A stretch of DNA of 64,000 nt, from contig CM067298.1 in NCBI GenBank assembly GCA_034231615.1, forward strand, positions 34,726,127 through 34,790,126, given 5' to 3'. The notes under the pieces are model-generated. The model did not search any database. It had not been told where the DNA came from and saw only the letters and a program-made list of their open reading frames with translations. Both the position numbers and the translations under genes were made by a program. The stretch comes from Meghimatium bilineatum (taxonomy: Eukaryota; Mollusca; Gastropoda; Stylommatophora; Philomycidae). This document shows, piece by piece, positions 1-64,000 of the stretch; the first letter of the stretch is position 1; each line of letters starts with the position of its first letter.

Positions 1-344
1 ACAATCATTCATTGTAACAAATTGTAATGATAAAAGATTAGGCTTAGGCCTATTGAAATGTATTAATTTAATTTATATTGTTGTATCATCCGATCCAGTC
101 AAGTTTGCCATGTTTGTTTATTATTAAATTAACATAACAGTAGGCGTTCTAGTGGCTAGGCATCTAGCCTAGGCCCTAATGAAATGACTAGAGTAGGTTT
201 AAGATACCAACACTGAGATTCAGATATATACAGCACATTTCTACTCTTTATACATTTGAAAAATCTTCAAATGTTTCTTCGCTTCATTCATACTACACTA
301 ACACAGTAATTGTAATACTGTGCTGTGTCAGAAAATTGGTAACT

Positions 345-1335
345 CCATCAATCCACCTTCTTCTTGGTCTTCCTCTGTATCTTGCTATTTTCATGTTGTA
401 TGCTCTTGCAGCTGGTCAATAAGGGTTCATTCTCATTAGGTGGCCAAACCACTTCAATCTCTTTTTTTTCCCAATATATTTGACCACTGATGTTGTTCCA
501 ACAGTTCCTGTACTCTCCTCATTTCTCACATATTTTGTTCTGTTTACTGCTTTCCTTAGACATCTCATTTCACATGTAATAAGCTTTCTTTCTTGTTATT
601 TAGTTATTGTCCATGTCTAATATTGAAAACATAATGTTGCGATGAATATTGAATTTATGATTTGCCTATTGGTTTCCATCAGTATAGATGTGTGTTTCAA
701 AATTGGTGTAAGTTCATAATTTACATAGGTGTCTTTTGAATTATTGTCACGAGCTCTCTGTCCATTCCTCCATCAACTTTAAAAATGCTCTCTAGATATT
801 TAAATTCCTTCACTAATTTCAGTAGTTGATCATTTATTTTTATGTTGATTGCATTCTGTTTTTTGTCTATAGACATTACTCCTGTTTTTTCTGTGTTGAT
901 CTTCATGTTGTGATTGAGCAGCTTTCGTTGAGTATGGTTATGTGATCTTGCAGCTCTTCACTTGAACTGTGCAGTAGGCACTGATTATCAACAAAGAGAA
1001 GTTAAGTTATGTCATTTGGATGGTAAGATTTTGGTGGTGTTTTTACTGCATTTGTAATATTATCCATATAAATGATAAACAATAATGGTGATAAGACACA
1101 CCCCTGTCTAACTCCTAATGTTACTGAAAACCACTTTTAAGTCCTGCATGTGTTCTAACTGCACTTTCAGTATCTTTGTATATGGCTCTTACACAGTCTA
1201 ATATTCCTTTTATTCCATACTTTTCTAGAATACTCAGAAATACAGAGTAGTTCTCTATTTATTCTGTTGAAAGCTTTCTCCTGATCTATAAAACAATATT
1301 CATTTTGTTTTTGTATTCTATTGTCTTTTCACAAA
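345..1335 (-). mobile_element. LINE remnant, reverse transcriptase and C-terminal region
   Basis: Read on the - strand with frameshifts, the segment contains [24 protein letters not shown], a degraded catalytic box LLFVDNQCLL (YADD expected), and the thumb motif EFKYLESIFKVDGGMDRE. The order is right for a non-LTR reverse transcriptase. It belongs to the same group as the copies at 24.9, 34-36 and 56.5 kb. It is not functional. Bases 1-344 outside it show no gene, only AT-rich DNA with TAGGCCT words. Confidence 0.75.
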
Positions 1336-1474
1336 TCAATAATTAAAAATTGATATGGGTAAATTAAATGGTTGTACTACTTCTTTCTTCTTCTACTTCT
1401 TTCGTTCACTTGAAACATGTCTATATCTGTAATTCTGTCTCTTTAATAAAACTCACTGTCTTTTGTAGTTCATA

Positions 1475-1745
1475 CAGTGTCCCATAGAGCTTTGATTCCA
1501 GTGTTGTTTCCTCTGGCCAATATGTATGCCTCAGCATTTCATGCTCAGAACACTCTTGAAGTATATGTTTGGCACTCTGTGCTGCCTGTACTTATGGCTG
1601 GATGCCTCCGTCTTCAGCACTCTGCTTACTTGGGCAGGACTATGGTCCTGCTCGAGTGGGACTGCCCAACCAGTCTTAGTTTCCAGCCCCTGATGGCTGG
1701 ACTAAGCCCCATCACCTCTGCACGGTGCTGGTCTCGATGGGGGGT
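1475..1745 (-). mobile_element. RNase-H LINE 3' fragment, diverged
   Basis: On the - strand the remnant reads HILQECSEHEMLRHTYWPEE followed by SKLYGTLYELQKTVSFI. This is the post-RNase-H C-terminal region seen also at 12.1, 20.2, 31.4 and 33.1 kb. Stops interrupt it. Confidence 0.6.
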
Positions 1746-2292
1746 TGTACTACAATGAAGATGCTTTCTGTATTGACAATTGTGAATTTACAATATAAAA
1801 TAAATATTGAATATTGTCTTATCTTTGAAAGATTTATCCACCAGTCAGTGAGAGTTAGTTCTAGTCACACGGACTGTGCTGTTTGTTCGCCTCTGTTTCA
1901 ATTTTTCTCTTCTCTATGACATGTTTCTTACCACGCTTTAATCTCTTCCTCCTACCACCCTCATATGGGCTTTCTTACTTTCAGTATATTGTTTATTTTG
2001 TTTTTTTTCATCCTGATGAAGACTTTTAGTTGAAACGTCCTCTGTCACTGTGTCTCATTATTTTGTTTTATTGATTAATATATCACTTCTGTGCCTATTT
2101 CCGTTCATTTTGACATTTGTCTTGTGTGACCACAGTTCCCCCATTTTCAGTTTTGGGTTTATAAAATAAGGCTTTTGTCATTGACATTGCAACATCATAG
2201 GTGCTAATTAAGCTTTATTTTATATTTGCTTTTTTCACCTTTTCTGAGCACTGTTTTTTAGCGAAAAAGGTTTTGCTATTAAAAAATGTATT
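1746..2292. other. Intronic or upstream AT-rich stretch, no gene seen
   Basis: No exon-like similarity. The only structured piece is the hammerhead-like motif at 2013-2036. Confidence 0.5.
2013..2036 (+). ncRNA. Hammerhead-ribozyme-like core, degenerate
   Basis: CTGATGA (2013-2019) is followed by a small hairpin (GACT/TTT/AGTT, 2021-2031) and then GAAAC (2032-2036), which is the order of the hammerhead catalytic core. I could not build a convincing stem I from the flanks. At best it is a relic, as found in Penelope-like elements. Confidence 0.25.
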
Positions 2293-2301
2293 GATTAAAA
2301 A

Positions 2302-2456
2302 TTATCTGCCGAAGATGAATGTGTCGGACCATTGGCGCAAATAGAACGTGGCAACACATTTTTCTCTGGACTACATCTTGCTGGAAGTCTATTAGGACTA
2401 TTGTCTTGATACAATAGAGATCCAGTGGGAGTTTGAGAATGAATGCTAAAGAAGAA
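2302..2456 (+). mobile_element. SINE-B copy
   Basis: Begins GCCGAAGATGAATGTGTCGG and ends in GAAGAAGA. It is flanked by a direct repeat GATTAAAAA at 2293-2301 and 2457-2465, consistent with target-primed insertion. Confidence 0.8.
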
Positions 2457-2559
2457 GATTAAAAACACAAATTAAAGAACATCTGATAAAAGCATAATTT
2501 AATAAAAAGTGGAGAAATTTTATAAATTCAATTGTATAATAAAAAATGATCCATACCAC

Positions 2560-2850
2560 CAAATGTCATGCAAAGAACCATTATCTTCATACTGCGAACA
2601 GGCCACAACAGCTTGAGAAATCACATGTACAGAATGTTCAAATTTGGTGAGACAGACCAGTGGACTGAGCCCAGAGACTGCAGAACACATTCTTCATGCA
2701 TGTCAACTCTACCAAGAAGAGAGGGAGAAAATATGCCCTACTGAGACAGCACTACCTCTGAACCTGAGAGGATCTATGGATGACCTGAAGTGAATTACAC
2801 AGTTCATTGAAGCTATTGGCACTGAAACCTGATAACTTTCTGAAGATTAA
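2560..2850 (+). mobile_element. RNase-H LINE 3' fragment
   Basis: Reads SGLSPETAEHILHACQLYQE, EEREKICPTETALPLNLRGS and MDDLK, stop, ITQFIEAIG. The same text occurs on the - strand at 33048-33269. It is the C-terminus of an RNase-H-bearing non-LTR element. Confidence 0.75.
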
Positions 2851-3186
2851 CAGCATTAATGCTGTATCTTGGCAGTTTTATTTTACCAAATGTCCTTTAA
2901 AATAGCAGATATGGCAATGACAGTTCTACCTCATAAACAAATGTAAACGATGGTGTCATACCTTAAAGGAACTTAGATTTCTTTTTACACATGCATTTTT
3001 TAATGAGTATCTTGGAGATTATGACTTGAGCTATTGAGTCACATGCTTCTTGAGAAGGTTAAACCTAACTGCAATGAAGTCCATTATGTGCACAATTTTT
3101 AGAGTTTTCTCCTCTAAAAAAATATCTGGATGCGAAAAATAGTTGTAATATCTGTATTTATCCCATAATATCATTTATTATTTCAG

Positions 3187-3236
3187 GCATTCACATGCTC
3201 AAGATGTGACAGTGGTTTCATAGAGGAAATGGCAGA
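3187..3236 (+). CDS. RNF126: RING ligase exon with second half of zinc finger
   Basis: The 50-nt exon begins after a TTATTTCAG acceptor and ends at a strong GTAAGTAG donor. It reads AFTCSRCDSGFIEEMA plus two bases. RNF115/126 proteins have CPRCESGFIEE at this place, the second Cys pair of the ubiquitin- and BAG6-binding zinc finger. The first Cys pair should sit in an exon left of base 1; I found none in 1-3186. Confidence 0.88.
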
Positions 3237-6200
3237 GTAAGTAGAATATGATGAATCAAATTATTGTTGACATTTTGTCTTCTTCTTGCCTGTATGCAAC
3301 AGGGACCTGGACTTCTAATTCAGGGTGTAAAGAATACTGCCACGGCCTTCTTTTCAGGCATAGGGCCAGAGCCCTCTTTTCAGGCATAGGACCACGGCCT
3401 TGTTTTCAGGCATAGGACCACAGCCCTCTTTTCAGGCATAGGACCACAGCCTTCTTTTCAGGCATAGGACAACTGCCTTCTTTTCAGACATGTCATAGGA
3501 GACAATTAAGGAAAGTTGGGGAATAAGCTTATATATGTCACCTGGGAAAAAAAATCAGTCATATGTTGTCTCAATTTCTTACTTGTCTTCTACCAACTAG
3601 GCCTCATGAATGATGCAGAAATGCAGGCCAGAAGACACTTTTGTGGCAGACTCCTATGTGACGGGAAATACTAGGTGTTCCATCACTGTGGATTGGTCAA
3701 TAAATCTGATAGAAAAATAATGCGAAAGGTGACCCAGAGGAGTTTGCTGTGCTCCTGGCAGGAAATGGTAATCCTGATATACAGACGCGCTGGAATGCCT
3801 CTCTTTGGGGGCTAAACATACATCCATAAACTTCCCTTACATAATCATGCCTTTGAGACAACTGTACATGAGTCCATGCGTCACCACAGTTACACAACTG
3901 GAAAAAAAACAAACAGGTGCGATAGTGTGAAAGAATATCCGCTGTAAAAAACTACCTACTCACTGCTAAAGAGATTATTTTTCATCATCAACTTCTTCTT
4001 TCATTCCCTTTAAATCATCTGCATTAGTTCTCAAACTCCTGCAGACTAGTAGGATGTAGTCCATAAAATGGGATGTGTTGTGTTCATGATTTACAGCTTG
4101 GCTGAGATATCTGTTCCTTTTGGCCTGAAACACTTTCACATCATAAGACCTAACAGCAGAATCAAAACAAAGCAGAATCAGTCTTCCTATGTGATGTTTT
4201 TTTTATTATTGCTGAGATTTTCGTTGGTTACTATTTATATACTTTGTATCGCCTTCCAATGGCGATCAACAAATTTCACGAGAATAAGTGGAAACATTAC
4301 CCAAATGGCCTGATTGAATTCTGTTGATAGGTCTTCTATTGGCGAAAGTTGTGCTTCAGCATGGCTTCTGGGTCAATTTGACCCTCTATGGGATGGGACA
4401 CCACCCCCAAAACTTCAATCTCATCTGGCGGCATGGCAGGTGACAATGTCATTATTCTTTGCTCCCTGTTTGGGCGCTGGCAACACCCTGCTGCTCTCTT
4501 AAAATGAGCCTATATCTAATTTTTTTCTCTGGAATGAACTTCACTGTCTTTTAAAGCTTGTTGGTTGGTTGCTGATCCAGCGGTCCATGGACTCATGCCC
4601 TTTGACCCAATTTGAAGCTTGTATATAGGTCAATTTGTGGAGCGCATGGCCATATGTCTAGAATGCCGATCTCAGAAGCCTGAGGTCCCGGGTTTAATTC
4701 ACGGGATAAGGATTTTTGTCTTTCGGAGGTGAAATAAAAAATTTCTCATTACGACAGCTGTGGCAAAGCAGCCTTTATTTCCACAGCCAAAAAGCCTCCC
4801 TGCACTCCCTAACAGGAAAACATGTACTGAAATTTTTTGAATTTCACAAGATAGAACTTCCTTTTGAAGTCAAATATACAAATAACATAGTAATAAGAAT
4901 TTATAGAATTCATGTGAATTATCCATCATCACTGGTGTGTGTTTATTGTCAAGTATTATTTTAACAGAGTCAATTATACATTTGTTAACACTAGTAACAA
5001 TTTGACTACTAGATGCATGTCTAGGGCCTGTTCTATTCTTCTCTTAGGCATATAATTTTCCCCTCAGTACATCTGCTATAGTGTTGGTTTGAGGTAAGGA
5101 AGACAAACTCTTTTCTTCCCTATAGTAATAGCTGTCCATCACAAGCAATGATAACAGTTTCAGACTTGTTATTGCATCTCTAAGGTGTTTGCAGAGATGA
5201 TCATTCTGGTACAGAATCCCCTACCACACTTGGGAGATGTATGATCAGGATTGAATATCTGTGTGTTCTGTCTTTTCAGGCAGCATATTTTCTCTTTGCG
5301 TCAGAGATTTGATGCTTCTCAGTGATGCAAGCCCCTTTGTTGCTGTGCCACACTGGGCGATTCTGAGCAACAGACTCCCAGGAAGCAACAATTTGAGAGT
5401 CCTTTAAGTGCTTATTCTGTCCACCAACCAGTCATTTTCCCTTAAGTAGCTCACCATACATTAGCTGTTTTGGATGCATTTGTCAGGCATGCACAGATGT
5501 GCGGATCTTCTCAGTGGGACCATCATCAGCATTGTATGACTGGGGTTGGCTTTAGTATCAGGCTTCAGTATCAGGCATTTTATCTTGCCACTTTATCCTG
5601 AGAAATCTATGTATTAGGTATGTTGATTATCCTCTTCGCACACCGGATATATCGATTTGTGCTCAGATCTCTACTTCATTAAATCTCTCAGGGTATAACA
5701 GCTGATGGTTTCGGTTCTATGTTGGTTTACTATTCTTTTTGAAATCTTCTTTGTCAGGTGATCTCTACAGGCCACACCCATCCTCACGCCAATTCGTGCA
5801 ATGTCGATATTGACTCATGCTCATTCCTCTCAAAATCCTTTGATCATGAGGACTCACGAAGAGCAATGAATATGTCTGCTTGGTCTATAGGCTGACCATC
5901 TGTTGTGGTGACGAGGCTTGTTAAGTGGTCTGCCCATTTGTTTCCCTCCACGCCCCTGTGTCAGGGAACAAAGATAATGTGAGTTATCGTAGTGCTACCC
6001 ATATTTTAGCTCTAATTTCTCCAACCATCACCTACGTACATCACCTGTTTTGACTTTCTGAATCATATTCATTGAGTCGCTTAGTATGCACGCATGGGAA
6101 TAGGCTTGCGATTCCAGCCAGTTAAGTTCCTACGTTATGTATCTATGTATACAGCATGTGTGGCAGTGATTTAACATTTTATCATGTCTGTGGTAATAGG

Positions 6201-9200
6201 CAAGTTTTATTGCCTTAATGACTAGATCAAGGTACTGTTTACTGGAGAAGGTTGTTGAGCTGCAAATATTGTATCAATACTTCCACATCCTGCTCTAAAG
6301 CTACACTGATTCTCTGGGAGTAGATCTTGCTCTAGATTGTCATTGAGGTTGTTAAATAGAACTTACAGTACTGGTTATTATCCTTGTAAAGGTGGAAATG
6401 GTTGGATCTTTAATTTCTTGTAGAACAAGTTCTTTAGTCTAGTTTGATTAAAACAGATCAGCCAGTTTCTGCATCATCATGAAATCTTTGGTTTGTAGAG
6501 TTTTGTCACCAATGAGTTAGCACCAGGTGATTTCCATTTGACGGTTGGTTGCTTTCATGACTTCATCCATGTTTATTGGGATGTTGAGCTTAATGTATAT
6601 TACTGAACTAGTAGTATACATGTTATACCTTTGTTTTATATGGTAGACAATTGGCTGATGAAAACCTGGATGTGCTCTGCCCAATGTTCTAATATCTGAG
6701 GCTTCTTAGTCCCATGAGATATGTGTCAGGTAGGAAGATTGTGGACCACAAACTGTCCATCATGCAGAAAACAAGTGTTTTTAACAATTCCTGTCAGCAT
6801 AAGTTTATATCTCATCTGCTTTGTTGCTGGATCAATATGTCTTGCATACTGTGATACTTTTCTTGAAAAATTCTGCGTGTTGTTGAAAAGGCTGGTTTAA
6901 AAAAAAATGTTGATGACACATCATTTTGATAGGATCTATATGCCTGTTGCTTTTGCTCCAGTATGGTCTTGATTTCCTCATTGTTTCCATTAAACCAGTC
7001 ATGGTTCTTATGAGTGTTGTATTAGAGGTTGAGATGTATACAGTTTTTCTGAGGGTATCCCATTATAATCCACACTTTCTTTTAACTTGTCCTCTCTGTC
7101 CCTAATTAGTCTTTCTGTGACTTTTGGGCTTCTCAGTTTATGTCTCTTTTTGTTGGTGACTGTTGCAATCAGTTTATGATCAGTCCAACACTCTGCACAA
7201 CATATAACTTTGATCACTCATACATCTTGTTTGTCGTTCTTTATTGTGATAACATAATAACTGAGATGCCATTTCTTAGAACATGGACGTGCCGATGCTG
7301 TTTTGTTTTGAGTTGGTAGGCGAAACAGTATGTTTGTGATGGTCAGGTCATTTATGGAACATAACTTCAGTTGCAAGAGCCCATTGTTGTTACACTTTCC
7401 TACACTGTGCTTCCCTAGAATATATTCCATTCAAATTCTGATGGTTAGTCCCTATTCTGGAATTTAAGTACCAAAAATTATGAGTTTGTCGAACTTTGGA
7501 ACTGACGAGATGACAGAGCCAAATTCTTCATAGAACTTGTTTTTGATGGGTTGGTGGATAGACACTGATCAGCATGGTGTTTTTATTCTTTCCTAGTGAA
7601 ATCTATAGTTTTATTTCCAAAAACTATCAAACTGCTGTTTTCTGATGATCTTTCAAGCAATTTATATTCTTTTGTATTTGAAATACTCAATATTTAGTCA
7701 TATTCATCTATTTCCATTGCAACCCCATGACTGAATGAGTTGCAAGGTCTGTGTATAGTCAAACATCTTACTCTCCCTGATGGGGCTGCAAAGGGAACGC
7801 ACTGCTCTCGCTTGACCCAGGGTTAGCAGATAACCAAGATCCCAAATGTACCTCCTCGTGGCGCACCCTGGTAACAGAAACACAGCGGCTCGTGCTGATT
7901 TTGGCAAAATCATTTGGGGGTTGTGTCCGTGAATGTGGAGGTAGCAGATGGAAAAAGATTTGACTGCATAAGAGACAAACAATATCTCCGACACCACTAG
8001 CGCCAACACATGTAACAGTACTGTCGACATACAGTGATGCAAATAAGCCCAGTTCGAGCATTGGAGGGTCGGCCAATTATAAGGTATGAAAAAGCAGATG
8101 CTTAGCGAGAGATAAAAAATACCACATACTGAGTACAATGAAAGGGGAGGGCAGCGCCAACTGCAAATGAAAACAAGCTCCAAGAAAATCGGAACTACAA
8201 GCTCTGTTAGCTTGAGACAACCTTCTAGTTACCCGAGTTCCATATGAGTCCCACACCTAATTGTGGGCCCCCCGGTAAAGAAAGAAGACCTGACCCAACT
8301 CTACTAGTGAGCTTCCTATACTGGAAACAAACTTGCGGAGAGAAAGGGTTCAGTACCCGATGGGCTCAGGCGCATAAGGGACAGAGTCGCTCAGCTCGAG
8401 AACGCCTTGCTCCCAAACGTGTGGTGTGAGACTTGAACTTGGGCAAGGGGTTCACGATGTCGGTGAACGGCACCTCAGCTAGGAAGTGAAAGAGCCAGGG
8501 TCCAACTCTTCTGTCAAGTTCTTCCTCATCAGGAACCTGGCTCGAGGATGAGAAAAGGTTCAGTACCCGAAGGGCATAGACACAGAACGTATAATTACAC
8601 AAGGTAAGTTCACAGATGGCGGAGCACCTCATGCGAGATTGATGTGAATGACAGTTGTCTCAGCGAAGTGTTACTACACACCTGCATACCCGTTGACAGA
8701 TAGGCATGCTGTTAAAGACTAGGGAAACCTACTACCCGAATTAAAGGCATGGCAAAAACGGATGTGCTGGGCCTTGGGCGTCCAGACCACAAAGTGACCA
8801 ACCAAAGTGCAAATAACAGTTTTACTGTGAATATAAGAGAACAAATGAAGAAGAAGACTCTCCCTGATGTAGATTAAAAATTCATCAAATTAAAAATTGA
8901 AGCATATCCTGTATAAGACATGTAAAAAAAAACCCCAATTGATTAAAAAAAAAATTAACTAATACATTCAATCACTGGTATAATGCGGATAATCAGCTTC
9001 CAAATCATGAGCATGTTCTACTGAGTTATGTTTGTGATGTGATCCCACTAACCACTCTTCCACAGAGGAAGAAAGCATTCCTTGAAATTAGAATTTAGTA
9101 AACCATGACAAGTTTTTGACATACTGAAAAACAATTCTTCATTAGCGAAATGGATTTTATGATGTTATTCTTATTACCCCATGTATACAGAGTGTGTAAC

Positions 9201-12200
9201 AATTAACTCACATCAATTATAATATTTTACCATGGTTGTTGTGTATAAATTGAAGAATTTATATTGAAACTTTTGAACTTTATCAAGCAGGCCATCACAG
9301 TCTTTGCCCTCACAGTCATTCATTGATCCTCTGAACTCAGATTCTGTTGTACAGTTTGCTGATGTATGTATTTTATATTTAAAAAAAGTTTGTTTCATTA
9401 GTTTCAATATATTTGAAATAGATATAGTGAAATTATCATAGATAACTATTGATAGGATCCTAGGAATATCGCTAAGAGACAGAGTGAGAAATTAAGACAT
9501 TAGACAAAGAACCGGCATCACCCCAATCTTGGAATATATTAAGAGCCAACAGATCAAATGGTTTACACACATCAGCAGACTACCACCAGACAGCATACCA
9601 CAGCAAGCTATGCTACACATATACAGTGAAGGCAGACCTAGAGGCCGATCACGAAAACGACGGACCACCGAAATAAAAAAGGCGACAAATTCCACAATAT
9701 ACTCAGCTCACACAAGGGCCATCTCCAGAGAACTCTTCTATCCCTAACTCGGAAAGGCAATAAAGGGTTTAGCGAATAGATAGATATATAGACTATCGAT
9801 AATAGATATGTAGGATTCATATCAAAACCAAATGGCTTCAAAACCTAGGACATTATTTATGACATATTTTATTATATTTTGCAAATGCACTCTCTATCTG
9901 TCCTGTCTTCTGCAGATCATGCATTAAATTAACTGTACAAGAAAATGAACACAGTTCACCAGTTTATGAATCTAGGTCACTCCCAAGGTTCTATGTCCTT
10001 CAAATTGATCAAGAAATAAACATAAAATGAATGCAATATTTTGAAAGTAATGCAAGAGTCCTGCTGTAATGCAGATTTTTATATTCTTGGAAGAACTCTC
10101 AATTCGCCATTAATTAGCAGGATGTAGTTTATAGTTTGGTTGTGATATTTACACATCTGCATAACATGTGCAGCTTCAGTATGGCATTTTGAGGTACCTA
10201 CAAGAAAGGAGTAGCTGTCCCCATGCCGAACCATTCTTAGTTATCTGCTCCAACATACATGGCAGGTTACAGTGTTAAAGTTCTTGCTCCTTATGGCTCA
10301 AATAACATAATGAATTTTGCATTGATAAATAAAATACTATATGGAAAACATTGATTCAATTTTACGTATTTCTGAATATAATTTTAACATTGCGTGCAAG
10401 CTATGTTCTTATTAATTTGCTTTGCAATAGCATTTGCTGCATTGTGTCACTGCTTACAGCAAGATTCAATACTTTCAGCTAGACACTCAAATTTTCAGCA
10501 CTGCACTTTTGGACACAAATGATCCATATTCCAAATGCTAAAGGAGTTTCCTTATATGGAATTACTCTTCCACAAAACAATTGCTCATTGCCAAGAAAGA
10601 TTTGAATTGAACATGAATGTCATTATAAGAAGTTGACAAACTTGATGTTCCTCTCTAAACAGATGGGAGACTATAATGAATTAGGAAAAGTAGACCTGAA
10701 AAAATTGATTGTAGAAAACAGCTGTTCTGAAAGGCACAAATAAACTAGCAAAACAGTATAAAGTTGCTATTGAAGTTTATAGGAAATGTTATTTTGGGCA
10801 TATATTTTCTTGGACTAATGACACACTGTGGGTGCTGTAGTCAACCTTCACTTCTCTATATTAAGTCTGCTAAGTCACCCAGTTCTTGCAACTGGGTTAT
10901 CCTGGTATGATCAATGTCGATTACAAGAGGGCATCCAGGTCCAGTGTTTCTAGTGCGTTTTCCCTTTTTGGGCCTCAGCAACATACAGGCGTATAAATCT
11001 CTTCTTCTTCTGCATTCGTTCTCAAACTCCTGCATATTAGCAGGATGCAGTCTGGAGAATGAAATGCATTATGTCATTTGTTTACAGCATTGCTGCGATT
11101 TCTGCTCCTGTGATATTGGCCAGACACATTAGACTACAGCATGGCATTGGGTCACTTTGACCCATGTGGGATGGAACAGCCAACACCACCCCATAACCTC
11201 ATTAGTCGCCTTTTGCGATATGCATGGAAGTAAATAGTGTTGCTATTCTTTGCTCCCTTCTCGTTCCTGGTAACACATGGGCATATAAATCTCTAATTTT
11301 TACAGGCGGAAGATAATGCATGGTCTATGTACATAACTTATAATGATCATTGATTCTGATGATTGTTTGCAGCTGCTGAGTACCCCCTTATTTGAACCAC
11401 TCAGGGCTCCTGGTCATCCATCTTGGCATCATAGATACAGCACCCGTTTAACAAGCCACATTGATGATACTGATGGTGAAGATGATGAGATGAGAGGTGT
11501 AACTCCCAGTGCCGTTTTTCATTTCAGCTCAGGAGATGCACGGCAACCTGGTCAACAAACGATTCACGGGTAAACAAATACTCAAATTATCTAAACATTC
11601 ATAAAGCATAATGGTAATCTTATTAAGATATCTGTCACAGTTTATAAGAGATTACTGTACTAGCAAATTATATTTTACTCCTGTTTTTGTGGTTAAAGTA
11701 TAACAATATATATGTTGTTTATTCAGATCTGAAAGAGTACAGAATTGACAGACATGTACTATCTTATTACATACTTGAAGACTTCATATGCTGGAGAAAA
11801 TGAGATTACAAAAAATTCTTGATAAAATGGAAATATCCTAATCTGAAAGAATAAAAAAATCACATCTTTGATGTAAACTAGCAGTACAACATAAATTCAC
11901 GATTCTGCATTTGCTGTAGTATAGCCACTTCAATTTCTATTTGTAATGTCAGTCATTTTAGCATAGATACACTTTTTTGTTACTAGTTTGCAGGAAATCT
12001 GTGATATTTGTTCCTTTTAGCCCAGCACATCCATGTTCACAATCTGTCTTTTTTTGTTCTCTTCTTCTGCGTTCAGCATCTGCGGTCATGTTATATTGTC
12101 TGGCCTGTCGTCAGGACGAAGTCCACTGTCTTCTCCAGGTCAGAACGGCTGCCCCATAGCTTTTGTGTCAAATCTGTATTCTCTGGCCAGGTCTGCAGCC

Positions 12201-15200
12201 TCTGTTCTTTGTATGTTGAGCAATCCAGGTTCCGGATCCACATGGACATTCGTCTATGTATGAATCCTTAATCGTTAAAACTGAAACAATAGTCTGCAGT
12301 GGCCTGTTATAAGGTAAAATAGTGTGGTCTGTTGATATCTTTGGAGGTGATGTATTGCATCATGTTTGTCTTCCACTTTGATGTGTATGTGTTCTGGATG
12401 ATTGTTTTTACTTCTCTGTAGGACAGTGGGTGTGTGTTGTTCCATTTCACTTCCTTTTTTTTGACAGAGCACCCGCTTTCTTATTTTCCATGATTCCACA
12501 GTATGATGGTATCCATTGAAGTGGAATAGCTGATGATTTTTGGATATGTCTTAGCTCATGTCTGATGCTGTGCAGAAGGCTTTTATTTCTGTTGTTCTGA
12601 ATTGATTCCAGATCTGCAATCTGTGAATATATTGTTTATCATCTTTGGTCTTGGCAGTCCTGGTTCCGTGAAGACTGTCAGTGCTTGATAGAGTGCAACT
12701 GCTTCTGCTCTAAAGTTGGAGGAGTATTTCCTGGTTGGAAAGCTTTTGACATTTTCTTCCGATCTTTGAGTCTTATAAGAATTTCACCTCTTCCATTCCT
12801 TGCTACTCCCTCTGCAATCCATGTGTCCATTCCTTGGAATTGTATTTTACTTCTATCATCTCTGGTGTCAATGCTTTTAGTTGAGGTGGAGTCTGGTATT
12901 CCTTATTAATTATTCCAGGAACCTGTGTTATTATGGGCAAGTTTTGGAGACTATTGTCCAAATCCAGCGGGAGTTTGAGAATGAATGCTGAAGAAGATGA
13001 CACTGTAGGTCAGAATGGTACTATCTGGTCTGGGCACCACTTGGATGACAAACGGCACAACACATCCCCTCCCTATGTTTTATGGAGCCTGAATGAAGAT
13101 CAAAGAATAGCAGTATTGTGACCTGCCATATGCATGTCATAGAAGACAACTAAGAAGGTTTGGTGGTGGAATTTTCTCTCATCATATAGGTCAAATTGAC
13201 CCAAAAACCATGCTGAAGTCAGATGTATCAGGCTGAAAGATGCAAATATCACAGCCAATTTGTGTACATGGCACAATGCATTCTATTATCTGCACTACAA
13301 ATCACTAAGCAGTAGAAGTTTAAGAGATGAATGCAAAAGAAGAAAAAAATAGAACAAATGACAAAGAGAAATTCGATTATACTATAGTGAATGCAGAAGA
13401 TTTAAATAATACTGCATGTACTGTCATTGAACAGTAACATATGGGCATTGAACTGCTTGTGTCATTTGTCCATTAATTTTTAGAGTTATTAGAATGAAAC
13501 ATTTTGTGGTCATTTAGCTAGACTGATGTATCCTTATTCTGTTCTTTGTGATATTTCAGGATAATCAATTATGTGATACAACATCTTGGCAATGATTTGG
13601 GAGGGCGAACTCCACTGTACGTACTAGTTATTTTAATGTTTAATAACATTTCTTAAGATAGTGAAATTTGAATAATCAAAACCGCCAAAGATCGATGTGT
13701 CGGGCCATTGACGCAAATAAAACGGCGACACAGCGCATTTCCATTTTCTGGACTACATCCTGCTGGAAATCTAGTTGGACCATTGTCCTGCTACAAGAGA
13801 GATCCTGTTGGAGTTTGAGAATGAACGCTGAAGAAGAAGAAGAAGAATAATCAGCGAAGTAAAAAATTATGTAATTATGTAGATACAGTAGAGATGTGGT
13901 TTATAGAAGAATGTTGAGAGCACCATAGACATATAAAAAGCATAATGAAGATATCTCGAAGAAGGTTAATTAAAAAAGGGAGCTGCTCACTTTCATGGAC
14001 AGAAGAATGTCCACAATCTTTGGACACTTGTCCACAATCTTTGGACACTTACCGTTAAATTCTGAATATAAACCCATCCGATTGTAGGCTGATAACCTAA
14101 CTATCCCTTCCCAAAAGTGGAGAAAGTCGAAAGTCCGACTATAGACCGACATCCCCAACTTAACAAAGCCGGCAATAATGAACTTCATCATCATAAGAAA
14201 GAACCGACATGCTAAATGGAAATTAACACAAACTTTTGCAACTCTAAGAAAATAGCATTCCTTTCATTTGCTTCACTCACGTAACTTGAATGAATCAAGG
14301 AATGAAACCCTGGTGGCTACTGTATTCCGGAACAATATATCCGAAAATAATGAATACCCCGTAGGCTGACTTCCCTATCCATGACTATAGACAGTTTATG
14401 AGGTGGCAAGACTTTGGGGAACAAAGATTTTCCTGAATGAATTGTCTGTGTTGGGTGTCTGGGCCTTATGACGCGGAACAGCGCTAGTGAATAGTAATTA
14501 CTATGTAACTATTATGTCACCAGCTGGCTTCTGACAGTGACATTTAAGTGGGAAACGTTTAAGTGGGAAACGATGAAAGGCAAGACAGCAAGATCACGTT
14601 TGTTTTTATAAGATACAGAAGAGTTTGAACTTTGTAACTGGTTATGTTTACAGTGTGGGGAGAATACGGTAATAAAATAAACATAACAGAGGATTGTGAA
14701 ATTGATCTCATCTTCCACTAAATGTACAGTGGTTGGGGGAGGGAATCAATTACGGCGCAATTTTACTACAAAATGCCTATGATGTGTTGTGATTTGGAAC
14801 TGCGGCCTCAGTGGGCTGGACTAATTAACAGAATATACGGCTGACTTAGCTAGCCAAGAATACTGCACAAGTAGTTAAGCTTCCAGTTCATACATTTTTA
14901 TTGTCATTGTGATTTTATTCCTGTAAGTGTAAGCGGGAAACGGGAAAGATGAATGGCCAGACAAAAACATGCCAGATCACGTTTGTTTTTAAAAGATACA
15001 GAAGAGTTTGAACTTTGTCTGACCTGTATGTTTACCTTATACGGTAATATAAACTGAGGCACAGCTCAGACAGTTTCACTATTGATTTCTCTCCCATTCT
15101 CCTCCCTCCAACACTGCCTAAGCGGCAAAGTTTTGGATGTCAAAAATGTGTTTGTGCAAGACCGTAGTATGTAGAGTAAGACCTCTGCACAGAAATTAAT

Positions 15201-18200
15201 TAGGACATCATTCTATGTTTCTGATTATTGTCTTGGTCAATATTTATATTCTTGGAGTCCCATGTTCAAAATTGGCAAGACCGACCAGCGACATTGCACG
15301 GAAATACTCAAAATCTGCCTTTGAGGTGTTGTTTTAAATTTTCTGTACACAGGTATTATAGCCTAGTAGACGGTCAGTAACTGTTGTAACATTTGCTTTA
15401 CCGCAACAAGAAAGTGTGTGACAGTGTTTAGATTACTGGTAGTTAGTGTTTCCCTACACAAACAAGACTAGGCCTAAGCTACCAATCAGCTTAGGCTATG
15501 GTATTTCATTTGTTTTTTCCACAGACCATTACCGTATTTTGGTCAATAAATAACATCAGATACTGGTATACTTTTCTGACCAATTTCGATGATCAATTGA
15601 AACCTTTATGATATAAATATATGTACTATAAACGGTAAATAAAACTGGCAATACCCATTGCTAAAAATAGCGTTTCCGGGAAATTATTCTAAAAAAATGG
15701 CGGCGTCTCTGAAATAACGATATAGACCTAGTAAGTGAGTTTTTATCAAGAAATATCGGAGATTTCGAAGGAAATATTGTATGATATATAGAAATTAATG
15801 TAATTAGAGGCCTAGCATTATGGTAAGTACGCTCTAGATTGCTGGTGAGCCCTAGTCATTTTATCCTGGCTTAATATATCGGGACATGTGACTGTAATTT
15901 TTTTTAAAGTGTTTTTCTCCATTTTTACTGTGATTTGGACGTAATTTTTTTTTAATTTGATCTTACTCTCGAAAATAAGCCTAGGAGTATGAAGCCATCT
16001 CTGTTTATTGTCCAAAAATTCTCGGGTTATACACGGAATTTAACGGTAATAAGAAGAGGAAAGATGGAACATGTCGTGACAATATGCAATTTGAAGTGCA
16101 AGAAGGGGTAGACCAAGAGAGGAGATGCTAGGCAGCTTAGTATTGTGACATGGGAGACATAAATGTTGGAAATGATTGACATCAATTAGTAATGAAGTTG
16201 TTGACAGACATGATAACCAATGTTACATGAAGGCTGTCAACAGACATGATAACCAAGGCTACACAGCATGGGCTATCAGATGAAGTAATATGAGTAGCTA
16301 AAGTATCTTGTCACTTGCTCTGTTTTTGAAGGTTTTGTGTTGTTATTTATATATTGTTTATAGATTGTCTGATTATCTGTAAGGACAATGCTGTCATTTC
16401 TTTATATGCTTGTACTTTAAAAAAAAGAAATTCACAGAATGGAATTCTTTGTGTCATGGTTTACAACTTTACTACTATATCTGTATCTTTAGCATGGTTC
16501 TGGGTCACTTTGACCATATATGGGATGGGGCAGCCAACACTACCCATTACTTTCTTAGTCATCTCTTACAACATGCATGGAAGGTAAACAGTTCTATTCT
16601 ATGCTCCCCGTTCAGACCTCGGCAATACACAGGCAAATAACAGTGTCATTAATATATAGTTCCAGCTTATTTTTTAGGTAATGTCTAAACAGATTGTTAT
16701 GTTATGTTCCTTCAGGGCCATAGGCGGCGCATAGGGCAGAAACCATAGCTTTCCATTTCTGTCTTTGTGTTGTTTAGGTTCACTGACATGCCTTCTCTAT
16801 TAATGGTTCTTCGTAGAGTTTCTCTAGGTCTCCCTCTTCTTCTTACTCCAGGTGGCACCCAATAAGTGACTGCTGGGGAATTCTTAGGCTGTTCATTCTG
16901 AGAACATGGCCGATGTAAGTCCAACGCCTTTGTCTAATGAAGGAAGATATATAGGTTTGTTTGCTTTCCTCTCTTATAGTAGTGTTAGATTTAAAGTCAC
17001 TCCACTTAACATTCAGAATGGTACGCAGGCAATTGTTTTCAAAGGAGTCTAGTCTCTTATCTGTGGCTTTCCAACTTTCGCATCCATATGATAGAATAGG
17101 GATGATGTTGGAGTTAAACAACCTGAGTTTTGTGGTGTTTCTTAGTGTGTTTGACATCCAGATGTTACGTAGTTTATTGAAAGCACCCGCTGAAAGGGCA
17201 ATACGGTGTAAAATTTCTTTTGATGAGTCTCCATCCAATGCTAGATCCGTGCCTAAATATATAAAATTTTGACTTTTAATAATGGAACATTTTGAATTTC
17301 TATGTTGTCATTGGATCTCGTAAAATCTAGTATATGAGTTTTTGGTGTGTTGATTTTCAACCCTATCTGATTTGAGTAGTGTTGGAGATTGTCAAGCTTA
17401 GATTGAGCATCTGTGTGGTTTGCGCTCAAAAGGGCCAGGTCATCTGTGTAGTCAAGATCTTCGAGAACGGTATTATTAATTCATTTTATTCCTGTCAGCT
17501 CATTTTCAGTGCTCTTTCTCATGACCCAATCAATAGCGACGCAGAAAAGTAATGGGGACATGATGCATCCCTGTTTAACGCCCGTAACAAATTGGAACCA
17601 TTCTGACTTCTCAGTGTTTGTTTGAACACAGCAATGTGAGTTGGTGTAAAATGCCTTTATAACATTGATTATTTTAGTCGGAAAACCGTATTGTTGTAGA
17701 ATATTCCATAATGTAGGCAGATTGTGGAACAAACAGATTGTGGAAACAAAATAATCTTGTTCTTATTGATAAGCTATAAGAAAGAGTGTTTCTGAAATTG
17801 CTATTGTTCAAGTCAATTGGAGAAATATTTACGGTTTAAATTATTTAATAAATATTTTCATGAACAGAATATTACGTGGCAATCCAGGAGACTATGCCTG
17901 GGGTCCAAATGGTCTTGATGCTATTATATCACAGGTGAGAATATGTAATATCTATTTTTATGATTTGGTTTGTAGTACAGTTCTTATAAATTATACTTTG
18001 AATAATGGGAGACTTTGGTAAAACTGTGTACCATATGATACATTTACAGAAACAATATAATTAAAAAAATTATTGAAAAAGTAGAGAACACCAACATAAA
18101 AGTAGACTTGGAATTGTGTAGTATACTGTAAACTAACAACAAAAGAGTTGCAATAAAATAGACAAAAATGTAATGAATGAAAGACTAGTAAAACTATCCC

Positions 18201-21200
18201 ATATGGTAAATATATAGGAATTTTTTTTAATTTAAAAAGGGTTAAATAACAGTTTCATGATCAAGTGACGTCTCTGCAACAAAGGTTGCTGCAACAGACC
18301 TCCAACATACCATCTCTTGTTTTGCTGGTGCACTCTGCTAGATGTAACCTGCCCATCTTGTGATGTTTCTCTCCCACTTGTATCTCTACCTACCTCTTGC
18401 TCGCCTACCTTCGGCTTAACCCTCAAGTAAGGTCTTCAACAAGGTGTCATGTCTTTTAATGTGTCCAAAATATTTTATTTGCTTGATCTTTATTTCCTTT
18501 AATAATTCTTTCTTCATATTACGTGTTTTTAAATTTTTACATAAAGCAAATAGAATATGGGAAACATAAAATAACTATAAAGACATTTTAATAGAAACAT
18601 TTGAATATAATAAACGTTTACAGTTTCTCTTGGATATCTGAGTTGAGCCTTTAATTTTACTACATCCAATTAGAGCACACAATTTTTGTTCATAAAAAAT
18701 TCAATAATAATTGAATATAATATCCTATATTAAGATTTGCTTTAATTATTATTAAAAGAATAGATGAGTACTGTATTTTAAAGAACTCCTACATCATCTG
18801 AGTCAATAACATCACCTGAGATAATTCCCAGCATACATTGTTAAATTGTTTCTTCTTAGAATGTGTAGGTAAATTTTGAATTATTAGTTTTCTTAATCTG
18901 TAAGAATTTTGAATCATGAAATTGTGAGCTTTCATTTTATCTATTGTGTGCTCTATTTTGCCACAGCTATTAAATCACTTAGAAGGAAGTGGTGCTCCTC
19001 CAGCACAAAAGGACAAGATTGACAACTTGCCAAGGGTCATTATTGAGCAAAGCCATATTGGTAATTTTGCACAGTTGTTTTCATTTGATTTATAATTGTA
19101 TACAAATAAATTATAATTTATTTGCAAGGTGAAAAACAGGATGTTTACAGTCCCCAAAATTTTTCTCATGTTTATAAATTAGGGCATAGGACAAATAACT
19201 AAAAGAAGGAAGGAAAACATGAATACCTTGGACATTTGATAAACAACTGAAGAATTTGGATTTTGCAGGTGACCCATGTCTACTATCAAAGAAACAACAG
19301 GAAATGCAGAAATAAACATACTAATAGAAGTAGCAAAAACTGGACTTCAAATTAAGGGAAGTAACACAAAGGAAATGAGAATTAATAACATACACAAAAT
19401 CGGAAAGGAATATATGGTCAGACATTTGAAGAGGTAGTCAATTTTACTTATTTGGGTAGCAACATTTGCAAAGAGAGAAGACAGATTAGAATGTTAGCAA
19501 CCTAATTATTAAGGCTAGATAAAGCTTTTAGTACTCTCTTTCCAGTATGGAATTTCATCAGCATTATTCAATAGAAACAAGGCTATGTTGTTTAATATTA
19601 TTGTACTGCTTTATGGCACCTAAACATGGCTTGTAACCCAGAAAATCCCACTAAAGTTGCAGATATGTATAAACAGGTGTCTCCAATGTCTTCTTCGCAT
19701 TAGGTGGCCTGTGGTGATATAAAATTGATTAATATGGAAGAGAACCCACCAGTGTCCAGGGTAGGTAGAGATAAAAAGGGATATATATATATATGAATGA
19801 CATGCCCTTAAAAGGAAGCCTACATCATAACCAAACAGGTGCTTGACTGAAACCTACAAGAAAATAGGAAAGTTGAACAACAGAGGATAAAGTTGTGCTG
19901 CAGTGGATCCCTGCACACTGTGGAATAGCAGGAAATGAAGGAGCTGACAGACTGGCAAAAGCAGGTGCAAAAAAGTAACAATTCCAGCACAGAATATCAC
20001 TGACTGAAGCAAAAACCCTCATCAAAGGAAAATACAAACATACATGGAGTCAGAGAACAGGCAGTAACTTTCCACAGGACCCTATTCTAAAGCTAAACAG
20101 GTCACAACAAACCACAATTTTTAGACTTTGCACAGGACACTGCAGACTACAAGCACATCTCCACAAAATTAAGCTGCCCAAACTGACCAATGCCCATGTC
20201 AAAAGGGTCCCCAGACTCCAGAACATATTCTGCAGACATGCCCACTCTTTGATGATGTGAGAACCAAAATATGGCCCCAAGAGACAGATCTGAAGGTGAA
20301 GCTGTGAGGCAACCGTGAGGACCTCCTGCTGACGACTGAATTCATGGAGGTGGCCCACCTTCCTGTATAGACTTATGAGCATAGGAAACTGATCGCAGAA
20401 GAAGAAGAACAACAGAGGAATATCTGGAGAAGAATAGTGTTGGAAGAGACCAAATAAATTAGAACATCATGTATACAGTTGAAGAGGAACAACTTTTTTT
20501 GTGCAACAATTTTTATAATTGAGCTGAAGTCTTGTGAAGTAAAAAAAAATATTTACTGATAACTTATTACCAAAATATTTTTGTTTAAATTCAGATAGCA
20601 AGTCACCTGGTTTGTTGCCAGGGTCTGAAAGGGGAGCAAAGAATATCTATCTTATCCTATTGAGGGTCAAAGTGATTCTGAAGTCATGATATGACATGCA
20701 GAAAAGCACAGATATCATAACTAAGTTAGGGCCAGTGTGTTGCATGGGCCCGAAAGGAGAGCAAAGAATAGCAACACTGTTTACCTTCCATGCATGTCGT
20801 AAGAGGCGACTATGGAGGTTATGGGATGAAGTTGGCTGCCCCATACCATATAGGGTCAGTGACCCAAAGCCATGCTGAAGTCGGATGTGTCAGGCCGAAA
20901 GGCGCAGATTTCACAGCAATGCTGTAAACCATGACACAACGCATTCCGTTCTCCGGACTACATCCTGCTAATCTGCAGGAGTTTGAGAACGAACGCAGAA
21001 AAAGAAGAAGATAACTAAGTTGTAAACCATTGCACAATGCATTTCGTTCTCTGGACAACATTTTTCTAATATCCAGGAGTTTAAGAACTAATGCAGAAGA
21101 AGAAGATAGATAGCCGTAGAAAATTCAATGTTGGAAAAACTTGATTCATCATATGTGCATGTCAAACAAAAGTGTATTCTGCACATACTAGTTACTTCAA

Positions 21201-24200
21201 ATGTTAGATCTAGTACAAATGAGAATGTATTTTTTCCCTCTTTGTTAATAAAAAATTAGATATCCCAACTGTAAATATAAATAACTTTAGTGGGAGTAAA
21301 TTTTCAGCTTTTAGTATTTTAAGTGGATATGAAAAGATGCCTATTGTTGTCATGTTAATCCTAATGATAGAACATTAATCAATAAGTTACTTTTGTGTTA
21401 TTGGTTAGTTGATTAACTTTGACCTTAATGCATGTTCATGCGGTTCATTTAGGAAACAGGAAAAATCAAGGTCTTAACAAAGTTTATTTTACCAATAATT
21501 AAGGAGTGAACACTGACTTAAAGTTGTACATTCGTTTACATCTCAGAAAAATATTTTTGTGTGCTACTGTTAACTGGCACAGCTCTTGATTTACAATGGG
21601 ATAATCTCGGTAGGCTGTGTCATCAAATATTGTCTTTATCCAGAGTGTTTATCCTGGGGACTTGAGGTATTTGGGTCTAGGTGAGGCACTCAGAAAGCCC
21701 TTGTCATTCATGCGGCCTACAATTTTTTCTAGTTGTCTCAACTATCTTGCCGTTGGTGTCGAATAGGCAAGGGCGAGAGTAATACAATTTGACAAATAAT
21801 GCAATTTTTCCTCACTTTAATCCAAATACAGTGCAAGCTCTGACACCTCATCAAGTCATACACAACACAGCAAAAATGAAAACGAAGTTAAGGTTTCTCA
21901 GCTTTGGCACATGGAATGTGTGTACATCATCATCCCAAAACAGTTGATCATACTGAATGTGAGCTCAAGGAAAATGACTGGCTGGTGCACAGATGAAACA
22001 TTTCAAGGACTTTCTCAGTGTCTCTAAAAAGCTTCAACATTGATGCCACATCCTGAGAGTCTGGAATCATCCTGTGTAGCTCAGAAACACCAGTAAAGGT
22101 GTTTGCATCACAGAGAAGCATCAAATCTAAGAGATACAAAGAAAATATGCTGCCAGAAAAGACAGAACAACAAACTCACAGACGTCCAATTCTGATTATA
22201 TCTGTCCCAAATGTAGGGGATTCTACGTCAGGGTTGAACTTTTCAGTATGCTCCGCAAACAGCAGAGAGTTGCAATAACACAAGTCTGAAACTGTTGTAA
22301 TCATTGCCTGCAATGGGCGTCTATTATTATTATTACTTGAGACTTAACTGACATGGCGAAAGAAACAAATGACCCATGGCCCAAATGTAAGCAAGTATAT
22401 TATCACAATTATAAAGCAGATGGAATATTAGATTTGCCGTATATTATTGGAGTCCAAAAAGGGAGCAACAAATAGTAAAACTGCTAATTTGTATGTATGT
22501 TATAAGAAACAACTAAGGAGGTTGGGCATACAGATGACCCTGTGATCTCTGCTGTGATAAAGCTTGCTCGGACTGGCAGGCCTGGAATGTTGAGAGAAAC
22601 TCAACCCTTTTATATGCAGCATGCTTCAAGATTGTAAGAAGTTCTTATAAAGTACCGTTTAGAGTAGGAAACTATCCAGCTGATGAGATTGAATAAAATA
22701 GTCATCTGAAGTGGCGCATGGCCAAGAGGTTAGAACGTTGGTGTTACACCCGTAAGTTCCAGAGTTCGTTCTGACTGGGTTTTTTCTGAGGGTAAATTAA
22801 AAACTCACCCTGTACATGACATGGCGACAGCAAGAGCACGTGGCCATTATCAAACAGCAACAAATCCGTCCCTGCAACTTCCTATTGAGAATCATGCAGT
22901 GTTTGGAGTCATCTGAGATGTGCAAAAGTTCTGTAAAATCTTCCCATAAAAAATAATTCCAAAGAAACCAGCCTGAAGATGAAAGTAAAATTTCATTGCC
23001 TGACATAGAGAACAAGAGTGACAAACTCAGGGTACTGTCAGCATCTTGGTGTTAAGACCATATTTTGTGATGACAAACAGTATGTTAGGGATTATGTGGT
23101 CATAATGACATCTATGGCCTTTACATTCCCAGATTTGATCTGATACCTTTGTTCTGAGGTTGGAGCCACTAAGACAGAATGAACAACTTTCTATCAGAAC
23201 TGGTAATCAAATCTAGACCTCCTGGCTAGGGAGCCAGTCCACTAACCACTGAGCTACCAGAACTTCTAGACGAGGAGATGATTCCTGATTGAGAAATGCT
23301 CTCAGAAAGAAATGTTTAGTGTTTATGATTTCCTTGCGTATATAACAAGCAGTCAGAAAATACAACTCACTTTTCAATATTTTGATGATAGTTCCTAATT
23401 AGGAATGCAACTCCAAAGGAATAAAGGAGTGTACTATGCTGAAAGAAAGCATCAGACACAAGCAATCCATGTCCCAAGTAGCTGAGGAGAGATTCATTTG
23501 TAAACGATTACTCTACAAGAGGATACGGTTAATCAAGTGTGTAGTAAGCTCACCATACAAAATGCTTATTGAAATAAGTTATGTTGGATCAATAGCTGCA
23601 ACAAAAGCTTAACTCCGCTGTAAATCATAACACAGTGTTTATGCTCATAATGTGTTTAAATCACAAGATAAATCAGGATGACTTGTTTTTGTTGTTCAAC
23701 CATCACAAGTGTTACGTTCACTTTATGAAATTCAGTTAGAGTTATATCCTTGATTATGAGTTCATTGATGGCTAATAAGCCCTTTTTTGGCTGCCGTGGT
23801 CCTAGGAAAATCTTGGCATGGTATGATCACTTTAGAGTGTGTTTGATCTGCCTGTATCTTTCTAGCTAATCTCTGCTGTTAAACTGCTGCACTCCATTGC
23901 ACAAGGTACTACACCTTTTTTGATTGTAGAGTGCCTGTTTCATGCATCATAATTTATATCAAATGATTTAAGTGGTCTTTAGCATGTCTCATAGCACTTC
24001 TTCTGGCTGCTTTGAGAACGTATGTCCTGCATCTTACCATAGAGGAATATATTTGGTAGATGATCTGGCGCATGTATCACGTGACCTGGCCTATGAAGCT
24101 GTGACTGCATCAGAAGAGTGTCAATGATAGGGATATCGTTACTAAATCAGAGTGAACAATGAAGAGGAACTTTGATTACAATTCAGTTACATTTATAAAG

Positions 24201-27200
24201 TTGCATATGCAGTTGCATTGACATATAATAATTTTCTTTTATGCCAAATAGATAACACACTGCAGTGTTCTATATGTATGGATGATTTTGAATTAGCCAC
24301 AGAAGTCAGAAAACTACCCTGTGATCACTTCTATCATTCAGAATGCATTGTCAAGTGGTTAGAAATGGTGAGAATGTACATTTTCAAGATAAATGTCTAT
24401 GTGTGTGGACAATTGTTACTGTTTATGAGTAAGTTTACTATTAAACGTATCTAGAATATATATGAGGTGGGATTAGCCATAAACTTCTAGATACATGGAC
24501 AAGGTACAGAAAGTGGCAGATATTACTAAAAATAGCTGGGATTTCTGATATTTAACTAATTCTCACAGAAAACAAGCACTAGAAAATGAGTACCAGCAGA
24601 GTTGAATGTAAACACAGCAAAGAAGCACCCTGGTTCTCTCACCTCTCAAAGGAAACTGAGACTTAGTACTGTGAGGAAGAATAAACCTCATGCCATTGAC
24701 CTGATATGGAATAACTACCTTTATCTTTTTCTTTTAATGCAGTGGTAGGAAACCTTTTTAGTGCCATTTGTAAATTAACCTTTAGCAAGCCAGACTAAAA
24801 TAACGCAATTTTCCCCCTGCCACCAGATTCTGTGGCAAATGCAATAACAGGAAAGGCAAATGCAGTAACATACCGTCACCACTACTTCTTCAACCCAAGA
24901 TCGAGATGGAAGTTAAAAGACAAATGATCTACAGTATATTCCTACCAACACTGTGTTACCAGTGCCAAACCTGGTATCTCTCATCTTCACATTACAGAAA
25001 GATAGTGACATGTGAGATGAAATGCTTGAGGAAAGCTGTCACGGTCACCATACTCGATAAATTACGAAATGAAGATATCAGGGAAAGAGAATGCTTCACG
25101 ACAAGTTGCCGTGCATGCATATAACCAAATGAGATCAGGGTACAAAGCCAGAGGAAGACCACGGAAAAGATGGATAGAAAACGTCAGGGACATCTTGAAC
25201 AGACACGGTCATAGGTCATAGCACAGCCGAGGCCACACATCTGGCTTTAGAACGCAAGATCAAGCTATAATCACCCCCTACACTTAACGACAAGAGTCAA
25301 TAACAAACCACCTGGGGAAAGATAGAGAATAGACCAGATTCTGTTTTGTGTTATTGTTTGTGGCTGTTTTGAAAATGTGATAACTTTTTTTAAAGAGATA
25401 TTTAAATAATCTTTGTGCATATAAATAAAGAATTGAATACTGCATTGTTGGCGTAAGTTTTTGTGTATGTGTGTGAGATCAGATGTGTGAGAAAGTAGTA
25501 AAGACATTTTTATCACAAAAAAACCGAACAAATTATAACAAACAAAATGAAAAAAAATTATTAAGAAATTACTTAATTATTTTGTGGAATTTTCTGAAGT
25601 GGGAACACTGTAAAACTCACCTAATTCTACAGTATTTATGTTGTTCCATTGTCAAATGATCATATCCACACAAGCATAGATATATGATCAGAACTCCAAC
25701 AGGGAAATTCTGCAATAATTACCATGCGGAAATCCAGGCAATTAGTGTGGCAACTAAAAAACAGTTCACAAAAAAGGAAAAGAAGTCAAATGGAATAGCA
25801 ACCAAAATATTTGAAATTTGGCTTCTTTTATTGATTAAAGGGTGCCTAGCACGGCGCTTGTACACTCGACAGCCGCTCAGAAACTTGTAGAACGCACTAA
25901 ACCGAAGCGTGCTTAAGGTTAATAACATTATTTGCAGACCATACAAAATTATTAATTTAAAATTTAGCCTGCAGTATTTGCTCAACCGAACAACTGAAAT
26001 CAGTAGTGAAAGGCATTGTGTCACACTGCTCTGCCCTCTAGCGTGTGTTACCGTTTCCAGATTCTGTGTGTACTTGTAAGATCACGGTATTTTAGGAACA
26101 TTGACATTGGTCACCCCTCCAATGTTTCTGATTTTTAAGCTGGCCAAGTTGGAATGCACAGTGATGTTGGATGTAATGGCATAGAGGTTCTGAGATAATT
26201 TCCTGTTTCTGCAAGCAATTTTCATTCCATCTACGGAATCTACAGCATCCACGGACACGAGCTAAAAGTGTTAGCTAGGAATACGACAAGAGCAGCTGTA
26301 TTTGTTTCCAGGGTGCACCATGAGGATGTACTTTTAGGATCTTGGTTAACTGCTAACCCTGGGTCTGCATGAGAGCAATTTGAGACCATTTGCACTCCAT
26401 GCTTCCATTATTTATATGTTAAATTACACCAATACTACAGATTTGCTGTGGAAAGATCTTGCAAAATGGCATTACCTATATATATCAATCAAGTGATATA
26501 TTCTTTCCAGGACGTTGTCTTCATCATGGATACTCTGAACCATGTAAGCAGGCCTGTTTTGACCGGAGACATGTTCATACATTCTTTGATGTCACTGGTC
26601 CACCATCTTCTTTTGCCGTTCTCTTCTTCTCTCACCTGCACTCTGCCCTCCAGAATCAGCCTTTCGATATCATCATGTCACTTTTAGTGTCCAAAATACT
26701 GTAGCTTCCTTTTTATGACAGTTTTTAGAAGCAACACTTCATTTAGTTTCAGTAATTTCAAAAAAATTTCAATGTTCTTTTTTTCTCCATGCATGATATT
26801 TGTAGGATCTTTCTGCAGCACTTCATTTCAAATGAATTTATTCTTCTGGATATTGTCTTGTTTAAAGTCCAAGTCTCTCATCCATATGTTGCAACTGGGA
26901 AAACATGATCTTAAAAGGTTTATTTTAGTGTCATTATTACTACTTTGCCACAGCTTTCTCATTTGTGTTAATTTGAGTGTTGCAATTGCAAGTCTTCTCC
27001 TAATCTTGACTGAACAATCTCCAGAACTGTTTATATTTTGCTCCCAGATATTCGAATTTGTTTACACATTCTAGTTCAATATATTGTTAATACCTACATA
27101 TTGTGAATATTTGTTTATTTTACATTTGAATTGGATATGTTACTAGGTCTGAAAGTAGAGCAAAGAATTGTGATATTGTTACTTGCCTTGCATGAACTAA

Positions 27201-27727
27201 GAGGATTTGGGAGTGGAGTTGGCTGTCCCATTCCATACACTCAAAGTGACCCAGAAACCATGCTGGTCAGATGGGTCAGCCTCAAAGGCACAGATATCAC
27301 AGCCAAGTTGTAAATCATTACACACACACACCCAGTTCTTGGGACTAAATCCTGCTAACATGCAATAGTTTGAAAATGAATGCAGGAGGAGAAGAAATTC
27401 AGTTGTTTATCTTCTGTAGCATAGTGTATCTGCTCAAATCACCAGGAAAAAAATTAATGAATATAAACAACTATCAATGACCAAATTTGCTGTGATATTT
27501 TTTAATATGTACATGCAATTAAACTACATGCATATTTATTTCCCCTACAGCATGGAACCTGTCCGGTATGTAGAAAGGACTTGAATGGAGAGGACACTTC
27601 TACAAATGAAGCAGAATTCACTCCTGATTTCCACCTGACTTCAGGTGGTGGTAATGGTGCAACTTCTTCTTCTTCCTCATCTACCTCTATGGAAACAACT
27701 CCTTCTTCCTCATTTTCTGATGCCTGA
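3187..27727 (+). CDS. RNF126: RNF115/RNF126-like RING-H2 E3 ubiquitin ligase, spliced, 5' incomplete
   Basis: Seven exons were joined by homology and splice sites: 3187-3236, 11381-11569, 13560-13616, 17868-17934, 18967-19060, 24252-24367 and 27551-27727. They total 750 nt, 249 residues plus TGA, with compatible phases throughout. In order they encode the second Cys pair of the N-terminal BCA2-type zinc finger (CSRCDSGFIEE), a variable acidic linker, the family signature NPGDYAWGPNGLDAII, a GAPPAQKDKI segment, and a RING-H2 with canonical C-x2-C-x14-C-x-H-x2-H-x2-C-x10-C-x2-C spacing, then a Ser-rich tail. Vertebrate members are slightly over 300 residues, so roughly the first 50 residues and the start codon are missing to the left. 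Family members are cytosolic E3 ligases that ubiquitinate substrates such as BAG6-bound mislocalised proteins and endocytic cargo; that role is inferred by homology. Vertebrates have two paralogues, and this looks like the pre-duplication type, so the symbol is approximate. Confidence 0.93.
3341..3490 (+). repeat. 26-bp minisatellite, about six units
   Basis: Units of the form CACGGCCTTCTTTTCAGGCA plus TAGGAC repeat about six times with few changes, starting about 100 bases after the first visible exon of the RING ligase. The rest of 3491-4018 shows nothing recognisable. Confidence 0.9.
4019..4490 (-). mobile_element. SINE-A copy interrupted by about 210 bp
   Basis: The 3' half (4019-4140, reading CTCAAACTCCTGCAG on the + strand) and the 5' half (about 4353-4490) are separated by unrelated sequence. 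GGTCAATTTGACC lies at 4371-4383. Confidence 0.75.
4555..4620 (+). repeat. Dispersed repeat shared with 43447-43500
   Basis: TTGGTTGGTTGCTGATCCAG and the following CATGCCCTTTGAC occur nearly identically at 43447-43500. Class unknown. Confidence 0.65.
4630..4850 (+). mobile_element. tRNA-derived SINE
   Basis: GTGGAGCGCATGGCC resembles a pol III box A and GGGTTTAATTC a box B about 50 bases later, followed by a tail similar to that at 22705. The 3' part (AGCAGCCTTTATTTCCACAG and following) recurs near 45770. Bases 4851-5084 hold nothing recognisable. Confidence 0.55.
5085..5420 (-). mobile_element. LINE C-terminal zinc-finger end
   Basis: Diverged copy of the segment at 47600-47960 and, in the opposite orientation, 22140-22330. 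Those copies read ICPK-C then a Cys/His finger. Here only the alignment to them shows the identity. Confidence 0.6.
5600..5830 (-). repeat. Dispersed repeat shared with 59710-59950
   Basis: About 230 bases including GTTGATTATCCTCTTCGCAC and ACACCGGATAT match 59710-59950 at many points. It is probably part of a LINE, but no clear protein remains. Confidence 0.6.
5850..6190 (-). mobile_element. RNase H domain remnant of a LINE
   Basis: On the - strand: SDSMNMIQKVKTG, then IIFVP and HRGVEGNKWADHLTSLVTT. The last follows the RNase H pattern with the catalytic Asp after a His-x-x-x-E/N context. Frameshifts separate the pieces. Confidence 0.65.
6200..7700 (-). mobile_element. LINE with APE endonuclease and start of reverse transcriptase
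   Basis: From 7700 leftwards: FYEEFGSVISSVPKFDKLII, MEYILGKHSVGKCNNNGLL, LTITNILFRLPTQNKT, HLSYYVITIKNDKQDV and CWTDHKLI, the order of the C-terminal half of an APE-type LINE endonuclease. A linker follows, then CSFRAGCGSIDTIFAAQQ, an RT motif. Several stops and frameshifts. This is the best preserved endonuclease domain in the window. Confidence 0.75.
7770..8830 (+). repeat. Composite dispersed repeat (C-D element)
   Basis: The part 7770-8070 matches 26095-26405 and 38775-39140 (both inverted relative to it); the part 8240-8610 matches 38330-38510 (inverted). Both parts keep their order and relative orientation at 38 kb, so they are one element. GGTTCAGTACCC occurs twice in 8240-8600, within an internal duplication of about 165-200 bp. 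The class is unknown. Bases 8831-9440 show nothing else. Confidence 0.6.
9440..9780 (+). mobile_element. LINE 3' terminal fragment
   Basis: Reads ILEYIKSQQIKWFTHISRLP, then PQQAMLHIYSEGRPRGRSRK, the typical QIKWFGH...GRPR C-terminus of a non-LTR element. The same family is on the - strand at 40.9-41.1 kb. Confidence 0.75.
10105..10300 (-). mobile_element. Old SINE-A copy
   Basis: Recognisable pieces are TTAGCAGGATGTAGT, GCAGCTTCAGTATGGC and TACATGGCAGGTTACAGTG. It is strongly diverged. Bases 9781-10104 and 10301-11004 contain no gene or other clear repeat. Confidence 0.5.
11005..11290 (-). mobile_element. SINE-A copy
   Basis: Near full-length, from CTTCTTCTTCTGCATTCGTT to CCTGGTAACACATGGGC. 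It holds GGTCACTTTGACC at 11150-11162. It ends about 90 bases before the linker exon of the RING ligase. Confidence 0.9.
11381..11569 (+). CDS. RNF126: RING ligase linker exon
   Basis: The open segment reads TPLFEPLRAPGHPSWHHRYS and later an acidic DDTDGEDDEM stretch, ending at GG|GTAAAC. The left edge is uncertain. An AG at 11372 would put the exon out of frame after the preceding exon, while the AG at 11379-11380 gives Asp from GA+T and a 189-nt exon in frame. The linker is poorly conserved in the family, so this exon rests on phase, on the good donor and on joining exactly to the next exon rather than on similarity. An additional unseen exon between 3236 and 11381 is possible. Confidence 0.68.
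12055..12910 (-). mobile_element. RNase-H LINE fragment
   Basis: From 12910 leftwards: an eroded RNase H domain, then LITGHCRLL, a Cys-rich segment, and the end LEKTVDFV. The last bases on the - strand are CTGAACGCAGAAGAAGAG, matching SINE tails. No complete frame. Bases 11574-12054 are AT-rich without features. Confidence 0.75.
12945..13003 (+). mobile_element. SINE-B 3' fragment
   Basis: Contains GGAGTTTGAGAATGAATGCT then GAAGAAGATG. Only the 3' third is present. Confidence 0.65.
13085..13350 (+). mobile_element. SINE-A copy
   Basis: Diverged full-length copy with GGTCAAATTGACC at 13189-13201 and a tail GAATGCAAAAGAAGAAAAA. Confidence 0.8.
13560..13616 (+). CDS. RNF126: RING ligase exon (helical middle region)
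   Basis: The 57-nt exon lies between ATATTTCAG and GTACGT. Joined to the preceding GG it reads GIINYVIQHLGNDLGGRTP, matching in position the family segment GIIQQLVNGI upstream of the NPGDYAWG signature. Phase is 2 on both sides. Confidence 0.78.
13679..13845 (+). mobile_element. SINE-B copy with target-site duplication
   Basis: Flanked by AATAATCA at 13671-13678 and 13846-13853, beginning about 60 bases after a RING ligase exon. It ends in (GAA)5 and contains the shared GGACTACATCCTGCTGGAA block. Confidence 0.88.
14009..14050 (+). repeat. Two tandem 21-bp quasi-palindromes
   Basis: GTCCACAATCTTTGGACACTT occurs twice without a gap. Each unit has the inverted halves TGTCCA and TGGACA. Confidence 0.9.
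14543..15060 (+). repeat. Local duplication of about 130 bp in an intron
   Basis: Bases 14543-14690 and 14933-15055 share GATCACGTTTGTTTTTA and AGATACAGAAGAGTTTGAAC with the same surroundings. The interval 13870-16000 otherwise lacks recognisable SINEs or LINEs, which is unusual in this window. Confidence 0.75.
15661..15739 (+). promoter_or_regulatory. Possible internal promoter and first-exon donor
   Basis: TTTCCGGGAA at 15674-15683 is followed by AAAATGGCGGCG (15694-15705), which resembles a YY1 promoter site, and by a strong splice donor GTAAGTGAG at 15731. The ATG frame is closed after six codons (MAASLK). It lies in the repeat-poor part of a RING ligase intron. Speculative. Confidence 0.25.
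16020..16310 (+). mobile_element. Very degraded LINE 3' fragment
   Basis: Pieces such as AGAAGGGGTAGACCAAGAGA (from a GRPR-type C-terminus) and a duplicated GTCAACAGACATGATAACCA segment suggest an old LINE end. Confidence 0.35.
16425..16635 (-). mobile_element. SINE-A copy lacking its 3' tail
   Basis: Runs from CAGAATGGAATTC to TCGGCAATACACAGG. Holds GGTCACTTTGACC at 16503-16515. The (GAA)n end is replaced by A-rich sequence. Confidence 0.8.
16695..17735 (-). mobile_element. RTE-like LINE, 5'-truncated copy 1
   Basis: On the - strand it encodes the RT from TLWNILQQYGFPTKIINVIK through GVKQGCIMSPLLFC, the thumb YKIL-type region, the GCESWKATDKRLDSFENNCL segment, RRWTYIGHVLRMN, and ends KWKAMVSAL with CAAYGPEG. 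A TGTTATGTTATG tail follows at 16697-16712, typical of RTE 3' ends. The catalytic box at 17439-17450 reads YTDD, not YADD. It is highly similar to the copy at 62.6-63.8 kb. Frameshifts at about 17108 and 17480. Confidence 0.88.
17868..17934 (+). CDS. RNF126: RING ligase exon with NPGDYAWG signature
   Basis: After acceptor ATGAACAG the 67-nt exon reads ILRGNPGDYAWGPNGLDAII SQ and ends at donor GTGAGA. NPGDYAWG followed by GLDAI is diagnostic for RNF115/RNF126 proteins from insects to vertebrates. The exon begins 130 bases downstream of a truncated RTE-like LINE. Confidence 0.93.
18232..18560 (-). mobile_element. LINE 3' fragment of the GAT-tail family
   Basis: On the - strand: an IKYFGH-like start, GRQRYKWE-like context and the end AETSLDHE. 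Comparable to 42900-43160, which ends in AGTALVDDD. Bases 18561-18966 are intronic and featureless. Confidence 0.6.
18967..19060 (+). CDS. RNF126: RING ligase exon preceding the RING
   Basis: The 94-nt exon reads LLNHLEGSGAPPAQKDKIDN and then LPRVIIEQSHI, equivalent to the family's [22 protein letters not shown]. Acceptor is TTTGCCACAG and donor G|GTAATT. It ends one base into a codon that the next exon completes as Asp. Confidence 0.92.
19220..20500 (+). mobile_element. LINE fragment split by a nested LINE
   Basis: Before the insertion (19220-19887): YLGSNICK, RLDKAFSTLFPVW, and an RT C-terminus with stops. After it (20407-20500): NIWRRIVLEETK and SCIQLKRNN, continuing the same element's GRPRNTWRR...EET end. 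The two halves meet at a duplicated GAACAACAGAGGA. Confidence 0.7.
19888..20406 (+). mobile_element. RNase-H LINE, 5'-truncated, nested insertion
   Basis: Starts in the RNase H domain (LQWIPAHCGIAGNEGADRLA KAGAKK), continues through ISLTEAKTLIKGKYKHTW and TTIFRLCTGHCRLQAHLHK, and ends GATCGCAGAAGAAGAA. It is flanked by the 13-bp direct repeat GAACAACAGAGGA (19875-19887 and 20407-20419), so both ends are defined. Several stops make it dead. Confidence 0.88.
20605..21106 (+). mobile_element. Older SINE-A copy split by a younger one
   Basis: 5' part 20605-20727 and 3' part 21022-21106 (GTAAACCATTGCACAATGCA through the GAAGAAGAAG tail). The younger copy sits between them. Confidence 0.85.
20728..21010 (+). 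mobile_element. SINE-A reference copy, 283 bp
   Basis: Bounded by an 11-bp target-site duplication ATAACTAAGTT (20717-20727, 21011-21021). It runs from GGGCCAGTGTGTTGC through GCATGTCGTAAGAGGCGACT, GGGTCAGTGACCC (20853-20865), GATGTGTCAGGCCGAAAGGC and GACTACATCCTGCTAATCTG to GAACGCAGAAAAAGAAGAAG. No tRNA-type box A/box B pair or 5S similarity is evident. Confidence 0.92.
21836..22330 (+). mobile_element. Internally deleted LINE: endonuclease start joined to zinc-finger end
   Basis: MKTKLRFLSFGTWNVCT (near 21876-21930) is the start of an APE-type LINE protein. Within about 30 bases it passes to the C-terminal region: KDFLSVSKKLQH, KGVCITEKHQI, YAARKDRTTNSQTSNSDYIC and PKCRGFYVRVELFS (zinc finger). 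The RT is absent. Confidence 0.65.
22450..22535 (+). mobile_element. SINE-A 5' fragment
   Basis: CCAAAAAGGGAGCAACAAATAG and ACAACTAAGGAGGTTGGGC match the SINE-A 5' third. Confidence 0.5.
22705..22800 (+). mobile_element. tRNA-derived SINE head
   Basis: GTGGCGCATGGCCAAGAGG (box A-like) and GAGTTCGTTCTGAC (box B-like) about 50 bases apart, with a tail GAGGGTAAATTAAAAAC like that of the copy at 4630. Confidence 0.6.
23192..23266 (-). mobile_element. tRNA-like SINE head
   Basis: On the - strand, GGTAGCTCAGTGGTTAGTGG is a very good box A and D-arm, followed by an anticodon-like hairpin CTGGCTCCCTAGCCAG and a box B-like GATTTGATTACC. The acceptor stem is not convincing, so I call it a SINE head rather than a tRNA gene. 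Confidence 0.5.
23690..23790 (+). repeat. Dispersed repeat shared with 62100-62200
   Basis: CAACCATCACAAGTG, GAAATTC-GTTAGAG and GGCTAATAAGC occur in both. Class unknown. The rest of 23270-24251 is intronic with nothing recognised. Confidence 0.6.
24252..24367 (+). CDS. RNF126: RING ligase exon with most of the RING-H2
   Basis: The 116-nt exon encodes CSIC, then CDHFYHSEC and IVKWLEM, carrying six of the eight zinc ligands including both His. The Trp of IVKW is the residue that in RING domains packs against the E2 enzyme. The acceptor is CCAAATAG and the donor GTGAGA. The intron splits the RING between WLEM and HGTCPVC in phase 0. Confidence 0.95.
24740..24830 (+). mobile_element. Possible hAT-type terminal inverted repeat
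   Basis: CAGTGGTAGGAAACCTTTTT resembles hAT transposon ends. No transposase is near. A similar opposite end is at 44935-44960. Confidence 0.3.
24900..25330 (+). mobile_element. LINE 3' fragment
   Basis: Reads [40 protein letters not shown], then after a frameshift GYKARGRPRKRWIENVRDIL. The end CCACCTGGGGAAAGATAGA matches that of the 34-36 kb LINE. Bases 25340-26090 show no feature. Confidence 0.8.
26095..26405 (-). repeat. Composite repeat, C part only
   Basis: Matches 7770-8070 and 38775-39140: CCCCTCCAATG, GCATCCACGGACACGAG, TCCAGGGTGCACCATGAGGA. Confidence 0.65.
26470..27060 (-). mobile_element. LINE C-terminal remnant
   Basis: On the - strand: FSQLQHMDERL, EKKNIEIF, a GH-type and then RRWWTSDIKECMNMSPVKTG, and TTSWKEYIT at the end. 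KTTFWKEYVT recurs at 37660. Many stops. Confidence 0.5.
27135..27396 (+). mobile_element. SINE-A copy, diverged
   Basis: From ACTAGGTCTGAAAGTAGAGC to GAATGCAGGAGGAGAAGAAA. It ends about 150 bases before the terminal RING ligase exon. The palindrome is decayed. Confidence 0.78.
27551..27727 (+). CDS. RNF126: RING ligase terminal exon, last zinc ligands and Ser-rich tail
   Basis: After TTCCCCTACAG the exon reads HGTCPVCRKDLNGEDTSTNE, supplying the last two Cys ligands, and continues through a Gly/Ser-rich tail with six consecutive Ser to TGA at 27725-27727. RNF115 has CPVCRKSLNGEDS here and RNF126 ends in a long Ser run, so both paralogue features are present. 'Shadow' reading of the Ser run on the other strand is poly-Glu and not a gene. 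Confidence 0.95.
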   Translation, partial: HGTCPVCRKDLNGEDTSTNEAEFTPDFHLTSGGGNGATSSSSSSTSMETTPSSSFSDA

Positions 27728-28690
<963 letters not shown>

Positions 28691-28729
28691 TTGATTGTTT
28701 TAAAGTTTTGTTGTTGTTTTCTTGACACA

Positions 28730-28984
28730 CTTGTGTGTTGCCAGGGGAAGCAAATGATAACAATAGTCTAACTTGCCATGCATGTCATAAGAGGTGACAG
28801 AAGGTTTTAGAGGTGAGTTGGTCGTCCCATTCCACTCAGGTTCAATTGACCTAGAAGCCATACTGAAGTCAGGTATGTCAGACTGACAGAAGCAGATATC
28901 ACAACCAAGGTGTAAACCATACTTAAAGCACTCTGTACTACATTCTTGTAATTTGCCGGAGTTTGAGAACGAATGTAGAAGAAG
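28730..28984 (+). mobile_element. SINE-A copy
   Basis: GTGTGTTGCCAGGGGAAGCA to GAACGAATGTAGAAGAAGC. Moderately diverged; palindrome decayed to GGTTCAATTGACC. Confidence 0.85.
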
Positions 28985-29042
28985 CTTTCTTGTTTTGTGT
29001 TTACTTTGCGTGTACTTCTGCAAGAAGATTAATTACTTATGT

Positions 29043-29202
29043 CCCGCCGAAGCCGGATGTGTCGGGCCATTGGCGCAAATAAAACTGCGACACAACGCAT
29101 TTCCGTTCTCTGGACTACATCCTGCTGGAAATCTAGTAGGACGGACCATGTTCCTGCAAAGAAGACCCAGTGGGAGTTTGAGAATGAATGCTGAAGAAGA
29201 AG
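29043..29202 (+). mobile_element. SINE-B reference copy, 160 bp
   Basis: Flanked by the 12-bp direct repeat AATTACTTATGT at 29031-29042 and 29203-29214. It begins CCCGCCGAAGCCGGATGTGT and ends GCTGAAGAAGAAG. The central part is CATTGGCGCAAATAAAACTG and the shared GGACTACATCCTGCTGGAAA. Confidence 0.93.
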
Positions 29203-29250
29203 AATTACTTATGTGTCTGTCTGGAATATAATGCATTTATAATGAAGATA

Positions 29251-29398
29251 GTTATTCCAAATATTGACATAAAAACTATAGATTTTTAGTTATTCCAAAT
29301 ATTGACATAAAAACTATAGATTTTTAGTTATTCCAAATATTGACATAAAAACTATAGATTTTTAGTTATTCCAAATATTGACATAAAAACTATAAATT
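29251..29398 (+). repeat. 38-bp tandem repeat, four units
   Basis: GTTATTCCAAATATTGACAT followed by AAAAACTATAGATTTTTA, repeated at 29251, 29289, 29327 and 29365 almost without change, indicating recent expansion. Confidence 0.95.
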
Positions 29399-29403
29399 TT
29401 CCT

Positions 29404-29647
29404 TTTTTCTGCTGCATTCATTCTCAAATTTCTCTTGGACAACAGGATGTATTCCAGAGAATGAAATGTGTTGTGTAATAGTATACATCTTGGATGCAAT
29501 AACTATGTCTTTTGGCACAACACGCCCAACAAGCAAGGAATAGGAAGGCTAATTCCAACTTAAACTTCCTTAGTCACCTCTTGTGACATGCATAGCAGAT
29601 CACAATGTTACTATTGTTTTTTCCCCTTTTAGGTCCTGACAACGCTC
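29404..29647 (-). mobile_element. SINE-A copy, diverged
   Basis: CTGCATTCATTCTCAAATT at the left and CCTTAGTCACCTCTTGTGAC and GGTCCTGACAACGC at the right. Bases 29650-30200 contain no recognised feature. Confidence 0.7.
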
Positions 29648-30209
29648 AAAAAGGTCATGTTTCAATGAGCAGAAAACATTAATAGTGTACACGAAATGTG
29701 ATTTCATGTATAAATGGTACATACAAATTTAGCAACAGTTGGAAAAAAAATAATATCCTAAATAGGATATGCTTCAATTATTTATTATTTTACCATCAGC
29801 AGATTGCTTTTATGTTTGAATTTTGTATAAAAGATCTCTTTTTATTTGATTAATAGAATATATAGATTGTCTTGTAAGTTGCTGTTCTTTTGGTATTCTT
29901 AAATACTCATTCAATTCTTTGAACTGAGACATTTGAATGTGAAGTGTAGCTAAAAGCTACCGGTATGTACTTGACAATGAAGAAACAAAAAAAGTAAACA
30001 GTCTAAATGTGAAAATCCACTTTTGAGACAAGAGTAAAATGAAATTTTACCAGGAGTGTTGTATGTTATCTAAATCCTCAATATTTTTTTCGCCAGTGGA
30101 TCCTTTCGGAACGCTTAATTCCATATCTCTCTTGGAATCTTAAGAAAATATTCTTTTCTTCAATGCTTAATCAATACATCATTAAATATTCAAATAGTTA
30201 CTTTTCTGT

Positions 30210-30460
30210 GCCCAGTGGAAGTAGAGATAAAAGTAGAAAATTGAAGTGGATACGGCACACTTCCAGAAGAAGCTAGACAACATAACCAGACTGGCACTGG
30301 GTTAGAACTCACAAGGCAAGAGAAGAGGTGGCGAAACCAAGAAACACCTGAAGAAAAACAGTAGAGGAAGAGACCAAATTAAATGGCACTTCTTAGACAC
30401 AGTTAAAGAAGATGGTTGGCGACTAACATTTGCAACATATGTTCCACAGTGAAATGAAAG
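30210..30460 (+). mobile_element. LINE 3' end
   Basis: KLKWIRHTSRRS, REEVAKPRNT and KTVEEETK in shifting frames. The same family end is at 32740-33010. Bases 30480-31360 show no recognised feature. Confidence 0.6.
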
Positions 30461-31364
30461 AAAATTGTTACCTGTATATGTCCCCCTTCCTCCTAGACAA
30501 GTTTGAGTTCCCCAAGTAAATTTTTTTTCTTTTTGAGCCCCATAAAATCACTGGGGAACCACTGATCCATAGCAGAAAAGAAAAAGTGGAGGTATGGTTT
30601 ATACACAATTGAAACAGTATATATTTTAGCTCGGAAACCTTTCCATCTGCCGCAATTAACTTGAACAAGCTTTTATGTTTTGTGATTTTTTCATACATAT
30701 AGATTTCATTATAAAGTGCAAAAATTACACTTATTTTAATTACAAACACCAAGATGACAGAAATTTGATGAAACAGAGCGAAATAATTAAGCCAAATCAA
30801 TTGTAGTTCCATCATCATGTTCTAAGACGCATGAACATGTAGAAAAAATCTGGTATATGTGTCCATGATTCACAAGTCTTGTGAAAACTAAATAAAATTT
30901 CCACTTTGGATGTAGAAACAGAATGTCCAGGTTGCCATGCTTGGTCATCCGGTTCTTGATTAAGTATTAAAAACTGACCAAAAATTGATGAGATCAACTT
31001 CACAGTTTTCACATTATATTTCTTTTTTTTTTTTCATGGACATGAATTTTCTTTTTGAAATGGTGAAGAATTAAAATAAGAAAGTACCCAAAAAAATCAG
31101 GGACCAAAAAAAAAAGGTGAGGGTATAGCATATAAAGAGTCACTGACTCATCTCTCAATCCTCAAATGATTTTCTGCAACCAGTTTATTGTATGGCATAA
31201 AATGTTATGGCCTAGTGAGGAGTCTTGTGTTATTAATTGGTGTAAAAATTGTAGTATATCCCAACACTTTATTCTCCTTTGATGATAATCTAGACCATGA
31301 AGTCGTGACTATTTCCTTTGCTTCCCTACAATATTATATTATGGTCCAGGTACTATGTACGCTC

Positions 31365-31680
31365 TTCTTCTGTGTTCAGCATGTGGACATGCTATACCGT
31401 CAGACCTGTCATCAAGACGAAGTCCACTGTCTTCTCCAGGTCAGAGCGGCTGCCCCATAGCTTTTGCCTCAAGTCTGTATCCTCTGGCCAGGTCTGCTGT
31501 CTCTGCTCTTTGTATGTTGGGCAGTCCTGAAGTATGTGTCTGGAGTCTGGGTTCCGAATCCACATGGACATTCATCTGTGTATGATATCCTTAATCGATA
31601 AAGGTGACCCAACAGTCTGCAGTGGCCTGTTCTAAGGCGAAATATTGTGGTCTGTTGATATCTTTGGATGTACGCTCTTA
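31365..31680 (-). mobile_element. RNase-H LINE 3' end
   Basis: On the - strand: QQTTIFRLRTGHCRL-like text, a Cys-rich CPCGF-type segment, LEKTVDFV, and the terminal CTGAACACAGAAGAAGAG. Closely similar to 12055-12320. Bases 31681-32035 are AT-rich and featureless. Confidence 0.75.
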
Positions 31681-32039
31681 ATATTTGTGAAACAAGGTTG
31701 TTACTTTGGTTTGATACATTTTTTCTCTTGCTTTTACAGGTTTAAGCTTAACATTTATCTGCTGACATGGATTCATGTATATATGAGTGAATCTTTATTA
31801 TTTATTTAATCTGTTTCAATTACCTGTTTTTTTTCATTAAAAGCATACAATTATAAGAAGATTAAATGGTAAAATTCTGCTGTGGTCTTGTGAGAGAAAG
31901 TTTGAATGAAAGAAGATATTGAAACTAGAATTATAACTTGTATGTCTCAAAGGAGGGAAGTAACTGGTAATAATAAGTTCATATACTATAATGTGTTTGG
32001 GGGGGGGGTTGTGTTACATACTTCCTGTTACTTCTTTGT

Positions 32040-32150
32040 TGTTGTTCTTCTGTCAGCCATCAGATCGCAGAAGCATCAGTCTCTTCAAAATGTTAATAGC
32101 TTCAATGAACTACCAAATATTGGCATGTATAAGCAGAGCATTTTCTGAAC
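32040..32150 (-). mobile_element. RNase-H LINE 3' fragment, short
   Basis: Mirrors 33048-33122: the LLSAI and SFNEL shadows correspond to FIEAI text on the - strand, and the end reads GACAGAAGAACAACAAC. Bases 32160-32730 hold nothing recognised. Confidence 0.45.
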
Positions 32151-32739
32151 TTTTTTCAATATTTAAAATGGGGTAAAAAGCTCCTGTTAGCACACTCATA
32201 ATACAAAAATCTTTACAAAAATCACTTATATCCTTGGAAACTAGAATTAATATCTTAATTCCAATACTTTTCACACATTTTATCCCATGTTATATGGAAT
32301 TATCAGAGTTGCATATTGCTGTCATCTTCCACTTCATCGTTAACATCATAGTTGCCACACTCCTCAAAGCTTACACCATTCTCACTTCTTCACATTGAAT
32401 TACTGATCAAACACATTTTGAAAGATAGAACAATAATTTATGGTGGAATCGTCCAGTCACGCTCCTTTCACCGATACCACAATCTTGATGCTGTTTTTTG
32501 ATCAATTGCAACCAACAAACGACTTCCTTTCACAGTATAATTTTTCTACTTCAGCCGTGCCATATACACTTTTTTTACTGTTAATGATTGCGTAAACAAA
32601 TAATCAGATGAGCAAGAATTTCATAGGGTTGCAAGTTTTCATTGAATTGTCATATTTGATATATAATTTCAGTTTTGTTTACATAGTGACCTTAGACAAA
32701 TTTATTATAGAAAAGTACCGTACTTTGATGAGTTGTGGA

Positions 32740-33010
32740 AGGAACATGCTAGAACTAGATGGAGGTAAAGATAAAAAGGAGAAAATGACAATAAAGGGCA
32801 CACCTTTAGAAAGAAGTAGATAACATAACCAACAGGCTGTGGACATGAAGCCACAGGGAAAGAAGAAACTTGGAAAAGCAAGGAATGTCTGTAGAAAAAC
32901 ACTGTGGTAAGAGACCAATTCAATTGGGACATCATGGGTACAGATGAAGAGGGCAGCACAGAAATCATTGGAGAGCAACGGTTGGAGCCGTATGTTTCAC
33001 AGGAAACTGA
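32740..33010 (+). mobile_element. LINE 3' end
   Basis: ITNRLWT, REEET and CRKTLW in broken frames; shares the GRPRNTW...EETK...LGTSW pattern with 30210-30460. Confidence 0.55.
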
Positions 33011-33039
33011 AAGGAAATATATATTCTTCTACATCATTG

Positions 33040-33420
33040 TTCTTCAGTCAGATATCAGGTACAGCGCCAATAGCTTCAATGAATTGTGTGATTCGCTTCA
33101 GGTCATCCATGGAACCCCTTAGATCTGGAAGTAGTGCCGTTTCAGTGTGCCATATTTTCTCCCTCTCTTCTTGGTAGAGTTGACAGGCATGAAGAATGTG
33201 TTCTGCAGTCTCTGGGCTCAGTCCACATTTACACAGGTCTGTCTCACCAATTTTCAGCTTTCGAAACATGTGACTTCTCAGTCTGTTGTAGCCAGTTCAT
33301 AGTCTGAAAATGATGGTTTGTTCATTGCATGACATTTGATGGTAGGGGTCATTTGGTTCTCTAGTTGGGTACATCTTCTTCCATTTTTCCTATATTCTGC
33401 TTTTATCGTAGTCTTACATT
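33040..33420 (-). mobile_element. RNase-H LINE C-terminus
   Basis: An open - strand stretch reads FRKLKIGETDLCKCGLSPET, AEHILHACQLYQEEREKIWH and DLRGSMDDLKRITQFIEAIG, followed by a stop. CxC and H-x(3)-C give a knuckle-like zinc motif. It is the best-preserved example of this C-terminus. Bases 33430-33990 contain no clear feature. Confidence 0.82.
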
Positions 33421-33989
33421 CATAGTACATATTATCACTTTCTATTTGTTCTAGTGATCCCCTTTTCCTTGCCAGAAGATCGGCTTCCTCATTTCAATAT
33501 ATATATGTATATAGACCATATTTGGCTTATGCACTGTAATATACAGTATAATTTTCTTCATGTTACTAATAGAGCCCTTCAGATTTGGAGGTATAGCAAT
33601 CTCTGTAGGTCACATTTTCTCTCATTCTTCTCTGTAGAGCTCACAATTATAAATAGTATGCTCTATGATTTCTGCCAAGGTTTCAAAGTCTAATTAAACA
33701 TTTTCTGTACATGTGACTTGTCACTGCTTTGTTAGGAGTCTGAAGATAATGGTTTCTTCCTTGCCTAACATTTTGTGGTAGAGGATCTTCAGTGTCTGCT
33801 GCTTCCACTGTTTCATTCTGTTTGTTTATAGATGTTTATAGATTGGATGTAATATTTATGCCCTTTTAATATCACACATATTACTTTGGTATGGCTCTGT
33901 GTCTCAAACATTTGTATAGATAAAGATCAATAACTAATGGAGAAAAGATATACAAAGCCATGAGAACAAACACAAGAGAAAAAAACCAG

Positions 33990-36125
33990 AAAAGAAGCTG
34001 TTCTAAATTTTAAAATACTAGAAGATGATACAAAAAGCAATGAGCTATATAAAAAAAATGACACAAGCATTTCTAACATTAGCTACAGAGACTGAAAACA
34101 TCTCAAAGAATGGGACACTTTCAAAGATGCAATGCTGAGTAACTTACAGAATATATGCAGTGAAAGGAAATACACACAAAATACTAAAAAATATGTATTG
34201 TGGAGTGATGAAATAATGAGTTATTCAAAACGAAGAAACTGTTGCAAAACATGGCTAAAATTTAAACAACAAGAACACTACTTACAATATAGACAAGTAA
34301 GAATTAACGCCAAACGCATAATAAAAGAAGCACAATCTAACTCCTGGAATGAATGTGGAGAACATCTAACAGAAGTCTGCAAGGCAAGGCCTCAAGAATT
34401 TTTCAAAAGTATCAAATCAATGAGAGTAAGAGATGAAAGTTACAACCCCACCATATTCATAAACAAATAAAATAGGCAATCCTATACTGAATAGCCTAGA
34501 AAGGAAAGAACGATGGAAAGAATATTTTCAAGAGTTATACAATTCCAACATAACAACAGAGTATAATTACATTCCAACAAACCAAGGCATCGCAGAACCT
34601 GAAATACTAAACCAAGAAATAGAAGTAGTATTAAAATCTTGCCTCCATAACAAATCACCGGGAGCAGATGGTATAGCTTACAAAACGATAAGAGCATGTA
34701 AGGAAAGCTGGGTGAAATGGCTAGAAAGACTTCAAAATAACATAGGAAGAATGAAGAGTACCAGAAGACTGGCACAACTCAATAATAATACCAATATGGA
34801 AGAACAAAGGAGACAAAAGAGTATGCAAATCATATAGAGGTATCTGCCTACTAAGTCACACTGGAAAAATATATGATACATCACAGACCCACAATTGGGC
34901 TCCTCCCAGTTTGGATTCAGGAAAGGAGTAAGTTGTATAGATGCTCTTTTTTCCTTGAGATAACTACCCGTAAGTGAAAAAGCACTAGAATATGATCAAG
35001 AACTAAACACAATATTCATAGACCAGGAAAAAGCATTCGATAGTCAATAGAAATGCTTAATGGGAAACACTATAAAACTGCGGAATCAGATTTCAGTTAT
35101 TAGCAAATATAAAAGCCCTTTACCAGAACTGCTGAAGCTCAGTAAGAACTACTCACGTAATGACTTCATCTTTCGAAACAAAATCAGCGGTAAGACAAGG
35201 ATGTGTGCTCCCATCTATACTTTTTAACATGTACATGGACAGAATAACAAAAGAATCCCAAAACAAGAAAGTAAACAGTACAGTAATAAGAGAAGAGTCT
35301 GATGAGGCATTAAATAATGCAAATAATGAATTACTATTTGCTAATGGTCAATGCCTTATCTACAAAGAGAAACAGCATTTACAAAATCATATTAATGCAC
35401 TCACGACAACATGCACCACATGTAACATGAAAATAAATACACAGAAAGCAGAAATAATGAAAATCAGCAAGTCACCAAATCCAGTGAACATGACAAACAA
35501 AACTAAAAGGAAACAAACTTCTGAATTTAAATACCTGGGAAGTATATTCACAGACAAGGAAACAGATCGAGACACGATGCCAGAAAGCAAACATAGTGGC
35601 ATACCAGCTATCACCACTACTGCTCATCCCAAAGATCAAGGTGGAAGTTTAAAGACAGATGATAAACAGTATTTTTATGCCAACACTCTGCTATCAATGC
35701 CAGACATGGGTGCTGACAGCAGCCCAGCAGAGAAAACTTAAACATGTGAGATTAAATGCCTGAGAAAATCCTCAAGAGTTACCAAACTAGACAAAATGAA
35801 AAATGAAATCAGGAGAAGAATCGGTATAAGATCATGCACAGAATACATCAAGAATTAATAAAATGGTTTGGACACCTTATGAGAATGAACAATAACCAAC
35901 TACCAACAAGAACATATAACATAAGAAGATCTGGTTATAAGGCCAGAAAAAGACCTAAAACAAGATGGATTAATTATATCAAGACAACACTGAACAAATA
36001 CGGATTCAATGCAGTCAAGGCGACACATCTCGCATTGGATAGACAGCTAAAGCTCCCAGTCATCACCCGTACACTTAACGGCAAGAGTGGATATTCTTAT
36101 AATCATCCACCTGGGGATAGACAAT
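33990..36125 (+). mobile_element. LINE, about 2.1 kb, RT plus C-terminus, degenerate
   Basis: In order: YVLWSDEIMSYSKRRNCCKT and EAQSNSWNECGEHL (pre-RT), LERKERWKEYFQELYN, KSCLHNKSPGADGI, GSSQFGFRKGVSCIDALFSL, IFIDQEKAFD, SAVRQGCVLPSILFNMYMDR, FANG in place of the YADD catalytic box, TSEFKYLGSIF, LIKWFGHLMRMNNNQ, and GYKARKRPKTRWINYIKTTL. It is the longest collinear LINE here. Stops and frameshifts between segments show it is dead. Confidence 0.85.
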
Positions 36126-36189
36126 AAACAATTATAATTTCTTAAAGACACCTACAGTTGCAATGTTTATTCTCAAAAACAAAGAGTTA

Positions 36190-36735
36190 ATTAATACAAC
36201 TTGAACTTGATAGTATTATTCTTTAGCTATCATAAACTTGACAGTATTCTTCTTTAACTCATAAACTATCATAAACTTGACAGTATTCTTCTTTAACTCA
36301 TAAACTATCATAAACTTGACAGTATTCTTCTTTAACTCATAAACTATCATAAACTTGACAGTATTCTTCTTTAACTCATAAACTATCATAAACTTGACAG
36401 TATTCTTCTTTAACTCATAAACTACATAGTATTCTTCTTTGGCCATTATAAACTTGATAATATTCTTCTTCAACTATCATAAACTTGACAGTATTCTTCT
36501 TTGACTATCCTAAACTTTACATTCTACTTTGACTATCATAAACTTGACAGTATTCTTCTTCATCTATCATAAACTTGACAGTATTCTTCATCTATCATAA
36601 ACTGTACAGTATCCTACTTTGGCTATCATAAACAGGATAATATTCTTCTTCAGCTGTCATAAACTTGATAGTATTCTTCTTTGGCTATCATAAACTTGAT
36701 AGTATTTTTCTTTGAACTTCATAGTATACAAGTTA
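36190..36735. repeat. Minisatellite, 39-bp units then about 31-bp units
   Basis: Five nearly identical 39-bp units (ATAAACTATCATAAACTTGA then CAGTATTCTTCTTTAACTC) at about 36225-36423, followed by diverged units of about 31 bp of the same motif. The repetitive 85-residue - strand frame across it is a by-product, not a gene. It starts just after the LINE at 33990-36125. Confidence 0.95.
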
Positions 36736-37359
36736 TACAGTATCATTGTGTGTTGGAGGAAAGTGAAATTCTGTTTGTTATTTTGTGCAACTATCTAATT
36801 AAAGCGGTTTAATTTTCATTGAGAAAAAAGCCAACCACTGACAGGGAGGTTCAGACCTTTTTCTCTAGGATGACAAACATTTCTAGAAAATGAATAAACA
36901 AGGAGTAAGGTTGGAATAAAGATGCACAATAATAACATATTTTAACTGTTGTCACTTGTCAACAATAATCTGTTAAGTATGTTATTATATCCTGCACTGC
37001 CTCGGTTGCTTCTAGATATGTCTATCTTCCTTGTTGAAGGTAAAAATAACCAAACTGTCAGATGATACCAGACCAGGTGGAGAGCGGCGCAGTAACAACA
37101 ATAAGAAGCGATAACAACATGATAATGTATTATTGTCACTTATTACTAATACTGTATAACTAATAAATAGCAATATATTATGACAATCAGAAATAATTTA
37201 AAAAAAACAAAGGAACAAGGACTTTTTCCATGTTAAGGTACGATAGGGACCTTTTTTCAAGAAAAAAACCATTTACTAGAAATAAACATGAACTAGAAAT
37301 GATTGATATAAATATATTGATATAATAAATTGATATAATAAAATTTAAAAAATCAATCA

Positions 37360-37497
37360 ATGCAATCAAGATAATCAATAATAAAATCAATTAATAATAA
37401 AATAATAAAAATATACTCAATCACTACAATCAATACATAATCAATAATCACACAATCAATACAATGGGATGGTCTTACTGCTACATCCCATTGTATT
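37360..37497. repeat. CAAT-rich tract ending in a 14-bp perfect inverted repeat
   Basis: AATACAATGGGATG (37458-37471) and its complement CATCCCATTGTATT (37484-37497) enclose a 12-base loop. The upstream part is rich in CAATCAAT words. Bases 36740-37350 have no other feature. Confidence 0.85.
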
Positions 37498-37549
37498 TGA
37501 ATAAAAAGGTGCAATGATGTTTAGTTATAAGCTCGTTTGAATTTAACAT

Positions 37550-37690
37550 CAAAGCACCAATGACAGACAACATTGAAGATAACATGAATACATCGCTATA
37601 AAATGCAAGCCACATCGCCCAAGACAGAGAGAGGTTCAGAGAGTTCATTGGGAAGACAACGTTCTGGAAGGAATACGTCACATGACACAC
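37550..37690 (+). mobile_element. LINE 3' terminal remnant
   Basis: IAQDRERFREFIGKTTFWKE YVT and stop: a common C-terminal pattern of non-LTR elements (AQDRxRWR). Bases 37700-38320 hold nothing recognised. Confidence 0.55.
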
Positions 37691-38329
37691 TGTATATTTC
37701 TTACTATAAACTAAGAATTTTTGTATTTTTTTCTGCTATTGATAACTGTTTTGGCTTATAAACGCATATAATAAAATTTGTATAAATAATAGCTGTAGAA
37801 TAATAGCTGTCTGATTGGACTAGGGTCAACACTTTTGCAATGTTGCTAGCATCATCTGCAATGAACGGCCTACAGCTCCTTGGATCATCTTGAACGCAAG
37901 CGTCCCTTTTGAAAGTGATTTTTTCAACACTTCACAGTATCATACGAAGGGCAGACATACTTATAAATGACAAACATCTCATCATGAATTTGTTTTGCAG
38001 ATTTACCCTGCAAGTGCAGGAATTTTTTTACTCAACAAGCCTCCATTTGATCAATGACACAACTTAATACACAACTAAACTAGTTTCCCACCAATACCGT
38101 GTGAACCATGTAAGCACAGAAATTGTCAACCAATCTTGCCTGTCTTTACGATTTCTTAGTAATGCAAAACTTTTTGACCAACCCTCGTACACTTTATATC
38201 CACTTTATTATCATCCACTGTGCCCTTGAAATTTACAGGCCAAAACATGCCCCTGATTTGGCAGGCTCCGAGGAGGCGCTAATAAAAGATTTAGACATGG
38301 GTTGACTACCTCTATCTCACATGAGGTGT

Positions 38330-39140
38330 TCTGCTGCCAGTGAATTTGTATTGCGTAATTAGATGCATTGTCCCTGTGCCCTTGGGTACTGAACCTATTC
38401 TCATCTGTGAGCATGGTTCCAGTATAGGAAACACTGTACAGTAGAGTTTAACTTTGGTTCATTCGTCCTCTTAGATGAGGTATCATTCACGGACATCGTG
38501 AATACCTCGTCTGTCTGAGCCTCTACACATATCTAGAAGCTCAGGATATATGCTGCTTTTCCATGATACATTCTTCTTGGAGGTTGTTAGAAGCTTGTTC
38601 TCGAGCTGAAGAATGCTTTAGATATGATTTCCATGTAGCATTTTCTCCATTCTATTTGCACATCATGCTACCCTCTAGCTCTGTGATGATGCTCCCTTAT
38701 TGTACAAAATATTTTAGCTTTCTCTCAAGATTTGCACATGATTCTCGATGTTCATGATGACATCTACCCATATCGGGACATTTACATTAGCAGCCCCTCC
38801 AATGCATCTGCATTTTAGCTGACCAAGCTGGAATGCCTTGTGTCACTGTGCACCGGCTGTGCAGCTGGATGTGTTAGTGCAGAGGTGTTGAAGATATTGC
38901 TTCTTTATCTTCAAGAGGAATGCAGTTTTTTTGTGTGCAATCATTTCTCATTTCATCTACAGCCTCCACATCCATGGACATGATCCCTAAAAGTATTGAC
39001 CAGGAAGACAGTACAGGCTGCTTATTTCTGTGTCCAGGGTGCAACACAAGGAGGTACTTTTCAAATGTTGGTTATCTGCTAACACTGGGCTCACATGAGA
39101 GCAATGCAGACCCCTTAGCACCCCCATGCATTTGTACCAC
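38330..39140 (-). repeat. Composite dispersed repeat (C-D element), second copy
   Basis: On the - strand the C part (39140-38775) precedes the D part (38510-38330), as at 7770-8610. D keeps TCACGATGTCCGTGAA, CTATACTGGAACC and GGTTCAGTACCC. It directly follows the LINE end at 39190-39520. Confidence 0.62.
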
Positions 39141-39189
39141 CCTTATAAGTTTGGAAAATTCATACTCTATCCAGTCTTTGATGTTGTCC

Positions 39190-39520
39190 AGTCATGTCTT
39201 CTTCTGGCCACCAGGTCTTCTTACATTCACCCTCATACCTTGAAGAACATCTTTTGTCATATTGAAGAATGTCTCACTTAAGTGCCCATACCCATACCAC
39301 CGGAATTTACGAAGTTTCACCACCATTAACAGTGGTTCCTGTTGACTTGCTAATACATTAATTATATCATGCACAAACACATTGGTCTTGTGTTCTCGAT
39401 AACAGATACCAAACACATTTCTATAGTATTTGTTTTCAAATGGTTGTATTCTTCTCTCCAAGCCTTCAGTTAGAGTCCCAGTCTCACAGCCATATAAAAA
39501 TATTGTCAACATCAAAGATT
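39190..39520 (-). mobile_element. LINE C-terminal fragment
   Basis: FLYGCETGTLTEGLERRIQP, FENKYYRNVFGICYREHKTN, RKFRWYGYGHLSE and RVNVRRPGGQKKTWLDNIKD form an uninterrupted C-terminal region of a non-LTR RT protein. If the adjacent C-D repeat is its 3' end, the two are one element. Confidence 0.75.
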
Positions 39521-39709
39521 TGTATCAGTTAATCTTAACACGGGTGGTGATCTTGTCTTAGTGGCCATGGGCATTGTTAGTCTTTTATCATCTTCAGCTG
39601 CTGATTCACCTATCTATCTATTTATTAAATCCTTTGTTGCCTTTCAATAAGTACTTCGACATCTGGAATTAGCGATTTGGAAAATATTGCTTAGGCTATA
39701 AATTACTTT

Positions 39710-39835
39710 TAATAATCAATATCCATACTATCCAAGAACTGCACATAATAGCTTTGAACAGACAGAATTGGAGAGATCTGACCTCTGCCCTATGCGCTAA
39801 CATCAGCGCAAAAGGAAAATGAATGAATGAAATTA
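39710..39835 (+). mobile_element. LINE 3' end with (TGAA)n tail
   Basis: AGATCTGACCTCTGCCCTAT and GCGCAAAAGGAAAATGAATG match 40780-40880 base for base over most of about 115 bases; protein reading LRDLTSALCAN. Bases 39836-40600 show AT-rich DNA with a repeated ATGCAAATTAGC word (40018, 40188). Confidence 0.78.
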
Positions 39836-40609
39836 ATAAATTACTTTGGACAGCTGTACAGGGTTTAAAATAGTGATGGCATCATTTGACATGTTTGAAA
39901 CTAGATTTATTAAGTTCTGTAACCATTTTTTGAAAATATATATATATAACTTTTAAGAGTGTCTGACATTGCCAAAACCAGCAGTTAATTTTTTTAAACA
40001 TCAACATTTGTTTAAATTATGCAAATTAGCCAACATTTTGAATATTAATTAGTTGTACGTGCATCTGAGAATCACAGTAATGTGGTCAACAGATGCGTTT
40101 TGTCTTTGTGAATACAAAAATATATAGTTTCTGTGGTATTTTATTATGTTTAGTAGATATTTAATTTATTTTCAGTATAATTATGCAAATTAGCAGCCAT
40201 TTTGAATATCAATTACCAGTAGTTCTGTGTCCATCTGAAAATTCCAGAAATGTGATAACATAAGCATCTTGTCTTCACGAACACAAAATGTATAGTTTGT
40301 GTGTTGTATTATTGATTATTGAAAATAACTAAGATAATTAAATTGTCAGTTCAGTTACATTTTTGTGGTCAACTTTTATTTATATTTTCCTATATGTTTT
40401 ATGTAAATTATTTTGATGTCAAATTAATTCAGAAAAAACTCATAGCTTTTTTCAGGGTTGACGTACATACTTTGTTAAAATATTGTTGAATTGCAATTTT
40501 CAAGAGCTAACTATAGTATTTTTAATGCTGTAGCATTATTTTGATCAGTGGAGTGAATTCAAATCGAATGATAAAATCAGAAAAGAGACACATCAAAATT
40601 TCATCACAG

Positions 40610-40885
40610 ATGTTATCAGAAAATGCTGTTGGTTCTAAATCGGGCATGTCCTACACGCAGACATCAACAGAATACACCACCAATCTCTTGAATGGATACC
40701 TACAGGCAAAAGAGTCAGGGGTAGACCAAAAGAAACACTCAGAAGAACAATACTTAGAGAAAGTAAAACAATAAAATCCATACTATTAAAGAACTGCACA
40801 GAATAGCATTGAACAGACAGAATTTGAGAGATCTGACCTCTGCCCTATGCGCTAACTTCAGCGCAAAAGGAAAATGAATGAATTA
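40610..40885 (+). mobile_element. LINE 3' end with (TGAA)n tail, second copy
   Basis: Starts about QNTPPISWMDTYRQK, includes GVDQKKHSEE (GRPKETL-type) and ends LRDLTSALCANFSAKGK before AATGAATGAATT. Confidence 0.75.
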
Positions 40886-40889
40886 TTTT

Positions 40890-41471
40890 GAAAATTTTGT
40901 CCAAGTATCTACTTTCAATAGAAGAGTTCCCTGGAGACGGCCCCTTGTGTCCTGAGTATATTGTGGAATTTGTCACCTCTTATTTTTCTGTGGTCCATCT
41001 TTTTCGTGGTCGGCCTTCACTGTATCTGTGTAGTATAGTTTGCTGTGGTATGCTGTCTGGTGGTAGTCTGCTAATTGGTGCAAACCATTTTATTTGTTGT
41101 CTATTAATATATTACAAGATTGGTGGTGGTGCTAATTTTTTCTCTAATGACCTCATTCCTCACTGTTTCCTAGCGATATTCCTAGGATTCTGTGTAAGCA
41201 TGTCATTTCAGCTGTTACAAGTTTATGTTTGTCTTGTGCTGTCATTGTCCATATTTGGCACTGGTAGCACAGAATTGGCATAATAATTGTTTTGAATAGT
41301 GTTATTTTGGTGTTTAAATCTACATTTTTGTTTCTGAAGATTGGTGTCATTTGCCCTAGGGCTTGGTATGCTTTACTACTTTTATTGTGTATTTCTTTGC
41401 TGCTCTTGCGATCTGTTGTTATATTACTTCCTAGGTATTAGAGTTCTGTTACCTGATTAAGTCTGTTGTTT

Positions 41472-41511
<40 letters not shown>

Positions 41512-42110
41512 TGTTTCTTTCTGTTCTTCCTATCTTTATTACTTCTGCCTTTTCTATATTTATCTTTACATTAAAGGTATGGCATGTTTGATGTAATATA
41601 TATATTTGTCATTGTAGTTCCTCTTCTGATGATGCCACTAGTACTTGTGCAAATAGTAGTTCATTTAAGTTATCCTTCATATTGTTTTCTTCTGTTGTCT
41701 TTGCTACTTTGCATATGTGATTGATGTTTATGAACAATGGGGGGGGGGGGGGGAGTGAATATTGCACACCCCTGTCTCATGTCCGAATGAATTATTTGGA
41801 AATTGTCAGATGTACGTGTGCTCGTTTTTACTGAGCATTGGCTATTGGTGTACATTCTGACATAGGCTTATCATATGTTGGGGAACTCAATATGTCTGTA
41901 GTGTTGTCAATAGTTGTGCTCTAACCACTCTGTCAAGCTTTCTCTTGGTCCACGAAAGCCAAATGTAAGTCTTGGTTGATTCACCATCACCACTAATCTG
42001 GGCTCCCAGATAAGTAAATGTCAAAACCTCCTCAAACCTTTGATTGTTAATCTTTATGTTGGTTGGGACTACCTTAGCACTGTTATTCACCAAAATTTTA
42101 CTTTTATCTG
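40890..42110 (-). mobile_element. LINE remnant with embedded microsatellite
   Basis: From the right: VPTNIKINNQRFEEVLTFTYLGAQISGDGE, then (after a junction near 41935) KAFDRVVRAQL-type RT text, a G-run at 41740-41753, (TA)n at 41477-41508, IIMPILCYQCQIWTMTAQDK, and SRLPPDSIPQQ-type 3' end near 41060. The first piece does not fit before the second, so two elements appear joined. Confidence 0.65.
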
Positions 42111-42279
42111 TGTTTCCATATCAATCTAGATTGGTATATTTGGTGTTTTGCTAGACAGTTCCAATCTTGTTGTTAACTCTTGTTGCTCTACCTCTATTGC
42201 CGCCATCAGATCAATGCCATAGCGAAGCAATGTCATCAGCGAGATTAGACATTTGGTGACCTCCAATCGATCCGCTCGA

Positions 42280-43165
42280 GCTACTCACCTTACATAGAAA
42301 TAAGAAGAGGGGTCAGACAAGGCTGTATTTTATCACCAAGCCTATTTAATATCTATACAGAGAATATCTTTAAAAATACAGAAGAAATGCCAGGACTCAA
42401 GATCAATGGAAAAATAATAAACAACCTTAGATATGCAGATGACACTGTTCTTTAGCAGAAAGTGAAAATGAACTACAAAGACTAATAGATCAAGTCAATA
42501 AATCAAGTAATGAATAAGGACTGCATCTAAATATCTAAAAACAAAAACTATGATAATCAGCAGGAACAGAAACTACAAGTAAAACATTATCAATATCTTG
42601 GACACATAGTCACAAATGATGGCAGATGTGAAACAGAAGTTAAAATAAGAATAGGAATGACTAAAAGTACTTTCAATGACATGAGGAAAATAGTAACATC
42701 TAAACAAATTATAAACAAGTTAAAAATGAGAATTATAAAATGCTACATCTATTCTATATTAATGTATGGATCAGAAACATGGACACTAAATAAACAATTA
42801 TAAGAAAAAATTGATGCCTTTGAGATGTGGGTATATAGGAGAGCATGTAAATCATAAAAAGAGAAGAAAACAAATAAAGAGGTGCTAAAACACTTAATAT
42901 GAAGAAAGAATTACTATGAGAAATAAAGATCAGGCAAATACAATATTTTGGACACATTAAAAGATATGACACCTTATTGAAAACCTAACTTGAGGGTAAA
43001 GTAAAAGGGAAGCGAGATAGACAGAGATACAAGTGGGAGAGTAACATCACAAGATGGACAGGTTACAGTCTAGCAGAATGCATCACCAAAACAAGAGACG
43101 GGATGTTAGAGGTCCACTGTAGCCATCCTTGCGGGGACAGCACTTGTTGATGATGATGGCATTGA
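42280..43165 (+). mobile_element. LINE RT to 3' end with GAT tail
   Basis: EIRRGVRQGCILSPSLFNIY, GLKINGKIINNLRYADDTVL, YLGHIVTNDGRCETEVKIRI, MRIIKCYIYSILMYGSETWT, EMWVYRRA, and GRVTSQDGQV...STVAILAGTALVDDD in alternating frames, ending in GATGATGATGG. The YADD box is kept but stops and frameshifts abound. Confidence 0.82.
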
Positions 43166-43446
43166 TTAAGTTTCTACAGCAGCTACTTTACCAGGTTTTT
43201 GTTGGTTAATCTGGAGTGTAGTTCATTCTTTGCATCTATCTTTGTAGAAAGTGTCCTACAAGGATATCTTCAAAAAAAGCTTTTATAAAGATTAAAAGTA
43301 TGGCACATTCAATATTTGGAAGTTGCTTTGTATGGCATGTCATTTGGTTCTACTTTGAATGATATAGAAAATATGTTCAATTCCATTTTTTAACTTCTTC
43401 TACCTTGAACCTTTCGTTAAATGCCTCAATTAGTTTCATATATGGT

Positions 43447-43500
43447 TGGTTGGTTGCTGATCCAGCGGTCAATGGTCTCATGCCCTTTGACTTAATGCCA
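43447..43500 (+). repeat. Dispersed repeat shared with 4555-4620
   Basis: GTTGGTTGGTTGCTGATCCA and CATGCCCTTTGAC as at 4555. Bases 43500-44200 show no supported gene; some text resembles 53830-53960 weakly. Confidence 0.6.
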
Positions 43501-44204
43501 TTAAATGGCATTATATTGCTGGAAAGTCTGTGGATTTTTGGTCCACCCCGGGACAGAGCCAGAGAATAACTATCACACCTCAAGAAAGGTAGGTTTCAAC
43601 CTATGCACTGCTCCTAGCTACTGTAGCCAAGATAGGGTTCACTGTGCTCATTCCCTGCCACCAATTGACTACTGGTTATGCTGAACACCTCTATTGCTCT
43701 AGGCATGCAACCAAATGTTCAAGTCAAAAGGATTGTCACGTCCTGAGTCACTGTGTCTCTATGATAGGTTTCAGCCACAGGAGAAAACAGTGCTGTCAGT
43801 TTCCTCCTCCCCAGTGCTGCACAGTACATCTCTGGCTCCCTCCCAACTACAGAGGGTGCATATATTTATATTCAGGTAAACATGAAACATATTTAAACAA
43901 CAAAATAAAAGCATAATTGTATAGATGACGTGCCATGAAGCTTTTCTAAGAAGATAACCTCAATATAACGGCATGTCATCCACTAAGGTTTTCTGTTGCA
44001 TGGGTGGTATGTCTAGTGGGCCATTGGTGAGACCCACAGATGCAACCACATGCGTGTTTCACATATTAATCACCATATTCAAATGTCATAGATGATTTTG
44101 TCCCGTCAGAGGGAGGACATCCACCATGTTATTTCTTTCAAGTTGCACTTTCCTCAGCCTTAATTTAGCTTCAGATGGTTTCATATTTAATTACTAGCAT
44201 TCAT

Positions 44205-44325
44205 TCTTAAGCTGCTACTGGACCTTTCTTGTATCTGGACAAGTAGCCCTACTAGATTTCCAGCAGAATGTGGTCCAGAGAACTTAGATGCATTGTGTTA
44301 CCATTTTATTGTGGGTTCATTATGG
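44205..44325 (-). mobile_element. SINE-B copy, diverged
   Basis: CATTCATTCTTAAGCTGCTA and CTACTAGATTTCCAGCAGAA with TGGTCCAGAGAA. The 5' part is lost. Confidence 0.6.
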
Positions 44326-44854
44326 GAAGCAGTGGCCAGATTTCTACTTTTTAATATTATTTGTAATTTCACTCAGCTTTCTTGACTTTGCTGAACTCAG
44401 ATAAAAAAACTGCAGGACCATCCAGTTGGGAGGAGGGGGGGGGCTTTCAGTGTGTAGTGAGCAGATCTCTGGACTCGCCAGTAGTATTAACTACTGTGAA
44501 ATGCATCTTTATCGATATTTCATTTCATTAAATAATGTACGTATTTGTTTCATTAAAAATGTGACCACTGCTTCCCGTAATGTACCTTATTTTGTGTCAA
44601 TGAAAGACAATCCTACTTTCTGTGGTATTTCTCATTTGAATACTGGAACATCAGAAGCTGGCAAGGGCTCTGTAGCTTGACATTCAGCTCTGAAAGGTAC
44701 TGTACCAAGATAATGCCCACCAAGAACACAGAAGACAGTCACCTGCTGTCATTGCATTCCAAGACAAATTTTTCATATCCATGAACTGCCTGACTTTATC
44801 CCATAATTTGTGATACCTCATGAGTATATTCTTATGAATCAACCATTGTGCTTT

Positions 44855-44965
44855 TGTTGGCCAGACCAAATGACATTATTAGTCAGACCAAATGACATTG
44901 TGAACCAGATCAAATGACTTTGTGATGTGTATACAGCCTGCAGGCTAGATGTTCCTCACCTCTGT
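44855..44965. repeat. Three 22-24-bp tandem units next to a hAT-like end
   Basis: CAGACCAAATGACATT occurs three times with small changes, then GGCTAGATGTTCCTCACCTC TG, which resembles the 3' terminus of hAT transposons. Bases 44330-44850 and 44970-45900 contain no recognised gene. Confidence 0.45.
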
Positions 44966-45903
44966 CATAAGTGAACAAAATCAGATACTAGCTGCAACAC
45001 GAGAAATCATTTAAATTCAAAACTAGTAGTTGAAATATAACATATTCCTGTAATATATATCTCTTGAGAGGCATTTGTTAACTTTCTAACGGAACTATAG
45101 TACAACAAAAATCAGACATGCTTTTACAATTCATTTTAATAATGCAATAAAATAAATAATCAGTTATCTTGGAGATATTGATCTGCTAAACTACAAACTG
45201 TTTTCTCAAACTTATTGCTCAAGTATTAACACTAATAACAGCCCTATCACACTGGCAACACTTCAGAAATATGTAATTAAATAAATATGAAACTAAGGGA
45301 ATGTCTCATATTCATTGATATCACCACTATAAAAATTTTTATCATTAAGTCTTTTATTTTTAAATTATTAAAATTCATAGACCTGACATCTCTGCTATAT
45401 ATTTCTTAAATATTAGCTCTGGCAAATAGCTGTAATTGGCTATATCGTAAAACAAATATCATCCACTGATATGTGAGTTCTATTAATGTTCATTACCACT
45501 GTAGCACAACTCATATATTTCCATGTAACAAACATGTTTTCTATTTTATTGCTATCATTGTACCTCTACTTTTAGTAACATATTAGTTAGTCATAAAATC
45601 ATCATCATTGCACTTCAGGCAATAGGTGATCTGATTTCCATTATAGTGTATCCACCGTTACACAATGACTGACATTTCCAGTCCTTTGTTGGTTAACAAA
45701 TATTCTTCTAAGCCCATATTAGTGCTCATTTCTGGCACTGCCACATTTCAAACAAAGATCCTTCATAGCAGCCTTTATTTCTACAGCCCATAGAAAGCCT
45801 TCCTGCACTCCCTCACAGGAAAACATGCAAAAAAGAAAGTTATCCTTAACTGTGGACATGGAAAAGGAATCATCAACCTCATTTGCCTGTATTGTTTTCT
45901 TAT

Positions 45904-46056
45904 CTTCTTCTTCTTCAGCGTTCATTCTCAAACTCCTGCTGGATCTCTCCTGTAGCAGTACTACTAGATCTCCAGCAAGATGCAGTCCAGAGAATGGAAA
46001 TGCATTGTGTTGCAGTTTTATTTGCGCCAATGGCCCGACACATCCGTCTTTGGCAG
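45904..46056 (-). mobile_element. SINE-B copy with target-site duplication
   Basis: Near full-length. Flanks ATTGTTTTCTTAT (45891-45903) and ATTGTGTTCTTAT (46057-46069) match at 12 of 13 bases. Just to the left (45765-45835) is a tRNA-SINE 3' part like that at 4770. Confidence 0.88.
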
Positions 46057-46184
46057 ATTGTGTTCTTATTAAAAAAAAACCAAAAAAACTTTTGTTACTG
46101 CATGTTTTCCTGTTAAGGAGTACAGGGAGGCTTTTACGGCTGTTTTCTTATGAGTTCAAAATGTCAGCATGATCCATTTCTCTA

Positions 46185-46403
46185 TTACCAGAGACAGTAG
46201 CAATGCAATGCAATGCAATCCAGCCAGTCTGCTCTTTTGTTGTTCTGAACACCCACATGACTAGGCACGAAAATGAATGTGACACATTCCAACTGTAACC
46301 TCTTGACTACTTCAAGCCACTGTTCTTGAATGCAACCCATTTGTGTTTTTATATTAACATATTTTAATACATTATAATGAAGTTTTTTTGAAATAGCAAG
46401 CAA
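46185..46403 (-). mobile_element. RNase H domain fragment of a LINE
   Basis: Reads TQMGCIQEQWLEVVKRLQ then VTFIFVPSHVGVQNNKRADW, with the SHVG-x-x-N-x-x-AD pattern of RNase H. A (GCAAT)4 run at 46199-46220 (on the + strand) follows it. Bases 46410-47450 hold nothing recognised. Confidence 0.6.
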
Positions 46404-47454
46404 TAATTACTAGGTCACCAGTGTTATAAACATTCCTTTTTAACATCAGAGAACTGTTTAAATGGTAATAACATATATGCCTATGTTTTGTACTCAACAG
46501 AGGTTATTCTCATAGTTGTATAGAGCAGTGAAGTTAATAACATACAAAATGTGGGATCTTATGACATTTTACTCAAATATATTCAGATGCATACACCCTG
46601 CATACTGAACATATATTATAAAATATAACATGTTTTAGATCTTCAAAATAAGATATATCCTCTAAAAATCTGTTCATCTGAGAATTTTCCAAAGTAAAAA
46701 TAAAACAAAATGGATCATCCGTGTTGTCACCATATTTTATAATTTTACACTTATCTCATGTAAGATTTAAATATTTAAATATTGCAAGTCACACATCAAA
46801 ATTAATAAGTAAAGATGCTAAGACATAAAAAAAATACACAGAAAATGCACATGTATTATGTGTAAACAGTGGGCAACAGACCAGCTTATAAAATAAAATG
46901 CATAGGCCAACACAATGTCCACATTGTGGCATGTATAAGAAATGTATTAGACGCCCACCGGCATTCTTGAGGCACAGATATTTTGTACTACATACTACAA
47001 CTGATAGATTAAATCAACTTATATACATGTGGTCATGTTGACATCATAGTAAATGCTGGGGAGAAAGCAGATTGCATTAGAATTATGTCAAGAAGTGTGT
47101 GGCTAAACAAGAGTGCTCTGTAGGTAGCTATAGGAGGTTGTTACACCAATACAATGAGTGTGACCAGTCATTACATGCTCAGGCATATCTTGAGTAGGAG
47201 GAACACATGCAGAATGATGATTTAGTGATGATGTATGACTTACTAACTAATAGGTCTACTAGAATGCAAAGAATAGAATAATTGCAACTTTCTTGCTAAG
47301 CAAGTTACAAATGATGACTGATCAGCATAGAGATAACAATCTCAGTTGTGTATTAAGTGCTTTGATACAAACTCTCTTAAGAAACCTAACAAGAAGGTGT
47401 TATACCCCATGACTGCCTCTTAGGAAATCAGCATTGATTAGTATTCTGGATTAG

Positions 47455-47545
47455 GGAGCCATGATAGTGTAATTTTAAGTCTTTCACCTGCTGATTAGCA
47501 GACCCAGGCTTTGAGTCCACTCGTTATTCATGCTTTGAAATAATG
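47455..47545 (+). mobile_element. tRNA-like SINE head
   Basis: GGGAGCCATGATAGTGTAAT and box B-like GGCTTTGAGTCCAC about 50 bases on. Anticodon-arm-like CTGCTGATTAGCAG is between them. Confidence 0.45.
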
Positions 47546-47599
47546 ATTACCAGGTACTCCAGTGGTTCACTCTGTCACCAGGAAGTAGGATACCAGATC

Positions 47600-47960
47600 T
47601 CATTCAAGCATTTCCTGATATGTTACTAATAATAGCAATGTTAATAGCTGTCCATCGTGGGCTATTATGACAACAATTTCAGACTTATGTTGTTGTATTT
47701 CTCTGGTGTGTGCGGTGATGACTGAAAAGTCAATCCTGGCATCAAACCCCCAGCAATATTTAGGACAAATATGATCAGAATTGGGCATCTGTGTGTTTAT
47801 TATTCTGTCTTTTTAGGTAGCACATTTTCTCTATGCCTCTGAGATTTGATGCTTCTCGACAATGCAAGCATCTTTCTGGTGTTTCTGTGCCATAGTGGGT
47901 GCTTTAGAGCGACAGACTCCCAGTATGTATTGTGGATGTTGTTCTTTAGAGACGTAATAT
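47600..47960 (-). mobile_element. LINE C-terminal zinc-finger end
   Basis: PNSDHICPKYCWGFDARIDF SVITAHTRE gives a C-x(3)-C...H-type finger followed by HKSEIVVIIAHDGQL. Same family as 21955-22330 and 5085-5420. Confidence 0.7.
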
Positions 47961-48099
47961 AGCAATGTAACATGCAGCTGATACTAGTCCACTAGTCCTG
48001 ATCTGTTGGCATTTCTTGAATACGAAATGTTTCATTATTTAAAGAATTGGGACAATTATTCAGTAATCATTATCTTGGCAACTTGACAACTCTGTATCT

Positions 48100-49330
48100 C
48101 TAGCATCTAGTATCAGGATTCTTGTTGACTCTTCATTCCATGAAGTTAATTAATCTAATATTTGCTCCTGCTGTCATCCTCTGTCTCTTTCCGTCAATCT
48201 TGCCTGTTGTAACTATGTTCTCTAAATCCTCTGTCTCAGATAATTTACAAAAAAAAGGATGGGTTTTTTAAAATATTAGTAATACCCAATTTGTAATTGA
48301 TTCTTTCAGAACACCTTTGTTTTTCTAGCTGTCCTTGTACTCTCAGCGTTCTTATATAGAACCACATAATTGTAACCTCTAAATTTCCATTCTCCCGTTT
48401 ATTTACTTTCAAGACTCATATCCATATATTATCATCAGTGTTATGTAGCACTGATGAATTCTCTTCTTAATTTTTAATTGTAAAAAAAGCTGTCAATACT
48501 ACATGTTTCCGGTTAGGAAGTTCAGGGAAGTTGCATATGTGGCTTGTGTGATAAAGGTCACATGTCCTTGCTATTACCACATCATGTACAAGGTGAATTT
48601 ACTCTGTGACAGAAAAAAACTCAGTCCTTTTGGAGAGTTGTATCCTGGACCTCACTTTTAAATGACACAGTTTGCTCTTTATTTTGTATGGTAAATGCTG
48701 CCTATTCTTGCCCTTTTCTACTTCTTATCTCTATTGAATTTCCATCTGGTGTTGCTGTTGCTTCTAAACAGGCCTACTTGATTGATGGATTTGCCTTATT
48801 ATTGGGTAATTCACTTTGAACTTGCATGCTGGAGGATTCTTTTCTTGTAAGTAATAATAATTTCTATTTTCTTGTTATTTCAGATGAGATCTTTTTTAAC
48901 CTTCTACTACCACTATTTTAATCAACTTTTTTAGATCTTCTACACTTTTTGCATTTAGAATAGTGTTATCTGCATATTTCACATTATTTATGTTATTTCC
49001 ACCCACTAATATTCCTGGAACATTATCAATTGCTTGCAATTTCTTTTCTATAAATATAGAAAACAAATTTGATGAAAGTACACATCCTTGTCTGACACGT
49101 TGTTTTATCTGTTAAAACGGATCAATTTAGCTGTCTACCTGTGGTAGAATAAGCAACTCCTCCACCACCCCTCCCCTCCCCTCTCCATCTATTGCAAGTT
49201 GTTTTTGTACTTCACTTATGTGCAGTTTTCAATCATCTACTGTATCAAAGCACTTATGAGCAGATTACAGATTACACAGGTTTTTTCATTGCTATTCTCA
49301 GGTCTTTCTTTGCATTTGTATAATTTTCTC
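48100..49330 (-). mobile_element. LINE reverse-transcriptase remnant
   Basis: On the - strand: QRVRQGCVLSSNLFSIFIEK, NVPGILVGGNNINNVKYADN (catalytic box YADN), TILNAKSVEDLKKLIKIVV, then eroded YGYESWK and a VTTGKIDGKRQR-like end near 48170. Many frameshifts. Confidence 0.72.
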
Positions 49331-49884
49331 TAAACAAATTATCTGTCTTATTATTTATATCAGAGCTATCATTGAATATGTATTGTTATAATTCAATTGT
49401 CTAGAAGGAAACATGAAATCTGCCATGTTTCACAGAAAATGACAATTTCAATCAGAAAAGTCAATTTCACTGTGATATGCAGGTAACAAAAAATTCTGAC
49501 ATATAAAATTTTCTGCAGCAATCTACCTGAACAAGAAAATCCTATCTTATATAATGAAGCCAAAGCAATGATAAAGCATTATTACTGGAAGCAGCAGCTC
49601 AACCAACATAATCCACCCCAAAGAGATCAGTTTACATATCCTCTACTTCATTTCTGGTCAGACCTGACTCAGCCTGCCACAGTCTCCAGAATGTATATGT
49701 GGGATGGTGTATCCAAACTAAAGGTTAAGTCCTTTACATACTTTCCAACCATGTTAGGAGACCCTACACTGACTCTAGTTACAAAAAGTCATGCTAGGAG
49801 ATAAGCTTGTGAAAAAAAAAACAGCAGGATCTTCAATGAACAGAAATTTAAAATAAAATTTATATTGAAACAACTGTGTTGATG

Positions 49885-50130
49885 ATCAAAAAGGAAACAA
49901 AGAATACAAATTGCCACTTGCCATGCATGTCATAAAGGCAACAGATCATAAGGCTGACTACTGTGTCCAGTAAAAAGTAAAGCAACTTAAAAATGACATA
50001 CTGAAGTCATTTAATACTGGGCCAATTAATTGGGATATTGAAGCAAAGTTGTAAACTATGACATGGATTTCCATTCTCCTAACTTAATTTGATTATACAC
50101 AAGGATTTGAGAATATACATAGAAGAATAA
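49885..50130 (+). mobile_element. SINE-A copy, strongly diverged
   Basis: AAAGGAAACAAAGAATAC, CTTGCCATGCATGTCATAAA and GGATTTGAGAATATACATAG in SINE-A order. The 49340-49880 stretch shows no supported gene. Confidence 0.6.
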
Positions 50131-50399
50131 TATTGAGGTCTCAAGACAATGATCACTGAATAGATAAGAAAAAAAAAATTATTTTCCAGTGTTTTATAGA
50201 TTCAAATATTGTGAGTGATGTAGCTATAAAATTAAAAAAATTAAACTTACACCATAGATAGTGCCTACACTTTGATGATATAAATTATTTCTTTTTTAGT
50301 CTTGTTACTAGAGGACATTGATTAACAAAAAACATATGTTATAAAATGATATTTGAAAGTTAATTCTGAGAACTGTTGAACTAAAATGATATGATCCTC

Positions 50400-50500
50400 T
50401 TCTTTTTCAGCATTCACAAACTTTCAGCTGGATCTCTCATGTAGCAAGACAATGGCCCTATTAGATTTTCAGGAGGATATAGTTGACATCCGTCTTTTGT
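50400..50500 (-). mobile_element. SINE-B fragment
   Basis: CTTCTTTTTCAGCATTCACA, GCTGGATCTCTCATGTAGCA and TTAGATTTTCAGGAGGATAT. A box B-like GTTTCAAATCCCACT at about 50644 may mark another tRNA-SINE. Bases 50700-51503 are AT-rich, probably the 3' region of the hexokinase gene. Confidence 0.6.
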
Positions 50501-51503
50501 TGTAAATGGAATGATCAAATCACAGATTGATCACCTCAGGTGTCCCAGATGAGTAATGAAGTATTACAAATTGTATTATCCAGTAGTTGTCTGACTGTGA
50601 CAGCAAAGTACAGAGTGTGTTTGTGATGGCAAAAAGGTATCAGTTTCAAATCCCACTGAAGGCAATTGTGCATCGAGACCATTCAGAAAGCAATGACAAA
50701 CTGCTGAATGTAAATACTACCAAGAAAAGCAGCCACAAAAAAAGCTGGCTTTATAGTTACATTCTCAATAGAATATGCTACCAATTTTGTTTTAGTAGCC
50801 AAAACATTAATTAAGAAATTCTCATTTTGAAATTTAAATAAATTGAAGCAAATAGGTAAATAAGTAAATAGAGGCAAATAGAAGGGCAAAAGACCATACA
50901 CTCACTCTCCCCTCAACACCGAAAGGTACATGAAGACAGAAAGAAGAAGAAGAAGTAGAAGAAATAAATTGAAAAATTGTGATATTTTGATAATTTTTTT
51001 GTGCCCTTTAAATTTTTTTATTCATTTGTTTTGTTTGCTAATTTGGATTTCCAGTAATTAAAAGTGATGAAGTTCTATTTATTATTTATATAGTGTTTTT
51101 TCTCTCTTAAAGTTCTCTTTCATACCCAGAAGCCTCTGACTGACAGCTGCTTGGGATGCTGAGAAAAATCATATACAGACATTTACATCAGTTTCCAAGC
51201 AAGTTTCATAATTAATGTCTTATCACAAAACCATTCAAGTGCATATTACAACTTCTTATCCTTTGTTCAAGATCACACATATAATAATATGTAGATGCAA
51301 ATTATTGACTACATAATATGGAGCAAAAGTAATATGTACGTCAATCTACAGGATAACCAACTAGTCCCACATTAAAAACATACTAATTTAATCAGTAAAA
51401 GTTTATACTAAAATTGCAACTGCTGTCCCTTAATAGATTTGCCAACACTGAGGAGTTTATGACATCCCTGATCTTTTAAAAACGTTATATGTTAATCATC
51501 AAT

Positions 51504-51620
51504 CTATACCAAAGATCCCTTCCGAACGTTTTCATGTTTCTTTTCCAGCAATCTATGAGCTACAGCAGCAACTAAAGCAGCTCCTTTTCCACTTCCATCA
51601 TGGGACAGCATCAGTTTAAA
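51504..51620 (-). CDS. HK: Hexokinase terminal exon
   Basis: After ATGTTTTCAG the exon reads [20 protein letters not shown] then [18 protein letters not shown] and stops at TAG (51506-51504). DGSGKGAAL is the conserved C-terminal ATP-contact loop. The tail after HRL is species-specific. TTTATT stretches at about 51013 and 51077, read as AATAAA on the - strand, are possible polyadenylation signals. Confidence 0.94.
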   Translation of the reverse strand, partial: FKLMLSHDGSGKGAALVAAVAHRLLEKKHENVRKGSLV

Positions 51621-54600
51621 CTGAAAACATAAGAACAAATATTCAATTGGTATTTTATGTCACAGGCTTTAAACAAGGATATGCCATTTGATGATAATAT
51701 ATTTTATTATTGTCTTGTTAGGCCATGTGTGCCATGAGGTGTCATGGGGAGCTGAAGATTTCTATTCTTTGCCAGTTGGGAGGCTTCAGTTGAATTGTAG
51801 ATTGTGTCTTGTTAAAATATCTTTGATATTGTCTATCCAACTGCATCTTGTGTGACCTTTCACTCTTTTATTTTTTTGGATAATATTTGAAATATTATGT
51901 GTATTATGATATTAATATTTTATTATTTTGAAGTATAATTAAAGTTATTCATACAAACAAAGCAATTCTTACTGTTGTTATGTATAACAGGAAAAAAATT
52001 ACCACATGATAGAATGTGGGAATAATTTCTGATATCTCATCCATCGAGGCCAGCTACATATAAGTGTTCTTACTCTTCAGTGTTCATTCTCAAACTCCCG
52101 TTGGATCTCTCTTGTAGCAAGACAATGATCCTATTAAGTTTCCAGAGGATGTAGTTCAGAGGACGGAATTGCATTGTGTCATCATTTATTTGCACAAATG
52201 GCCTGGCACAGCAGACTTTGGAGGTTTCAATCTCCAGTAACTCATGAATGTGCATATCAATGAAAATCTTTGACACAGCTGAATGTTTGCACATCCTATC
52301 CATAGGGGTCTATCTGACATGTACAGTGAAATATGCAAGTGACAACACATGCAGATGCATACATATGATAGGTGTATACTAGTACAGATTTTCCATATTG
52401 ATACAGATTTCTGGCCCCCCCCCCCCAAAATATTTATGTATTTAAAAAAAAATGTCATTTAGTGTTATATCTTCAGTAATTACTACCAATGCTGACATTT
52501 TTAATCTTACACACATATATATTTAATGTATTGATGTGCCAAAATAAAAAAAAGGTCTTCTGATGTTGAATACAGACGTTTTTTTTATTGAAATATGATA
52601 ATAAATTGTTCAAACTACAGATTTATGGAAAAATAAGTTGACAGCAGTGGTAGTATATACATCAAATCTACAGGCATATATATCTGATATATACAGGAGA
52701 TTTAGATATATTTCTTCTGCTTTTGTTCTCCAACTTCTGCGAGTGAAGTCTGGAGAACATAATGTATTGCATCATGGTTTACAGTGGCTTAGCTATGATT
52801 TCTTACATCTTTTGGCCTAAAACATCAGACTTCTGCATGGTTTTTGGATCACTTTGACCTATGGAGTGGGTTAACCAACTCACTATCCCAAATCTCCTTA
52901 GTCGCCTTTTACAACATGCATAGCAGGTTACAATATTGTTATTTCTTGCTCTCCTGTGAGGTTCTGGCAACATATGGGTGAGACATATTTGAAATGCATG
53001 TATCATATAAAATTTTTTTAAATGTATATAGTATAGCAAAACATAATGTACTACAATTTCATATAATGAAACCTTACATGCAAATTAGGTTTTACCAATA
53101 CTTGTATCTTCTCCATCATTAGATCATGAAAGAATGGATGAAATCGGTACAGTGATCCATCAACACCTACTGTCACATCCTTCTTGTTCATCTTATTCAG
53201 AAGACATGCTATACCTTCAATAAGAGAATGAAATAAGTGAAAATAAATAATCTTAGACCAGTAGCAAGGTGTCAGGGTAAGCTAAACTATCCCAAAAGGT
53301 TTTGAAGATGGAAAGAAAGCATCCCTTTAGTTAAAACAGATGTAAAATTAAAGTTCTAATAATTTTGTTATTATTAAAGCAGATTGACATTTTATTTAAT
53401 GCAGCATGCACTAATTGATTTCAGTTCCCTTTTGCTAAACAGATGTTGATTGGTCTAACACAGCTGGAGAATCAGGGCATGTGGTATACTTTATAATAAA
53501 AGGAAGGACGCGTGCATGCAGTGCTCCTTCCATCTTTTCATGCAACATGCTGAAAAGTACCGGTAAGCCAGCTTATCTTAGAGATTCACAATGGTCTTGT
53601 GAGCATTTAGACTATCCTATTTTTATTTCAGAGTCGTTTCATTTTATTATAATTGTGACTTGCATTTGACTCTTTTAATGAATTGTTTTAAATTGTGCAT
53701 TATAATATAATATTAGTTATATTTTATGAATTGATTGAATATTTATTGTGAGCCAATGCCACTGTACTCCTGGAAAACCCATATCTGCTAAGTCTCTCCA
53801 AACAAATTTCGAATTGTATATATACTGATGGTTCCTGTAGCTCACTGGTTGGACACATTCCTCATTCTGCCCCTCAGATACTCAGTCCTACTCATGCTAT
53901 GCTAAATACCAAATGCTCCAATCGCATCTTAGATGCATCATCTATAATAGTGTTTATATTCAGGCACTCAACAAGTAACTGCAAAATATCTCCCTTATCC
54001 ATTCTCAATTTACTATAAGTGCATTCGATGCAAGAATATCTACTCTCTCATTTTTGTGAACATCAGTATGTCCTGGGCAGTAAATCCATGTGACACGCAG
54101 AAGGTTGGAATAGGCTATAGAGTCCAACCACTCATACAGACATTGACCGTTCTAAATCTTTCAAAGCACAGACTGAGAATGAGACTGTCCTAGTAAAATG
54201 CATCTGAGATAGCCATTAGAGAGCTGCAATAACATCCTTGACCATCGTGCTGGAACTAGGTGTCCTATATGCTCCATTATGTCTTTCAATACAAATTTAG
54301 TATTAGGGACTATGGCAAAAGGCAAGTAACCCTCATTACTCCTTCCCGTAACAATTTTCCTCAAAAAATGGTCACCTGAAATCTCATAAAAGTGGAGGAA
54401 TAGCCAACAAAACTAGTGAAATACCTTTTTTGTGTAAACCCCCCGAACCCCCTTAGTGAAATTGTATTTACAGCCCTGGTTAAGTGTACCCTGTTTCATA
54501 ATGCTCAGATTACCCACAAATTTTCATCTCACTTTGCGACTTAGACTGGAAAAATTACAGATCAAAATTTGTTCTTCATGTTTGAATTTCTTGTGCTTTC

Positions 54601-57600
54601 AAATCTTTAATGGAAGAAAACATAATAACACAGCCACCTGTAATGCATGTCATAAGTGACTAAGGAGGGTTGAGAGTGGAATTAGCTTCCCCTTCCTATA
54701 GAAGTTCAGTGATCCAACAATGCATTCTGAAGTCAGGACAAACAGACAAATATTGCAGCTATGCTGCAAACTGTTATATAATACATTCTATTCTTTGGAC
54801 TACATCCTGCTAATTTTCTTCATCGAGGCCAGATCCTTGCCGTGGAGGTGGGGCTTAGCTCATCCAACAAAAGCTGAAAACTAAAACTCGCAAGGTCTTC
54901 CTATAATCAAGCAAAAGCAAAAACTACAGTCTGCCCTACCAAGTACATGTGCTGAAGACAGAGGTAACCAGCCAAGAGTCGCACCACAAGAATCAGGTTA
55001 CAAACGCAGTGAAAGTATGTCATTCTCAAAAGACATCAACAGGATAACCCAAATGATGTTTGATGCTGTGTAGGTGTTCGACCCCCTCCCCCCCATCCTC
55101 CCTCTGATTGCATACAGACATGACAAGAACCTCAGGATTTACTGGTACATTTGGACATTTCAGTAGTAAATGTTGCACTGTTTATTCTGTTTTGGGCATA
55201 ATTACGGTGATATGGTATGCCCTGAGAATACAAATGACTTACCTGCTGATGCTAAATAAGCTGCTCTTTTGGACACAAGATTGCAAACATATCTGACCAA
55301 GCGGTAATCCTGCTCATTGTGGTTGGTGAGCTCTAGCTCATCAAAAATCTGTCTGGTTACAGTAAAGCTGTTAACATCATCACTGCAAAATAAAACTATC
55401 ACAAATGTAACAATTGGACAAGAAATGTCTGCTAGTAATGTTTAAATGTTACAGTATGTTTAATGCTTGATAAATTGTAGCTTAGCTAGAACATTAAACT
55501 GAGTTTTTATTGTGCTTGACATGATTATCTCTATTTTTGAACACTGTATTATTACCTTCATTAAAACATACTACCATTGATAAAAAGTTTTATTGATATG
55601 AGAAAGTAAACATTGGACACTTAATATTCTTCCAGCAGAAAAAAAGAACACACCAGAACAGAAAGCAGAGCAAGTCCAGAACTTTGTGGTGGCAATAAAC
55701 CAGACAGTGAGTGCTTTGAAAAAATATTTATATATGCCATTTTGCAGGAAGTAACCCAAACTCAGAGCTTTAATCTGTTTGATAACTTCCAGCAGAAAAT
55801 CAAGGGTAAAATCTAACCAGTAAAATCTAATAAGACAAAATGGAGGTGCTAAACTTGACCATAAATATATAAGAATTGTTGCATCTGGACAGAATGGAAG
55901 TGTCATGTCAAATGGTCAGAAGGCATGTTGGGTTATAAGAACAGTTAACATATCAGTAGCAATTATATATTTTCGTAGACTCAATGAATTTCAATGTGAA
56001 CCATCTGAAGCCAGTTTGCAACATCTTATATACTGGTATGTATGGCTTTCTTTACTAAGAATTTAATTAAAATAATATAATTAATAAATAATTGAAGCAT
56101 ATTCTGTATAGGGCATTGCTACTCAATATTGTTGAATTTTGAGACATTATTAATACATTATATTATATCACCAGTGCAATATGGATGGTTGGTTTTTGCG
56201 GGGGGAGGGGGTGGTGTTGGACAGGCATCTCTGACAGCAGAAAATATTCGTCAGGGGAAGATGGTTCCTGGTCTGTGTTGGTTGAGTTTGATACATTGAA
56301 GATTTCACTTCCTTCCTTTACCAGCGGTTACATTAACTGTTTTTATTATTTTCTTAGATATGTTTTGAAATTCACATTTTCTATGTATTTTGCCATTACA
56401 TTATTATATGTTTGTTCAGACAAAGACCTTATGATCAAAATGTTTTCATCCTTATTCTTTTTAATGTAGTTGTTTTCATCTTTGTATATATCAAAGAAAT
56501 TTTTGATGACAATAGACCCGAGATAAACATACAAGATAACAGCAAGGTTCCATTAATACAGTAGAAGTAAGAGAGGCCTTAAGACACATAAAATATGGCA
56601 AAGCTCCAGGACTAGACAATATCATATTAGAGGAATTAGTAGTTTTATTGAATACAATAGGAACCTTTTTGTAATGTTTGTAGATCAGGAGAAAGCCTTT
56701 GATAGAGTAGATAGCCTTTGATAGAGTAGATAGAAACATTCTATGGCACACACTGGCTATCTATGGAGTCAACAATCACCTATGAGAATATAATTTGAAT
56801 GAATAAAGGAACATCAAAACCATTTAAAGTCACATCTGGAGTTAGGCATGGGTGCGTTTTATCACCACTTCTGTTTATCACTTATATCGATAGTATTATG
56901 AAAAAAGCCAAGCTGCAAAATGAAAATACCAATGAGCTACTCTTTACCGACAATCTGGCCATAATAGCATATGAAGAAACTGAACTTCAATGTCATCTAA
57001 CATCCATGGACATTGAGTGCAAGAACAACAACATGAAGATAAACATCAACAAAACAAAAATCATAGCAATAGGAAGGGATACACACAATCTAAATATAAC
57101 AGTAGAAAATCTAGTCATAAAACAAACAAAAACCTGCAAATACTTAGGCGCACCATTCTCCTCAGATGGCGAATTGGACACCGCAATAGACATTCGTTGT
57201 AGCAAAGCGAATAAAATATTGGGATAATTATCCCCTTTATTGCAACACAAAATGCTACCAATGACAACAAAAAACATCTTATCCAAAGTATCTTCATTCC
57301 AACTCTGTGCTACCAATGTCAAACATGGTCCTTAACAACAAAACATAAAAGACATCTGGTTACAATAGAGATGAGATAAAAAAGCCATAGATGTGACCAG
57401 AAGACACAGAATTAGAAATGAGGTCATATGAGAAAGTGGGTGTCATATCAATTCTACAATACATATAAAATCAACAAATGCAATGGTTTGGTTATCTGGA
57501 AAGAATGCAGTGGGATTCATTAGTATATAAATCATATTGGGTATATGAAGAGAGGAGAAGCAGAAAGAAGAGTCAAGGGTAGACCTAGAGTATGCTGGAT

Positions 57601-59606
57601 CGACAACATCAAAGAGATATTACACGAACACCAAATGACATTATATGAAGCTGCCAGAAAAGTGAGAACAAGAACATTATACCTCCCTTGACAACCGAAA
57701 AGGGGAAAAAAGGAAGGAAAAAAGAAGTCGTTTTAGGTGACTGGAGTAGAAATAATCACCAAATTATTGAATGGCATATATAATAGCGGACACATATCTG
57801 ATGACTTACCAAAGATCCTAGGCACCACAAAATTTGAAAAACACCATACAATCAGTCTTATGAACCAAATAACAAAAATACTTCTCAGAATCATCATGAA
57901 GAGAGTGAGAAATAAAATAAAAACAGATGTATTTCCAGAACAATGTGGCTTCAAAAATGGCAGTTTCCAACAATGCTATATATATTTTGAGAACAATATA
58001 GAAGTCTATAGTGGTAAAAACAGACCTGTTCCTATGTTTTATAGACTACACAAAAGTATTTGATAAATTTAAAAATTGTAAAGTTATACACATGCCATGC
58101 TAGAAAATTTGAACATTGACACTAAGGATTTAAGAATCATCAAGAACATTTACTGGAAACAAACAGCAGCTATAAAAATAGAAAATCAATTTGGCCCCTT
58201 TAAACAAATAAAATAAGGAGTCAGATAGGAATATGTACTTTCACCATACCTGCTCTCTTTACACAGTGAAAATATAATGCATGCAATAGTTGATATCTCA
58301 GGAATATCAGTGGGAGGACATAAAATAAATAATTTAAGATATGCGGGTGACACTGTTCTGATTGCTAAAAGTGAGGAAGACCTTCAAGAATTACTTAATG
58401 TAGTAGTGACAGAAAGTAAGTAGAAAGGCTTCTTCCTACATATCAAGAAAACAGAAGTAATGGTTATTTCAAAGAAACAAAATACCACAACTTGCAAGAT
58501 CAAAGTGAATGATACAGTATTAAAACAGATCATCAATTACAGTATTTAGGTACAATGATTACAGCATATGGAAGAAGTTCAACAGAAATAAGATGCAGAA
58601 TAGGGTGGACAAAAACAGCATTCAGAATAATGAAAAATATATTGTGTAATTTGACCTTGTCATTAGAGGAGAGGAAGAGAGTTCTGCATTGCTATATAAC
58701 TCCTATACTAACATATGGATGCAAGTCTTGGACAATAAACAAACAAGAAAGTGGGAAATTGGAGGCAATAGAGATATGTTGTTCTACAGAAGAATGCTGA
58801 GAATACCATGGACTGCCAGGAAAACTAATGTGGATGTGTTGAAACAGTAAAATGCGAAACAGAGCTTGATCAATAATATAAGAAAAAGACAATCTTCATT
58901 TTTTGGCCACCTTATGAGACAAGGAGGTTTGGAGAACATAGTCACAACAGGCAAGATTGAAGGCAGAGGGTGACGTGAGAAAATATTGAAAAGTTTAACA
59001 ACCTGGCATGACATGAAACTACAATGATCTTGATACATACTGCTATAGATAGAGCTGTGGAGAGCCAAGATTGCCTACGCCAGCTGGCATGGCACCTGAT
59101 GATGATGTTTATATCATCTTTTTATTAGTAGTGGTAGGTATTTGTAACACATATTTACATGTTTTAATATATTTGAATATTCTTCAGGAGTGCCCAGAAT
59201 ATGGAATGTTGAGGCAAATACACTGGCCCAAAGAGATCAACAGTGGAAGAAAAACCCTACAAACTTCTGTATGAGTTACAAAACACTCAAGTTTAAAGAA
59301 GAGACAAAAATTCAGATATAGGTCTAAGCACATTCCAGGTAAACAAAAGAAGAAACATGAAATTGCAGTCACTGCTAAACTATTCCTAAATATTAAAGAT
59401 AGACTGCACAGGTACAAATTACTAAACAATGTATAATTGATCCAACATACCCTTCAATTTCTGAAACATATTTTGTGTAGAATCTTCCCTTTGTTGCCAA
59501 GTGATATGAGCCTTCACCTTCAAATAGTAGATGACTTTTTCTTAGTCTCTCAATTGTAAGACGGGCTATCTCCCCCATGTACATGCCAGAGATCATTTTT
59601 TCATAG
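51504..59606 (-). CDS. HK: Hexokinase, C-terminal part, spliced, 5' incomplete
   Basis: Four - strand exons were joined: 59606-59451, 55382-55243, 53214-53078 and 51620-51504. They total 550 nt (182 residues plus stop) with phases that agree at every junction. The product is the large-domain C-terminus of an ATP:hexose 6-phosphotransferase (EC 2.7.1.1), the first step of glycolysis in the cytosol. Visible landmarks are [16 protein letters not shown] (the Glu of YEK aligns with the glucose-contacting Glu290 of glucokinase), [14 protein letters not shown] (ATP-binding) and [15 protein letters not shown] (ATP-binding loop). The catalytic Asp and glucose-binding loop are encoded upstream and are not in the window. 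Only one repeat of the fold can be seen, so whether the protein is 50 or 100 kDa is unknown. Length and motifs look intact, so I treat it as functional. Confidence 0.94.
52074..52228 (-). mobile_element. SINE-B copy in hexokinase intron
   Basis: CTCTTCAGTGTTCATTCTCA to GCCTGGCACAGCAGACTTTG, near full-length. Confidence 0.8.
52713..52982 (-). mobile_element. SINE-A copy in hexokinase intron
   Basis: Near full-length, from TTCTGCTTTTGTTCTCCAAC to GGTTCTGGCAACATATGGG. The palindrome has one mismatch (GATCACTTTGACC, 52847-52859). It ends about 95 bases from a hexokinase exon. Confidence 0.82.
53078..53214 (-). CDS. HK: Hexokinase exon with VGVDG ATP-site motif
   Basis: The 137-nt exon reads [20 protein letters not shown] then [16 protein letters not shown]. 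It matches AGLAAV-DK and VTVGVDGTLYKLHPHF of hexokinases. The acceptor is CTTATTGAAG and the donor GTAAGG. Confidence 0.94.
54615..54815 (+). mobile_element. SINE-A copy, 3' tail missing
   Basis: TGTAATGCATGTCATAAGTG, GACTAAGGAGGGTTGAG and GGACTACATCCTGCTAATTT in order. The stretches 53230-54600 and 54820-55240 are hexokinase intron without a supported gene; 53830-53960 has a box A-like TAGCTCACTGGTTGGAC. Confidence 0.7.
55243..55382 (-). CDS. HK: Hexokinase exon with VSKRAA helix
   Basis: The 140-nt exon reads [18 protein letters not shown], then [22 protein letters not shown]. The family shows [24 protein letters not shown] here. The acceptor is TTTTGCAG and the donor GTAAGT. The linker before YRLVRYV is longer and different from vertebrates. 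Confidence 0.92.
56530..57715 (+). mobile_element. LINE RT and C-terminus in hexokinase intron
   Basis: [16 protein letters not shown], then [30 protein letters not shown] in place of [22 protein letters not shown], and [20 protein letters not shown]. The 3' end is eroded. A 20-bp piece (TAGCCTTTGATAGAGTAGA) is duplicated at 56698-56735. Bases 55390-56520 show no supported gene. Confidence 0.78.
57730..59105 (+). mobile_element. LINE RT to 3' end, GAT-tail family
   Basis: [73 protein letters not shown] (YAGD, catalytic Asp context changed), [39 protein letters not shown], and WHGT followed by TGATGATGATG. Frameshifts and stops throughout. Confidence 0.82.
59150..59300 (+). mobile_element. 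RNase-H LINE 3' fragment
   Basis: [20 protein letters not shown] matches the HILQECSEHEMLRHTYWPEE remnant at 1.5 kb, placing it in the RNase-H LINE family. Confidence 0.55.
59451..59606 (-). CDS. HK: Hexokinase exon with GMYMGE segment
   Basis: The 156-nt exon runs from acceptor TTGATTCCAG to donor GG|GTATGT and reads [16 protein letters not shown], then [25 protein letters not shown]. Hexokinases have FEKMVSGMYLGE, LLFEG, L-TRG-F-T and VSQIE in the same order. Vertebrate hexokinase genes also have a 156-nt exon at this position, from memory of their structure. Confidence 0.94.
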
Positions 59607-59709
59607 CTGGAATCAATATGTGCAAATTCTTACTAAGTTGTTTATTAGACTGTATCTCAACTCTACATATTGTAATGTTATAAATGACACCTCTTAACTC
59701 AGTGCATTA

Positions 59710-59950
59710 AGTTTAGATATGTTGATTATGGTCTTCACACACCGGATATGTCCGTAGGTACTGAAATCTCCGCTTCAGTAAACCTCTGAGGGAGTAGCGG
59801 CTGGTGACTCCTGTTCTGTGTTGGTTGAGTGTTCTTCTTGAAATTTTCATGATATATTCTCTCTGTGCTAAATTGATCCAGACTCCCAATTAATGCATTC
59901 CCGATACTGAATCATGCTCGTTGATTTCAAAATCTTTTTATTGTAGACTT
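59710..59950 (-). repeat. Dispersed repeat shared with 5600-5830
   Basis: TGTTGATTATGGTCTTCACA, CACCGGATATGTCCG and TTCTGTGTTGGTTGAGTG. Bases 59960-61440 contain no recognised gene; hexokinase 5' exons were sought there on the - strand and not found. Confidence 0.6.
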
Positions 59951-61449
59951 TAACACAGATTGATTCTTGGCTGTGCAACAGAGTATCATACACAGGCTGA
60001 GGTTGGCTCTCTGAGGATATTTCAGCTTATTACGCTAATATTCACAAAAGATCTACAAGCTAAAATTGAGTAGATTTCCATAATAATTTTTTTATTTATT
60101 TATTAACACAAAAATGTCATTGTTCAGAACTACAGCCAGTTACTGTTTCACAGAAAATGGCAAATTATACATTTCTGTTTGTCTTTGACTATATGCTAGC
60201 AATCCAAACAATGACCATCACACCATGGCATTTGGTTGTGCAGAAACAAACTGTCTGCAATCCATTCAAATGATTATAATCAGATAATACTTGTGTTGAT
60301 AATATGTAGGCCTATTGGGGAGAGATCTTGGGTTGTAATAAGCCCTATGGTCATGGAAACTGACTTATCCATTAAGATTACTGTATTTTTGTCCCAGGGT
60401 TTCAACCATAATCATAAGGTTGATCTCTGGTTATGATTTCTCTCACACACTACAACATGGACCCTAGCTGTTATGAAAAAATAGCTATTGACCATCCAGT
60501 CTGGTATGGTGATCAATGCAAGTAGTGTTAAAAACAGCAAAAGTAGAAGAAAACTGCAGGCAAATTCAAGGAGACAAAAGTGAAAGTCTGACAGCTTTCC
60601 CTTATCTCAAAACCTGCATTCTTATCCACACTACCAAACATTTTTCTGAGACAAGAAGGAACTTCTCTGTCATCTGAACTGATTTCCAGACTTTAAAAAA
60701 AAATAATGATACTCTTTATTATGTGCATCATCCACAGCACATCAGTGTTTTTATGTTTAAATAATCTCTAATAACCCATACAAATCTGTTATTTTAAAAA
60801 CAAATATAAGGTTTGGTATTTTGTGAAAATATTAATGCACAATCTGTATGCAACATGTTCAGTCATGCTGGTCTCAAACATGAATGTGACAAGTACTGTT
60901 TATCTGTGGGTCTATCACAGTTGTCTGGCAGTGAGTGACTAATATGCTCTATGACAATGACAACATTCATGTATGCATAGAACTAAAGATCACATGTCAC
61001 ACAATTATGAAAATTAGCCCCGAAATAATTAGGAACTATTTAACTTGATTTTATACATGGGGAATGCCATGAGAAGGTGATGTGCACAAAATTGAACATT
61101 CAGCACACAAAATATTCGGAACTGCAAATATAAAAAAAATATTCTCATGTAGGCCTACTACTCGAAGAATGGTGTGCCCAAACTACAGCTTGTACACATG
61201 TAGGAAAACAATTTGAGGAAGTGTAGTATAGGTCCCTATGGGTACAAAAAAGAATCAAAATTTATAAAAAAACATAAAAAGCTAACATAAGCTAACATTT
61301 TTCTAAAATATATGACCACAATAATCAATTAGGCGTAACCTTTATATTAGACATACCCAAAATCTAACTTTCAATAGGGTATGCTTCCTATAGATAGACT
61401 TAAAGTTTATCTGTCAATATTATGGTTTGATAAGGTTAAATAATAATCA

Positions 61450-61599
61450 CGGCCAAAGTCAGATGTGTCTGGTCATTGGCACAAATAAAACAGCCACACA
61501 ATGCATTTCTGGACTATATCCTTCTGGAAATCTAGTAAGAACATCCTGTTACAAGAAACTTCTAGTGAAAGTTTGAGAATGAATGCAACAAAAAGAAAA
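61450..61599 (+). mobile_element. SINE-B copy
   Basis: GGCCAAAGTCAGATGTGTCT to GTTTGAGAATGAATGCAACA. Slightly shortened in the middle. Confidence 0.78.
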
Positions 61600-61627
61600 T
61601 CTTAATCAGTAAGCTTAGGACTATTTT

Positions 61628-61912
61628 TCTTCTTCTTCTTCTGCGTTCGTTCTCAAACTCCTGCAGATTAGCAGGATGTAGTCCGGAGAATGGAATGCGC
61701 TGTGTCATGGTTTACAGCATTGCTGCGATATCTGCGCCTTTCGGCCTGACACATCCGACTTCAGCATGGCTTTGGGTCACTGACCCTATATGGGATGGGA
61801 CAGCCAACCCCATCCCATAACCTACTTAGTCACCTTTTACGACATGCGTGGACGGTAAACAGTGTTGCTATTCTTTGCTTCCCTAACAAGCTCCGGCAAC
61901 ACACGGGCGAGG
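61628..61912 (-). mobile_element. SINE-A copy, well preserved
   Basis: Runs (+ strand) from TTCTTCTTCTTCTGCGTTCG to CCGGCAACACACGGGCGAGG, the best match to the 20728-21010 copy. It holds the one-base-spaced palindrome GGGTCACTGACCC at 61774-61786. Confidence 0.92.
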
Positions 61913-62099
61913 CCTATATTTAATTCCATTGTTTAGATTTCATTTTTTATATTTATCTATTTGATTTAAATCCATGCTTGAACCATGAAGCTTGTTTGTG
62001 GATCTAACACACAATAAATAAAAGTCAACAGTTGGTTTTTTTTGCTTGTATTCTTCTGATCACCTCCTGTTCTAGTCCTCAAAGGGTAGGCTTATATGT

Positions 62100-62200
62100 G
62101 TGTTATTCGACCATCACAAGTGACGATGACCATTTGAAATTCTGTTAGAGATATGTCCATGCCTATGAGTTCGCAGATAGCTAATAAGCTCTATTTACGC
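62100..62200 (+). repeat. Dispersed repeat shared with 23690-23790
   Basis: CGACCATCACAAGTGACGAT, TCTGTTAGAGATATGTCCAT and GATAGCTAATAAGC. Confidence 0.6.
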
Positions 62201-62219
62201 CACAAAGTAAGTCTATAGG

Positions 62220-62353
<134 letters not shown>

Positions 62354-62629
62354 CACTGCACATTAGAAAACGTTTGTGCTTACTTGGAATATGTATATTA
62401 AGAATATGCTTTGCTTTTTAGATTTGTGTGTGCAGGATAGTAATGCATCATTTAGTAAAAGTGTATAGCAGGATCTCCAAGGCATAGAAATAGCATTTTG
62501 CCTTCAGACTAAGCTGAAGGTTTACAGCTACTCCCACTGCTGTTGTATTCTGGTGAAACATGGACTTTACATAGACATCACATGAGGAAGCTCAATCACT
62601 TTCAGACAATTTGTTTGAGAAATTTTTAT

Positions 62630-63785
62630 GTTATGCTATGTTATGTTATGTTCCTCCAGGGCCATAGGCGGCGCATAGGGCAGAAACCATAGCTTTCCCT
62701 ATTAATGGTTCTTCGTAGAGTTTCTCTAGGTCTCCCTCTTCTTCTTACTCCAGGTGGCACCCAATATAGTGACTACTGGGGAATTCTTAGGCTGTTCATT
62801 CTGAGAACATGGCCGATGTAAGTCCAACGCCTTAGTCTAATGAAGGAAGATATATAGGTTTGTTTGCTTTCCTCTCTTATAGTAGTGTTAGATTTAAAGT
62901 CACTCCATTTAACATTCAGAATGGTACGTAGGCATTTGTTTTCAAAGGAGTCAAGTCTCTTATCTGTGGCTTTCCAACTTTCGCATCCATATGATAGAAT
63001 AGGGATGATGGAGTTAAACAGCCTGAGTTTTGTGGTGTTTCTTAGTGTGTTTGACATCCAGATGTTACGTAGTTTATTGAAATCACCCGCTGCAAGGGCA
63101 ATACGGTGTAAAATTTCTTTTGCTAAGTCTCCATCCAATGCTAGATTGGTGCCTAAATATGTAAAATTGTTGACTTTTAATAATGGAACATTCTGAATTT
63201 CTATGTTGTCGTTGGATCTCGTAAAATCTAGTATATGAGTTTTTGATATGTTGATTTTCAACCCTATCTGATTTGAGTAGTGTTGAAGATTGTCAAGCTT
63301 AGATTGAGAATCTGTGTGGTTTGCGCTCAAAAGGGCCAGGTCATCTGCGTAGTCAAGATCTTCGAGAACGGTATTATTAATCGATTTTATTCCTGTCAGC
63401 TCATTTTCAGTGCTCTTTCTCATGACCCAATCAATAGCGATGCAGAAAAGTAATGGGGACATGATACATCCCTGTTTAACGCCCGTAACAACGTGGAACC
63501 ATTCTGACATCTCAGTGTTTGTTCGAACACAGCAATGTGAGTTGGTGTAAAATGCCTTTATAACATTGATTATTTTAGTAGGAAAACCGTATTGTTGTAG
63601 AATATTCCATAATGTAGGCCGATGAAGACTATCAAATGCTTTTTCAAAGTCAACAAAGTTGATTATGAGCGGGGATTAAAATTCAAGTGATTCTTCAATG
63701 ATGATGCGAAGAGAAAATATGTTGTCTGTGCAGGAACTAGCTGATCTAAAGCGTGCTTGTTCTTCTCTGAGCTTGTTCTTCTCTG
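62630..63785 (-). mobile_element. RTE-like LINE, 5'-truncated copy 2
   Basis: On the - strand: REEQARFRSASSC, FVDFEKAFDSLHRPTLWNIL, GVKQGCIMSPLLFCIAIDWV, DYADDLALLSANHTDSQSKL (intact YADD at 63340-63351), NNFTYLGTNLALDGDLAKEI, GCESWKATDKRLDSFENKCL and RRWTYIGHVLRMN, ending at MVSALCAAYGPEG and a TATGTTATGTTATG tail at 62632-62650. The 245-residue open stretch 63510-62773 lacks stops, so the insertion is relatively young. A 42-bp in-frame deletion near 62697 distinguishes it from copy 1. The endonuclease part was lost by 5' truncation. Confidence 0.9.
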
Positions 63786-63789
63786 TTCT

Positions 63790-64000
63790 TTTGAGAAATT
63801 AGTAAACATTAAATGACATGATAAGGTTCTGGATGCCACAGACTGAAAGAACTGATATCCTTTTTGGTTTATGTTCTGATGTACTAGGGGGAAGGGGTAG
63901 TTATGTACACCCCCCCTTCCCCGCTATCTACAGGCTTTTTGTGTTGTGATCATCACAAATTTGATCTCAATTTTTCTTGGTCTTTTTTAAATAAACTACA
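63790..64000. other. Window end, no gene seen
   Basis: Unique-looking sequence with a pyrimidine-rich CCCCCCCTTCCCC run near 63910. Nothing else recognised. Confidence 0.4.

Follow-up and report, generated by a model that had tools for sequence, protein, structure and literature searches.

A 3' end shared between a SINE and a LINE is the usual sign that the SINE has borrowed the copying machinery of the LINE. The SINEs of gastropods and bivalves covered by Matetovici et al. in 2016 are reportedly modular, swapping heads, domains and LINE tails, and SINE-A or SINE-B, the two families considered here, may have been described already in that set or in Repbase. The only protostome pair in Table 1 of PMC3747384 is the Gecko SINE of Aedes aegypti with I-type LINEs; the LINE tail given there for Gecko is that of I-74_AAe (MosquI and other I elements). 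SINE-A and SINE-B, together with the RNase-H LINEs of the same genome, may form a comparable pair. As in our case, the 3' end of Gecko is paired in that table with LINEs, there named as I-type, and several LINEs are given for one SINE. The likeness is one of pairing, and a tRNA promoter is listed for Gecko (PMC3747384), whereas no tRNA-like head was recognised in SINE-A or SINE-B.

The eel elements UnaSINE1 and UnaSINE2 and their stringent-type partner UnaL2 (PMC3747384) also have a 3' terminus in common that ends in a short tandem repeat. According to the same source, a 3' stem-loop is common in stringent-type SINEs and LINEs; here, in contrast, the LINE ends lack the predicted hairpin, and what is shared amounts to 7-8 nt plus the repeat, far less than the stretch of roughly 100 nt given for the tobacco TS SINE pair (PMC3747384). 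Among mollusc LINEs, Nimb and Ingi are placed in the I superfamily (PMC10294476, PMC11203168), and the ORF2 of non-LTR elements is described as a reverse transcriptase followed by RNase H (PMC11203168). Two of the families described below, LINE-1 and LINE-4, have this order of domains and are likened to Nimb and Ingi by this layout.

LINE and SINE insertions in the window

The window (the whole stretch of DNA analysed, 64,000 nt) contains the following insertions and associated target-site duplications (TSDs).

19888..20406, plus strand: LINE-1 copy, a 5'-truncated RNase-H LINE; tail GATCGCA(GAA)n
19875..19887, plus strand: 5' TSD of this LINE-1 copy, GAACAACAGAGGA
20407..20419, plus strand: 3' TSD of this LINE-1 copy, GAACAACAGAGGA
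20728..21010, plus strand: SINE-A copy, full length; TSDs ATAACTAAGTT at 20717-20727 and 21011-21021
20941..20996, plus strand: SINE-A 3' module, a predicted hairpin ending GAACGAACGC directly before the tail; coordinates set by eye
29043..29202, plus strand: SINE-B copy, full length, without the 5' half of SINE-A; TSDs AATTACTTATGT at 29031-29042 and 29203-29214
12059..12530, minus strand: LINE-2 copy; K2P 0.117 to the young consensus; tail CTGAACGCAGAAGAAGAG
31359..31735, minus strand: LINE-2 copy; K2P 0.013; tail CTGAACACAGAAGAAGAG
2571..2820, plus strand: LINE-3 copy with a decayed 3' end; K2P 0.167
33057..33383, minus strand: LINE-3 copy; K2P 0.067
1388..1597, minus strand: LINE-4 copy; K2P 0.041; tail GTGAACGAAAGAAGTAGAAG
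59176..59331, plus strand: LINE-4 copy, old; K2P 0.353
61630..61908, minus strand: SINE-A copy, young; tail GAACGAACGCAGAAGAAGAAG intact
11000..11282, minus strand: SINE-A copy
13682..13842, plus strand: SINE-B copy
45905..46056, minus strand: SINE-B copy

The coordinates, tails and TSDs (11-13 nt) that the initial annotation gave for one LINE, one SINE-A and one SINE-B insertion were confirmed, as were the tails it quoted for two minus-strand LINEs, found at 12059 and 31362. The GAA run of the SINE-A copy at 20728..21010 carries one substitution. Matches to GCAGAAGAAGAA with at most one mismatch number 22 in the window versus 0.47 expected, and none of 100 shuffles contained as many.

The three LINE copies at 20406, 12055 and 31365 had been assigned to a single RNase-H LINE. 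The first, however, belongs to LINE-1 and the other two to LINE-2, and one LINE behind all three is ruled out by the identity of 44% between the two families over 486 aa (49% over the C-terminal 159 aa). At least two further RNase-H families are present, LINE-3 and LINE-4, and the proteins of the four families are 38-44% identical to each other. The presence of RNase H was established in single copies of each: a sister copy of LINE-1 with an open frame of 589 aa (RVT_1 3.7e-13, then RNase_H 6e-21), a LINE-4 copy of 607 aa (RVT_1 1.9e-15, then RNase_H 1.6e-15), a LINE-2 copy of 489 aa (RNase_H 3.5e-15) and a LINE-3 copy of 448 aa (RNase_H 8.5e-14). The fetched pieces of the last two gave no RVT_1 match.

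Young copies exist in all four families, whose 3' ends read GA(A/T)CG..(GAA)n, with only 19-27 nt from the stop codon to the tail and a GAA repeat number that differs among copies. The consensus end of LINE-2, built from the 20 best-scoring loci, is CTGAACGCA(GAA)n; those of LINE-1, LINE-3 and LINE-4 are based on the 10 best-scoring loci each. The genome-wide searches score 40 candidates each, a figure that is therefore not a copy number; for LINE-1 they comprise the window copy and 39 others at 98-99%. Eight of the 14 long LINE-2 copies fetched were judged to be 5'-truncated, and four of these eight have a credible TSD, to be read against 8 spurious cases among 56 mismatched pairs; their nick sites are too few for comparison. 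A fifth family of another type, LINE-5, which we take to be RTE-like, also has a (GAA)n end, preceded by a different sequence, and therefore a (GAA)n tail alone fails to identify the partner of a SINE.

Relationship of SINE-A and SINE-B

Both SINEs have sharp consensus ends but differ in length, SINE-A measuring about 280 nt and SINE-B about 160 nt. Genome-wide, each is represented by at least 40 scored copies; apart from the copy in the window, the 39 others are at 94-95% for SINE-A and 89-96% for SINE-B. A 259-kb sample, not fully random, was composed of the window and the flanks of 65 of 68 loci, the other three being dropped as overlapping the window. It contains 58 copies of SINE-A and 34 of SINE-B, and because of this abundance the partner LINE should be common. 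The 14 LINE-1 matches in the sample, 7 of them in the flanks of searched LINE-1 loci, are uninformative on abundance. Consensus ends from the best-scoring loci genome-wide, 30 per family, are GAACGAACGCA(GAA)n for SINE-A and GAATGAATGCT(GAA)n for SINE-B, while the older consensus sequences read TGAACGCA (23 SINE-A copies) and TGAACGCT (18 SINE-B copies).

Two independent SINEs are ruled out, as the consensus sequences align across nearly all of SINE-B. They have about 120 aligned positions in common, including a strong predicted hairpin, and the alignment score without the last 20 bases is 53.75, versus at most 18.75 in 500 shuffles. This common 3' module is predicted to form a stem-loop in both families (z -3.77 for the folded consensus RNA of the SINE-A module, with none of 200 shuffles as stable). 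The ends of LINE-1 to LINE-4 are not unusually stable (z of +1.27, -1.70, +0.61 and -0.31, respectively), LINE-2 being weakly above shuffles (13 of 200 as stable). Thus, nothing in the LINE ends clearly corresponds to the SINE hairpin, and a hairpin common to LINE and SINE is ruled out, with LINE-2 a weak exception. Since the positions shared by SINE-A and SINE-B include a hairpin absent from the LINE ends, the tail was probably acquired once by the SINE lineage.

TSDs were found at 18 of 30 SINE-A loci and 28 of 30 SINE-B loci, window copies counted and two of the SINE-B duplications being just 7 nt, versus 4 and 9, respectively, of 870 mismatched flank pairings. At the nick, 14 of the 18 SINE-A cases have T at position -2 and 16 begin the TSD with A; of the 28 SINE-B cases, 18 have T at -1 and 20 begin the TSD with A. 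Together with the consensus ends, these duplications support the original proposal of a 3' terminus common to SINE and LINE and of TPRT-type insertion.

A scan of both SINEs for the A and B boxes of a Pol III promoter performed no better than on shuffles. Rfam yielded no match at gathering level in the window, only a sub-threshold Giardia snoRNA family (E 0.079) for one SINE-A locus, and none for one SINE-B locus. ARAGORN found no tRNA gene in the window; the one reverse-strand candidate that it reported in the SINE-A consensus was left unused. The exact 23-base SINE tail had 0 matches in IMG/VR viral contigs.

LINE ends, SINE tails and ages

The 3' end of the SINEs can be written as GTTTGAGAATGAACGC(A/T)(GAA)n. 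The last 20 nt of LINE-2, GAACGCA(GAA)n, equal the SINE-A consensus, with just 7-8 letters matching outside the GAA run. End-anchored, SINE-A agrees with LINE-2 in 7 of 7 letters, as did 1 of 2000 shuffles, and the older SINE-B form, GAACGCT, fits LINE-2 to a degree reached in 2 of 2000 (both values raw, from ten comparisons); with the older SINE-A consensus the match comprises 8 letters. The fit of SINE-B to LINE-3 (P 0.005) and LINE-1 (0.0085) nearly equals that to LINE-2 (0.001), and the young SINE-B consensus, GAATGCT, fits LINE-2 less well. LINE-1, with GATCGCA in the copy at 20406, is a poorer match to the SINEs than LINE-2 with GAACGCA. In the ungapped end-anchored comparison LINE-4 did not match the SINEs, a one-base gap being needed. 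LINE-5 is ruled out as a partner: its tail letters differ, and the end-anchored test gave no match despite the GAA tail. A LINE matching the SINE tail over a longer stretch was not found among the five families examined. Judged by these ends, LINE-2, not LINE-1 at 20406, is the best fit to the SINE tails. An end shared beyond the GAA run, as initially proposed, holds for LINE-2 and SINE-A, which are identical over the last 7 letters, and does not hold for LINE-1, LINE-3 and LINE-4, which differ there.

At least 5 of the 7 letters accompany 2 of 40 GAA runs located away from SINE-A, SINE-B, LINE-1 and LINE-2 matches, one of the two being LINE-3, versus 29 of 42 near such matches, a partly circular figure, these being mostly the SINEs themselves. 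One repeat (L013, L024) has the tail GTTATCAGAGAGCGAATGCA(GAA)n.

The median K2P is 0.237 for SINE-A and 0.148 for SINE-B. The ages of LINEs, from 11 copies in all, overlap those of both SINEs for LINE-2 (0.013 and 0.117), LINE-3 (0.063-0.167) and LINE-4 (0.007-0.353), and these three families fit the SINEs in age. LINE-1 seems too young for most SINE copies, its one sampled copy near the family consensus having K2P 0.021. The suggestion that one LINE drove both SINEs is thus not upheld in its original form: it lumped two LINE families, the one at 20406 being the poorer match and younger than most SINE copies, and the SINEs are not two independent cases.

Probable mobilisation of the SINE lineage by LINEs

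The likely explanation, in our opinion, is that one SINE lineage with the branches SINE-A and SINE-B has been mobilised in trans by LINE-2-type RNase-H LINEs recognising the shared terminus. Both branches would belong to a non-autonomous retroposon lineage copied by RNase-H-bearing LINEs. The end of the SINE RNA would consist of a hairpin closing at GAACGC (GAATGC in young SINE-B) and a free (GAA)n run. A LINE-2-type reverse transcriptase, its own RNA ending in TGAACGCA(GAA)n, would engage this terminus and prime on a chromosomal nick with a tendency to lie between T and A, resulting in TSDs mostly of 9-14 nt. From the sequences we infer both the copying by a LINE-2-type protein and the role of the 7-8 letters with the GAA run as the recognition signal. 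More tentatively, a single 3' signal, GA(A/T)CG-N..(GAA)n, might have been retained by four or more RNase-H LINE families that have diverged, and the SINE lineage would mimic this signal at the base of its strong hairpin.

It is unlikely that (GAA)n alone suffices, so that any GAA-ending RNA is copied and GAACGC is a leftover or a coincidence. Such relaxed recognition would agree with the (GAA)n ends that follow different sequences in LINE-5 and in a few unassigned repeats of the sample, and with the variable number of GAA repeats among copies, which resembles slippage on the repeat. However, GA(A/T)CG is found near the run in all four RNase-H LINE families despite protein identities of 38-44% (shifted by one base in LINE-4), both SINEs keep it (as GAATG in young SINE-B), and LINE-5 is devoid of it. 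Less probable still is that the true partner is an unsampled LINE family that matches GTTTGAGAACGAACGC over a greater length. No such family is apparent among the GAA-run sites listed, although the LINE families characterised, from the 259-kb sample and targeted fetches, number five, and none of these contains a counterpart to the GTTTGAGAA portion of the SINE tail. Descent of the SINE lineage from an internally deleted RNase-H LINE, by which ancestry alone, not present recognition, could yield the tail identity, is very improbable, as searches of the window at E 0.01 gave no match where the LINEs lie for the SINE-A and SINE-B queries, and none where the SINEs lie for LINE-1.

Mobilisation by LINE-2-type elements is the reading that we prefer. 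In a single genome, a minimal terminus is common to two abundant SINEs and to four LINE families that have young copies, and how little sequence a LINE needs for template recognition becomes directly testable. If several RNase-H LINE families indeed keep one signal, the SINE could use them in turn, outliving the extinction of any partner, and SINE-B, which lacks the head of SINE-A, would have spread without it.

Repeat insertions and LINE families

GAA-run tails occur in the window far above chance (22 matches against 0.47 expected, and 29 against 1.09 for a longer pattern), and the window repeats presumably resemble those of molluscs. On re-reading, the coordinates and target-site duplications (TSDs) proposed in the initial annotation for three insertions proved exact: a LINE is flanked by GAACAACAGAGGA (19875 and 20407), SINE-A by ATAACTAAGTT (20717 and 21011), and SINE-B by AATTACTTATGT (29031 and 29203). 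The RNase-H LINE copies at 20406, 12055 and 31365, previously regarded as one element, divide into two families, LINE-1 and LINE-2, and LINE-3 and LINE-4 are separate families.

RNase-H LINE families: window copies, consensus end, distance from stop codon to GAA run in the consensus, and open frame of one copy
LINE-1: 20406; ...GAAACTGATCGCA(GAA)n, 10 loci; 27 nt; 589 aa with RVT_1 and RNase_H, in a sister copy
LINE-2: 12055 and 31365, both minus strand; ...CATGCTGAACGCA(GAA)n, 20 loci; 21 nt; 489 aa with RNase_H
LINE-3: 2571 and 33072; ...CTGAAGAACGAT(GAA)n, 10 loci; 19 nt; 448 aa with RNase_H
LINE-4: 1424 and 59176; ...CAAGTGAACGAAA(GAA)n, 10 loci; 21 nt; 607 aa with RVT_1 and RNase_H

Comparing these open frames between families gives 38-44% identity over 379-591 aa. 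In the genome (1.61 Gb, 32 contigs), a 311-nt LINE-1 query gave 40 scored matches; the 39 besides the window copy are 98-99% identical to the query. For LINE-2, the other 39 scored matches share 97-98% identity with the window copy. Two direct repeat copies of roughly 700 bp also lie in the window (16865-17562 and 62768-63463; 95-98% identity, spacing 45.9 kb).

Structure and insertion of SINE-A and SINE-B

Consensus sequences were built from the best 30 loci of each SINE. Positions 138-280 of SINE-A were aligned to SINE-B by nhmmer, and pairwise alignment of the consensuses pairs SINE-A from 144 to its end with SINE-B from 5 to its end, SINE-B carrying an additional segment near the 3' end. 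By sequence, SINE-B is thus nearly just the 3' module, lacking the SINE-A 5' half, and the two are merged into one lineage. Because TSDs lie at the SINE-B ends in 28/30 loci (median 11), SINE-B is an independent unit rather than a collection of truncated SINE-A copies.

The SINE-A TSDs (18/30 loci, median 11.5) are similar; mismatched pairings gave 4/870 for SINE-A and 9/870 for SINE-B. Most sites of both have T or C directly before the TSD and A as its first base, this A being ambiguous with the tail. Truncated LINE-2 copies have TSDs of 10-14 nt in four of eight cases (false TSDs in 8/56 mismatched pairs); a fifth candidate, a plain GAA run, was discounted. A hairpin reaching the GC that precedes the tail is predicted in the last 75 nt of SINE-A (z -3.77) and the last 110 nt of SINE-B (z -4.95), with 0/200 shuffles equally stable in each case; LINE ends folded likewise gave nothing comparable.

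Three local arrangements were also observed. A single SINE-A copy (4015-4132 and 4353-4488, minus strand) is apparently interrupted by about 220 bp at SINE positions 151-156. A four-copy minisatellite with a 38-bp unit (29249-29400) begins about 35 bp past the SINE-B TSD. Near position 606 of locus L126, a truncated LINE-2 copy directly abuts a SINE-B-type GAA tail (GAACGCTGAAGAAG).

Tail match and age of the candidate partners

End-anchored letters ahead of the GAA run were compared with 2000 shuffles in ten comparisons, and all frequencies given here are uncorrected. SINE-A matches LINE-2 at 7/7 letters (0.0005), LINE-1 at 6/7 (0.007) and LINE-3 at 5/7 (0.039), with no end-anchored match to LINE-4 or LINE-5 (0.49 and 0.56). 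For the older GAACGCT form of SINE-B, the frequencies are 0.001 for LINE-2, 0.005 for LINE-3, 0.0085 for LINE-1, and 1.0 each for LINE-4 and LINE-5. The match is sharper with older copies: the older SINE-A (23 copies, K2P >0.15) and SINE-B (18 copies, K2P >0.12) consensuses end in TGAACGCA and TGAACGCT, the LINE-2 counterpart being CTGAACGCA, and the young SINE-B end, GAATGCT, fits LINE-2 more poorly.

In the 259 kb sample, median K2P is 0.237 for SINE-A (56 of 58 copies measured, 10 of them <0.06) and 0.148 for SINE-B (33 of 34). Distances to the 3' consensus for 11 LINE copies are 0.021 for LINE-1 and 0.361 for a relative (L015); 0.013 and 0.117 for LINE-2; 0.063, 0.067, 0.082 and 0.167 for LINE-3; and 0.007, 0.041 and 0.353 for LINE-4. 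This spread indicates that related LINEs were inserting across much of the period, and LINE-1 itself, on these 11 copies, appears too recent to account for the majority of SINE insertions.

GAA tails beyond the RNase-H LINEs

LINE-5, which we take to be RTE-like, has a reverse transcriptase fragment (RVT_1 1.8e-6, slightly under the Pfam cut-off); RNase_H was sought in three pieces and not found. It ends in GGAAGGAAA(GAA)n, and in four pieces the (GAA)n is preceded by AAAAGAGGAAGGAAA:
L031:347, minus strand, LINE-5 tail
L033:2079, plus strand, LINE-5 tail
L049:2760, minus strand, LINE-5 tail
L060:1301, minus strand, LINE-5 tail

Thus, GAA tails extend to another LINE type, beyond LINEs with detected RNase H. 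A further repeat, which is neither SINE-A nor SINE-B and may represent a third SINE or one more LINE, ends in GTTATCAGAGAGCGAATGCA(GAA)n at L013:1892 and GTTATCAGAGAGCAACAGGA(GAA)n at L024:468 (both minus strand). At L043:449 (plus strand), a stretch whose upstream part is unassigned to any of the described LINEs and SINEs ends in CTAGCGAATGAAA(GAA)n.

Titles and abstract openings from literature searches contained nothing on the tail described here; an earlier description of these SINEs or their tail may exist, and a 2016 paper by Matetovici is reportedly the most relevant. Passages of PMC3747384 give the principle of LINE/SINE tail sharing, the termination of the I element in TAA repeats and the pairing of Gecko with I-type LINEs; passages of PMC10294476 and PMC11203168 place Nimb and Ingi in molluscs. 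The initial annotation held that one RNase-H LINE, with copies at 20406, 12055 and 31365, drove both SINEs. The shared tail stands, as a relationship that is real and ordinary in kind; given the 7/7 match of LINE-2 and the apparent youth of LINE-1, the likely partner shifts from the LINE at 20406 to a LINE of the LINE-2 type.
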